Shown: positions 1 through 64,000 of the stretch, piece by piece
How the letters are laid out: each line of letters begins with the position of its first letter
How positions within the stretch are numbered: the first letter of the stretch is position 1
NCBI GenBank assembly: GCA_009760855.2
Contig: WPIO01000144.1
Location: 287,501-351,500, forward strand
Direction of reading: 5' to 3'
Source: Cristatella mucedo
Taxonomy: Eukaryota; Bryozoa; Phylactolaemata; Cristatellidae
Length of the DNA stretch: 64,000 bases
Position numbers and translations under genes: made by a program
Notes under the pieces: model-generated
Seen by the model: only the letters and a program-made list of their open reading frames with translations
Database searches by the model: none
What the model was told of the DNA's origin: nothing

Positions 1-850
1 CCGTCATCTCACGATTTGACTGATTTGATAGAAGAAGCTAAAAAGCCGCACTTTTGTCTTTGCTCCGTCCGTGTGAATGTCTCATCCTCAGTGCGCTCAG
101 AAACTACCAACTCTTTGACTAAGGGCGAGAGTGAGGTGATCTTTTTTAGCTCCTCAGCCTGAGTAAGCTCTGAGCCTCTTTTGCTGAGTGCTTTACATAC
201 TCACCTGGGCACGATTCGATGCATGTAACAACCTGGCAACCTGCTGAGCATGGAGCCATGGAGTCCCTTGCCCTTGTTTCGTTAAGTACGATACTTCAGG
301 TTACCTTTGGATGCTCGCCTCGCTGCATGACATCTATGCTTGTCATTAACTCGTAGTTATTGCTTCCTTGGCAGTGAGCTAGAAAGCACCTGTGTACATA
401 TCTGGTTATCTTGCGGTGCTAGGCAAAAGACTTGCTATTATTAGTAGTATTGCTATCACTATAGTGATGGCTGTACGTTGGGCAACATGGCTACGTACAG
501 TTTCCGTTGGCTTTGCTCGCAGAACTCGACATGACGCTTTACGTCTCCGTATCTAGTTTACTTGTAACCCGGGTGTCGACGACAGAATTTCTATCTAACG
601 GTTCACTATATCAGAGACGGAAGGACACGATGAAGTGCAATATCATCTTTAAATTCCGCTCTTGTCGGCATCGGAAATTTTAATGCCGTGCTTAAGCATA
701 CGTATTTTAACACTGAGCTAAAGAAACTGTCTAGTGATCGTGGCCAACCATCGTGATCTTCCTCCTAGCAATACCGAGTCGATACGTTACGCTGCTACTA
801 CTGCGAGCAACAAATCCGTTACTAGCGACTCGCTTCCATCATACCTCTTC
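1..850. other. No feature seen
   Basis: Unremarkable sequence, no gene or repeat recognised. Confidence 0.5.
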
Positions 851-859
851 CATCCACCT

Positions 860-1048
860 TTGTCTCTCTCTCTCTCTCTCTTTCTCTTTTTCTTTCTCTC
901 GTTTTCTTTCTCTCGTTTTCTTTCTCTCGTTTTCTTTCTCTCGTTTTCTTTCTCTCTCCCTCTTTCTCTCTCTTTTATCTCTGCTCTCTCTGCCCTATTT
1001 CTCTCGCTCTTTATCTCTCTCACCCTCGCTCTCTAGCTAGCTATCTCG

Positions 1049-1087
<39 letters not shown>

Positions 1088-1100
1088 CTCGCTCTCTCTT
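860..1100 (+). repeat. CT-rich simple repeat
   Basis: CT dinucleotides with a (TTTCTTTCTCTCG)n-like block at about 886-950. Confidence 0.9.
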
Positions 1101-1455
1101 CGTATCTATATATCTACCTATATCTGTATATATTCATCCTGTTGCGTGTTACTGGTGCATGCCGAGTCTTTAACAGACCAGAGCCTTGTGAAGAACCTCT
1201 CCCTGTATATAGATACCAAGTTAAGGTCAACATTTCAGTCTCGGGGTGCAGTCTTATGTCAACGAGCGGAAGTATTTCCCTACGTCTTAGCTCGTCGGCG
1301 TCTAGACGTAAACGTCCTAATTGATTGCTTAAAGCTGAATAATGTAATTGGAATCAACTGTAGCCTTCAGGTTTTTGACGAATATTTAACAGTGCTGCTG
1401 CGTAGCATAAGCAGCATAGATGTCTCACGATCATCATCGATGCCATTAGTATGCG

Positions 1456-1632
<177 letters not shown>

Positions 1633-1659
1633 TGCTTTCTCAGCCTCTCTTTGTCCCTC

Positions 1660-3260
1660 ACTTCGCTGCGCTCACAGATTTCGATAAGACGGCGGTAGAA
1701 AAATGTCATTATTCTCATGTCAGTTTCCTTCGCAGCTGCTAGAGCGATTGGCGAACGGGAGCGGCCCTACATCGGCCAAGGGGTGGCCGAGTACGTAGGG
1801 GGCGTGCGTCGGCCGAGGTATTTGGGTAGCCATACGCAGACTGGACGTAGACCGAGTTACAAAGGGAGGGGCGCATTTCAGCCGACTTACGCTTGGGGGC
1901 GGCGGCCGCACGCAGGCCGAGGCGCGGCCGCAGCCCCCTACCGTCTCCCTAGCAGTGCTCGTTACTTCACCGGGGACCGAATGCACGAATGCACTAATCG
2001 CTTTCAGCCGACTCCGACTGGGCAAAGCCGAAGAAGCACCCGCGTTCCCACCTCCTCCCACTTCCGACGGAGCGAAGAAGTTCCGCGGTAAAAGGCCGAT
2101 TAAAAGTCGCAAGTGTACAAAGAATGAGTTGCCGACGTCGCTCGGATGCCTGAGCGGGACGGCGATTAGGCAAACGTCTCGCCGCACGACGAGGGCGACC
2201 TGGCTTCGAGAAGCCGCCGCCGCCGCCGCCTCAAGCCGCTCGGCCGCTGGATGGCCGCCAGGTCACCTCGCCGGGCCATCCGGGCACTCCGCCTGCCATC
2301 CCGGCGAGCGAGCGCCACTACCGGTCCCAGCCCCCTTCCCCTGGCGGCGGTCGGCACCTCGGTCGGAGACCTCTGGCGGCGCGACACCGCGCGAGCACGA
2401 CCGAGAGCACGAGTGTGACGAGGAAAATTGAGAAAGATATAGTTGGCCGCCGGAAGGCGATCGAAGCCGCTGCAAGGTCAAAGCTGACTTAACGGCGGCC
2501 GGCAGCGCTCAGCTGTCGAGGCGCGAAAGAGTTCGCTCGACCGAAGCGACGACGGAACCCTGGCCGCCGAGCGGGGCAGGCCCCAGCCGACCCCAACGAC
2601 TAGGTCGCACGCACTAGTCGCTCGAGGAACGAACGCTAGACGTGGCCGCCGCCGCCGCGCGACCCGCGTGTAACCTCGGGCTCACGGGGCAGCTGCGACT
2701 GATCGTTCAAGCAGCTCTCTCGCTCGGGCATGTATTCAAACAATGGCGGGCCGTAGAAGCGATCGCCGCTGCCCACACCTCGTCAAAAGTAAGTCGGCAT
2801 GCCTGCGCTAGGCCATCTGGCTTTATTCAACTCCGGCCGGTGGCTGTCGGCCAGGCTAATGCAAGACCCAGCGTCTGGAGGGCGTCCGCTCCGCTGGCCG
2901 CCGCCGCGCATGCGTTCGATGAGTGATTGCAAAATCTCCTTGGCTCGTGCAAGAACATCGGGCGCCCAGGATTGCATGCGACACTCGCGCGGCTACTAGC
3001 AATTGCAAGATACTGGAGTCGTTAGGAAACGCCCGCGCGGCCAGCCGAGGGCGTGACGTATCTCGGCTGACTAGCGGCGGCCTGAGTTTCAGCGCCAGCA
3101 CGTCCGTTTCGGAAAAATTCTCCGCAGCCTGCATGTATTGTATCTGCCTTAAGGTGGACATGGTTCTCAAATGGACTCGATGTGTGCGTAGCATGAATTT
3201 ATAGAGGCGAAACAGTTCCAGCAGCTGCAATCCTACCGCGCGCGGGCGGCGCAGTTTCCA
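1660..3260. other. GC- and CpG-rich block, no gene recognised
   Basis: Several overlapping open frames on both strands, none with family motifs. It could be a promoter region or an untranslated first exon. Confidence 0.5.
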
Positions 3261-4727
3261 CAGGGCCGAGATAGTAGCTCGGAGCGAGATAAATTGCTAA
3301 GATCGCCACGGCTGCGAGTGATAGTAATAATGATAACAAGGGAGCTTTTGGATAACTAGATCTCTTTCGAGAACTCTGCACCACTAGCCAGAGAGAAAGC
3401 GTATCGATTCGTAGGGTAAAACAAGGCAAAATTGCGTCGGCTTAATCTTAATCCTGCAAAGGGCAACTCACTCGGGTTGAGAGCAAATGCTGAGAGGAAC
3501 GCGGGCGGGGCGGGGGGGGGGCTTATTGATTTGAATTTGATGACTAGCTCCGCCGGAAATTGCAGGTGTCAGAGGAGCGGGCGGTTGTGTGGAAAACCTG
3601 GGGAGTTAATTTCGCAGCGAGGTCTCCAGCCTCCGCTCAGAGAATTGAGCGAACTAAAGCTGAAGAGTGGCACGATCATGAAGTCGAAAAGGTGAGAAGC
3701 TAGGTCAACGAGAAAAATGCTTAGCTTAAATAGGCAGATTTATCGGACGAGTCTCGTGTATCGGGGTCGTGAAGCGAAAGGTTATTTCTCAGTAGGATAC
3801 CAAAAATTCCGCGTGGGAGAACGCTCATGGGATACGCTGGCTGAGTCCATTTCTTAGGTCTAGACTTTCCAGAGTTTTCTGAGCGACATTGAATGCGAAT
3901 AACTGTACAGTTTATTTTATCACTATCCAGCTGGCGAAAGCTAGCTAGCGTCGAAGTGAAAATGTGGAAAACACGCGCTGCAAGGGATTTGAGAAAGATT
4001 TTTAATTGCTAGAAGACATGGAGGGATCAAACCGAAAGTGCAGCTGTGCGTCATCGGCGAAGAAGTGAAAGCCCAGATTGGAATAGGCAATTAAATCTAC
4101 TCGAGAGAGAGAGAGAGAGAGAGAGAACGTAATTTGTGGAAAGAAGCCGACTTAGCGTAAGGAGCCCGGTGTAGCCTGGATACTCGACTCCTTGTACCTG
4201 TACTTGACTGCTACCTGGTGATATGAACGCTCGGAAGTATCCAACCGATTTGATTGTCACCCACCGATTGGACCCATGCAAGCAATTTGAGAGGTCTCCG
4301 AAAAGATCTCTTGACGATCAATAGTACCAAACACTGCTTACCCAAGTCTGCATTTCTGAAAAGGTCGTTATCCGCCCTCAGTACTAAAGGAATAAAAAGT
4401 ATAAATTGTTAGAGTAAGCGAATATGGGACGATGACCGAAGGTACTCCGTACTAAAGGGTTCCCTGCGTGACGAGTTACTTTTGACGTCTGTGCTCTGAA
4501 ATGGCGCATTATGGTAGGACCTAAACGATTGCAAACAGTGGTACATCACAGCCCTTAATCTTACGCTTGCATTGACTGGCAATCGATCGGCAATAAATCG
4601 ACTTTGTGGCCTTACTGTCGGTTACCGCAGCCGGAAGTGAGCTCGAGCCTTTCTGGGCATCCAAAGTGTGGGCTGGACTACTTCCCGCTGGACTAAGACC
4701 CGAGTCTCATTCCTTTCTTTTCTCTTT
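3261..4727. other. No gene seen
   Basis: Only the short GA run at 4103. Confidence 0.5.
4103..4126 (+). repeat. (GA)n microsatellite
   Basis: About 12 GA units. Confidence 0.9.
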
Positions 4728-4816
4728 TCAGCCCATGCCAGTTGTCTAGAGATAGATGCGTTCTCTCAGGGTGTTGTTATATAAACTTACCACTATTATT
4801 ACTATAATTATTACTG
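4728..4816 (+). mobile_element. Old LINE tail
   Basis: Diverged plus-strand 3' end: GTTGTCTAGAGATAGATGCG, then TCTCAGGG and an ATT-rich tail. Confidence 0.5.
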
Positions 4817-5355
4817 CGAGGCACAGAATCGTTTCCTGTGCGGTCCGAGACTCGGTAACTCATTTACTCAATTCGTCTCTACGCCATCTCCTCTCCGATT
4901 ACCGACATTGATATCGTCCTTCCCAGTCGCTCCACTTCAAGGTCAAGGCTCACTCTAAGGCTACTCTCCCTTCGTCTGCTCCGGCTTAATTGCTGCGAGT
5001 CTATTTTTAAGCTGCTTACTTCCTCATCTGTCCTACTAACTCAGCTGTGCTTCTCCTTGCATCTTTGTTTTAACAGATGAAATCTGCAGGCTTCGGAGAG
5101 CGATGCACCGAAAGCGGCCTTTGAACCTTTGAGTTTGCTCTAGAAAGCTTACCAGCGTAGCTTCTAAATGGCTGTGCGATCGTGACGTGCGTGCCCTAAA
5201 GTCGTAATGCTCACCATCTTTGTCATACATTTATCGTGGCAATGCACTTTCATCTCTCACCACATTCTCTACTGTCTGCCATCCCTTCCTTAATTAATTT
5301 ACTCGGGTTACTACTGTTTAGTTACATTTTTTAGCCCGGCCCGTTTAATACGATG

Positions 5356-5625
5356 CAATAACAATAATAATAATAATAATGCAGTTGATAAAGCCCCCTC
5401 AGAGAACTTAATCTCTCTCTAGGCCCTTTACATTTGCTGCAAAGAGAAATGCAATTGAATGGTGAGTCATATCATGTTTGATAAACAAACAACACGAATA
5501 ACATGGTTAGGGGTGACATGCACAGGGTCAGCATGCAAATGTGTTTAGTGGCAGCATGCACAGTGTCAGCACGCATAAGCACATGAAGGACGAATCACAG
5601 GGACCTACTAAATGCTGTCCTAAAT
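5356..5625 (-). mobile_element. LINE 3' end
   Basis: Minus-strand 5'-truncated copy with ATT tail, conserved 3' UTR and the repeat-rich GTCAGCATGC segment. Confidence 0.85.
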
Positions 5626-5994
5626 AGGTAAGTACGCACCGAATCGGTTGGCCGAGTCAACGGAGTGGTTTCGCTGTAGCGTAGGGTTCTGTAATCGCAC
5701 ACGCGGTCCCAATTGAATCTAGTTTATCAATCACATTCACGCTTCTAGATATCTGAACAGAAATGTCAAAATTTGCATCACCATAACAGGCCGCACTGAG
5801 AATCCACGAAAATTCTGGAAATGAGCTCGTGTGTCTTGGAAATGGTCTTGGACCCTCTGAGAAAAAAACATGTAAGTATTTATAGTAACGATCAATGGCT
5901 ATGAGGGCCTCGTTTATATATAGCATCAGAATGCCTAAACGACTTTCAGAAGCCAATGCAGATCGCGCACTGTGTCGTGAATAGCAAGCACAGT

Positions 5995-6105
5995 ATTAAT
6001 AATAATAATAATACAAGAACAATAATAATAATACATTTGAAATAGCTCTCTCAGAGAACTCGATCTCTTTCTAAACACTTTACATTTGCTGCAAAGGAAT
6101 TGTTG
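5995..6105 (-). mobile_element. LINE tail
   Basis: Minus-strand copy of the terminal 110 bp with a duplicated ATT tail. Confidence 0.75.
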
Positions 6106-7779
6106 GGAAAAGTACAGTATTACGGGGTAAAGATATCGTGTAAAATGTAGCCTTATATATTATGTAACCTTAACTTTATATAAGGTTAACGAAAAAACAT
6201 TCGTGTTGCACTTTAAAGAGGCATTGTTGCTTCATGCTTTTTTGCATGGAGTTAACATTCGTTATAAATACATATTAGCCTAAAAACAATTTTATTATCA
6301 ATGAAAAAGGGCTCTGGTTCTTTCTGCAATTCGGCTCCAGCTCTGCCCTCTTTTGTTTCCACCCTCTCCCCACCCCTGCTTCCTTACCTCCGCCGCAGCG
6401 TCTTCTCCCGAGTGCCATCACTCAAGAAAAATATGCGTGCCGGTGCAGTGTGCGACCTCAGGTACACAGGCGAGCTCTTCGGGGAAAATGAGTCGAGCTG
6501 TTAATTCCGTCTCCGACGGTATCCCTGGCTTGTCGCAGATGCATTGCCAGTTTGCACCGCTATTTCTCTCCACATTCGCTGCCAGGCCTTTACTTCAGCT
6601 GCAATGGCTACACACCAGGATGATTAGTGCACGCATGTGCGGAGGGTGATGATTTCCGCTGCCGATTCCTGCGGTAGTTGAGCGCTTGGAGGTGGCTCGT
6701 CAGATTTTAGCGGCTACATTTTACTACGACGCCTCCTACAATAGAGAGTGAGACTTGTGCTCTTCCAGTGTCAAACAAAAGATGCTTGCATACAAAAATG
6801 AAATCGGAAGTAAGCGGACTTTTCATTAAAATTCGGGGCTAACCAGTGACAATAAGTGAGGTGTCCAGAGGATACGCGATTGACTCCTATAAAAAAACAA
6901 TCCGTGCATCAGAAAAAAGTCACTCGCCACAACTGAGAGAGGCGCCTTTGGAGAACTGGGCGCGTAAAATAGGCGATTGGCGGTAAGCTGCCTAAACTTA
7001 GAAGGTATTTGATATAATTCCATTGCGGATAAATGCCCCGAAGACTAGTAATGACGTTTGGCTAGAATTTCAGGTAGCGAATGCAGAAGCGGACAACTTT
7101 TAATGCAGTCGTGACGTGGGTGTGACGTAGGTGTGACGTGGCAGACCTTACTTTCTTGCTCTCACTTTGCTGCATCCTTTTGGAAGTTCAGTCCAGGCTT
7201 AAAAATCATCTCTAATCTTCACCTTAACACGCACTAGCTCCTCAACAGGCAACGCATTGGCTTTAGGTCTGTCACTCGGATTTCGGCTCCTGTGTTACCT
7301 GATTGTAACCTTGGCGATCTGTAGCGCTTACTCATCAGGCCTTTCCCGTGTGCCCTTTCCCCGCGAGACCCGCCTAAATTTGACGCTGACTCTGAATTTT
7401 TGAATTTCTGAATTCTGAACTCTGACTTGATTTTATTTGTGCCTTTAACCAAATTCCAGTCCTTGGAGGCCACACTTCAGACCTTCAGTGCTGGACCAAA
7501 GCTGAAGCTCCGGAAGTTGAACTACAAAGCAGCTCTTAAACTGACGCTCCGCATGCCCGACGCCATTACGTTTAAAGAACAGCTCACATAACAGCAGATT
7601 ACTCGCAGCATCTGCTTCCTTCCGCGCGCGAATCGTCAGTTAGCTTACGCGTGAAACACTCGTAAGTGCTATTAACTAGTCAATGCATGGCTGAGGCTTT
7701 CTAAACATACAAGTTTATTTTACTTTACTTGAGCTAAAAATAATAAGCTCGCTCTGTGAGAATTTAGTCTCACTTCTTA

Positions 7780-7781
<2 letters not shown>
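6106..7781. other. No gene seen
   Basis: Short open frames without motifs. Three TGACGT motifs in an 11-bp array at 7112-7139 are the only notable item. Confidence 0.5.
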
Positions 7782-7841
<60 letters not shown>

Positions 7842-7868
7842 CGTGTGTGTCTGTGTGTGTGTGTGTGT
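7782..7868 (+). repeat. (GT)n microsatellite
   Basis: About 43 units with a few C substitutions. Confidence 0.95.
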
Positions 7869-8099
7869 ATCTCCGTCAGTAACTCCACAAAGTCATAAAG
7901 ACCATGTGGGTGTTACGCAGGAGAGTTTTGTATAGCCCACTCACAGCCTAAGCGGCTTTCGGTACGCATTCGGTAGCCAACACACTTTGTCTCACGCAAC
8001 AAAGAGAAAGTGGGAAGCACAGCAGAGTCAGGAGAGCAGTTGAGGTAGCGAGTAGCATGGAAGTAGCAGTTCAGGACCGCTGAAAAAGATGTGCCATAG

Positions 8100-8195
8100 T
8101 CGGCAGTTGGAGAGTAGTTGTTGTTGCGTAAGAATTGTGGGAGCGAGTTCCACAGTCTAGGACCTGCAGAGCTAAAGCTTCTGTCACCAACTGTC
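8100..8195 (-). pseudogene. C-terminal scrap of a second non-LTR retroelement
   Basis: Minus strand reads TVGDRSFSSAGPRLWNSLPQ followed by FLRNNN, the classic C-terminal RT motif (AGPRLWN-LP--LR) of a non-LTR family distinct from the APKAWNSLP LINE. Decayed coding sequence may extend down to about 7880. It lies between a GT microsatellite and the polypyrimidine tract. Confidence 0.7.
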
Positions 8196-8365
8196 TTTAA
8201 GCGGAGGAATGGGACAGCTCATTTATTCTCCATATTGTCGTTCGGATTATCGTCCGGTTATCGCCGCATCCACCTCCTACCCGTCCACTGCTCCATTCCT
8301 TCTAAAATGTCTCTCTATCTGTCGTCTTCTCCAACATTTATATCCTTCACTTCTCGGCCATGCGC

Positions 8366-10908
8366 TCCTCCTCTTTCTCCTCCGCCTCCTTCTCCTCCTC
8401 CCTCCTTCTTCCTCCTTTCCCCCCCCTTCCTCTTTCTTCTTCTTCCTCCCTTTCCTCTTTTCTCCTCCTCCTTCTTTCCTCCTCTCTTCTCTTTCTCCTC
8501 CCTTTCTTTTCCCTCCTCTTCTTCTTTTCCCTTCTCCTCTCCTCCTCCTCTTTCTTCTCCCCTTCCTTCTCCTCTCTCTTTTCTCCCCTTCCTTCCTCTC
8601 TCCCTCCTCTCTTTTTCTCCCCCCTCTTCTTTCTTTTTTTCCTCCCTTCCTTCTCCTCCTCTTTTCCCTTTTTTCCTTTTCCTCCCTATTTCTCTTTCCC
8701 TCTCTCCTTTCTTCTCTTCCTCTCCCTATCTCTCCTTCCCCTTCCTCTCTCTTTTCCTTCTTCTCTCTCCTTTCTCTCCCCCTTCCTCTTCCTCTCCTTT
8801 CCCTCCCTCCTCTCTCCCCTCTTCTCTCCCTTTCCCCCCTCCCCTCTTCCCCTCCTTTTTCCCTTCTCTCCTTTTCTCTCTCTTCTTTTCTTTTTCCTCT
8901 CCCCCTTCTTCTCCTTCTTTCTCCTTTCTCCTTCCCCCTTTCCCTCCTCTCCTCCTCCCCTCTTCTTCCCTTTTCTTCCCTCCCTCTTCCCCCTCTTCCT
9001 CTTTCCTATTTCCCTCTCTTCTTTTTCCTTTTCTCTTCCCTTCCCTCTTTTTTCCTCCCCCTCTCCTCCCTCCTCTTCCCCTCTCCCTTTCCTTCCCCCC
9101 CTCTCTCCTTCTTCTCCTCCCTTCCCCTTTCTCCTTTCTTTCTCCTCCTCCCCCTCTTTTTCCTCCCTCCTCTCTTCTTCCCTCTCCCCCTCCCTCTTCT
9201 TCCTTCCCTCCTTTCCTTTCCTTCTTCTCTCCTCTTTCCCTCTGTCTTCTCCCCCCTCCTCTTCTCCTCCCCTCCCCTTTCTTCTCCCTCCTCCCTTCCT
9301 TCTCCTTTCTTCCTCTCACCTTCTCCTCTCTTCTCCTCTTTCTCTCCTCCCCTCTTCTTCATTTCCTCCTCCCTCTCCCCCTCTCCTTTCTTTCTCTCCC
9401 CCTCCTTTCCCTTCTTCTTCTTTCTTCTTTCTCCCTCCTTTTTTTTTTTCTCTCCCTCCCTCTTCTCTCCCTTTCCCTTCCTTCTTTCCCTCTTCCTTTT
9501 CATCACCCTCCTCCCTCCTTTCCCCCCCTCTTCCTGTTTCCTCCTCCTTCCTCCTCTTCCTTTCCCTCCCCCTCCTCTTCCTCCCTCCCCTCTTCCTCCT
9601 CCTCTTTCCTTCCTCCTTTTCTCTTCCTCCTCTTCTTTCCCCTTCCCTTTCCTTCCTCCTCTCTCCTTCTCTCCTCTCTTCCCCCTCCTTTCTCCCTTCT
9701 CCTCCTCCTTTCCTCTTCCTTTTTCCTCTTTCCCCTTCTTCCTTTCTTCCTCCTTCTTTTCTCCTCTCCTTTTTCCTTCCTCCTTTTCTCCTCTCTCCTT
9801 CTTCCCTCCCTCCTTTCCCTTCCCCTCCCCTTCTCTCTCTTTCTTTTTCTTTTCCCTCCTCCCTTCCCTTCTCTCTCCTCTTCCTCCCCTTCTCTCTCTC
9901 CTTTTTCCTTTTCTTCTTTCTTCCCTTTTCTCTTCCCTTCATTTTCTCCCTCTTCCTTCTTTTCTCCTCCTCCCCTTCTCCTTTCTTCTTCCTCCTATTT
10001 TCTCCCCCTCCTCTTCCCCTTTCCTCTCTCTTTCCCTCCTTCCTCTTTTCTCTCTTTCCTTCCTTTCCATTTTCTTTCCTTCTTTCCCCTCTTTCTTCCC
10101 CCCCCTCCCTCCTCTCTCTTTATCCTCTTTCCCCTTTTTTCTTCCTTCCCTTTTCTCTTCCTTTCCCCCCCTCCCTTTTCTCCCTTTCCTTTCCTTCATC
10201 TTTCTCTCTTTCTCCTCTTCCCCTTCTCTTCTCTCCTTTTCCTCTCCTCTCCTTCTCTCCTCTTTTTTTCCTCTTCCCTCCTCCTCCTCCTCCTTCTTTC
10301 CCTCCTCCTCCTTCCCTCCTCCTTCTTTCCATTTCGTCCTCCTCTCTCTCCTCCTCCTCTTCTTCTCCCTCCTCTTTTTCCCTCATCCTCCTTGCCTCTC
10401 CTCCCTCTCTTTCTCTCCCTCCCCTCCTCTCTTTCCTCCTCCCTCTTCCTCCTTTTTCTTTCTCCCCTCCCTCCCTCTCCCCCTCTTCTCCCTCCCCTTC
10501 CTCCCTCCTCCTCCTCTCCCTTTTCTCCTCCTCTCTCCCCTCCTCCTCCTCCTCTTTTTCCCCCTCCTCCCCTCTTCTTCTTCTCTTTTCCTCTCTCTCC
10601 TCCTTTTTCTTCCTCTCCCTTCTCCCCCTATCCTCGTCCTCTTCTCCTTCTTTCCTCCTCTTCCTTTCTCCTCCTCCTCCTTCTCCTCCCCTCGTCTCTC
10701 CTCCCTTCCTCTCTCTCTCCTCCTCCTCTTTCTCTTCCTCCCTCTTTCCTCCTCTCTCTCTCCTCCTCCTCTTTCCCTCTTTCCTACCTCTCCCTCCTCT
10801 CTCTCTTTCTCTCTCTTCCTCTCTTCTCCTCCTCCTCCTTCTCCTCCTCCTCCTTCTCCTCCTCCTCTTTCTCCTCCTCCTCCTTCTCCTCCTCCTTCTC
10901 CTCCTTCT
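8366..10908 (+). repeat. 2.5-kb polypyrimidine tract
   Basis: Nearly pure C and T on the plus strand with only a few dozen purines, mixed and non-periodic for most of its length, and turning into (CTC)n/(CTT)n at 10825-10908. The long open frames in all three plus frames and on the minus strand are consequences of this composition and encode only Ser/Phe/Leu/Pro or Arg/Glu/Gly/Lys. Confidence 0.97.
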
Positions 10909-10966
10909 CAACCGGCTCCTCAACATCCTCAACTTTTACTTTTACTTTAAACTGATGTAAACCTGA

Positions 10967-11164
10967 TTTAGGTGAGCCGTGATGGCACACTAGGTAAGGC
11001 GGTTGCTTTTCACGACCTTGGTTCCGAGGTCATGGGTTTGAATCCTGCGGTAAGCGATCCTTTGTTGCCGCTGCAAGCGGTGGTGATAGCCGTAAAGGCT
11101 CCTCTGTCGCTATACAAAAGAGGCTGATGAATCAGCTAATATATATATATATATATATATATAT
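10967..11164 (+). mobile_element. tRNA-derived SINE with TA tail
   Basis: About 170 bp. The head holds Pol III box A (GGCACACTAGGTAAGGCGG) and box B (GGTTTGAATCC). The body reads GCAAGCGGTGGTGATAGCCG and the end is GAGGCTGATGAATCAGCTAA followed by (TA)n. It is immediately downstream of the polypyrimidine tract. Confidence 0.85.
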
Positions 11165-12200
11165 GCCTCATTTCATTAGTGAAGATGCATCTAAAGCCAC
11201 CGACAGAAGTTAAGACGTTGCCTAACATGTCCTCATATTAAAGGAAGCTCTACAGCTCACAGATATTCTTAACAGTATGTTCTTGGTCCGTGTGAATCGT
11301 CTCTTGTGAGCTTACGCATGTAGCGATCGTTACTGCAAGCATCACCCCCATCGTCTGTCGTGCTTACTTTCTGTAAAATTTGCAGGGACAAAAACTAAGT
11401 TAAGGTCTCTTATGGCGCTGTATACAATCTGTTATTATTCTTTTTATTGGTATTATTGTTATCGGCTAGCAGATCCCTGTCCGCTGTGCCTTTTTCTAAC
11501 AAGCTATTCCTACGTCCTTTATTGAAACCAAATTCGCTGTGTGCAGTACTCATTTAATCGAACTGCCACAGCAGATAACGGACGGCTCTGATCTGGAGCA
11601 CCTGCCCGGCTCCGATCGTAGAGAGTGAGTGATTCCGCTGTGAAGCACCTGCCTGACTCCAAGCTGGAGCTGGAGCTGGCACCAAATCGTCCAGAACAAA
11701 CTGGCTGAGGAGCTTCTCGGGTGTTGTCATTTCAATGATTTCATTGCTCTTATTTTGTTGTTATCCGGTTATTGTGCTCACCTTTGAGGTCTAATTTGCC
11801 TCCCTTTGAAAGCCTAATTTATCACGCGCACCCTGCTGGCTGGCTCGGAGTTCTCCCAGGCGAGGCGGCTCCACCGCCGCTGCTAGCGGCTAGCCGCTAG
11901 GCACTCCGCCGCCGCCTGCCGGCTCCCCCGCAGTCCCAGCCAGCCCGTCGCCAAGTCTAGATCAAAGAGGGAATATTGCGGCATTCTGACTAGTCGTCGC
12001 AGCCTAGTCGTATCCTAGCGACGATACGGATTCGAGTGTCGAGCAGAGTGCTGCCAGCTGTTGCATAAGCCGACACTCACACGATATTCCAGTTCCCCGT
12101 AGCTCCTTGTATAGCTGTCCGTAAAGCTGCCTCTTGAGCTACCTCGCTACGTTATTCAGTCTGCTGCTGCCGCTGCCGCCGCCGCCGCCACCGCCGCCGG

Positions 12201-12236
<36 letters not shown>

Positions 12237-13365
12237 GGCTGTTCTTTGTCCCCCTGCTTATCTGTGCCGGCATCAGCTGCTTCCTCTGCGGCTCCTATTA
12301 CCTGATACATCCTCGATAGTCCTCGATTGGTATCTACAAAGACAGTTCGTGGGTGAGACGCGATGAAGCCAAGCAGGTTTTTGTCTAGGTATCTGCTTAT
12401 GGAAACTGTACTGCCACTTGAGTTTGTTCTTAGCGATAGGGCAAGATCTCAGCATGCTATCTGTGCTTTCACGTCTGCGAGCTCTCACGAAGGGGTCAAT
12501 AAGAGCTCACACGAGCAGGCCCGACATCATTGCACGCAAGTGTGATGTGCAGACAAGCGGCACTGAGCTTTTGGGCACATAGATTATAAAGTCTCCTCCA
12601 CCGCAAGAGATTTCGAGGCATTAAACTTGAGGTAGTACAGTGATCAGTGTTGGGCTCCGCACACGCGAATAGTGATAAAATACCGGTACACGAAAGTTTG
12701 GAGCGCTTGCAAATACCCACGAAGGAGTCTGCAGATATCGCTCGGGTGTTTTTGCTAATACTTTTACTAATAGACCATCACTCTTGTTTTTATTTTGCCT
12801 TCCGTTGCTTTGTTCGACTGTTTGCCTTTAGTCGCCTAAGCTACGCAGCTGAGTCAGCTTCGATTCTACGCCGTCAAAATGTTATTTTAAAATCAAGTCC
12901 TAGTTCGCTCACTCTGTGTGATCACGTGATCACAGAGCTCAAGAGACCACTGCAAGCAGGGAAATGAGACTGCGAACTGTGGATGAACTAAGTGTATTGG
13001 AGCTGGCAGCCGTGCTGTCATGCGATGAGGTAGCCTTCGTGTCTAGCGCCGTTATAAGAGTCCACATTCATTGATCAATAATCAGTTCATCATTCACTCG
13101 CTGTTGAGACCGGTAGCATTAAGTTATCGTTTATTGCGTGTACTAATATCTAGCCTCTAGGTGCAACCGGAGAGGTGACCTGTGGTTCATCAAACGAGTT
13201 CGAATTCTACACTAGATTGATCAGGATCAAGGGACAGGCGACCAAGAAGCAAAAAACATGCCCCCCCCCGTTTAGTAGCTGCTACCCTCGTGCATTGGTC
13301 TGCTCTCCGCCGGTAGCTATTGACGTTATAATACTGGCTTCGAAGCAGCTAGCTTGAGATTGGTT
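11165..13365. other. No gene seen
   Basis: Apart from the trinucleotide repeat at 12164, nothing recognised. GC-richer around 11830-11960. Confidence 0.5.
12164..12238 (+). repeat. (CCG)n and (CTG)n trinucleotide repeats
   Basis: A short CCG-type run followed by about 11 CTG units. The open frame across it (poly-Pro, poly-Leu) is not credible as a gene. Confidence 0.9.
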
Positions 13366-13367
13366 AA

Positions 13368-13905
13368 CAATTATAATAATAATAATAATGCACTTGATAA
13401 AGCGACCTCAGAGAACGCAATCTCTTTCTATGCGCTTCACATTTGTTGCAAAGGAAAGCGCGATTGAATGGAGAGTAATATCATGCTTGATAAACAAACA
13501 ACATGAATAACATGGGGTGACATAGGGGTTACATAGGGGTGACATGCACAGGGTCAGCATGCAAATGTGGTTAGTGGCAGCATGCACAGTGTCAGCACGC
13601 ATAAGCCCGTGAAGGACGAGTCACGGGGGCCCAGTAAATGCTGTCCTAAATAGGTGTGTTTTTAAGTTCTTTTTAAATGTGGTCAAGTCAGGGGATGTTC
13701 TGACGCAGGTCGGGAGGGAGTTCCAGTCTTTGGGAGCATACGAACTAAATGCACGGTCTCCAAAGGATTTGAGGTTTGTACGAGGTATTTGTAGACTATT
13801 GGATTCCGGAAAGCGGGTGGTACGCTGCTTGGCCTGGTGGGGGAGTTCCTGGTGGGTTCACGGGGGTTCGACGTCACAGCGAACTCTGCGCCAGGTCAGG
13901 TAATC
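13368..13905 (-). mobile_element. LINE 3' end with RT C-terminus
   Basis: Minus-strand copy ending in (ATT)n. It encodes FGDRAFSSYAPKDWNSLP and TSPDLTTFKKNLKTHLF, then a 3' UTR with the conserved motif GCGCTTTATCAAGTGCATT. The copy is 5'-truncated and one of the better preserved in the window. Upstream codons are frameshifted. Confidence 0.85.
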
Positions 13906-16900
13906 AACGGGGTTTTTGCATTGCAATAATACTTGCCGCAAATTGAATGTCGAAAGGCTTGCTGCAAAGACGATTTTCTGCGTGAACTGCATCTCAACAA
14001 TGCGATCGCATGCGTATTCATAAATGCTGCAATTAATTGACTCTGAAAATGAACGGGCCCCCTAGCTAGGACTTCGGGAAGGAATGCTTAAAAACAGCGG
14101 AGGCCATAATTTATCCCGATTAATATCGCAATTAATCCTTATTCTGAAGAAAATGATGTGTCGCATTAGCTTGCAATGATAGCGGTATACGATCTCACCC
14201 ATTAGTTTTTGCCAAATACCTCTCTGTCTTATAGACTGGATAGCCTAAAGCACGAAGCTGCACTCTACCAGGACGAGGTAGTTCAATGGCAGCCACTCAT
14301 TTCAAGCATTTCCGTGCGGTACGGCCAGTGCAGTACACTATGCAGGTCAGTGACATATATGCATGAGAGTGAGTACCATTTGCCGCCATGTTTAATACCA
14401 GTTTCTCGGCAAACCATGCACCACGAAGAGCGCCCTCAGGCAGCTGGGATAGAATCGTTTAATGGTGGTGGCGGTGGTTTCTGTGATTTTCGGGAAGGCC
14501 CTGTCGATTACAGATGCTGCCACCGTGCCAGGCTACTTCTTTGAGCAGCAAACCTTGTACAACATACGAAACATGTTTATTGTTAACTACAAAAATACAA
14601 ATTGAATATTTCATAATCTACACATATTATTTTTATATTTGAGTGTTAGATTAAGGAAAATATGCCAAAACCTATAACAAATTGAACACATTTGTAGTTC
14701 TGACTGGAGTTGACAGAACACCAGACAGCATGAGATAGATTTGCCGTGGTGTTTCACCCGTGCAAATCCGAATTTACATCACTATAGACTCGCGAAAAGA
14801 CTCGCAGTTGGTCCGAGTTCAGAAAAGTCAGAGCGCTATTATGCATCAGCGAGGGAGCGCCTTAACGACACTGTAGCCCATCAGCGGCCAAACGCTAACA
14901 GCCATCTCATCGCGCCAAGCCTAATATCGTTAATGAACGCCAATTATCGATCGCCTTCAAGCCTTAGAGAATTATCTGGAAGTGCATCATAACACAACCT
15001 GTGAAGATGGCTTTTCATAATCCTCTTGTGCTGTCTGCCTTGGAATACCACGCCAATCCTCTGGGGCTGTCTGTCCTGGAGTAACATACAGTGGACCGGG
15101 CTGTGTGGAATGAATGCAAAGTTTGCCTCTCAATTACGAGGCAACTAGAGGCCAATAAAATGAGCTCAGCAAGCGAGATCCGTAACATGCTGCAGGGACA
15201 AGCGAATGCTGACGTAGACCGCAGCAGCCGACTGCGGGTGCCCGACGAGCTCTCGAAGACGGCGGCCGATGCGCCCCCAAGCTTCATCGCTTCGAGGTCG
15301 AGGCTGCGAGAGGCTCCTCGAGTTACACTCTTCCCACACTCTCGAGAGTCGAGCACGGTCCGGGTCTCATTGGAAAGCAATCATTCGAAGGCTCTCTCGC
15401 CGGGCTCTCTTTGCGCAAACAGCTGAGCAATCGTCGGGTAGCGAGCATGCTAATGGACGCTCTCCACTTAAGCGGGAAAAATAGCTACAGCCACATCGAG
15501 CTTGCAGTCCCGGACGTCTCTGTCGAGACGGCGTCATCTGAACACGTAGGTGCCGGTACTCGGCTGTCGATGGCGTAAGCGCCGTCATTTACAGCGCCAC
15601 TACCCGGCCGACGGGCGGCTCGCCGAGCCGCCAGCCGCCCGTCGCCGCTTCTCTCTCGTTCGCGCTAGAAAGCGAGGAAGAGGAACGGGAACGACCGGCA
15701 GCAGCAGCTCGACCGACCTTGCCCTTTGCGTTTGCCCTCGGCCAGTCCGTCGACCTTCTCCGGGCCCAGACGCTGTTGTTTTGAAGGAAATCGAATAAAG
15801 TTTATTCGAAACCAGCCTACAAAGAAACTTCGCGGACCTCATGCTGTTAAGTCGAGGAGCGGGCTTACGGCTAGATACCTCGCCACTGTAATCAGACTCT
15901 CCGGGCTATTAATGCGGTCGCACGCCCCGTATACGATTCCTCCGTCAACAAACTTGCGCAAAGGATACGGGTGAGCAGGTGGCGGCGCCCTGCTGAGAGC
16001 GAGCAGAGCAGCGAGCGCATGGCGAGGGCGCCGATGCCGGCTGAGCCCGTGAGTCAGTGCATCCTGGCGTCGGTCGCTTATATAGTCTGTTGGGTGGAGG
16101 TGCATTGGAACTCAGAACACGATCTCCGAAGGAGTGCATCTAGAGGCTCAGGTAAACGAACGGAGTCAAAGAAGCAAGCGACACAAGGCGAAGAAGCCTG
16201 ATTAGTAGGTATGTCAATTAGAGAATGCCAAGCACGATAACGAAGCGATCCACTTGTGAGTGGCAAGACCGTGCAATCGTTGATGATGCTTCTCGATCTT
16301 GAACCTAGTGCAAGTTTGGTAAAATTCATGTGAAGTGGTTTCGACGTTCACGTTGAACAAGCAATCGAACAGACAAAGCTGGCATCTTCCTACTCTGGCA
16401 GGAGCTCAAACAAACCAGCAAATGAAATTTCGCATAAGTAAGCAGACGGACGATTTTGGCTGCCATACTCTATACCTTATTACAAAAGCATGCTCGAAAT
16501 GAGTGCAATAATACCTAGCTGACGGTCAGAAGGCTTGGCAGGTCAAGCTCACATTTGCATCGATAATTTTGGCTACCAATCACTTTGTATACCCAAGTCG
16601 CCACAATGGACGAGAGCCCTTCCGCTTCGCTACGAGTTTAATTTTAAGGGCCGAGTGCAGGAAGATGGCCACAAACTACCATCGCCGCGCGTTGAATAGC
16701 TAGGTGTCAAGGCTACTCTGACTTATTTAGGCATTTTGCCGTCGCGCTCGCCAATCTAGACATCCCCCTGACACGCTTGCCATAAGAGGCGTCACAACGT
16801 AACGTCACGCTTCTGGGCGCTACGTTGACACGCTCGCCGTTATAGGCATCGTGCCGTCACGCTCACCGTCGAACATACAGCTCCCTTCATGCTCTTCGTT

Positions 16901-17705
16901 CAAGGGCAGTGGCTTCCCTCGATCGGGCGATTCTGGGCTCAGCGATTTTGGCCAAGATGGCGCTGCCACGCTACAAAAGGCTGCTCAAGATATTCCGGTT
17001 AAGCCGATTTCGAGAGTAAGGCTTTCCGGTCTCTGGGCGACTATGACTTCAACTATTAGGTTGGCCTTCTTTGATGTCATTCAGCTGGCGAAGGCGAGCT
17101 GCTATCCAAGTTCGAGCGCAGGCATTAACCAAGCTTCAATGAAGTAGAACGAGTCTGGAGTGATGGAAGGCAGTGTAGCGCACGTGCAGCTATGTTTCCT
17201 GTGCATCAGAATAAAATCGTGCCTGGTAATTGGCGACTGCGTCATTAAAATGCAGTAGCAAAAGAAAGGGGCTGAAGCTGGAGTGCAATGCCAGCGCCAG
17301 ACCTGCCGATTAGGCTCTCAAGAAACAACCCTTGCGATCGACGATATACAATGCTACCGCTCGATCTCGATGGGCTGTCTGAGAAAGATGACCTAGGTCA
17401 AAGTTCCTGTGGGCTAGAACGTCTTCGAAGCAATGATGTCTCTGAGTGGTAACAAGTCCCAGATCTTAGCTGGGATATTTGCCACGACGATTGAGTACAG
17501 CTCGTTGGCTTCAAAATTCCTCAGAATGCTGCCGAATGATGTCTTTTTCTGATTCTAGGACGCTGTATAGTAAAGCTTGAAAGAATACTAGACCTCAAAT
17601 GCGGCCAAGAATAATTGTGGTTTTACTTTCAATGTCCAGGCATTATTATTTTAATACGATGTGTACTATTTCTGCTATAATCTGTTATAGCTTTGCTCGT
17701 TCTTC
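13906..17705. other. No gene seen
   Basis: 3.8 kb with short open frames without domain resemblance, one 36-bp duplication, and a moderately GC-rich zone at 15200-16200. Confidence 0.5.
15019..15090 (+). repeat. 36-bp tandem duplication
   Basis: Two imperfect units beginning AATCCTCT at 15019 and 15055. Confidence 0.75.
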
Positions 17706-17707
17706 AA

Positions 17708-17882
17708 AACTGAGCCGTGATGGCACACTAGGTAAGGCGGTTGCTTTCACGACCTCAATCGCGAGGTCGTGGGTTCGATTCCTGCTGTGGGCGATTCTTT
17801 ATCGCCACTGCAAGCGGTGGCGATAGCCGTAAAGGCTCTACTGTCGCTATACAAAAAAAGGCTGTTTAATCAGCTAGGATTT
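17708..17882 (+). mobile_element. tRNA-derived SINE
   Basis: Full-length copy of the same SINE, with box B GGTTCGATTCC and the body and AATCAGCTAG end intact. Confidence 0.85.
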
Positions 17883-18412
17883 ATTAATTTATTTATTTAA
17901 AACAATGTAAAGAAAATTGGCATTTTATGAAAGAAATTATTTGACAATAACCAAATTAAAACTGTTTACCAAAAATTATTTTATACATGATGATATAAAG
18001 CAATTATTCTAGTTTCGGTTCCAAGGCGCGATTCGAAAAATCAAAGACTAGTTACTTCATGATCAAGTGAATGTGGGCTGTGCTGCAGCATCTCATTATT
18101 CTGCATGAGCTTCCTCGAACAGAAAGCCTAATGCCTCACCATCTTCTGCCCGGTGGCTAGCTCTTGTTAGGTTATGCTCTCTTAAAAAAAGCATTTTATA
18201 CGTCTATTACTACTCTGCCTCCTTAAACTATAAGTATAGTCACGGTAGTGACTTTATTGTCCAATTTCCGTGGGATCACCGTGGCTCTCGAGACTCGTTT
18301 GCTCGTTTGGTATTGCAGCTGCACAATGAAGGACGAGCAACACGTGCTCTGCTCTTCTAGAATTTAAAAATCGGTGAAAAATGATTTGGCCCGTGTCCTG
18401 CGGAGTTGGTAC
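17883..18412. other. No feature seen
   Basis: AT-richer spacer between two SINEs. Confidence 0.5.
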
Positions 18413-18587
18413 CAGCCGTCGTGGCTCTCTAGGTGATAAGATGGCTGCTTTTCACGACCTCGGCCCGAGGTAGTGGGTTCGCATCCTGCGGTGGCCAATC
18501 CTGTATTGCCACTGCAAGCGGCGGTGATAGCCTTCAAGGCTCTTCTGCCGCTATACAAAAGAGGCTGTTAAATCAGCTAGCACTTTT
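18413..18587 (+). mobile_element. tRNA-derived SINE, diverged
   Basis: Same SINE with changes in box A; box B reads GGTTCGCATCC and the end is intact. Confidence 0.8.
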
Positions 18588-18849
18588 TTAGAATTGTCAT
18601 GCTATGGAGCACTGCCCACGCAGGTTCCCACTTGTCAAATCTCAAGTGCGCTCGCCCAATTCACCTTCCATTCCAATTGCTCTTTCACCTCCCAATCCCA
18701 AGTCGTGCGCTCCGTGCATGACTCGGACAAGCGTGCAACACGCTGGTTAGGTTGGGGCGACAAACGTAAATATGTAGCTCTTTTCTAGGGCGCCCTACAG
18801 ACACACGATCCGCTCTTCTGATGACTGAGAGTTATCACTCCTTACCATT

Positions 18850-19115
18850 AGACAGATATACTGACTTGGCTTCCAGTCGTCTCGCCGTTCGCATGGAGTA
18901 TCCCTGTCTAGGCAATCCCCACTTTTAGCAAAGTTTCGTGGCTCAAACTAGCCAAACTTGACTATGGATCCGATGTGGTCGTCGAATGAAACGTCACTTT
19001 GGAACAGCTTACCTAGATTTCGAGCAGATTCAACCGGAGATGTGCTGGCAGAGCCGATTTTGAGCATAAATTTTTCCAATACCTGAACCACACTTGGTTT
19101 GCCCCCTAACTAGTA
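18850..19115 (-). pseudogene. LINE fragment, RT region before SRLD motif
   Basis: Minus-strand reading shows KIGSASTSPVESARNLG, then SDVSFDDHI and a decayed CLDRDT. It matches the same segment as in the 37.6 and 29.8 kb copies. No 3' tail follows. Confidence 0.65.
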
Positions 19116-19240
19116 AGTTGGTTTTTATCGTCATTCAAAAGAATGCTGCCATCCGTGTGCGGATGTAATCAATGTGCGAAGCGAGGAAGTTGAGCTAATT
19201 CGACGTGCTGGAGGGCGGGAGGAATCAAAGCAAAGTGCCA

Positions 19241-19443
19241 GCTGAGTATCACCTGCATAGAAGGGGAAGCCTAGGTTAGGCCTGGCAATCACCGAGTGTC
19301 ATCTGCATAGCAGCGAAATCATAGATTTTGCCTGGAAATCACAGAGTGTCATCTGCATAGCAGTGAAATCCTAGATTTTGCCTGGCAATCACTGAGTGTC
19401 AGCTGCATAGAAGTGAAAGCCTAGATTGTGCCTGGCAGTCACA
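19241..19443 (+). repeat. 50-bp tandem repeat, four units
   Basis: Units start at 19244, 19294, 19344 and 19394 with GAGTGTCATCTGCATAG-like sequence; each ends TGCCTGGCAATCAC. Copies differ by a few bases. Confidence 0.92.
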
Positions 19444-19876
19444 TCGGCATTAGCGAGAGTATAAACCGTGCAAATTTGCGATTCAGATTCACTAGTTATC
19501 GCTGAGGCAAGTATAACCTTCACCTTGCAACTACTTCTAATCAGGCTTTTAGGGTGTTCTTTGACGACTCGACACTTAGTCGACTAGAGCCATGCCCAGG
19601 GAAACGTCCCTCGGTGCCCCTCAGCCACTGCTGCCGCCACTTGACTCATCCCTGTTGCAAAACTGCTGCTGCTGCCGTGCCCTGGACAGCTGGAATATCG
19701 TCCGAGACAAGAGCGGGGCAACGTATTCAGCAGATCTGGCCGAAGACGAGGCGTGAGAATGGGCGCACGAGTGGCTTCGCTAGCATGCGTTCGGCACACA
19801 CCCCATCAACTGAACCACGCACGGGATCATAACAGATCGGCCGGAAGCAACCTTCGCCAGGCCGCGGTTGACTGGG

Positions 19877-19878
<2 letters not shown>

Positions 19879-19935
<57 letters not shown>
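19879..19935 (+). repeat. (GA)n microsatellite
   Basis: About 28 GA units. Confidence 0.95.
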
Positions 19936-19937
<2 letters not shown>

Positions 19938-20117
19938 TGAACTTGCTTGCAAGGGCGTCGACGTAGTGACTATTTAGAAATAGAAGCAAATGACGGCTGG
20001 AAAGGATTGTCAGAGTTAACAGTCGTGAGGAAAGATGTATTTACATGAAAGCTTCTTGAGTTCTGCCGTCTGGAACCAGAAAAGCAATGGCTTCGGCTGC
20101 CAAAGGTCCTTACGTTA

Positions 20118-20296
20118 AATAATGATAATAACACACTTAATAAAGCACCCCCAGAGAACTCAATCTCTTTCTAGGCGCTTTACACTTGCTGCAAAGGAAA
20201 CACGATCGAATGGTTAGTAATAGCATGTTCAATAAACAACAAGAATAACATGGTTAGAGATGATATGCACAGGGTCACCATGTAAAGAATGGAAAG
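20118..20296 (-). mobile_element. LINE 3' end
   Basis: Minus-strand 5'-truncated copy with the usual 3' UTR. A second, older copy follows at once. Confidence 0.8.
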
Positions 20297-20311
20297 TTAA
20301 TTACCGTGTTA

Positions 20312-20835
20312 ATAAGAATAATGATTAGGGAAATTCGTATAGCACCTTAGAATTTCAATATCTATCTAGGTACTATACATATGCTATAAAGCATGCACGT
20401 CAGTTTACTAGTGATAGCTAGCACAGTGTCAGGGCATTGAAACGGCTAGTCACGTGAATAGCCCACCTACCAAATGCGGTGAGGAATAGGAGCGGTTTTA
20501 GCTTCCTTTCAAATGTCGCCAAGACAGGGAAGTCGTGCCATTAGTCAGGACTCAAGGATTTCAGAGCATATGAACTTAAGGCGTGGTCTTCAAAGAATTT
20601 GAGGTTGGTTAGAAGTACAGCTAAGCGACATTGAGTAAGGTGAGCGAGTGATGCTATGCCTAGCTTGATTGGGATGCAGTTCTGATAGGCAGGCTGAAGT
20701 CAGAGAATGAAACGACCTAAAAGTGAGCGAAAAAAGGCGCTTGTAGAGGTCGATACCTGGAGGACTTCGAGGGGCCACGGGAGGCTGAAACCGACGCAGC
20801 AGTCCAGCTGGGTGAGAAGGTGCCTTTCCACGTCA
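20312..20835 (-). mobile_element. Older LINE 3' end with decayed RT C-terminus
   Basis: Minus-strand copy with a diverged tail. The region around 20500-20600 is alignable with the APK-WNSLP coding end of better copies but is broken. Confidence 0.7.
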
Positions 20836-21107
20836 CGTGCCAGAGTAAGAATTTCGCTCTCTATATTTCGCATCATATCCGTGTATTGTCGTAGCTAAAT
20901 CAGAAAATGTACACACGAACAAATTAATTTTATTTACTAGCCAGCCGTCAGGCAATGTTTGTCACCAACTATCGAGGCTACATGACCTCTGCCGGTAACC
21001 ATGCAAACCCCGAAGCTCGGAAGTAAATGCGAGACAGAACCAGGGTTACACAGATCTTCAGCCGGCCATCTCGGTAAGCAGTCCCCAGTCCCGAACACGG
21101 ATTGAAC

Positions 21108-21272
21108 ATTAGAGCTGGGTTGGTCCACCGGATAAGGTGCTCGCCCCGACTAAGGTCTGGCTGAGGTAGTGGGCTCGAGCCCTGAGGCACATGTGTAGCG
21201 CCTGAATAGAGATTTAGTTCTGTTGGGGCGCTATACAAATGAATTATATATATATATATATATATATATAAC
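21108..21272 (+). mobile_element. SINE with tRNA-like head and LINE-like tail
   Basis: The head has a box-A-like TGGTCCACCGGATAAGGTGC and box-B-like GGCTCGAGCCC. The tail TGTAGCGCCTGAATAGAG to GGGGCGCTATACAAATG resembles the LINE 3' end, then (TA)n. Confidence 0.65.
21246..21271 (+). repeat. (TA)n tail of SINE
   Basis: About 12 TA units ending the SINE at 21108. Confidence 0.9.
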
Positions 21273-21329
21273 ATGTCTACTTACTGCGAAGGCAGTATTC
21301 TGACTAAAAATTTTCAGCGTCGAACAGTG

Positions 21330-23974
21330 CTCAGAGAGGCGACCTGAACTACGGCACCATCGATTGGCTTAGCGCAGTTACTTCCCCGTCACCTCGCGCT
21401 CAAGATCAAGGTCTCGTCAAGGGGAGATTCGGTGGCGTCGTCGCTCGGTTCGGGGCACAGCCGAGCCTGCCGAGAGCCGATTGAAATGTCACCGGCGGGT
21501 GGGCTCGCTGTCACGTAAGTTCGGAGCCGATTCAAATGTGACCTTCGCGACGGCAGTTAAACATCAGTAAAGGCAACGCCTGACGATGGGCGGGCTCACG
21601 CAGGGCATTTGCACTCGGCCGCATTTCTCGTCTTCCCGTCCGGCGGCAATGCAAAGCGTGCCCCACGGTGCGGCTCCACGCAGGCCAGGCTGCTGCGTGG
21701 CCTGCGTGCTGCGGAGCCGGCGCTCGGCCGCTGCCGCGCAGCATCGTTGTCGCCCAGTCGGTTAGAAGTCGCCGAGGCGGCTCGGATGCCGGCTGCGGCC
21801 TTGCAGCCGGCGTTACAGCCACCGGCACTCGCTCGCTCCCGTCGTGCAGTGCAGCGAGACGCACGCTGAGGGGCGCGGCTAGCGCTGGCCGGGCGCTAGC
21901 CGCAGCCTCGCCACGCCAGCGAGCGACGACGCCGCGGAGGCGAGAGGCCGTCGCTCGCCGCGCGGCGACTGGCTTGCTTCGTCGGGCTGCCCCGGAAGCG
22001 GCGCGACGCTCGCTTGAGCACCGGAAGGAAGGGCCGGGGCGACGCCGCGACATTGGAGCGGTTTGACAGGACCGACGGCTCGGACTGCGCCGGCCGCGCG
22101 AAACGCCGCCGCGGCGAACGCGTCGCGGCGGAGCAGAGCCGGCTCAAGTGAAGAAGGCGGCGGGCGATCACGGCGACCGCTCGGCGGTCGACGGCAGCGG
22201 GGGGGGGGCGGCGGCGGCGGCGCAGGACGACTTACGCCGACGTCCCGCGCGCGATGGCGGGCGCGCGCCAGCGCGCCGCCCTCGCGTGCCACGCCCCCTT
22301 TCCGCGGCACGTACGCGCACTTACAAGATGCCGGTCGGTGGCTTGCTTCTCCGACCAATATGCAGCGCCGCCGCACCAGCGGTCCGCCCGCGGGCCGAGC
22401 GCGGCCAAGTCCCCATTAATTAGCCGCCGTCGAGCTTCCCACAGGCCGGTGAGCACACGCCTACTAATTGAATTGCACGAAATACAAATAAGAAAGCATT
22501 CTTCGGCTGCTCCCAGTGGCCGCCGGCCCCGAGAGCCGCTTCGCGCGGTAATATGGCGACGAGTAGCGTAACGGCTACAAAGAGCGAGAGCCTCGGCGAG
22601 GCGGCGGCGGCCGCCGCCGCCTAGACGGCGCGCAGAAGAGGAAGAAACGCCAGCGGCGGCGGCGGGGACGCGGGAGGGAAGGCGCTGAGTGCACGGCCGA
22701 GGGCGCCGATAGCGGTGGGCGTGTGGGAAAGCACCAACCTGCAAGCGCCAAATGCTGCCGCTGCCGCCGCCGCCGCTGCGGCCGGCACGCCTCAGCCCAG
22801 AGCGCGTTGCGTGAGTAGCGAATAGACCGGAAGCCGAAAAAGAGAAAAAAGTTCTTTGAGGCCGCAGTACGAATGCATTAGCATTATCGTTATTATTATT
22901 ATTATTATCATCCTCATCCTGACACACCGCTGCCGCTGCCGACGCCGCCGCCGCGAGCGCAACCTCCGCTGGGAAGGCGGCGGATGCGCGTTCAGGGAAA
23001 GCGGCGTCCCGGCATCGACCGCTCCGGCTCCAAACGCCCAGCGTCTCAGTCCGTCTCCGACGCGACGGCTTCAAGGTCGGCAAAACCGCTCCGCTTGGCG
23101 GCAAGCGGTGGCGGCCTGCGTCCGCTGCTGCAGCAGCCGCCGCCACTGCAGCCGCCGCCGCTGTAGCCGCCGCCGCCGCCGACCCCGAGAGCGTCGGCCG
23201 CCGCTCATCTTCCGCGTAAACCGCGGCCAGATATGCATAAACAGCGTTAACAAGACGAGCGGCGGCGGAAGCGCACTCTGGGGTTTCTCTCCCAGACCGC
23301 AGCCAGCTAGTCGCTAATCAGCCGACGCCGAGCGAGTGCTTTGAAGAGAAAGAGCCCGCGCAGCGACGAAAAACAAAGCGCTCGCTCGTCGCCGCCGCCG
23401 CTCGGCGAACGCGCCCGCGAACGCCCCGGCGGCGCCTCGCGTCAGCCGGCGTCGCCAGGCCGTGCGCGGCGGCGCAGCGCGAGGCGGGCGGACTGGCGAG
23501 CGAGTTTTCGCTCACACGCCGGCCCCGCCCGGCATTTCCGGTGCGAGGCACCGCAGCGATTTACTGCGCACGGCCACAATCCACTTGCGGCGGCACGAGT
23601 AGGCTGCGCGAAGGTCATATCGAGGCTCGCATTCCGTTCGCGCGTTCTCACGGAAACTCAAGCAATTGCGCTTTCAAAGTGCTCAATCAATTGTACCCAC
23701 AAGTGGTTGGCGCGTTACCGCGTTCACGAGGACGCGGGACGGAAGCTGCGGTGGCAAATCTTTCTAGAAAGCGCGCGAACGGAGCGTGCGCTCAAACTTC
23801 GCGCGGACACAGCAAACGATGGCTATAAATATTGCGACGTCAATTACGAGCGCTTCTCGCGGCTGAATTATTGCACCGCCGCCGGCTTGCGGCGCATGCC
23901 GCAGTGCGCCGCAGCCGATCGCGGCAGCCGCCGCCGCCTTCGACTGTTTGATGATTTGAGCGCTCGAGACGTCG

Positions 23975-24009
<35 letters not shown>

Positions 24010-24340
24010 AAACGCCGCTGCTGCTCTGTTTGCGCTCGCTGAGAGAGCCGTCTCGCAGGGCGCTGACGGGTAGCGTCGTGCGGCGCGTCCTTCTCAGCCG
24101 CTGAGCTGAACGTCGGCACAATCCGTTAGGAATATAGGATTGCGTTCAGCACTAGAGACGCCGTTCGGCAGCCGACGCGCGAAGGTTGCGGCGGCCGCCG
24201 ACGGCGATGCATGCACTTCGGTCGTCACCCTTCGGAACGAATGTAAGCCCGGCGGCTTACACTGAGCCCGCTATCGTGCTGGCGCTCAGCGCGCGTTGAC
24301 AGAAGACCGTCGAAGAGAAGAAGAGTTCGAAGCTCGGAAA
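21330..24340. other. CpG-rich block, no gene recognised
   Basis: About 3 kb of GC-rich sequence with CCG runs (22200-22220, 23965-24010). Frames up to about 300 codons exist on the minus strand but are low-complexity Ala/Arg/Ser/Pro. It could be the promoter or first exon of an unseen gene. Confidence 0.5.
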
Positions 24341-24357
24341 TTTAAGCGTAAGCGCTG

Positions 24358-24622
24358 CTGTAATAATAATAATAATGTACTAGATAAAGCGCCCTCAGAG
24401 AACTCAAGCTCTTGCTAGGCGCTTTACATTTGCTGCAAAAGGAAATGCAATTAAATGGTAAGTAAAATCATGCTTGAAAAACAAACAAAATGAATAACAT
24501 GGTTAGGGGTGACATGCACAGGGTCAGCATGCAAATGTGGTTAGTGGCAGCATGCACAGTGTCAGCACGCATAAGCACGTGAAGGACGAATCACAGGGAC
24601 CCACTAAATGCTGTCCTAAATA
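24358..24622 (-). mobile_element. LINE 3' end (cluster copy 1)
   Basis: Minus-strand 5'-truncated copy with an (ATT) tail and the full conserved 3' UTR. Its 5' edge meets the ATT tail of the next copy, so one inserted at or near the end of the other. Confidence 0.85.
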
Positions 24623-24745
24623 ATATAATAATAATGCACTTGATAAAGCGCCCTCAGAGAACTCAATCTCTTTCTAGGCGATTTACATTTGCTGGAAAGG
24701 GAAACGCGATTGATGAATGGTGAGCAATACCATGCTCGATAAGCA
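24622..24745 (-). mobile_element. LINE 3' end (cluster copy 2)
   Basis: A short minus-strand copy of the last 120 bp or so of the same LINE, starting with its ATT tail. Confidence 0.8.
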
Positions 24746-24904
24746 AATGATTAATGATACAGTCATTCTGTTCCTAATAATTCTCTATTTACAAAATTTC
24801 CCATCAAATCCAAGAGCGAATTTTCTTGTGCATGCTCAGAAGGCCTTGATGGAATGCACTGAAATAATCGATAATAATATAGTAATAATAGATAGATATA
24901 CTGA

Positions 24905-25285
24905 TAGATAATAATATAGTAATAATAATGCACTTGATAAAGCGCCCTCAGAGAACTTAATCTCTCTCTAGGCGCTTTACATTTGCTGCAAAGGGAAATG
25001 CAATTGAATGGTGAGTAAAATCATGCTTGATAAACAAAAAAATGAATAACATGGTTAGGGGTGACATGCACAGGGTCAGCATGCAAATGTGGTTAGTGGC
25101 AGCATGCACAGTGTCAGCACGCATAAGCACGTGAAGGACGAATCACAGGGACCCACTAAATGCTGTCCTAAATAGGTGTGTTTTAAGTTCCTTTTAAATG
25201 TGTTCAGGTCAGGGGATGTTCTGACGCAGGTCGGGAGGGAGTTCCATGCTTTGGGAGCATACGAACTAACTGCAGCTCGTTTTAT
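24905..25285 (-). mobile_element. LINE 3' end with RT C-terminus (cluster copy 3)
   Basis: Minus-strand copy encoding SSYAPKAWNSLPTCVRTSPD and NTFKRNLKHTYLG, followed by the conserved 3' UTR and ATT tail. The open frame runs on into unrelated upstream sequence. Confidence 0.85.
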
Positions 25286-25354
25286 GATCGCCGCCCGCAA
25301 AGCAATCGACGAGACTTTTAGTCGTACGCGTTCTCGCGAACGCACAGAGCTGAG

Positions 25355-25432
25355 TCAATGTAAAGTGCCTAGAAAGAGATTGAGTTCTCACAGTTCTCAC
25401 ATATTGAATGTAGTGCTATTTTTATTATTATC
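25355..25432 (+). mobile_element. LINE tail, plus strand
   Basis: Short plus-strand 3' end (TGTAAAGTGCCTAGAAAGAG followed by ATT-rich tail). Orientation is opposite to the three copies just before it. Confidence 0.65.
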
Positions 25433-25595
25433 ATCACATTGTCATCAAACGCCTTCTCGTTGTCGTCAAACGCCTGCGATCAGCCTAACACTGCGACTCA
25501 GCGGACCTCACGAGTGGGATGTTGCTATACGGTGAACTCTCCGTGCTTCGTAAAAAGTCGAGCAAAGTTTAGCCGATTAAACAGTCGGGTATATA

Positions 25596-25920
25596 GCGGC
25601 CTGGGTTTTAGCCCAGGAAGTAAGGTGCTCGCTCATCGCGACCCAGGTCGTTGGCTCGAGTCCTGGAGCGTGCGATTCTGTATTGCCAACTGCAGCGGTG
25701 GTGACAGCCGCTAAGGCTCCTCTGCCGCTACTAGAACTCACTGCCTGTGGACTCGCTTCGCTGAGTCATAGTAGAACTACACGTCTACTACATAGTAGAA
25801 CTACACGTCACTCCCGGAAGTATTGGTCGCCATCTTCCTGCGTGGCGGAGGGACGGATAGACATTCTCGCTTTAATTAATTATAAGGTATACAAATGAAG
25901 CTGTTGAATCAGCTAATACT
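25596..25920 (+). mobile_element. tRNA-derived SINE split by an insertion
   Basis: The head (box B GGCTCGAGTCC) and body run to CTCTGCCGCTA at about 25733. The end (TACAAATGAAGCTGTTGAATCAGCTAA) resumes at about 25887. Between them are about 150 bp of other sequence with a repeated TAGTAGAACTACACGTC. Confidence 0.75.
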
Positions 25921-25954
25921 GTCATTGCATTACTGTAAGAGAGCCTTAGCGGTT

Positions 25955-26045
25955 ATCGCGTCGGTATTTGAACCCCCCCCCCCGATTCGGGTCGGGAAAA
26001 GCGAACGCCTCAACACCGAGCTACGACTCAGGTGCAGTTATGCTG
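25955..26045 (-). mobile_element. tRNA-like SINE head with G run
   Basis: On the minus strand, a D-arm-like GTAGCTCGGTGTTGAGGCG is followed by an 11-base G run merging into a box-B-like GGTTCAAATACC. No tail is seen. Confidence 0.45.
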
Positions 26046-27270
26046 TCTCCCGGCGTGTTGTCCCGGCGCGTTGCGGCGGCGCGGCGAAGCTCAGCGGAAA
26101 GGACAGCGGAGGAGCCGCCGCCGATGGAAGCAGAGGCTGCGGGTTCGGAAATGGCGATGACGAGAACGAGGCTTCGCAAGTGGCGCCGCCAGTGGCGACC
26201 GATGACAAGCGCGACGAATCGGAGGCGTGGCATGCTGAGAGAGGGAGAGAAAGAGTTGCCCGCCTCAAGAGTTGCCGTCGCTCTCCCGATGCGCCTTCGA
26301 TCGCCAGCTCGTTGCAGCCAGCGGCCACGTCGCGGCAGCCGCGCCCTGCCCTCTGTCGACCGCCTTCGGCGGCTAGCGGGCAGCTGCAGCCCCAACTGCA
26401 GCCCGACATTCAACGCCCTTCCGGTTCCGATGCCTTAGCGGCTCTGCACCGACGCCGGCTCTCGCGAGATTGAGCGAATAGTCCAAGAAGTCGCGCGCTC
26501 AGGAATTCTGCGCACCTACGTCTCCCCTTTTACTTAAAAAGCGGCGTCCGATCCCGAAGCTCACAAGCTGAGAACTGAGCTAATAGATCCAATAAATTCC
26601 GAGCCTAAGCAAACACGTCCGCCGACGGATGCCGACAGCCGCGTCGGCCCTCGCGACACATCGGAAGCATCCTGAACTACGGGAGCGGCAAGTGACGCAG
26701 AGCATCCGCTCGTTCGAGCGACTTCGAACTTCGTTCGGGCGCGAGCGAGCGAGCTTCGGCAACGTTCGCGTCACGCGTGAGCATAAGTACTGGCGGTGCG
26801 CGGTGGTGCCACCCGCTGACGGCGAGCGGCGCGCCGGAAGCGAGAGCCGCCTCTGAGCAACAGTCGCCGCCGCGCAGTGCGACGCGCGGTGGCCATTTTA
26901 TCGCCAGCGTTCGTGCGTCTCGCAGCGCGTTTGTAATAAGACTGCAGCCACGTTCGGGGCTGCAAGCATCGACGCACGCCTCCGAGCTTCGGCTTTCAAC
27001 TCGGACGCCTCTGTGCGACGGCTCCTCCTCGCAAATGTAGCGGCTCAGGAGAGGGAGCCTCCTTAGCAACGGAAGCGACGGATAGAGAGCGGCCGACTTC
27101 TCACTCGAAAGCATTAAGTGTACGCGACGACGCCGCCGCGCCCATTACTTGCCGGCACTTAATTCAAGGAGAGTTGCTCGCTAACGAGCACCGCCGATTG
27201 CCCAATTGTTGTCGGGGAATTGTAACGCGAAAATCGTGAGCAAGCCATCCGATGGCCGTATCGCTAAGTT
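26046..27270. other. CpG-rich block, no gene recognised
   Basis: GC-rich sequence with overlapping open frames and no recognisable domain. Confidence 0.5.
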
Positions 27271-27404
27271 GCTAAACAAAAATACTTAATTTGTAAAACG
27301 TCCTAAGAGAACCGTATCTCTACACCGTCTGCACCGCAGCACCGGAGCTCCGTGCACCTCATCGAGAACTGTACATGCAGCTCCATCGCAAGATCCCGAT
27401 GATT

Positions 27405-27960
27405 AAGTGCAAGCACTTTGACCCCTGGGCCAAAATACTAATGACTCGCTTCCCTCCTTCAACCATGATGGAAAGTGCCTAGAAAGTGATCTTGCTCCCA
27501 TAGTACTGCATAAATATCTTACTATCATAAATATTATCACACACACAGTTGATTCCGAAAAGCGGACGGTGCGACGCTTAGCCTGGTGGGGGAGTAGATC
27601 TGAGAAATAGGCTGGAGCCAAAGAATTCTGTGTAATTCTGAGGTGACCTAAAGGTGAGCGACAAAGCCTTGAAGTCGATACGTTGCTGGTCCGGTAGCCA
27701 GTGCAGGTCGGCAAGAAGTGGCGTGATGTGGCAACTGGTAGATCAGCAAGCAGTGAGTTGCAGAAGTCAAGACGGGACGTCATAAATGCGTGAACCAACT
27801 TACATTCGGAATATCACGAATGCATTTACCAACGTGCATGTGGTATCCCTATCTAAACAAGCCCGAATTTCAGCCCTATTATTTAGCTGAAAGTAGGCAG
27901 ACTTGATTGTGGAGCCGATGCGGTCGTCGAACTAAAGGTCACTTAATAATAATTGCTACT
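27405..27960 (-). pseudogene. LINE fragment, RT C-terminal region
   Basis: Reads VHAFMTSRLDFCNSLLADLP and then LAPAYFSDLL, typical of the thumb and connector of L2/CR1-like RT. It is broken by frameshifts. A plus-strand LINE tail (about 27470-27540) lies inside it, so the copy appears to be interrupted by a nested insertion. Confidence 0.75.
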
Positions 27961-28089
27961 AGCATTATACATTTGCATTGCGCCATTAGAGATGTTTAAG
28001 GCACTTTACATGGTTTTCGCCCAGGCAAGCCAAAAGCACGACGCAAAGGTCACCGGCATACGGTCACATGTGACAGGATTGCTAGACGC

Positions 28090-28520
28090 GAGCAAGCGTA
28101 CTAATGCGAATCCGTTTGATCGCGCTTCGCGCGCGCCGTCTCAGTCGTCTCCGCGTTCGTCCTTCCTCGCTGGCGCGCGCGCTCGCTCGCTCGTCCTCGC
28201 AGCTCGGCTGCCTCGAGCCCGAAGCTTTTTTGGCCTTTTGTTGCGGGCCAACTGCCAACTTTACGAAAGTCAAGCTCGTGCGACGCGCGGCGCAATCCGC
28301 GGCTCGCGGGCCCCTCCGCCCCTTCGACGAACGACGATTCGCACCGGGGCCCGCCCCTTCGCGTCGACAAAATGTCGGCGATGCCCTTCGCGAGAGAAGC
28401 GTCAAGTTTGAACTCGCCGAGTGCGCAGTTGCAGTGCGCTTTCTCGGTGCGCAACTGCCGCGCACCGGGAGTGCCGACGCGACTCTGAGCGCCGATCGCG
28501 CACGCGCGGCTAAGGCCAGC
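28090..28520. other. Small CpG-rich block, no gene recognised
   Basis: About 430 bp, open in several frames on both strands; no motif seen. Confidence 0.5.
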
Positions 28521-28867
28521 GTTTAAATGCAGGCGGTAAGCGGCAGAGCCAGGGGAGGGGCATTACTACCCCCCCCCCTCTACAGGAGGCAGCGACCTGG
28601 GCCAGCCCCTATTCCCACACTTCCCGACCGGCACTATCGAAAGAATGAATTATGTCTTAATTTCACTCGACGACCGACCGTCGAGTTCGACTAGAATAAA
28701 CACTTTAATTGTTCGCTACAATTTATAAACTTTGTCATAAATTGTCCGTCTTTTCCCCAAAATGAAAATCTTGCAATCTAAATCAAAAATGGCGGGTCTT
28801 GCCCCAACATGAAAATCCTGGCTCCACCAATGCATAGGTATCTACTAATTAACGCGAGCAAAGTCCA

Positions 28868-28906
28868 TCACGTGCCGCAAGTTGATGGCGCACTTGCGGC
28901 ACGTGA
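28868..28906. repeat. 15-bp inverted repeat with E-box arms
   Basis: Perfect 15-bp arms (TCACGTGCCGCAAGT) around a 9-base spacer. Each arm contains CACGTG. Confidence 0.9.
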
Positions 28907-29075
28907 CAAGACGGCGCACTTCCGTCAAGCGGTAAGATGGCATAGCGCTGTCTTCTGCAACGAAACCATTATGACTCAGCGAAGCGAATCCACATCCACA
29001 GGCAGTGAGCTGCTCTTGTATATATAAATATAAATATATATATATATGTATATATGCATATAAGGAAGTTATATA

Positions 29076-29293
<218 letters not shown>

Positions 29294-29774
29294 CAGACGA
29301 CTACCACTGCACCTCCGAAATGCCCTGAGAACAAGCTGCAGCCAGGCTGTATAGCTTTACCTAAAATGTAAATAGGCGTAGCTGAACCTCGACGCAAGGC
29401 GAGCGAGTGGCAGAGACTGCCTCGACACAAGCAGCTATGCTGACGGTCGCCGAAGATGGCATCTATGCAAGGCCCCCCCACCCACACCTTAATGCACCTG
29501 TGTCCATATTCTGGGACAGTCTGTTCGACCGCCGCACAAAGTGCTACTGGTGCTGGGCACCAGTAGCATAGGGTGCAACTCCAAGCTCCACCCCCACAGC
29601 ACAGCGGACCGACGAATACGCGGCTCGTTTCCGACGCCTACTTACCGTAGCAGGATCGAGGCTTTCCTTTTCATGCAGATGCAGACTCGCAGCTGGATCG
29701 CTGTGCTTCGATAGTTGCCTGCATTCCAGTTCGCTGAAACTTATCAAATCCGCGCAGCGTGTACTATTGCTGAC

Positions 29775-30345
29775 ATTCGAACTTACGCGGCAGCAAACTT
29801 TCTCGAATTGAATGTTGAAAAAACGAGCCTCTTAGTTCGGGGCAAACCTAATATTACTCGGAAATGGACAAACTAACGTTCAAAATGGGCTCGGTCAGGA
29901 TGTCTCCTGTAGCCTCCGTTCGCATTCTTGGCGTCCTGATCCAAAGTGACTTTTCAACAAGCGAACACGTCAGCTTCACAGCCAGGTCTGCCCAATTTTG
30001 GCTATGCAGTATTGAAAGAAAATCGAGCCTGCTTATAAAGGGATATAGCAATCAAGGTGCTCCTTGCGTCTGCGACATCCCATCTCGACTTCTGCTATTT
30101 ACGACTTTTCATGTCTTTCAGCGTATGCATTTAGGCACTTGCGGTCGGTGCAAAACTCTGCAGCTCCGCATATCTGGCGGTAGCGTCTCAATTGCCACCT
30201 TGCACCATCTATCACCGAAAGAAATTTAGTCCTCTGCACACAGTCGTGCTGTACAAATGTCTTGCGATTACTATTAGATTATGACATAAACAGGCTCAGG
30301 TCATTCTACCTGAGGAATAGCATATTATATCGCAGCATTCATAAT
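29775..30345 (+). pseudogene. LINE fragment, C-terminal part of reverse transcriptase
   Basis: Reads LTFKMGSVRMSPVASVRILG and then SEHVSFTARSAQFWL, the conserved region after the RT palm in L2/CR1-like elements. Frameshifts follow, then residues like HLRSVQNSAA. It belongs to the same broad group as the copy at 37.6 kb but is a different lineage from the minus-strand copies. Confidence 0.75.
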
Positions 30346-30349
30346 TCGG

Positions 30350-31370
30350 CCGATGGAGCGTTCCAACGTTTGAGCGCGCGTCGATCCGGCCGGTCTGACG
30401 GCGATCTGACGGTCAGACGTCGGCGAATCGATCGACCGACGTACAGCCGGGTAAAAAATTAAATTAAATTAAATGCTAGCTGATTTGATACGCAACGCGT
30501 CGCGGAGCGGGCGATCGACGATACGATGGCGACGCTACGCGAAGCTGGCGCTCGACGAGCGCGTCGCTTGCCCGCCGAGGTTGCTTGCAGTGCGCTCTCG
30601 CCAAGCTCAGCGAAATTTTAGCCTCCGAGCGAGACGTCGAGCCGCCGCGAAGCGTGCGACGGAAGCGAGCTGCCGCCGCCGACGCCCTGCACTTTTAGCG
30701 CCTAGCCCGGTCGTGGCGACGGATGAAGAGGCGCACGATCGGCACTAAAATCTCGGTCGCGGCGTGCGGCAGTGCGGATAGCGGTGGCAGCTTGCACTCG
30801 AACTGACTGAGGCGGGCTACTCACTGCCACGGCCTGGCAGCTGCGATCTCGGTGACCTCTGTCTGTCGGCCTCCACGAGTGGGCATTAAAAGAAAAACAG
30901 GCGCACGCACATTCGCGCGCGAAAATAACACCGGTCGCCTGCTAACCCGCAGGAAAGGCATGGCGCCAAAGGCTAGTAGCGGCGGCGGCGGCGCAGGGGG
31001 ACAGCGAGCGTCGGCAGTCGTTAGCCGCCGCTCTCCGCCACCGCCGCCGCCGGGCAGAGCGGCGGCAGACGAAAAGTTGAAAGGGTGAAGTTGAGTCGGC
31101 GACTCTACGACTTGGCATCGCTTCGACCGCTGGCGTGCGAAGAGCTTCGCGCTCCGCCCCCCCCCCAGCAGAGAGCTAGCGGCGAGAGTTCTGGGAGCAA
31201 ACGCGCGGCGGCGGAGAAATGGCGCTTGAACGCGCCGCCGCCGCCGCCGCCGCCACCGCCGCCGCCACCGCCGCCGCCGCCGCCGTCACCGCCGTCACTT
31301 GACTTCGCTACCTCCGAGGCCGGCGCAGGGCTGCCAGCTGCGCGCAATTAGTCGGCGCCGAGTTCTCGGC
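30350..31370. other. CpG-rich block with CCG repeat
   Basis: Ends with a CCG/CCA run at about 31230-31290. No credible coding frame. Confidence 0.5.
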
Positions 31371-31894
31371 CAGAGACGGCAATCATTTGAAATAAAAATC
31401 ATTTAGTGCGAAGTAGCGATTTACATGATTGCACTACGAAAGATCGGCGCGCCCGAGCGATGCGTCAGCCGGATGACATTTCGCAACGCTGTCCAGATCA
31501 GACGACAGCGCTTGCTTGCTTGCTACGAGAAGGCACGCCGACCGAATCGCCCATTTATGGCGAGGCGTCACCGTGGTGATCTTGTCCTTGCAAGGGCTAT
31601 ACGCACACAGGCAAAGATTCGTCGACCTCCGCTCATGGAGAGCTGCGAGAAAGAAGCACGCAAAGCGCCCACGCTTCCGCCTCGCGCCACTGTCCGCCTC
31701 GCGCCACTGTCCGCCTGTCCACTGTCCGCCCACGCTCCCGCCTCGCACCTCCTGTCCACACGCCGTAACCGACCGGTCAGCGAACTCAAATACAGCTAGC
31801 GATAACAATAATAATAACCGAGCGACCGGTCAGCGAGCTCAAGTACAGCTAGCGATAATAATACTAATAATGATAAGCGTTATTATTATTAATT

Positions 31895-32035
31895 ACTAAT
31901 AATACAATAATAGTACACTTGATAAAGTGTGCTAAGAGAAATCAATCTCTTTCAAGGCGCTCTACGTTTAACATTAACAATATAGCTACAAATACATTTA
32001 TATAGCGCCCTCGAAGACCTAACAGGGTCAGCAAG
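31895..32035 (-). mobile_element. LINE tail, diverged
   Basis: Minus-strand tail with ATT-rich end and recognisable 3' UTR (GATAAAGTG, CAATCTCTTTC). A scrap of the CAGGGTCAGCA segment follows. Confidence 0.65.
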
Positions 32036-32574
32036 CATGCATGCATCAGCCCCCGCGGGATTAGGCGCCGCCTGAGAGGGCGGGATTGCCAGGCGCCGCT
32101 CGCCCCGCCGCTGCAATGATGTACTCTTCATTAGCTCATCGAGCAGCGCCAGTCGGCCCGTAACTTGTAGCGCTAGAGGTCAGCACCAGGGCAGGAAAAG
32201 AAGCACCTGGAGGAGCACCTGCAGGTGCCCGCCGTACGGCTGCGAGAGACAAAGCATTAGCAAGGCTGCAGTCGAACGTGCAAAACAGATATCAAAGTCA
32301 AGGCTCTGACCAGCTGAGAAGTGACCGAGTGTTGCGAGAGGTCACAGCCGCTTGGAGAAGAAGAGCTCACGAAGCACTCGAGCGCTCGTATGCGGGAAAC
32401 CATCGACCGACAGAGAATGCCGGGAATGCTGCTGCGGCTGCCAGCAGCCATCATAAAACCATCGCTCAACCTGCGCTGCAGCGATGAGCCTCCTACGAAT
32501 TGACTCGCCCATCATTCTTCACTGAGGAGACGCACTCGGATGTCGAGCAAGTATAGCTCAGACGGCCGATACTA

Positions 32575-32930
32575 ATAACAATTATTATAATAATAAGTAT
32601 TTGCACCGCACCCTAATAGAGCCAAATATATCTTTCTAGACACGTTCCTTATGCTGGGAAGAGGGTGTCAACTAGTTGGTGATAAGTGAGAACCTCAAGA
32701 CAACGGATAATGCAGACGAACCTAATAGATTCTGCGAGGAACTAGCGCACTTGGATTCTTTTGAAATGGCTGCTTCAAGTTGGTGGTGAGCGTTGTCCTG
32801 ACGTCAGGCGATCGTGAATTCCTGGCTTTGGGAGCAATCGAACTAAAGGAGGCACGGTCTCCAAAGGATCGGAGACTGGCTAGAGGCTAAGCGACTCTAG
32901 TCAGATTATTCGAATGGATTGCAGTGGATT
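32575..32930 (-). mobile_element. LINE 3' end, diverged
   Basis: Minus-strand copy. The tail is weakly conserved, but the coding end still shows FGDRA and APKARNS with frameshifts. Confidence 0.65.
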
Positions 32931-33191
32931 GCTTACGGCGATTAGAAGGTATTCACATCTTACCAGGAAGTCCCCGACTGATTATTCTCCATCTGCATTT
33001 CTTCTTTTTCATTTCTCTTAGCTTCAGATTATGCCCTCGTTAGTTGAGACGAAAAGCTCGCGATTAAGCACCGAAAGCCGCCGAGGCTGTGAGCTCGAAG
33101 CGGCTGAACATCGTTCAACGTTAGAACCATTTTGTTCTCGTTTTAGGTCCGGTGGCTTTGCAAAGCGACAGCCGGATGTAGACACGCACGC

Positions 33192-33237
33192 GCGCACTCA
33201 CGCGTGCTCGCTCGCGCACGCGAACGCGTGAGTGCGC
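33192..33237. repeat. 14-bp inverted repeat
   Basis: Perfect arms GCGCACTCACGCGT at 33192-33205 and 33224-33237, 18-base spacer. Confidence 0.85.
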
Positions 33238-33244
33238 ACGTTCA

Positions 33245-33315
33245 CTCAAACTTACTTGCGCCGCAATGAGATTTGGTCCGGCGCTCTGACCGATTGAGCT
33301 AGCGATGCCGAGCGC
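33245..33315 (-). mobile_element. tRNA-like fragment
   Basis: Minus strand contains TAGCTCAATCGGTCAGAGCG, a perfect D-arm with box A, but no convincing anticodon stem or box B. It is probably a SINE remnant rather than a working tRNA. Confidence 0.4.
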
Positions 33316-33639
33316 TCTTCCTCGAGTCTTTCTACGCGGGGATGCGAAGCCTCGGCGGCAGTTTAAATTACCACTCGCCTGCCAGCAGGTCGAGCCTGGA
33401 CCCCCCCCCCCCGTTGCGATGCACGCGAATGAATGCGGACGTTAACTGGCGCAAATTTGGCCCCAAAGGCACAAGCAAATACGCCGTCTGCGGTCAGAAA
33501 TCAGGAACTGCCAGGCCACGGCCGTGGGTCCAAGCAACCGCAGGCGGAGAGAATCCCACGAGAGCGGCGGCGGCGTCCCGGAAGTCGGCCGCCGCGGCGC
33601 TTTTTGCTATCCATGAATAAGTAGCCGCGTGACTCTTTA

Positions 33640-33885
33640 GTGACTGGTGGAGGTGAAGCACTGCGCGATTCGTCTTTTGCGTGCATTTGCCTGCTGCTTA
33701 CGCTGTGCCTGCTGCATGCGCTTTGCCTGCTGCTTGCGCTGTGCCTGCTGCTTGCAATGTGCCTGCTGCATGCGGATGTTACCACTAATCACGGTAATGC
33801 TTTCTATTCAGCATCTGTAAATTGCCTAGAAAGAGATTCAGTTCTCTAAGGGCGCTATGCAAATGTATTATTATTATTATTACTA
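33640..33885 (+). mobile_element. LINE 3' end with internal 18-bp tandem array
   Basis: Plus-strand copy with ATT tail at 33863. Its 3' UTR contains about five units of an 18-bp repeat (33681-33778) built on TGCCTGCTGCTTGCGCTG. Confidence 0.75.
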
Positions 33886-34524
33886 TAAGCGTTTATTTCT
33901 TTTGCATATTAGGCTGCACTGCTGCAGTCTATCTTTGCCGGGTGGCCAATAAACTCGCATTCATAGCTAATGCTAAACATTGTCACCAGACATATCACTG
34001 AATCAAAGCAACTTGGCCACTTTCCACTTTAATGCGAAAAGTACGCGGATTGAGGCTCCGCGTCGGCACACGTCCACAAGCTCCATGCTAAACGTACAAT
34101 ATATTTCAACGCATTCGCCAGCCTCTTGAAATAAATTAATGGCAGCAAGCGTGCTGGACAAAGTGTGGACATTTGAAGGGAAATATCGAAGATGTCGAAA
34201 AGTATAGTGAGAACATAAATGATGACAAATACTTTCTAATTCAATCAAGCAGACCAATAATAAAAAGGGGCCGAGAATTGGGTTGTGAATGGCGAATGCT
34301 TACAGCCCTCCCCCGTTCACGGACAAACGCTTTACAGCCTGCTGATACTTTGTCGTGGTTTGACAATAGCCCGCCGTCCTCCGCTGGCTCTTCCTCCTCC
34401 TTCTCTTGTGCTAAGATTGCCATACTCGACATTCCGGAAGCTTCGTCGAACGGCGGACCTGTAGTCAGACGGCCGTTCACTGAAGAAAATTCCAGAAGCT
34501 TGAAGAGATCGGCGGCATGAAAAG

Positions 34525-34602
34525 TGCCAAGACGGAGATCTATTTCGTTTATGGTGCTATACACATGGTCCTGTTGTCATTATATATTATTGTTATCCTT
34601 TT
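34525..34602 (+). mobile_element. Old LINE tail
   Basis: Diverged plus-strand 3' end (AAGTGCCAAGACGGAGATCT, then GGTGCTATACACATGG and an ATT-rich end). Confidence 0.5.
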
Positions 34603-34825
34603 TTATTGAATGCGAGCATTGTTGTTGTTTTTGTGGCCAGCGACAAGGATTGGGTGCACATTGGCTTATAATGCGTCGACAGAAAGCGTCAATCCGTATT
34701 TAGCTAAAGTTTGGAAGCTGGCGGTCACGAGTCAGTGTCTTTCCAACCGCTTCGTCGTGGTTTCCGTTGAATGATCGGGCATGCCCAAGCAGTGCCGACG
34801 TCAGCTAGGGCGCTCATATTTAATA

Positions 34826-34945
34826 ATAATAATATTGCACTTGATAAAGCGCCCTCAGAGAACTTAATCTCTTTCTAGGCGCTTTACATTTGCTGCAAAG
34901 TGATACGCAATAGAATAGTAAGTAAAAAATATTTGCATGGACAAA
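34826..34945 (-). mobile_element. LINE 3' end
   Basis: Minus-strand copy of the last 115 bp, well conserved. Confidence 0.8.
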
Positions 34946-35261
34946 GAGCGTCTGATTAATATCTGTCAACAACCGCTGCTACAGGTTGTTTCGGGTGCTG
35001 GCTGAGGAGTCCATTTCATCGCGGCGGCACGTAACCTGTATCGTTGAGGCCATCGTCCGGTCAAGCCCAGAGTGAGCCTAAGCAGCAGACAGCGGATCAT
35101 CAGCCAGCCGGAAGCCTGGATGCGTACTCGCGTCGTCCGCCACGAACCGCGGCGGCACGATTTGCGAAAGCGCCGACATTCGAGGGGCCGCACTCGTCGG
35201 GTACGAGGAAGCCATCGCTGAATCGGATGACAAGACTTTTCGCCAGCCGCTTTGCGTGCAA

Positions 35262-35368
35262 CACCTGCGATTCCCTTTGCAGCAAATGTAAAGTGCCTCG
35301 GAAGAGATTGAGTTCTCTGAGCGCGCTTTATCAAGTGCATTAGTATTATTATTATTAATATTATCAGC
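35262..35368 (+). mobile_element. LINE 3' end
   Basis: Plus-strand copy of the last 105 bp, ending in an ATT tail. Confidence 0.8.
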
Positions 35369-36602
35369 GCCACGCAATACCTCCCTCGGGTGACAGACTT
35401 GGTGACACTTGGGACAAGACTAGTGAGTCTGTCCGCGCTTGGTTTCACCCCGGCTGATGAAGGCTCGCTGCGAATGCTGCTTTTAAAGTCGTTTAATTCG
35501 CCACTCGCGTTTAAGCAGGCTCTCGTTAAGGGGCGAGCATTTGGGCTGCTGCTGCTGGAATGGGGGGGGCTACTTGCTACTTACTACCCCCTCCCCAGCG
35601 GCAGCTGCAGCCCAGAAGACTGCTGCGAACAGTTCAGTCAGTTAGCTCAATCGTGACGCCGACTCAAACTTCCTTTCCATTCAATGACGACGAGCGAGTC
35701 AGTCGCTGCATCTTCCGATTAAAGGAAATCGGAAGAATCTGTCTCCCTGAAGCGACAGTGAGATGGCGTTTTACGCACTACCGGCAGGCGGAGTGATCGT
35801 TACAGCGAGTCGGGCTAGGGCACCTCGAATCGACGCCGCCGCCAGGCTCGAAAGTGCAAAGCTCGGGTCAAGAAAAGACGGCCGACCGAAGGTCGCGGGA
35901 ATACCTGCAGCAACGACGCTAGCTTCGTGGAGTCCATTAGCACCGACCACGTGACCACGGCAACGTACACGCTCGCGATCGGGGACAAGTGCATAGTTAT
36001 TATCATTATTATTCCCGTCAGATTTCCGAGTGGAGCGGGCGAAACTTGAGCGGAGCGAGTGCAAGTCCCAAATGCGCCCCCAGCAGGGGGCGGAGCGCGG
36101 CCGGGTCTGCAGGCGCGTGACTGCAACTGCTGACGCACGAAAAAGGTTAAGAGCTGCTGCTGCGGCGGACAGGCTTCAAGCAGGAGTTCGAAGTCAGCAA
36201 ATTGGGCTTGCGAACAAAATCCGCGGTCGCGTACGCGAGAAGTTGAGAGCCAAGCGACGCAGTCGCACTGGGTGTCCTACACCGGATGCACAAGTCCAGG
36301 ACAAAATTGTACGTATCTGAATAGCGGCTCCAAAACAAATCTTTTGCTCAAAAGATAACGGTCGGGACCAACACCGGTAGAGCCGGCGCGGCTAACGATT
36401 GGTTGAAAGCAGCCAATGATCATGCGAGTTGCGAACGCTCGCTCTACTCTACGTACAATAAGTATTGCCCAAATTCGATTGTACAGTACTAATACAAGCT
36501 TAAGAGTTTCTTGCTATATTCAACTCCAGCCATAACTTTTTGAAAAGCATCGCGAGATCAATAGGAGCACGCCGTCTGCCCTAGTCTGAGGCCAGCCATT
36601 TA
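35369..36602. other. No gene seen
   Basis: Short open frames only. A possible LINE tail scrap (CAAGTGCATAGTTATTATC) at about 35985. Confidence 0.45.
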
Positions 36603-36668
36603 TAATAGTAAAGATACACTTAACAAAGCGCCTTCGGAGAACTTAATCTCTTTCTAGGCGCTTGACTA
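36603..36668 (-). mobile_element. LINE tail
   Basis: Minus-strand terminal 65 bp of the same LINE. Confidence 0.7.
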
Positions 36669-36721
36669 ATACTCGCGTTGCTTTGGGTAATGTAGCATCG
36701 AATGCTTAGGTATGCTAAGCG

Positions 36722-36757
36722 TATATATATCTAATATTATATATATAATATATTATA

Positions 36758-36790
<33 letters not shown>

Positions 36791-36872
36791 ATAGATGTAA
36801 TTATTATATATATAATATATATATTATATATTTTATATATATATAATATATAATATATAATACGCTAATTAT
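36722..36872. repeat. AT-rich palindromic repeat
   Basis: About 150 bp of TATA/ATAT with TAATATATTA-type symmetric blocks, able to form cruciforms. Confidence 0.92.
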
Positions 36873-37569
36873 AGTGCGGTTCCTAATACTTCTTGCTCAG
36901 GAACTGATGGCCAGCTTTCAGGGTAGGCCATAATCCGGGCCGCTTACTATCCGCCTGCGCTTCGCCGCCCGAGCCGCCAGCTACCGCTATCCCAAAATTC
37001 TCGCCCCCCGTCACCGAGCGCTACTGTTGTTTCCTGTCCGTTGCACAAATTGAAGTCGTTGCGAATATCGCTTACGGAAACCGATGCAGCTAAGACTTGT
37101 GCAAAGAATATCTATTCAATTGTTTACCGTAGCGCGTCAGAAATCGGGAGCCTGCGGACATTCAAGCGCGCGAACTCCTTCGCTCGCTGTGTCATCGCGT
37201 GCCGCGGCCTCTTCAGCCACGCGAGCTTCGGCTCTAGGTTCGCCGGCTGTTACTAACCTCGCGGCTAGCTGCGATCGTGCGCGTTCGTTATCGTTTCGCT
37301 ATCGCCGTCCAAATGCATTCCTGCGGAGCTGTTGTGGCTGCCGTTGTTGCCACACCCGTGAATTTGGCTTCTCCGAAAAAAAGGGCCAACTCGTAGCCCC
37401 CTCGGCGGCTGGAGGCACCACCATTATCGGAAGCCCAGCTTGCTTAGTGCATTCAAGCATTGTCTCGCACGTTGGCCCGGAGAGAGAGGGATTCCCCCTC
37501 GAGCGCTGCTGCTGCGAATCGCTCCAATCGCTGGTGGACGTCAGGTCACGTGCTTTAACTCCAGCGGAA

Positions 37570-39790
37570 CATTTAAGCGCCCATCTTTGGAATTCTCGCT
37601 CAGCGTGCAATAAACCCCTAACGATGTGGCATGACATGATTAGCGACGACAATGTCGCTAATCCGTTAGCTTTAACCTAGATCTGGCTGAAATCGACTAA
37701 CCGGCCGACCACAAACGACGAAATCTCCCAGCAGAATTCTCCTTCCAAATCCCTAGATGAAATCAAACTGGGGGAGTCGTCATTGTGGTACATTCCTCCA
37801 TCAACTGTTTGTAGTCTCCTCAGTAAGCAGTCTTTCGAATCTTTTGTTAGTTAGTCTCATCGACAGCCAGTTGCCAATAATGGCAGTAATCTATCGCCAC
37901 CCCCCTACCAAGTCCTCTTTTATATCAGATTTCTCTTATCTCATTGCGATTGTGCGTGCAAGAAATCGATCTTTCCTCGTCATAGATGATTTTGTAACAT
38001 CCATTTTGACCACCTAACTGACGCCTAAAGTGCCGAATGCCGTGCACTGATTGACTCGCTTTCTCTTTCGCCTAACGTTCATGACCCCACCCACAGCAAG
38101 GGTCACACACTCGATCGCATATTATCGAACAAATGTATGCTATAATCCCCTATTACTACCAATGTGTGCTCACCTGACCGCAAATAAACCTCATTAAGTC
38201 TACAGTGTTTGCCCTTCTCCACATCCTAATTCATCAGTGAGTCGCGAAACCTCGTGCCCTTTGACATTGATGTTGTCCACGCGAAAATACCTTCGCCCGT
38301 GCTACTCAATTCTCCTTCCGACCTGTCATCGTGGGTAGAATGACAACTGCTTAACGAGTTTGCACCTCTGATTAAGCATACTGTGCGCCCACGCCCAGCG
38401 TTCTGCAGACATTAAACTAGACAGATCTACCGAGGAGCGCGAGCTTGAGAAAGCAAGCAAAAGATCAGGACTGATTGTCCATCGTCATGCATATGAAGAC
38501 TGTTGTAGTTCGCACCAATCGATCCCAACAAATGTCTACTCTAGCCTCTATGAAAACATTGTTGAATCACGGGTGCACAATCCAAAAGGACTGATGTCTA
38601 CGATCAACCATCGCCTAAACCACTCCCAGGTTAGCTCCTTTCCTAGTGATCCTTGTGGTGATCTAGCCGGTTGCTTCTCTACCTTCTTTGCCAGTAAAAT
38701 AGACAAGATCAGAGAGTTCCTAAGGTTGCAGAATTACCTCTGGTGAGGCTCTTATGACTCAATAACCCTGCAGGACTTCTCACCTTTAACTCCGTGCAGC
38801 ACCTCAATGACTACATTTAAGGAGGCTACGAGTGACATCATCTAGAATTCATATCCCAGTCAAACAAGACTATTACTCCTTTAGACCCTATTCCCCATCG
38901 TCCTGCTTTTAAGATGCATAGATCTACTGCTGCCATGCACAACCAACATAATAAATTTGCCCTTAGCCTCAGGTTATGTCACTGCAACTTTCAGAAGGGC
39001 TGCAGTTAGGCCACTTATTAGGAAAGCAACACTAGACCAAGAGAACAACTATCGCCCACTCTCTCCACTGCCGTCCCTATATAAGACACTGGAGCGAGTA
39101 CTAGGCAGACTAACAAAACTCTTGGATTGAAAGTTCAGACTTGGCAAGTGAGCTCCAGTCTGTTTTTAGAGCTATCGCTCCACTGAGTCAGCATTGCTTC
39201 AGGTTTATATAACGACCTTATCAGGAATGCAGGCTAAAATAAAAAGTCCCTCAGCTTGTTTTCCTCGATCTTTTGGCAGCGTTTGATACTATCGATCACT
39301 GAGTCGTTTTTGAACTACTCTCATCTCGCCTGGGCATTGCACTGGAAACTGCACTGCAATGGTTCAGGTCCTGTCCCAGTGTGAGACTCAGTGGCATTGA
39401 CGTGAGCAGACAAAGATCATTCGAGGAACCGCTGAGGAATGGGGCACCTCAGGGCTCCGTGCTTGGTCTGCTTCTTTTAGCAGTTTATGTTCTCCCTCTT
39501 GCCGATGTGATTGCCCTGCACAATCTAGGCTTTCACTTCAATGCAGGTGACTCTTAGTTTACCTTTGCTTTGATCCCTCTCAGCCCTAAAGCACGTCGAT
39601 TGCTCTCAACTTCCTTGCTGCAAGTATTGATGACATCGCACACGGATGCCCCACTCAAGTCTGCCTACTTTCAGCTGCGTAACATTGCTGAAATTCGCTC
39701 TTGTTTAGACAGGGATACTACATCTAAGTAGGTCTATGCATTTGTGACATCCCGTCTTAACTCACCACCTGAGCAACCACCAAGTGCTGG
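37570..39790 (+). pseudogene. Decayed L2/CR1-like LINE, endonuclease to reverse transcriptase
   Basis: The longest copy of the main LINE. Reading across stops and frameshifts, it shows the start of an AP-type endonuclease (LWNSRSACNK), an AVIYRHPP motif, a degenerate GDFN site, and DPTHSKGHTLDRIL. Further on come reverse transcriptase pieces: LDPIPH, FDTIDH, NGAPQGSVLG, and NAGDS where the catalytic YADD box should be. CLDRDTT and AFVTSRL follow. Many stops show it is dead. It ends before the C-terminal APKAWNSLP region known from other copies. An open stretch upstream from 37084 may include its 5' part. Confidence 0.85.
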
Positions 39791-39840
39791 GATGGCAGGT
39801 TAATACGGGTGATGTCAATGCACGAATGCCATCCCAACAC
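39784..39840. repeat. 14-bp inverted repeat beyond the LINE
   Basis: Arms GTGCTGGGATGGCA and TGCCATCCCAACAC, one mismatch, 29-base spacer, at the 3' limit of the long LINE copy. It could be a hairpin or a short inserted element. Confidence 0.75.
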
Positions 39841-39864
39841 CGAGACATACAGTAAATATATACG

Positions 39865-40005
39865 ATTTATTTTCCTAGCACCCTAAGAGAACCTAATCTC
39901 TATCCAGGCACTTCACATATGCAGCAGGGTTCAAACCCACGACCTCGGGCGTCAAAGGCAAGCACGTTGAAACCCCCCCCCCCCCCGAGCCAAACTAGGG
40001 CAGCA
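39865..40005 (-). mobile_element. SINE with tRNA-like head and LINE-like tail
   Basis: Minus strand: head with box B GGGTTTGAACCC, then a tail (TGAAGTGCCTGGATAGAG to AGGGTGCTAGGAAAATAAA) resembling the LINE 3' end. The head carries a 14-base G run. Confidence 0.6.
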
Positions 40006-40062
40006 TACCATCACCTTGAACCCCCCTGCCTGAGCCAAACTAGGGCAGCATACCATACGATG
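39967..40062 (+). repeat. 48-bp tandem duplication with C runs
   Basis: Two units beginning TTGAA and C-run, each containing GAGCCAAACTAGGGCAGCAT. It overlaps the head of the adjacent SINE. Confidence 0.85.
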
Positions 40063-40339
40063 GCTCCAGCTTCGGCTGGATAAAACTTTGCTACGCGGCC
40101 CACCAATTGTCTGAATGTTTATGCATGCACCCACTTGTGTGCGCGGTCTTCTGCCTAACTTGCTGGCAGCACGTGCAGTGTTTGCTCGAACTAAGCCATC
40201 GAACTTCAATTTCATAGGTCGCACGTCGGCAGCATCTCCGTTGCATCATCTGTATCACGAAATAATCATCATCATCATCACGAAATCACGAAACATCTGC
40301 ATCACGAAAGGATCAAGCTATAGAACGGTTGCATACTAA

Positions 40340-40345
40340 TTTAAT
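40340..40345 (-). terminator. Candidate polyadenylation signal for notum
   Basis: ATTAAA on the minus strand, about 640 bp after the notum stop. No AATAAA is seen closer. A SINE begins beyond it at about 40005. Without transcript data this is only a candidate. Confidence 0.25.
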
Positions 40346-40981
40346 CACTTTAAAAAATAACCGTACGTTAAATAAATATGTCAGAAGTTTGAGCGCTCAG
40401 CCTGCACATACACGCCCGTGGCCTATTCGGACAGGCCTGCCGTGCTGCGAAACAATAATCTAGGCAGCTTGCTGCCACAGCCATAGCATACAGCTGGAGT
40501 TCGTGGCACGGCCACACGGCCACGTCGGCTGACTAGACGGCGAAGGCGTGGCTGTGTCTACAACAGTAGGCCGTAGCCGACTTAAACCTGACTTACTACA
40601 TTGCTGCCACCTGCTCCTGCTGCTACTTTCTCCGGGGATGAGGAGGAGGAGGAGGAGGAATGCAGCAGGTCGGCTTAAAAGTGCAGCACGTAGAGGCGAT
40701 CACCTGTCGCCCCCGGCCCCCCCCCGCCCCACCCCAGCTGTCCCGCGGACCGCCGCTCTAGCAGCCGATCCGGTGGCGGCAGCAGCAAAGCGGGCATCCC
40801 ATCGCGAGACATCGGCTCTGGCATCGGCAGTTCCTGAGTAGATCCTCGAGCTGCGACCCTTGGCATTCGGATTCGTCCCGGAGGCACTTTGTCGGGGTCG
40901 CTGTCAGAGGCCCAGCGTGCGAGCCAGCCAGCCGCTGTGCAGGGCGTGAAAGAGGGCCTTGCAGTCTTTGGTGTCCTCTAG

Positions 40982-41289
40982 TCACCTGTTGTTCGAGTAG
41001 AAGTCCCAGGATTCCGCTGCAGAGGCAGGAGCGCCGAGTGCTGCACCAGCCGGCAACAAGGATTCGCTATGCTGCTGTCCGCCAGCGCTTCCGAACATGG
41101 CCAAAAAGTTTGGGCACCTGAAGTTGCAGTATGCCCCCTCGCACGAGTCCATTACTCGGTGACTGCACTGTGCTTTCTTCTGCTCCCTGTACTCGATCAA
41201 CTGGTTCGTCAAGGCCAGCATATCGATTTCCGAGCTGCCAGCCACGGCCATTTTCAGAGTCGCCGATGTGTCCTTTATCGCCAGAGATC
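40982..41289 (-). CDS. notum: notum exon 13 (C-terminal Cys motif and stop)
   Basis: Codes for residues 504-605. The Cys pattern MDSCEGAYCNFRC keeps the C-x4-C-x3-C spacing of vertebrate VDSCPWPHCNPSC. The acceptor TTACAG follows a run of C. The frame ends at TGA, after FYSNNR. A weak donor (GTGACT) overlaps the stop, so a further exon is possible but not needed. The tail after the Cys motif does not match vertebrate Notum. Confidence 0.82.
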
Positions 41290-44200
41290 CTGTAATGAGC
41301 AGCAGGGGGGCACACGAGCTATTAGAGCAGCACGGGGGGGGGGGGCACACGAGCTATTAGAGCAGCACGGGGGGGGGGGCACACGAGCTATTAGAGCAGC
41401 ACGGGGGGGGGGCATACAAGCGGAAGAAGCGGAGCGAGCGAACACCCGCTACCCAGATACAACTTCAGCAGCAGCAACAGAGCAACCGTTATTTCTTCTT
41501 TGGTGGGTGGTCGGTACCTTCTATGGAGACCTCGATTGCCCGACGCTACGATCGCAGCTTGTGAGAAATAGCTGCGCATTTGGCTCTCAAGCGGTGGCAG
41601 CGTCAGGGGCAGGCGACAGTCGCTCCTAGTACATACCATCTGCACTCCTTGGTCTGGCATCTCTCGGCTGGCGATTGCTGTGAACGCTGGTGCTGGACCG
41701 CGTTGGTGGCCGGCTGGCTTTTCTAGTGGAATGTCTGGGCGAATTGTTTCGGCCACTGCCCGTGGTCCCGGCATTGCCACCACGACCTGATGGCAACCGA
41801 CGATCCGGAGATACAGCCCTAGTGTTCGATGAGTCTCTGCAAACCAGAACGGTCATGGACAATCATTGATCTGCAATGCAACATCTGGTTTGAATAACAT
41901 CTGCATTTGCTGCGACACAGCAAATCAATCGAACCGCTAGTAAGGAGGAATTGATTTGCTTAACCCGAGACTTAAACTGTGTGCCTACGGTACTACCAAG
42001 TAATATGAGAATGTCGATTCATCAGCCTGCTTCCTCCGGACAGCCCCAATGAAGTCATGTCCATATCAACTGGCAGAGCAAGGATTTTCATCTAGGGGGA
42101 GCAAGACCTGCAAAGTTTTTGTGTGTGGTGTGGCAAGACCCGGAAGATTTTCGCGAGGCGGTTTGGACCGGCAATTCGTGAAAAATTACAGCACAAAGTC
42201 GCTGAGTCTATCCGACACGAGCTTGGCGGTTGATCATCGGGCGGACATTTAGACACTATTTCCCGTTGTGGACGGTCGGATGGTGCATAGGAATAAGCAG
42301 CGACCCGGGTCACTGACGCGATATAGTGGAGAGAACCTTTGCCAAGCCACTTGACACACCCCTTCAGGTCGGTGCAAAAAGGCCAGCATCCATGATAGCA
42401 ACTGATATTCACGAATCCCTAGTCATCCAGCCTTGCTTTCTTCAGCATTTAGTATCTGTCCTTGATCAGTGGCTTGTGCAAATGCGCAAGGGCAAGCATC
42501 CGTACATGTTAAAGCCTCTGTGTGTGTGCGCGCGCACTAAACATAAGTTTGCATGTACACAACTGGCCGTTCAACAAAATACAAGCTGATTAAACAGCCT
42601 CTTGTGTATAGCGACAGAAGAGCCTTTAATGCTATCACAACTGCTTGCTTGTGCGATAATGGATCGCCCACCGCAGGATTCGAACCTGCGACCTCAGGAT
42701 CGAGGTCGTGAAAAGCAACCGCCTTACCAAGTGTGCCATCACGGCTCGCCAAAGCTCAAAGCCCAACGTCTTCACCTTCGTTCTCACAGTAGTGAATCCC
42801 TGCTTGCGGGCAAACTGTGATGCTAATAGAGCAATAGAGCTTTCTGTCGATGAAGAATAAGCTGCCGAGCTTGCTCTACTGCTGCTTGGGCAAGGGAAGG
42901 CTTGCCCCGTGAGGATCATTTGGTGCCATCAACTGCCAAGACTTTCCCATTAGCTGCCTGCACGTTCAGCAGCCACAAAAAGAGATGGCTACATTGTGCA
43001 GCTCTTCTCGATTCATGGTGCCTCATTACTTTTTCGTGAGCACTTGCATGGAGCTCAGAATGAGCTGGAGACTCAACAAACAAAAAAAAAAGAGTGGACA
43101 CCCAGCAATGGACCTTGAACTGGCTCCCGAGTTTAGGGAGCAGTTTGTCTGCTAGCCAACTACAGGCAAATGGAGGCTGCTTTTAGCTTCGTTCTCTTCC
43201 TACTCTTGGATTCACGTTATCAAGGGTCGGGAAAAGTGATTTGCACGGTCATCAAATCGCATCAATTGGAGCCAGCATTGACTGGTCTATATAGTACAGA
43301 TCAAAGAAATAGACAAGAGCTGGCAGCCATTTGTGAGAACCATTACCAAGTGATTAAATGGTAGCAGCCTGGGAATTAGTTGGGGATGACTAGCTATGGC
43401 TCAGTACACACACAGACAAAGGACATTTCTTATGGGCATGGCAGCTTGGAGTGGTGAAGCATGGACAGCAGGCAGTGTGCCCTCTCACCTGGAGGACGGC
43501 CGCACACGATTGGTTGCCTGCTGGCTCTCCTCCCAGCACTTTAGTGCATCGTGCAGAGATATGCCATTGATGGCCAGCCTGTACCAGAAGCTGCAAAGCA
43601 AAAGGCCAGGGCTGCTTACCACCTCTGCTGCTGCTGCCCATAAGGCCTGCACAAGCAGCAAAGCGAGGAGGGTGCGGAGGAGGCTGAAATCAGTGCTCAG
43701 TTCTCTCTCAAAAAGCTACATCACCAATGGCCCCCAGATGCATACTGCACGAGCGAGTTGCATGCCACAGCTGCCGGGAGCTACATGCTACTGTCGTTCA
43801 GCAAGGGATTGGAATGCAGAAAAGAATCTTTTTCAGATACATCAACATTTCGTTTAGATCGCTCGATGGCCACTATCAGCGTAGCAGTGATGCAGAGCAG
43901 TTTTGCTCACGTTTGTGTCGGTTCCCTCGGATTTTACTCTCTCCCTCCTGAGCACGAGGGTGCATTCACGAAACACGGAGGTTGCACACTAAAAGCTGGG
44001 TATCTAGGCAAGGGTACAGAAAAAGGAACACTCAATTTGAGAGGATGCCAGGATTTTTTCTGTACATATTCCACTGCTGGATGGGTGTGGACATCGGCAC
44101 ATGCGGTTCACCTTGGTACACAGCTTACAATGGACAGGGCATCTCCACGAATGGCAGCTAAGTCTTTTGCTTCTGATATTTGTCTGAGACGTTGCAAATG

Positions 44201-47200
44201 TAATACTCATTGTCCAATATGACGCCCAGAATATGAGCAACGAGTATCGCTATGGTATTACATAAAAAAAAAGCAACTGCAACAGGGCAAAACCACTCTC
44301 ACGGGTGATGCTCGATTCTTTTAACTTTCCCGACTTAGCAAATGACACAAACCAAAAATTGTGGCAAAGCATCTGGCTAAGTTGATAATGCTATTGCCAC
44401 TATGCCTAGCATGGACACATGTCAATCTTAGATAAGGCCAGCCTGTGCTTGCTGCTTACCTTTTCAAGAGGATTTCGTGAGCCAAACAGGCCGGTGCAAA
44501 CACAGCCCTGCAAAGAAAGTGTTGACTGTCATTAAACAGGGACATATTGGGTTGTGATTCGTTCGATTGTTAGCCTGAGACCTCGTTGCAAACGTCAGAA
44601 GAGAGCTGGTGATCGGATCATGGCGGAAACAGGATATATATACAGTCAGTGCACTGATATGGATGTGGTAGACCAGGAGCAAGCAGTGAGTAGTGCAGCA
44701 ACGAGCACGATCTCGCCTCAAGCGGCCTACATGCTGCATTCACAATTCGAAGGTCACAGGAAGGAAAGGTCACTTACGCCACTTCATGGAGAGTTCGGTT
44801 GATCTTTTGGCCGAGACCTTGCAGATATCTTTCACTCTCCTGTTGGTCTCGTTGGCTGCCGTAGGGCATCTGCTCAATGTGTGACAATCCACTGTGACCC
44901 ATGTTGGTTAAGACCTGGGCCGCATCGAATAGAAACTGAATGATGAAGACCGGTGCTGCAAGTAGAGTAATGTGTCAGCATTTGACCTTGGGTGGCTGAT
45001 GCTGGAGCGCTGGGACATCTAAAGAGCTGCTTGGCCACCAGCTAGCTCTATTATGTCCTGGGGAGATCACCTTCCCGCCGCACCCCTTGCCCCCCCCCCC
45101 AGCTTCGGGACCGGGAGAGGAAGGCTGCATGGCCCGTGCTTCCCCCCTCTCCAACGCATGAAGCTGCCAGCTCTGCTTGTGTCTGCTGCTTAAGTTATCA
45201 ACATGGCAACAGCTATTTTCTACCGATCGGGGTCTATGGTGACTTGGATTGATCTGCTTTTAGACAGGCACTGGCAGCACGTTTTCTCCCGGGTTTCGTC
45301 AATTCGAGAACACGAAGGTTCTAAAAACGTCTCTGAAACGACTTCTCTCTGAAAACTTGCGAAGCTAACGACCATCGACCAGGCTACTGTTCTGCATCGA
45401 CCGGGCAAGCAGCAGTGGATCGAAACCTCGGGCAGCATGAGATGCTCTCTGCCGGCATCTGCTCTATCCCGACTCTGGATCTCAGACTCAGCACAGTACG
45501 TGCAGAAGACAGAGAATGAGCCTGCTTCTAGATCTACAGCAAAGTAGCACCGAGCTTGGCGGATGAATATCGCAGCTCGTGCACACCTCGCTGTGCAGGA
45601 GGGCGGAACGCTGCCACCATGGGGGTCAACTGAAAGCTTCAAGTGGGACACTTCTTCTGCCACGGGTGCCAGCCACACTACGAAGGCAGCTTACTTCATT
45701 CAAGCCGGAGGGAGGCTTGCCAACTTTCCAGTCTGGCCTAGGCCGGTCTGGCCGAACAGACTGAATGTGTCCAGGTGGACTTACTCTTTATGAATGGATA
45801 CAGTCTGTAGCCGAAGAAGCACCTCCACGGCTCGTGTCTGTATTCCTGCTCGCAGGCGTGTGGGATTCGTGCTTTCCAGTACCTGGACGAAAAGGAGAAC
45901 GCCTCGCTGAGCCACGCAATGCCGAATTGAGAGTGCGCAGATCCGAGCGAATAGCTCGAACAGAGCGTGTTTTGGCAGCGGGGAGCAGTGAAGCAGGCTC
46001 TAGCGGCAAAGCATAAGCGCCCAGACGAAGTGCCCAGACTGCGCAGTGTCGATCTGGCGGTGCTGACGCAGGCATCGGCCCGCATGACCGGTGCACGCCT
46101 AATAAACAACAAACAACGGGGGGGGGGGGGGGGGGGGGGGGTGTGGGTGCTTGCGACCTCGTGAGCAGCCTCTTTAGAGGAGCTAAGCTCTCCTCCTCCT
46201 CCTTCGGGAGAGACCGTCCTCTGCCCAGCTCTGAGCTCCTCGAGTAGGCTGGGCCTCCTGCTCGGCCTCAAGCCGAAAGCGAGCACTTGCTTGCCCCAGC
46301 CACCCACCCACCCACGGTGTTCCTTCTGCTGCCGCAATCTGCTCACAGCTCTCTCTCTCTCTCTCTCTCTCACTGGCATCTGGCTGAGTCTGCGCTCGAC
46401 AATCGCGAGCTGAGCTGTACCGGCATCGCACAGTTCAGTTTCTGGTATGCTTGCTTGTCCACTTAAAAAGCCTGGCACTGGTGAATTGAAAAAATGTGCA
46501 AGTGGCATGCCACAGCTGCACGTGTCCTTACTTTCACCACAACCCCCCCCCCATACCACCACACTCGGCACGTTGGGAGTCTGCCTCACGGAATATAAGT
46601 GTGCTTGCTGACCTGGCATGAGAACCTAGTATGATAGCCCCATGAAAAATCTGGCAAAGCAAACAGTCTGAGCGACTTTGGCCATTTTGTGAGCCATCAC
46701 GTCCGAAATGTCAAGGCTGCAGCAGCCAGATAGCAGTCGGTGCCGTTGAGCAGAGGGCCGTTGTCGAAGAGCAGCTTTGTTGGTAGTTCTCCTTGACGGC
46801 CATAGAAGGTCGCATGACCGTGGAAAACTTCCATGCCCATCATAGCAAGAAAGTCGTAGAACACCTGAGCAATGCAGCTAGCTACAAGGCAGGCCTGACA
46901 ACCTCGGCAAGCAGTCGTCTGCGGCCTCCAGGGTGCCGGGTCGCACGGGAGACAGCTATTCAGGTCCTGCTCTGGCTAGCCCTTTTCCCGGGGTCCACTG
47001 AGCGATCACGTATGTCTACGATACATGTGGCCCTTGTTGGGGACACTCTCACCTTATATCATTAGACCAAAGCTGTGTCACCAATTAAATGTAAGATCGC
47101 CGTAGACATTTGCCAGGATGTCACCAGCTGAATGAACCAGCTGAAAATTCAGCAGTTGATGAGCACTACCCGACTAAGTGTTGCGACCGGTTCGGCCAAA

Positions 47201-50200
47201 GGAAGCGATCGTGTCGTGCCGACACGGGCAACGAAGGAGAGTGCAAAATCATTGCACCAGTGAAGCAATGGCACTGCAACCTTTTTATTTTACAATGGAC
47301 TCCCCTGGCCACTATGCCCAAGACAAATGAACATGCTCACTTTGTTGACCTACTTTTCACAAACCGTTTAGCAGTGGAGTCCACCGTTCCTCTCCTGGAC
47401 TTCGCATTGCATGTGCAGCCGTGACTCAGGGAATTTGAAGCCTGGGTCACACTGGCCGACCTTGATGTCCGGCCCCTGACACGAGATAACCTGATTGCAG
47501 CTGAGTGGCAAGCTCGGCAATCAAGGCCAAGGTTTCGCCCGGCTTATTGCTAGACCACAGCAACCTAAAATACTGGGGGGGGACGCACAGTAGCACACAC
47601 CATTCACAACTCGACATGTCCTGACCCGAGTTGTTCGAAGACTGGATGACAGAAAGGAGTGCCATTAAAAGGGGTGGCGGCTCACGTGTTGCTAGCAGGA
47701 CCTGGCCGCGTGACCGAACTCGTTTAGGATATGATACTGCCTACAGCCACTTAGGCCCAGCAGTTCATCTGCTGCCCAAGCGAGAGCTTCGGCTTTCCAC
47801 GGTCTGCAATCTTTCTCTCAATACCGCCTGTGTCGCACCAGCAGCGTGCGATGCTGTGAATCTGAGCAGTTCACGCCCCGTGCCCGCAGCGCGGTTCACG
47901 CACCTCATGCGCTGCCTCTCTGCTATATCAACCAGCCTCTCCTTGTTCCCATCCCACAAAGCTGCGACAGCAGAGCAGCGCACATACCTCGAGCCTCGCT
48001 TCATGGACTCTGCCGGCGCGCACTGGATTACGTTTGTGCACTTGACCTTTCTCAAGGGAGGCACGTCGACGAACCAGCCCGAGTCAACGATGCCGAGCAC
48101 GTTGACTCCAGGTGCGCGCTCCGCCAGCAGCGCTGTGACCCGGTCGAGGTTGAGCAGCACCCCTGTCCCTCCAGCGCTATAACAGAGAGAGTGAGAGAGA
48201 TGACAGCGTGTCCCGCTCTTCGAAAAGCTAGTTCATTGCTACCGTGCAACACTGATGCTCCATGGGGGGGCAATCGCTAGCAAAAGGAGGCTCCTTTCGG
48301 GAGACAAGCAATCGACGAGAAACAGCCTCGATCTTGCCCTCCGGCACTTGGTCGTACGAACACTGTGTCCGGTTGTTTGCACCACTCATCCTGCTAGCTA
48401 CCCATAAGCGAGCACTTCCGGTCACATCTGTCCATCCCGTCGTCTTTGTTACCGACACGATTGCAGTGGGTGTTGCTTTGCAGAGCTTCACATCGGCCGT
48501 AAGTCGAGCAAGTAAAGCAAGTAAGTCTCATCAGACAGTGGAGCTCAGCGTGGCAGGCGCGAGCAATGACTCAATCGGCGCTATCCACTGCTTTCGCACA
48601 AAATGGGACTCGTTCTGCATTCTGCTATCTCGAAGTTTCTATCTATTCATCTCTCACACGTAAGCAAGGTCCGTTGGTGTAAGCAAGGTCCCTTGCTTAC
48701 ACCAACGACATCAGCCATGACTCTCCCTGCTGAGAAGCATGGGTGAGCCCAAAATAATTTCTGCTTTAGACACCTCGGCAAAGCATTTCATCTGTCTTTT
48801 TCTTGTTCGACAGATTTCAGTTTCCGCCGGACATATCCTAGCAATACTATACATACATTTGCATAACAGCCGAAGAGAACTTGACATCTTTCTATAATAA
48901 CAATAGCATTTGTATAGCACCCTCCAGAGAACTGATTCTCTTGCTAGGCACTCCACAGGTACTGTACAGCAAGCATTACTAAATGACTGGTGTGACATCA
49001 GGCACTTTGCATGTGCTGTAAAGGAAGTCGTGGCTCAGTGACAAGTGAAACAAAACCAATCAGCTATTAAAACCTATCGGAGAGTTGTGGAAGCCTTAGA
49101 CCACCTAGGGAAGAGCCTAGAGCCTAGGCTCTCTGTCTCTGTCTCTGTGTGTGTGTGTGTCTGTCTGTCTCTCTTTGGAGTACCACGGCGCCAGTCGTGA
49201 CTGGAGAACCACACAGCCGCACCTCTGGATGACCGCATCACGCCAGCTGGCAGTGCGGGAGGGGGCCACCACTGAATGCCCCACCACTGAATGCGCTTTG
49301 GCAGCGATCACGAGAGCTCTTCCATTTCCTGTTGATACCTTGCAGTGGCTGCCTGAGTCAGTCGTCAGACCACATTTGTATGCAGATGTCGACTTGGCAC
49401 CAGATCTGTGGTGACTTCCATGATAACTGGCGCCAGCAGCTGCAGCGAGCTTTCTATGGCTGTCCAGCATACGCTTATACGCCATTGTCAGGCTGAGCGG
49501 GCCAACGTGTCCCCCTACAGCATCGAGTTGCTGACGACTCTAAGCACAAGCAACGTTGCACCCAGAAAACTTTCTCGACACCAGGCTGGCACCACCGTTG
49601 AAATAGAAGTTTGAACTTGGGCTGGCCAATCAAAACAGAGGCTTAGGTCACCTGACGTCGGGGTCACCCTACAGCCGGCTTTCCCTTCATGCACTACCAC
49701 TAACCGTTCGATCGTGCACTACCACTAACCGTTCGATCGTGCTTCCTTTGCAGCAAATGTAAAGTGCCTAGAGAGAGAGAGAGAGAGAGAGAGAGCTCGA
49801 TCTCGTTGGTCGATCGATCTGAGGGAGCCTGCTTGACAGCCGAGTGGCTGCAAGTGGCTATACAAACGTATTATTTTCACTATTATTTGCGCAGCCACAA
49901 GCTTTCAGTGAACCCAAGTGCCCAAGTGGAAGCCTCAAAGCACCAGCACGAATGTGTGCAGCCGTAGCATACTGTATCCAGGGACAGTGGTCTAGGGCCG
50001 AAATAGCCCAGAAGGTAAGTTAAGTGCCAACTACACGTGGTGGTGGTGGCAGCCGTTAAGACTCTTCTGCCTCTGCACAAATGCGCCTGCTATAAATCAT
50101 CAAGTAATAATTAATAGGTGGAAGCCTCTGCTCATGTTGGCAGCACGTGGGGCTTTGAAATACCTCGAGCCTGTCAGGAATAGCTTGTTGGCATCTCGAA

Positions 50201-53200
50201 GGCCGTGATTCAATAAGTCGACCATGACTTCGTCGATGATGTGAGAGCCCATGAAGAGGTGATTTCCTGGAATGAAAATGTGGGTGTCACTCTTGCGCGC
50301 TCCTCTTTCAGCAGTTGCTCGGCATAGCTCGAGCCTTGGCGTGCAAGCTACTGACAATAGACGCAGCTCACCTTTGGTGACAGTGCCTGTCCACCCATCG
50401 CTGGAGCAGTACGGCACGAACCTAGAAAGGATGAGTCGCTTGAGGAGAGCGGAGCCCGGCAGCAGCGTGTCAGGCTCTCAGCGTGTCCAGCCACATGACA
50501 GGCTTTTGTGTGCATACTACCAAGCTTGGCATGTCTGCTAGCTCGCGCCGCACCAACGACTCGGTGCATGTTCGCTGCAGCAGCCAATCGCCAAGCTGCT
50601 CGGCGCCTGAATCGCTTCTGTCCTGGCTGCTGCAGGAACAGGGTGGCTTCTAAGTCACTTTTTGATTAAATCGGCTGCTACTTACACGACGTTGGCAAAA
50701 AATAAAAATGGGTTCTCCTCAGCATCGGCTGACAGGATACCACGACCTGCACGAACAGAAACCGTGCATTGTGATTGCACCGGCATCGTGATTTGGCAAC
50801 CAAGTCACAAACGAACACAAAACCAAGATAGGATAGATATAGCATACACCAGTACGTATCGTCAGTTCGAGATCGATATAACATCCACTGCTACACATAT
50901 AAGTACGCCGATACATGCATAGATTATGAATTAGCCTTGAAGCTCTGAATAGCCACCCATGCCGGATGTATGTCCAGACTTCCGGGCAGTGATCTAGCCT
51001 TGCACTTCTACCATCGCCCCTGAAGTTACCTGTTAACTATCCTTTAATAAAGCTAGCTATCCTTCCCTCTCCTTTCGTCACTGCACCGGTGTTTTCCGGC
51101 TGCTGTGCCGCGCAGTGAGAGCCGAGCACAGCCTCTGCAGGCAGCAGCAGCACCTCTGCAGGCAGCAGCAGCAGGTCGGCCGCTTTGCGCTCACTCACCC
51201 TCTAGGGCCGGAGACCAGCGAATCGAGCTGGTGAGATTGGGCGAATTCACCAGCCTCGAGTTGCACGTGGCGTTGTCATAGCAGTAGGAGCCTCCTGAAA
51301 CGAAAAAGGCAAGAGCTGCTCAGGCTGAACCGAACTACTAGGCCAGGGGCTACGATCTAAGTCAGAGGCTACTATGTCAGGCCAGAGCCAGCCAGCCAGC
51401 GAGCGAGCAGACGTCATCATGCGAGTCCCTCCCTCACTCTCACCGCCCGTGGCCCCTAACCTCTCCGTGTGTGGGCAGGCCCAGGAGCCGAGCCAACTTG
51501 CTCGGACGGCCTGAATTCAGTTGTGACTGGCGATCGCACTGCCTGACAACTGGTAATCGAAATGGCATCCCGCCTGCCCCTGAGCAGCAGCAGCAGAGCT
51601 CCGATGAGCCGAGCTCTAGCTGCTGCTTTGATGCCCTGCCGAGCTGGCCTCTCCAGCCTCGGCCGGAAATGCTAAATGACCAGGGAGCACAGCAGCATCG
51701 AGCTGTCGGCGGTGGCCATGGAGTCGGCCGGCCGGTGGGAGGGGGGGCAGCGAGACATTCGAGGCATTCTCATGCTGCTTGGCCTCGGCCAGCGCTGGCC
51801 AGGACAGGGCGGAGCACTTGCTGCTTGCTGTGCTGGACAGGACAGCTCAGCTGTCCTCTGGGCGCTCTCTGCTGCCTGTTGAAAAAAAAGGGCAAAGTGA
51901 GTTCGTTCTGACCTATCAGCCTCGTAAGCAGCAGAGGTAGAAGAATCTTTTCGACGTTCTCCAGCTTGCAGAAGGCAGTAACGAGTCCCTGCCGCAGCAG
52001 GCAGACGACGCCGGAGGCATCACGTGATTGCAGCCACGTGACGTGCAAGCACCTGGAGCAGCCACTGGACCAAGCGGCCTGCTCACTGTGCTCTCTGCAG
52101 CCGACCTGAAGCCGACACTAGCTGCCAATCATCTGTCCTTAGTGGAGGCACAGATGGCCTGTGTGCATGCAGCTTTCTTTAAAGATCACTAGCCTGCCAG
52201 CAGTTACCTACCCTCTCATACTGTCTAGGTGGGCCTCGGGCAGGTGCAGCAGCACCATCACCCAACCCGCCTCCGGTAGGGGGGGGATTGCTCAGCACTT
52301 GCTGAGCAATCGCCGTGTGGCACCGCACAGTGGACGTGCTGCAGTAGCACAAGTCGTGCCTCTGCTTCGAGGCAACACTGACACTTAAAAGGCTGATTGC
52401 CTGGATCACAGGTACAGCCGATCCTGTTCGAAGGCATTTAACTGTCGGAAGGTGCAACCATGGCAACAGAGGCACTGAAGCTACATAGGGCAGGCTCTTC
52501 ACTGTCTCTGGCAGCTAAGCGATAAAAAGCCGGCTAGCTAAATAGCCAACAACATGGCTGCTGACGCCCCTGGCTGCTGCAGCTAATTGGTCTTTGATAG
52601 TAGGAATTGCTATTTGCTTTGATGCATGCAACCGGTCCGGTTTGTAAACACCGGTGGCCAGTTCGGAGCTAGGGAGGCTGCCTCCACTGCCGCTGGAGCT
52701 GCTCGACGCTTACGATGTCTAGGATGCTTTGGAGGGAGCAGGCCCAGGCACTGCCAGGCTCTCTTTCTCTGTGTGTGCACGCAAGCATGCTGGCATGCCC
52801 CGGAGGACCTGGGAGCAGGTCGACGAGCGATAATAAATGAATTCAAGGGATAAATCCAACGACTCGACGACAGACACTCAAACAGTCAGAATCGCAGCAG
52901 CGCGGGCTACAAGCAAGCTTAGGTGAGCCGTAATGGCTCACTAGGTAAGGCGGTTGCCTCGGCGGCCGAGGTCGTGGGCTCGAATCCTGCAGTGGGCGAT
53001 CCTTTATCGCCACTGCAAGCGGTGGTGATAGCCGTAAAGACTCTTCTATCGCTATACAAAAAGAGGCTGTTAAATCAGCTAGCATTTTTTTCCACCGACA
53101 AGCTAGCAGGCACGAAAGAACGGGCTACAACTCTGCATCTCGTGCTCGTGCATGCACTCACCTTCAAGGAATACGAGCCATTTTCGGCTTCTGCCGGGCG

Positions 53201-53777
53201 ACTTTCGAATGTAGTATCTACAAAATTCGGAGGACATGATAGTAGTCATAATAGTAGTAATAATACAAATATATTTGTTGTGCTGAGAATGAGCTGGCAT
53301 CGAAGCTGCCCGCACGGCACAGTCTGAAGGACAGCAGACTTGGCGACTTGGAAACTTGAAAGTAGAAGAAAAACTAGAAGAAAAACTTGTAGTAGAAGGA
53401 AACTTGAAAGCAGAAGAAAAAAGGAAAGAAGAAAGAAAAGAAGACACTTCTTACAGAGAAAGGAGACTTGGCCCTTGGTCACGTCAGTCACGTCACCCCT
53501 AACCCCATAATATTCATGTTGTTTGTTTATCAAGCATGATATTACTCACCGTTCAATTGCATTTCCCTTTGCAACAAATGTAAAGCGCCTAGAGAGAGAT
53601 TTGAGTTCTCTGAGGGCGCTTTATCAAGTGCATTATTATTATTATTATCATTATTATTGGTCTTGGGAGCCCAGTGAGCAGCAGCAGTCGCAAGCCAAGC
53701 CAACCTGCCCAAGCCGTCTAGGCCAGCTGACGCCCAGCAATGGCCGGGCGGCCCGATGATAATAATAATAATAATAA

Positions 53778-53851
<74 letters not shown>

Positions 53852-56579
53852 ATTTGATACAGCGCCCTCAGAGACCTCAATCTCTTTATAGGCCCTTTGC
53901 ATTTGCTGCAGGGGAAATGTCAGGGTCAGGTCAGCCAAACGAGCTCGAGGTTTTCAAATTCTCTCGATCAAACAACTCTTGTGCTATACTTATACTTATA
54001 CGTATACTTATGCATAAGCACCGAGCTCAAACCCTCCCTCCCTCCCTTCCCAAACCACAACAGCTAAACGGCTGCCGAATTTCCCGGCGAACATCTCTCG
54101 AAGACCTTGGCATCCAAGGAGAGCTGGGGGGGTGGGTCGCGGGTGCAGTAGGCAGTTCGGTCGTCCTCCCGCAGCAGCAGCAGCAGCAGCAGCAGACGGT
54201 CCACCGCCTGCTGGTTGGACATCGATCGTGGACGTTTCAGCTTTTTTCTTTTTTTTTGCCGGTAAAAAAAAATAACCATAACGGGCTCCGTTCGCCCCCT
54301 CTACGTGGGAGCTGGCTCGGTCTCGGCAGCTAGGCTAGGCAAATCGTCGGCCGAAGCAGCAGCTGCAGCTGGGTGGGGGAGAGGGACGGGCAGCAGTGAT
54401 TGTAAACGAGGCCCTCGGCGGTCGAGGAGCCCATTTAACAGCAGACCTGCTTCCCCCCCCCCCCCCCGAATCCCGGCGATGAGCTAGAGCTAGCGCTGGT
54501 TGAGCTGAGCGGCAGGAGGTCGGTTGCAGGAGCTGATCGGAAGGGACCGGACATGTCGGCCTCGAGCACAGCTCTCTTCCTCCCGAAGCAAAAGAGCAAC
54601 GTCGTCAGGAACTGCCACATTCGTTCAGAGTATCCGGAGTATGGCGGCTGCTGCAGCAGCAGCAGCTGGTGCAGCAGCCGAGTAGCCCGGCAAACAAACT
54701 TCAAATGGTGGAAAGGAAGACCCTTTTTCTCGGTGGCTGCAAGCGATAGGGTTCGTGTCATGAAACAATTCAACTCGGCCGACGCACCGCTGCAGTGCAT
54801 CACCGCCTCAGCACCACCCCCTCGTCGCAGCCGCCAGCCGCCCCCCCCCTGCACAAGCTCGACGGGGCCGGACAATAAGACGTCGATAACAGGCGACGCT
54901 GTATCGGCTCCGACGAGGCGAGACGGTCACGAACCGTCTTATTTGACGCCCAGCGAACCCCGGCGGATATTATTGTTCTGCTGCGCCGCGGCAGCGTTGT
55001 TGGCTGTCCGCGAACCAGCGTCGTCGCCGCCGAGGAGGCGGGTCCGGATCTATAGCAGAGGGCGGGCTCGTGTGGGGGTGGAGAAGCCGGAAACGCACCC
55101 GGCATGCGAAGCCAGCCAGACCTACCGCCAGGACGGCTCAGTGACGGCTGACGCCGCCGAGTCGGCCAAGCGCGGGAATCGCCCCTGCCCCCTCCCTCCC
55201 CCACCCCACCGAATCACAGCGTTTGCGTTATGCTGCGGAGAACCCGATGGCCGCGACGTCAGAACGGCAGGCCGGTAATGACGTCATCGGCACAGCTCGA
55301 GAGGTTTCGCGGGCGTCTCGCCGCTGGCTGCACAGCGTCATGCCCTGACGGCCGGACGGAACGGCAGCAACCGCACGAGCGGCTGCCGCCACGTCCTTCC
55401 AGTTCGCGGCGGCCTACGCTGTTTCGCGGGCTTGCTCCGCTGCGGTGCCTCGCGGCGTGCGCTCGAGCGAACGAGTCGAAAAATTACGACAACTAGGAGC
55501 CGGAAACCCTGCGGCAGCCGCCGCCGCGCGAGCAAGCTGGTCATTAACCTTCGCTGCTTCCCGAGAGAGCCGGGCACGCCGGACTCAGACGCTTTCTGTC
55601 CCGAGCTACGGCTAGCATAGCTCGCCAGACCGACGCGCCGACAGACGCCGCGAGCGCACGCACGGCCGTTCAGAGCGAATGGCTGCCGGGCCTTCGAGAA
55701 CGCCGACCAAATGCCGGCGCCTCCGCGGCGGCGGCGGCGGCGGCGGCGACCGATCGCAACCGCCGTGCGGCGGCGCGAATAAAACGATAAACAAAAATAA
55801 ACGCCGGCGCAAGCAAACTCTCGACCGCGTGAGCGCTCGCTCGCGACCGCCCGCGCTCGATCCACCGCGCCTGCCTGGAGCGGTTCCGCCCACGCGGCCG
55901 CCGCGGCAGCGAAGCGATCGCCGCGGGCGCCTGACTAGCGCAACGGCTAAAAGTCGCTCCCGAGGTCGCCAGCAAGCAGCCGACGCCGTAGAGGCGGACG
56001 CATGGCGGCGCCGCCGCCGCCGCCACTCAATAGTCCTTCGCTCGTTAGCGGAGGGGGGGTTGCTTGCAGCGAGACAGCAGCTGGTGCTGCGAAGCTGCAG
56101 CGGTCGGGCGACCGACACGAGCTCGTGCGCTCACGCTCCGTCGCGTCGGGTCACGCTCGCCCGCGAGCCCGCGATGGGGGCCGCGAGCTCGCGGGCGAAG
56201 GGCCGGGCACGATCGCGCGTGCTCGCGCGCGCGCGAAGGCAGGCACTCACCCGATCGGCGAGCCGTCCATGCACTTGGCCTCGCCGGCCAGCATGATTCG
56301 CCTCATCTGCGACAGGGGCCGCGTGTCGACGCCGCACTTGTTCAGCGTGGTCGACAGCTGTCGAATCGTCGACACAATGTTGTCGTCCGCCGACCGCTCG
56401 ACCGCCGCCTCGGCCTCGGCACCGCCTCGTCGTGCCGAGTCGCGGGCGGCGGCGGCCGAAGACAGCGACAGCAGCAGCAGCAGACCGTGCGCTACTGCGA
56501 CGACGAGGATCCTGCCGACGGCGCTGGCGAACGGCGGTCGTGCCGCCGCCGCCGAAGCCGCTTCGCCCAGCGCGAACAT
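40982..56579 (-). CDS. notum: Notum palmitoleoyl-protein carboxylesterase, 13 coding exons
   Basis: The join of 56579-56251, 53217-53162, 51294-51199, 50746-50686, 50421-50372, 50266-50164, 48176-47988, 45882-45785, 44955-44778, 44507-44460, 43590-43489, 41836-41637 and 41289-40982 gives 605 residues. All introns are GT-AG and all phases agree. Family members are secreted alpha/beta hydrolases that deacylate Wnt at the cell surface and so limit Wnt signalling. Seen here are a signal peptide (about 1-46), CMDGSP, KWLVFLEGG, EENP, VPYCSSDGW, the nucleophile motif GSSAGGTGVLLN (Ser232), DSGWF, CFFGY, Asp338 in FLFDAAQ, His397 in CLAHEIL, and a C-x4-C-x3-C motif near 553-562. Vertebrate Notum is about 500 aa. 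The excess comes mostly from a linker at about 437-544. The pocket segment after EENP reads FLFF where human has YWWN, and the Trp after LEGG is Ser. Identity is firm; exon 12 and the C-terminus are the least certain parts. Confidence 0.93.
41305..41415 (+). repeat. 36-38 bp tandem repeat at the notum exon 13 acceptor
   Basis: Three units of a G run plus CACACGAGCTATTAGAGCAG in intron 12. In gene orientation each unit is a C run followed by TGCTGCTCTAATAG, an acceptor-like sequence. Confidence 0.9.
41637..41836 (-). CDS. notum: notum exon 12 (probable lineage-specific Arg/Ser-rich linker)
   Basis: A 200-nt exon for residues 437-503, rich in Arg, Ser, Pro, Gly and Asn and predicted by eye to be disordered. 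It has no counterpart in vertebrate Notum. Support is indirect: acceptor TTTGCAG, donor GTATGT, an open frame, and a phase change from 2 to 1 that is exactly what joins exon 11 to the strong acceptor of exon 13. Without it, exon 11 would need an internal acceptor in exon 13, such as the AG at 41240-41250. Confidence 0.62.
42585..42755 (-). mobile_element. tRNA-derived SINE in notum intron 11
   Basis: Minus-strand copy, sense to notum. Box B is GGTTCGAATCC and box A is near-consensus. The segment between box B and the tail is altered. Confidence 0.85.
43489..43590 (-). CDS. notum: notum exon 11
   Basis: A 102-nt exon for residues 403-436, starting with Ser-Phe-Trp and running through NGISLHDALKCWEES. 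It matches vertebrate HWTDVQVKGTSLPRALHCWD. Acceptor TTGCAG, donor GTGAGA, phase 2 on both sides. The longest open frame here is in another register and is a shadow. Confidence 0.9.
44460..44507 (-). CDS. notum: notum exon 10 (catalytic histidine)
   Basis: A 48-nt exon for residues 387-402, AVFAPACLAHEILLK, matching vertebrate SFAPACLSHEIIIR. His397 is the triad base. Acceptor TTGCAG, donor GTAAGC, phase 2 on both sides. It is too short to stand out as an open frame and was found by homology and phase. Confidence 0.93.
44778..44955 (-). CDS. notum: notum exon 9 (catalytic aspartate)
   Basis: A 178-nt exon for residues 328-386. It reads PVFIIQFLFDAAQ, matching vertebrate PVFVVQWLFDEAQ, so Asp338 is the triad acid. 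An N-glycosylation sequon (NRT) lies near its end. Acceptor TTGCAG, donor GTAAGT. Confidence 0.94.
45785..45882 (-). CDS. notum: notum exon 8
   Basis: A 98-nt exon for residues 295-327, beginning RYWKARIPHAC and ending CFFGYRLYPFIK, against vertebrate CFFGYKVYPTLR. The two adjacent Phe line the palmitoleate pocket in the known structure. Acceptor GTCCAG, donor GTAAGT. Confidence 0.94.
46118..46141 (+). repeat. G24 homopolymer
   Basis: Twenty-four consecutive G in notum intron 7 (C24 in gene orientation). Confidence 0.95.
47988..48176 (-). CDS. notum: notum exon 7 (nucleophile serine)
   Basis: A 189-nt exon for residues 232-294. Its first base completes AGC for Ser232, followed by AGGTGVLLNLDRV. 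It continues through DSGWFVD and CTNVIQCAPAESMKRG, matching vertebrate LADSGWFLD and ITCAPTEAIRRG. The acceptor follows a long CT-rich tract (TTATAG) and the donor is GTATGT. Confidence 0.96.
48672..48707. repeat. Near-perfect hairpin in notum intron 6
   Basis: Perfect 17-bp arms (CGTTGGTGTAAGCAAGG) separated by two bases. GTAAGCAAGGTCC is also repeated directly just before it. Confidence 0.92.
48890..49062 (-). mobile_element. LINE tail in notum intron 6
   Basis: Diverged minus-strand tail (same strand as notum): CTAGCAAGAGAATCAGTTCT and GGTGCTATACAAATG, ATT-poor end. Confidence 0.6.
49691..49740 (+). repeat. 25-bp perfect tandem duplication
   Basis: Two identical units each starting GCACTACCACTAACC, in notum intron 6. 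Confidence 0.95.
49740..49882 (+). mobile_element. LINE tail in notum intron 6 with GA expansion
   Basis: Plus-strand 3' end in which the GAGAGA of the conserved CCTAGAGAGAGAT motif has grown to about 28 bp of GA. The rest of the tail (GGCTATACAAACGTATTATT) follows. Confidence 0.65.
49990..50105 (+). mobile_element. Truncated SINE in notum intron 6
   Basis: Keeps a box-A-like segment (ATAGCCCAGAAGGTAAG) and the body GGTGGCAGCCGTTAAG, but box B is deleted. It lies next to the exon 6 donor. Confidence 0.5.
50164..50266 (-). CDS. notum: notum exon 6
   Basis: A 103-nt exon for residues 198-231, starting GNHLFMGSHIIDEVM and ending KLFLTGS. It ends with the first two bases of the codon for the catalytic Ser232. 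Acceptor TTCCAG, donor GTATTT, which is a weaker donor than the others. Confidence 0.94.
50372..50421 (-). CDS. notum: notum exon 5
   Basis: A 50-nt exon for residues 181-197, VFVPYCSSDGWTGTVTK, almost identical to the vertebrate FIPYCSSDVWSG core. The acceptor is TTCTAG and the donor GTGAGC. Intron 5 downstream is only 105 bp. An open frame runs through the intron into exon 6, but the intron has proper splice sites and its translation does not match the family. Confidence 0.94.
50686..50746 (-). CDS. notum: notum exon 4
   Basis: A 61-nt exon for residues 161-180 reading GRGILSADAEENPFLFFANV. It matches vertebrate GTGILSSQPEENPYWWNANM, with the paired Trp replaced. Acceptor GTGCAG, donor GTAAGT. 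Phase goes from 1 to 2. Confidence 0.92.
51199..51294 (-). CDS. notum: notum exon 3
   Basis: A 96-nt exon for residues 129-160. It begins GGSYCYDNATC, matching vertebrate GGWYCFNRENC; the Trp of the acyl pocket is Ser131 here. Two N-glycosylation sequons are visible, at Asn136 (NAT) and Asn148 (NLT). The acceptor has a good pyrimidine tract ending TTTCAG and the donor is GTGAGT. Phase is 1 at both ends. Confidence 0.92.
52918..53092 (+). mobile_element. tRNA-derived SINE in notum intron 2
   Basis: Full-length copy, antisense to notum. Box A (TGGCTCACTAGGTAAGGCGG) and box B (GGCTCGAATCC) are present. It lies close to the exon 2 donor. Confidence 0.85.
53162..53217 (-). CDS. notum: notum exon 2
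   Basis: A 56-nt exon for residues 110-128, reading YYIRKSPGRSRKWLVFLEG, the counterpart of the vertebrate segment ending RRWLLFLEGG. This is the strand and turn that supply part of the oxyanion hole. The acceptor is TTTTGTAG and the donor is GTGAGT. Phase in is 2 and phase out is 1. A tRNA-SINE in antisense lies about 70 bp downstream of the donor, inside intron 2. Confidence 0.93.
53475..53660 (+). mobile_element. LINE 3' end in notum intron 1
   Basis: Plus-strand copy, antisense to notum, with conserved 3' UTR and ATT tail. Confidence 0.85.
53757..53851 (+). repeat. (AAT)n/(TAG)n microsatellite
   Basis: About seven AAT units then about 24 TAG units, forming the expanded tail of a LINE copy. 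Confidence 0.95.
53757..53935 (-). mobile_element. LINE 3' end with expanded TAG tail, notum intron 1
   Basis: Minus-strand copy whose tail is (AAT)n followed by about 25 TAG/TAC units at 53778-53851. It faces the previous copy tail to tail across roughly 100 bp. Confidence 0.8.
54172..54196 (+). repeat. (CAG)8 repeat
   Basis: Short CAG run in notum intron 1. Confidence 0.9.
56251..56579 (-). CDS. notum: notum exon 1 (signal peptide)
   Basis: Codes for residues 1-109 plus two bases of Gly110. The ATG is the first in its frame and has A at -3. After a 24-residue n-region rich in Ala comes a hydrophobic core (ILVVAVAHGLLLLLSLS) and an Ala-rich stretch ending before Arg46, which is typical of a secretory signal with a long n-region. 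The rest matches the Notum N-terminus, with Cys82 and Cys103, and ends in CMDGSPIG at a donor reading GTGAGT. Upstream translation cannot be fully excluded because the block is GC-rich and open in several frames. Confidence 0.88.
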
Positions 56580-56688
56580 GCTCGCCTTCTTGCGACGCGC
56601 TCGCGCCGACGACGCCGAACTCGTGTCTCCGCGAGCGTACGGGCGCAGACTGGCTTCTTCCGTCGAGCCGCCGCAGCTATTAGCCGTC

Positions 56689-56812
56689 CGGATTGGTCGC
56701 CTATCTCCGCCTCGCGAGAGCGCCTCCCGCGTCTCTGACCGCGAAACGCTCCGCAGTCTCCTCCGCCAATCGTCGGGCGGGGGCGTCGGAGCCCTCGTCC
56801 GTAATTGGTCCT
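56689..56812 (-). promoter_or_regulatory. Two CCAAT boxes upstream of notum
   Basis: ACCAATC at about 56690-56697 and ACCAATT at about 56803-56809, both in gene orientation, 110 and 230 bp upstream of the notum ATG. The motif is NF-Y-like. Function is inferred from position only. Confidence 0.35.
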
Positions 56813-58602
56813 CGAGCTCTGCTCTTCGCCGGCGGCTGAAAGCGAACGAGCCCCGCTAGACGACGCCCGCCAGCGACGAGCCGGCGCCCCGCGGCAGCCC
56901 TCTCCTGCGAGCGAGCGCGCGCGCGCGGCCGCTCTAAACGCGAGTGCTCTAGCGCAGCGAGAGAGGAAGGAGAGCGAGAGCGCCGCCGCCGACCAGCGGC
57001 GGCGGCCGAGCGCCGGCGCGCGGGCGCGCGCGACCTCTTGTTCGCGGGCGGCGCAGCTGGCGCGGATATCCCGCGGCGACCGCAGCCGCAGTTCCGCAAA
57101 CAAACCGTAGCGATCTTACTTTATTCACGGCGGTCGCATCAAAAACCGCACGATCGTGCCTCCGCCTTAAACTTTTGAGTACAGATCGATGGCGGCAGGC
57201 CGGCAGGCGGCGCGACCGGCTCCAGCGGCGGCGGCGGCGTGGCGGACGCGTCCTAGGGCCTCCCGATACGACCGGCCGCAAGCAGCAGCTGCTGCTGGCT
57301 GCGGCGCGAGGTGGCAGAGGGTTTGCAGCGAGCGACCTGCGTCGCCCACATCAATGGAAGAGCGGCGGCGGTCCTCGTCGAAGACCTCCCCACCCCTAAC
57401 CCCCCCCCCCCCGCAACACGTCCGGTCCGCCGTCTATCGCCCATCTACCGGAGCTCCGCTATCTTTAGTCTATCTATCTATCGCAGCCACCGCAGCGCAG
57501 CAGCGCAACAACCTCGACGCTGCTTCCTGCCGCCATTAGGCTACCGGCGGCAAGTGGCCGTCGTGCTGCTGCCGCCGCCGCCGCACCGAGGCAGCACCCG
57601 CGGCGATCGCGAGGTCGTCCCTCCCCGCCTTCTCCTCGCGCGCCCCCGGCGAGCCGTCCCGGCTGGAAAGCAGTGCTCGGCGGAGGTCCGCTACGCGCGA
57701 GCTTCTCTAGCTGCCGCGCGCGGCGCTCCTCGAGCGCGCCGCACGCACGCACGCACGCGATCGCTTTCGGTCACGTGCCTACCAAGACGGCGCGCCGCGG
57801 CCGCGCGCGGGACCGAGATGCGGGCGTCGCGTAAGGAGTCGAGCCGGACGGAGGAGACGGCGGCAGCGGCGGCCGCGGGCGTAGCGCGCCGTCGCTACGC
57901 TGCGCGGTGCCAGAAGCCGCAGCCACTCATTGCCGTAAGGTCGCGCGCGGCAGCGCCCGAGCGCCGAACTCACACGAGACGCACGCGCGAGAAGCCGTCC
58001 GTCGAAGCCGACGGCGCCTGGATCGCCGGCTGTCGGACGCTACGCGGACGCGACGCAAAGGCGGTAGCGCGCGCTACCGCGGCGCCAGCCGGGAGCGAGC
58101 ACGGGCAGCGTCCACCGCGCGCGCGGACGCGATCCGGCGGCGGCGGCGCGTCGCTCGCGCCAGCTCTGCTCCGGAGCGTCCGGCGCGCTGGAGGCCGCCC
58201 GGCGGCCGCGGCCAAACGCTCGAGCCTCCAGCGGCGCCCGCGCGCGAGAGGCTCCTCTCGAGCCCGATTGCGAGAGAAAGCCGAAAGGTCATTGCTGCCC
58301 TCGCCAAGACCGACCGACCGGGCCTCGGGCCCGCGCGCTAGCGCGCGCGGCAAATCCACGAGCTAGCCAGCGCGTACGTACCGCCGATTCGCTCAGCGCG
58401 AGCGAGCGCGGCTCGGTCCAAGCGCTCTGGAGTCTGGGCGCGCTCGTCTGCTTCGCTCTCGCTTACGGCCGACGGGCCGCCGGTATCCACGGAGCTAGTG
58501 CAAACGACGAGCGTAGTCGAGGCAGCGCCGGGGGACTGTGCGTCTCCTCTTTTAACAGGATGGGCGCCTAGCTCGGCACCCTTCCAGTGATTGGCTGCGG
58601 CA

Positions 58603-58611
58603 AGATCAAAG
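58603..58611 (+). promoter_or_regulatory. TCF/LEF-type site AGATCAAAG
   Basis: Matches the optimal TCF/LEF core. It lies about 2.0 kb upstream of the notum ATG, next to an inverted CCAAT (ATTGG) at 58590. Notum is a known Wnt target in other animals; binding here is inferred. Confidence 0.4.
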
Positions 58612-59194
58612 CAGCCCGCAGATAAGCCGCGCTTTGCGGGATCGCTCTGCGGTGGCCGCCGCCGCGCGGCCGCCGCGCGAGCACCGCCCGGTTGAGGAGC
58701 GAGCGCGCGCCCGCGAGCGTGCAGCTGCGCGGACGCGCCACTTTGAGCAGCTGCCGAGAGGCGACTGCTGCGTGCAGCAGCTGGCGAGCAGCACTCGAAT
58801 CGGGAGAGCCGTCACGCTCCGGCGGCGACTGACGATCGACGCCGCTCACACCTAGCGACCGATGGGCGGTCTGCCAATAAGATAAGGCCGCCACCTCTGC
58901 CGTTTACAGCGGCTGCGGGCGCAGGCTGCCGCGGCGCCCCGGCCGGGCGGCGAGCTCTCGGCGCCGCGTCGTCGGGAGCTGCGAACTCTCTCTCTCTCTC
59001 GCGCCGCGTCCGCGCCGCCAGCAGCGCTCCCTCCCACCCCCCTCCACCGCCGCTCTATAGTCACGCCTCCCGCGGTCGCTAGGCCGCAGCTCTCGAGCGC
59101 TCGCCGCCGCCGCCGCGCGGGCTGCGCGCCCTAAGCCGGCCGGCGGCGGGGCAAATTGAATGCAAAACACCAATTTACTCTGCCAATTTAATTC

Positions 59195-59204
59195 CCTTTG
59201 ATCT
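59195..59204 (-). promoter_or_regulatory. TCF/LEF-type site AGATCAAAGG
   Basis: A full ten-base match on the minus strand, about 2.6 kb upstream of notum. It lies in an AT-richer pocket within the CpG block. Confidence 0.4.
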
Positions 59205-59314
59205 CGGGACGAAACAATTCGCCCGTGTGTGTTCGTGTCCCCCGACGAAACAATGAGCTCGGAACCTCGGAAGAAAGCGCGAGCTGCAGAGGCAGCGCTG
59301 TGCAGCGGCCACCT

Positions 59315-59340
59315 GCGCGCGCGCGCGCGCGCGCGCGCGA
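59315..59340. repeat. (CG)n repeat
   Basis: About 12 CG units in the notum upstream CpG block; alternating purine-pyrimidine of Z-DNA type. Confidence 0.9.
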
Positions 59341-59424
59341 GGCACGCCGCAGTGCAGAGCTGCCAGCCCAAGCCGTTTTGCCGCCGCTAGCTCCGCTGCT
59401 CGGGCGGAGGAGGCGGCGAGCTAT

Positions 59425-59507
<83 letters not shown>
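59425..59507 (+). repeat. (CCG)27 repeat
   Basis: About 27 uninterrupted CCG units followed by an AG interruption and a few more. Located 2.9 kb upstream of the notum ATG. Flanking open frames are compositional. Confidence 0.95.
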
Positions 59508-60319
59508 AGCCGCCGCCGCAAGATGAGGCGGCTTGTCGCCCGGCGGTCGGCCCCGGGCGGGTCGCATGGAGCACGGTTGAGCCGCCGAACAGGTGCGCGG
59601 TCGGAGTTGCGTAAGCTGGGCCTATGGCGAATCGGAGAGCGGAGAGAGACAGACAGACAGACGGACAAACAAAATGAGATACAGAGTCGGAGAGAGAGAG
59701 AGACAGCGACGCAAGGACGGTCGGCGCGAACTCGGCAGCTACACTAATCACTGCCTCAGCGCCGGCAGGCCGACGCCGCGAGCCAGCTTCCGGTCCGCAG
59801 CTACCCGACTCGTCGCGCGCGGCGGCGCCGCTGCTGCTGTCGCCGCCGCCACGGTTGTGCGGCGGCGGAAAGCGGCGGGCTGCGGCGCCGCTGCAGGCTG
59901 CTCCGCGGCTCGCTCCCACGCGCCGCCGCCGCGACGCACTCGCTCGCCCGCCGGCACCCGCAGGCCAAAGCGTACAGGTGCGGCGATGCCGGCGTCAGAG
60001 CCGGGGGCGGCCTGGCGGACTGCAGCATCCGGCAGGTGCTCGCGGAAATGCATCTCTAGCGTCATCATCATCGGCTAGGGTCAGCTCCGCCCGAAGCAGC
60101 GGCTAGTAGTGTCAACGGCGGCGGTCCGAGAGAGGATTGGCGCAGGGGTGCGCGGAGGCGTCGTCGAAGGTGCACAGCTCGCGCGCACGTGCATCGAACT
60201 CGGCGCTCGCCCGGACGCGCGAGCGGCGACACTTCCGGCCGCTGCGCCTATCGGCAAACTTCACTGACGTGCGCCGTAAACTTAGAGTGAATTAAAAGAC
60301 TTTTCCTTACGGCCAAGTA

Positions 60320-60625
60320 CGATAGTGATAATAAGACGCTTGTACTGAACTCTGACCCTGTGAGAATAAATCTCTTTCTAGGCACTTTGCATATGCTGGG
60401 AAGACAGCGTGCCACTGAACAATGATAGCATGAATAGTGTCAGCATGCGTAAGCACACACTAAGGACGAGTCACGCCGAAGGAGCTATTGCTGTGAGGAA
60501 CCGGTGGGGTTTCAACTTCTTTTTGAATTTCGTCACATCGTGGGATGGCGCGACATCGGTCGGGATTGAGGTTCCTGGTTCTGTGTGTTACTTGCGCGAG
60601 CATACACGGTCTGCGGCGCCAAGAC
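60320..60625 (-). mobile_element. LINE 3' end upstream of notum
   Basis: Minus-strand diverged copy. The CAGCATGCGTAAGCA and GGACGAGTCAC segments are clear; the coding end is broken. Confidence 0.7.
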
Positions 60626-60894
60626 GACGACTTACTATTCTACGGAAAGAGATCACGATGACTTTGTATCTTTGCAGCGGAAGCGTTCGCAAAATCGTTC
60701 GCAGCCTCGACACCGCAGGTGCGTGTAAGCGCTGCAAGCAGGGTGCAGCGGCGTTAGCGCGTCCGGACAGAAGTCGTGGCTGCTCGTAGTAGTGGAGCAC
60801 TCGTGGCTGAGAGACACCGTATCAGGCGACATGCAACACGTGCCGGTGTAGCTCTGAGCTTTAGAATCATCGTAGACGACTTGTAGATGTAAGA

Positions 60895-61235
60895 AGAGAG
60901 AGAGGGGGAGAGAGAGCAAGTGAGAGAGAGAGGGAGGGAAAGAGAGAGGGGAGAAGGAAGAGAGAGTGAGAGAGGGAGAAGGAGTAAAGAAAGAAGTAAG
61001 AGACAGTGAATTTGAGGGCGAGAGAGAGAGGGAGTGAGATCAGAGACGAAAAGAGGGAGAGAAAGAGAGAGAGAGAGAGAGAGGGATCAGAGATAAAGAG
61101 AGAGTGAGAGGGAGGGAGAGAGAGAGAGAGAGGGATCAGAGATAAAGAGAGAGTGAGAGGGAGGGAGAGAGGGGTGAGTGAGATTGGAGATAAAAATAGG
61201 AAGAGAGAAAAAAGAGAGAATGAGATGCAGAGAGT
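60895..61235 (+). repeat. GA-rich tract with internal duplication
   Basis: About 340 bp of purine-rich sequence. A block of about 50 bp (GGGATCAGAGATAAAGAGAG) occurs twice at 61083 and 61133. Confidence 0.9.
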
Positions 61236-61250
61236 CAGACAGACAGACGG

Positions 61251-61849
61251 AGTAAAAGCCCAGCAGAAAGCTGCGACATTGGAAGGAACGACGCCAAAAG
61301 CAAACGACAGTCAACTCACTAATCACCGCTTGCATTCATCACGATCTTGGCAATAGATTACGACGCATCCGATGATTGCAATTTATTATAACTCAGGAAC
61401 CACTGACAGTTTCTATCGCCAGTCAAGATCGGGCTGATTTAACATGCAAAATCTTTACTTCAGAGCTTCACTGCGCTTGCTCGCGAGCGGCGCAGTGAGC
61501 GCTTCGCGCGGGGGGGGGGGTATCCGGCGCCAGATAGGCTGCGCTAGGTACCCGGCTCGTGGTGCTACGTACCGAGTCTCCCCTCACCTACTCCTAGTGG
61601 TGAACCCAGAGGGCGGAAGGGGGTGCATTTGTGCCCCGAAGCGGGGGGGGGGGGGCTTCGACCTGCGTGCGCGCACCCCTCCCGGCTGCCACAGCCGTGC
61701 GATGAGAATTTTTTTCGACGCGGTTATGGCGGAAAAGTGCTTCTTGTTGTGCAAACACGATTACCATTCACAGGTGTGAAGCCGTTGCGGCAAGGCAGTG
61801 CAATTAGAATCCCTCCGATGGCCGGCTTCAAAATGACCGCCATGTTATT
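61251..61849. other. No gene seen
   Basis: Contains G10 and G12 runs at 61510 and 61641; open frames across them are not convincing. Confidence 0.5.
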
Positions 61850-64000
61850 CTTTCCGGTCCGGCGGAGCGGCTGGGAATCGCTCGCAGTGGGTCGCTCGCG
61901 CACCGAGCCGCCGCCCTGCTCCGGCCAATCCCGCCGCCGGCGGCGCCGACGCTTTTTACAGCGCTCTCCTCAGCGGTGGAGGCGGCGGCAGCAGCAGCGC
62001 TGGCGGTCGGCCGTCCTGAGTGCAGCCGTCCTTTCCTTTGTTCGTCTCAAGCCACCGACCCAATCCATTCTTCAGTCCCCTTCCCCGGTTCTTCGCGCAC
62101 CCACCCTCTTTCCACCCACGCGGCTGCCCTCGACGACGAGGCGGCGACGCAGCAGAGCAGGCTGCAGTCGAGCGAGCAAGCGAGCTCGCATACTTCCGTC
62201 GGCTTCTGAGAGCGCATGGCGGCGCCGCCTGGGCGAGACGCGGCGGCTGCGCCAGCCCCGCGGCGGGCCGGCGATTCCGCCCGCTCTCGCGCCAGCCGGA
62301 CCGACTCCATTAGCGTTACGCAATTAATGGCGGCCATAAAATGAGCCGGTTCGCCGGTCGCCTGCGGCCGCTGCGTCGCCTGCGCCCCGTCAGATCTTCC
62401 TGAGCGCCCGATACCCGGCGCCGTTGGGATGGTGTACGCCGCCGCCGCCGCCGCCCTCGAGTCGGGTCCGACCGTCGGCAGCAGCCGCCGCCGCCGTCGC
62501 GGCAACAGTCGCGCCGCCGCCCCACCTCGGCCGCGGCTCCGATCGCAAGGTCTCCCCCTGCTCGGCGGCGTGCGGCGGTCGATGCGCAGAGGCCACTCCG
62601 GCGCGCTTCGACCGATCGAGGCAGCGGTCAGCGAGCGCGATCCTCCGGTGAATTGGAAAAAAAGTTCGGTAGCGGATGCAGACAAAGAATTAGACGCAGC
62701 GCCGAGTCGATTCAACTCCGCCTCGACGGCGGCGTCCGTCGCTTCCGGGCTCGCGCATGCGCGCGCTGAAAAGGCTCGCGATCGTAGGAGCGGAGGCCCA
62801 GCGACGCTCGAGCGGCGTCGGGCTCGAGCGGCGTCGGGGCGCTACCCTGCTCGTCTGATCCCTGCGCGCACGCTCGTCTGATCCCCCCCCCCCGCCTCCG
62901 GAGGTCTGCCGCCGCAGCCGCTTGGGGCCGCTGCTTTTAAATGTCCAGGGGCATGCGGGCTTCAAGGTCAGGGCGCGGTCGCCAGCTCTGCCCGGTTATC
63001 GAAATGGTCCGTCCGTCACAGGCTACGCTCACTAGATCAGATTAAGAAGGAGCGACGCGTGTGCAGACCTGACCTGCTCGCGTTACGCCAAACGCGGTCG
63101 CGGTCAGAGCGCCCGCCGCGTGCGAAGAGCAGCCAGCGCTATACGCGGCGCCGAACGCGCGCGGAAGTGCAAGCGGACATCGCCTGCATTCGATGCGCGC
63201 CGGTGCGCACGCGTGCGTGACCGCGGCGACGCGCGACTCGCTTTGAAGCGACGAAAAGCTCGGCGAGCAGCGAAGACTCGCCGATCGATCGATTTGCCGA
63301 TCGATGATTGATCGCCGATTCAAGACTGCCGATCGGTCGCCAGATTGGACTCACTTCGGCTTTCGGCTTCTCTCCTTATGTGGCGCAGGAGGCCGAGTTG
63401 GAAGTCGTAAATCAATCGGCGAGCATAAACGCTAATGGCGCGGCTTCAAGAGCCCGCAGCCCATCGCGGCTATTTCTCGGGCAGCGGCCCGTCCAGTTCA
63501 AAGTCAGCGGCTGCATCGGCGAAGCTCGGAAGGTCGTAAACCGCGAGGCATGCGGAGCGGCGCGGCTCGACGGTGGCTGAGCCGCGGCTCGGCGAACTTC
63601 GCCTCTCCGCCTGCGTCTCTCTCGCTCGCTCGCTCGCTCGCTCTCATGCTAGCGTTCTCGCTCGCTCTCATGCTTAGGACAGGCCGCTCGCAGTGGCGTC
63701 CGCGGCCGCGCCTCGGCGGAGCGAACGAGCGAGCCTCTCGAGCGTCGATGCCCGGCGCGGCGGCCGCGGTCCAGACTCACGCGATCCGTCTTACGTCGCG
63801 GACGTCGAAACCGAGGCGACCGCGCGGCCCCGCCTTTTCGACCGGCCGGCCGGCCGGCCGGCGCCGACCTCCCATCGTCGAGCCAGTGCATCGACTTAGA
63901 GGCTCATCGTCGCTCGCTCGCGGGTCTGTCGATTCTATTGCCTCCGCTTCCGCCTACGCGAAATACTTCGTCGCCATCTTCTCTTCCGATTCGGAAGTTG
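61850..64000. other. CpG-rich block at window end
   Basis: GC-rich to the last base, with CCG runs near 62435 and 62490 and CGCT repeats near 63620. No family motif in any frame. It may belong to the promoter of a gene beyond the window. Confidence 0.5.

Follow-up and report, generated by a model that had tools for sequence, protein, structure and literature searches.

Notum is a secreted enzyme and a central Wnt antagonist, which silences Wnt signals by cleaving off the fatty acid that they carry. The described systems closest to the locus presented here are human NOTUM (PDB 4UYZ, 4UYU), Drosophila Notum, also called Wingful (PDB 4UZJ, 4UZK), and the plant pectin acetylesterases (PF03283, CE13). 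According to PMC8365597 and PMC7027535, the triad of human Notum consists of S232, D340 and H389, and its oxyanion hole is formed by the amides of G127, W128 and A233. The plant enzymes share with our locus the Pfam family and the Ser-Asp-His layout, whereas their GCSxG and HCQ motifs, as given in PMC5465549, stand against GSSAGG and AHEIL in our model. The window analysed here is a stretch of 64,000 nucleotides from Cristatella mucedo. Its minus strand very probably carries an intact protein-coding animal Notum gene, with one or the other of two 3' ends, and the locus is an ordinary new member of this well-known family.

Spliced alignment and gene model

In a first pass, all minus-strand stop-free segments of at least 20 residues between 40500 and 57200 were translated (n = 245), and Notum-like segments were chosen by eye, joined with X at some junctions and compared with PDB using phmmer. 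All eight sequences with E ≤0.001 were Notum, human Notum being at the top (3e-68). We also used a purpose-written protein-to-genome spliced aligner (three intron phases, GT/GC-AG introns, BLOSUM62, and a generic splice-site table) to place human Notum, residues 64-456, on the minus strand of 40500-57500; the residue numbers were set by placing S232. The alignment followed a single collinear path through all 393 query residues, with 12 exons, 11 GT-AG introns in compatible phases and 166 identities in 388 aligned columns (approximately 43%). It contained no stop and no frameshift, the latter having been named in the original prediction as the sign of a pseudogene. With the same query the opposite strand scored 63, four further stretches of 17 kb (both strands of two regions) 46-59, 12 first-order Markov genomes 60-90 and 12 shuffled queries 69-98. 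The Drosophila Notum chain, run through the same aligner, returned the identical 10 introns over the part that it covered. Spliced alignment with metazoan Notum had been proposed as one check on the locus. The human query scored 805, against a maximum of 98 over its 24 shuffle and Markov controls, and the fly chain scored 578.

The 13-exon model below consists of the 12 aligned exons with a linker exon inserted (41836-41637), the last exon lengthened (41289-40982) and the start placed at an upstream ATG (56579).

Exon 1: 56251..56579, minus strand; 329 nt from the first ATG after an in-frame stop; donor CGG/GTGAGT
Exon 1, parts: minus strand; signal-peptide-like hydrophobic stretch (residues ~24-40), then homology from human residue 64 on
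Exon 2: 53162..53217, minus strand; YYIRKSPGRSRKWLVFLE; human spliced alignment
Exon 3: 51199..51294, minus strand; GGSYCYDNATC..., with the oxyanion-hole Gly and Ser at the human/fly Trp128 column
Exon 4: 50686..50746, minus strand; human and fly spliced alignments
Exon 5: 50372..50421, minus strand; FVPYCSSDGWTGTVT; human and fly spliced alignments
Exon 6: 50164..50266, minus strand; 3' end inside the codon of the nucleophile Ser (GSSAGG)
Exon 7: 47988..48176, minus strand; AGGTGVLLNLDRV...DSGWF...; human and fly spliced alignments
Exon 8: 45785..45882, minus strand; YWKARIPHACEQEYRHEPWRCFFGYRLYPFIK; human and fly spliced alignments
Exon 9: 44778..44955, minus strand; catalytic Asp (human D340) in FLFDAAQ
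Exon 10: 44460..44507, minus strand; catalytic His (human H389) in CLAHEIL
Exon 11: 43489..43590, minus strand; SLHDALKCWEES...; human and fly spliced alignments
Exon 12, putative: 41637..41836, minus strand; Ser/Arg/Pro-rich linker, based on splice sites and phase only
Exon 13: 40982..41289, minus strand; coding-like extension, then the homologous Cys-rich segment CSHRVMDSCEGAYCNFRCPN, an unmatched C-terminus and TGA at 40984-40982
Possible poly(A) signal ATTAAA: 40340..40345, minus strand; ~640 nt past the stop, a motif match only

The model stays open from 56579 to 40982 over 1818 nt, or 605 codons plus TGA, and each of the 12 introns begins with GT and ends with AG, in phases that fit together, reproducing exactly the 13 minus-strand exons and 605 codons of the original prediction. 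Homology covers the whole of exons 2-11 and parts of the two terminal exons: 134 nt out of 329 in exon 1 and, in exon 13, the 94 nt at 41186-41093 out of 308. It does not reach the initial 195 nt of exon 1, exon 12, or, in exon 13, the 103 nt at 41289-41187 and the 111 nt at 41092-40982, which include the stop. The gene is likely complete, as had been claimed, but its start codon, its 3' end and exon 12 lie outside the reach of homology and are putative.

The start and the 3' end of the model are plausible but not proven. An A stands at -3 before the ATG at 56579, and a signal-peptide-like hydrophobic peak (mean hydropathy 2.61) follows Arg23 at residues 24-38. The N-terminal 65 residues are without homologue support, and the open reading frame at 56247-56855, which holds exon 1 alone, had no Pfam match. 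At the other end, the last 36 residues were matched by nothing in the comparisons made, and local alignment of the human C-terminal tail to six-frame stop-free segments of at least 10 residues gave no convincing counterpart at the gene end (best score 38, on the plus strand near 1688; next 36, twice). Around and upstream of exon 1, positions 55001-60000 have a GC content of 69-73% and a CpG observed/expected ratio of 1.29-1.40.

Family identity, triad and cysteines

The model matched the Pfam PAE family (PF03283) with an E value of 1.9e-70 and a score of 238.2 bits, where the cut-off is 26.6, over profile positions 21-350 of 355 and model residues 100-424. When the 605-residue model was searched against PDB to E 10, 18 sequences were returned, the best eight of which were Notum (E 2.4e-97 to 3.6e-75); human Notum matched residues 59-430, before the putative insert described below, at 2.4e-97 and fly Notum at about 3e-75, and the remaining 10 matches were antibody chains with E 0.18 or worse. 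Another animal enzyme of the pectinacetylesterase family, that is, a paralogue with a changed substrate rather than Notum itself, is very unlikely to be the source of these matches. Pfam resolves the locus to the level of the PAE family only, and the columns of W128, V187 and V346 differ from human (fly differs as well at V187), as such a paralogue might. Against it, all eight PDB sequences below E 0.001 are Notum, although the library searched may contain no plant PAE; both the cysteine pattern and the PYCSSD segment conform to Notum; and GSSAGG and AHEIL stand where plant-type enzymes have GCSxG and HCQ (PMC5465549), a Notum form that argues against a plant-type enzyme. Relatives were also looked for in viral_contigs, where four pattern matches were found and none was confirmed.

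The Notum reading is carried further by the residues themselves. S232, D338 and H397 of the model fall at the human S232, D340 and H389 columns, so that the alignment holds the whole catalytic triad that had been claimed, and the codon of the nucleophile is split over the exon 6/7 junction. Within the segment 64-456, over which the model is collinear with human NOTUM, the model retains 15 of the 16 cysteines found in human; at the C330 column it has Thr instead, like Drosophila. The C-terminal cysteine segment was matched in three comparisons, among them the joined-segment phmmer search and the human spliced alignment. Human NOTUM differs from the model at W128 (Ser in the model), V187 (Gly), V346 (Thr) and C330 (Thr). 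Further differences are the putative ~100-residue insert (C413-C432), an additional loop of 10 residues following the Asp, and the C-terminus. Drosophila Notum shares the triad with the model, as well as the AVFAP and EPWRC(F/Y)(F/Y)GYRLYP segments, but lacks the C279/C285 pair, which the model and human both keep. Over 308 shared columns we counted 153 human-fly, 142 human-model and 127 fly-model identities, and 47 columns have one residue in human and fly but another in the model, Trp128 to Ser among them. The lower counts for the model than for the human-fly pair, together with these dissenting columns, make this a somewhat divergent Notum.

The 3' end and the genomic setting

The two candidate 3' ends differ in how exon 11 reaches the last cysteines. 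In the 13-exon protein, putative exon 12 and the beginning of exon 13 would together insert ~100 residues between the two cysteines that correspond to human C413 and C432. Neither exon 12 nor the leading 103 nt of exon 13 has anything to align with in the human and fly chains, and the fly chain is a shortened construct whose linker is therefore not comparable. Exon 13 has a strong acceptor at 41289 (8.7) and a weak one at 41186 (0.0). The extension upstream of 41186 is coding-like in its codon usage: of 4414 open, overlapping windows in introns, 1.0% score as high. Exon 12 itself has a codon score of -0.213, and of 1793 open windows in introns 71% reach or exceed that value. The test is a weak one: it was trained on the 436 codons of exons 1-11, and exons 2-11, which were part of the training data, range from -0.27 (exon 10) to 0.48. 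As exon 11 ends in phase 2 and the acceptor at 41289 is entered in phase 1, a bridging exon is required; the intron between exons 11 and 13 contained four open candidate exons at the thresholds used, two of which, 41836-41637 and 42843-42776, have the right phase change.

The main live rival shares the Notum reading and differs at the 3' end only: an intact gene in which exon 11 joins directly to a short terminal exon that begins at 41186, so that the linker is absent and the reading frame has 505 codons with the stop counted. The spliced alignments with human and with fly Notum alike chose this acceptor, and the lack of codon-usage support for exon 12 also speaks for it. However, the aligner favours 41186 because neither chain has anything to pair with the insert, and both the acceptor scores (0.0 versus 8.7) and the coding-like codon usage of 41289-41187 count against the shorter end, which we consider possible but unlikely. 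If the gene is intact, the 13-exon end is probably the correct one. Just upstream of the exon 13 acceptor, 41305-41412 holds approximately three near-identical tandem copies of a 34-35 bp unit.

The window had been called repeat-rich, and it does contain 87 rows of tandem repeats. Dispersed repeats within the window were sought with blastn (E 1e-8, minimum length 40 bp, simple sequence masked, and any hit beginning within 8300-10950 discarded); they overlapped none of the 13 exons and covered 681 of the 15598 bases of the gene span. A dispersed short repeat, possibly SINE-like, lies at 5357-5629, 13365-13768, 20115-20286, 24360-24747, 24869-25274, 34811-34927, 35264-35369, 53489-53658 and other places, each listed place being matched at its peak by 11-13 others in the window, and open reading frames over some copies show LIKR(A/P)QRTQ- and FTFAAKG-like strings. 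At 8365-10907 there is a C/T-rich tract of ~2.5 kb on the plus strand (A/G on the opposite one), which opens long artificial frames on both strands, and 29085-29287 is a long tetranucleotide array of ~50 copies of GTGC. The window as a whole is not CpG-depleted (observed/expected 1.05), which, together with the identity of about 43% to human Notum, suggests a probable non-vertebrate host.

Rfam gave no match in the window at gathering scores. Nineteen open reading frames besides the Notum model, 9 outside the gene span and 10 inside it, among the latter those with exons 8 and 13, were compared with Pfam and none passed the curated cut-off; four weak matches (E 0.006, 0.011, 0.019 and 0.11) fell below the curated cut-offs and were taken as chance. 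Such a scan of single frames misses short exons, since the frames that hold Notum exons 1, 8 and 13 gave no match themselves, and the window may thus hold neighbouring genes. The description of the gene as the functional core of the window is accordingly not established, given that only nine of the scanned frames lie outside the gene span.

The substrate pocket and the role of the product

At the oxyanion-hole columns (G127-W128/A233) the Gly and the Ala are kept, and Trp128, common to human and fly Notum, is replaced by Ser131. PMC8365597 and PMC7027535 describe the W128 contact as one of the main-chain amide, so a Ser at this column need not abolish catalysis. The side chain of Trp128 lines the pocket. 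Eight of the 11 melatonin-contact residues given in PMC7027535 are the same in the model (Y129, S232, A233, T236, F268, D270, P287 and F319), and three differ, namely W128 (Ser), V187 (Gly; Ser in the fly) and V346 (Thr). Near the Trp128 change, exon 4 encodes NPFLFFAN where human and fly have NPYW(W/H)NAN.

Changes of this kind could also mark a recently dead or dying Notum pseudogene, with its frame still open and conserved residues such as Trp128 already lost, and the 47 of 308 columns at which the model departs from human-fly agreement would fit that account. Approximately 400 homologous codons free of stops, frameshifts and broken splice sites argue against it, as do the retained triad and 15 of 16 cysteines, and the main-chain nature of the W128 contact (PMC8365597 and PMC7027535) removes the need to read its loss as the end of catalysis. 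We regard a pseudogene as very improbable.

In an intact Notum, the product would be a secreted alpha/beta-hydrolase, a palmitoleoyl-protein carboxylesterase, with secretion expected from the family. By analogy with its relatives, the enzyme would strip palmitoleate from Wnt through its Ser-Asp-His triad, and would act as an extracellular Wnt antagonist with a feedback role. It is tempting to speculate that this lineage has a remodelled Notum pocket (Ser at the W128 column, Thr at V346, Gly at V187) together with an extended basic linker of Ser, Arg and Pro ahead of the final group of cysteines, an idea to which we give a slim chance; if true, the remodelled pocket and linker might alter which acyl chains are preferred or tighten the binding of heparan sulphate, with the deacylase chemistry retained. 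The general understanding of Notum is unchanged by this locus. It flags an unusual active-site residue, at the Trp128 column, and an uncertain linker exon, and it provides a checked model of the gene for this central Wnt antagonist, of use in annotation.
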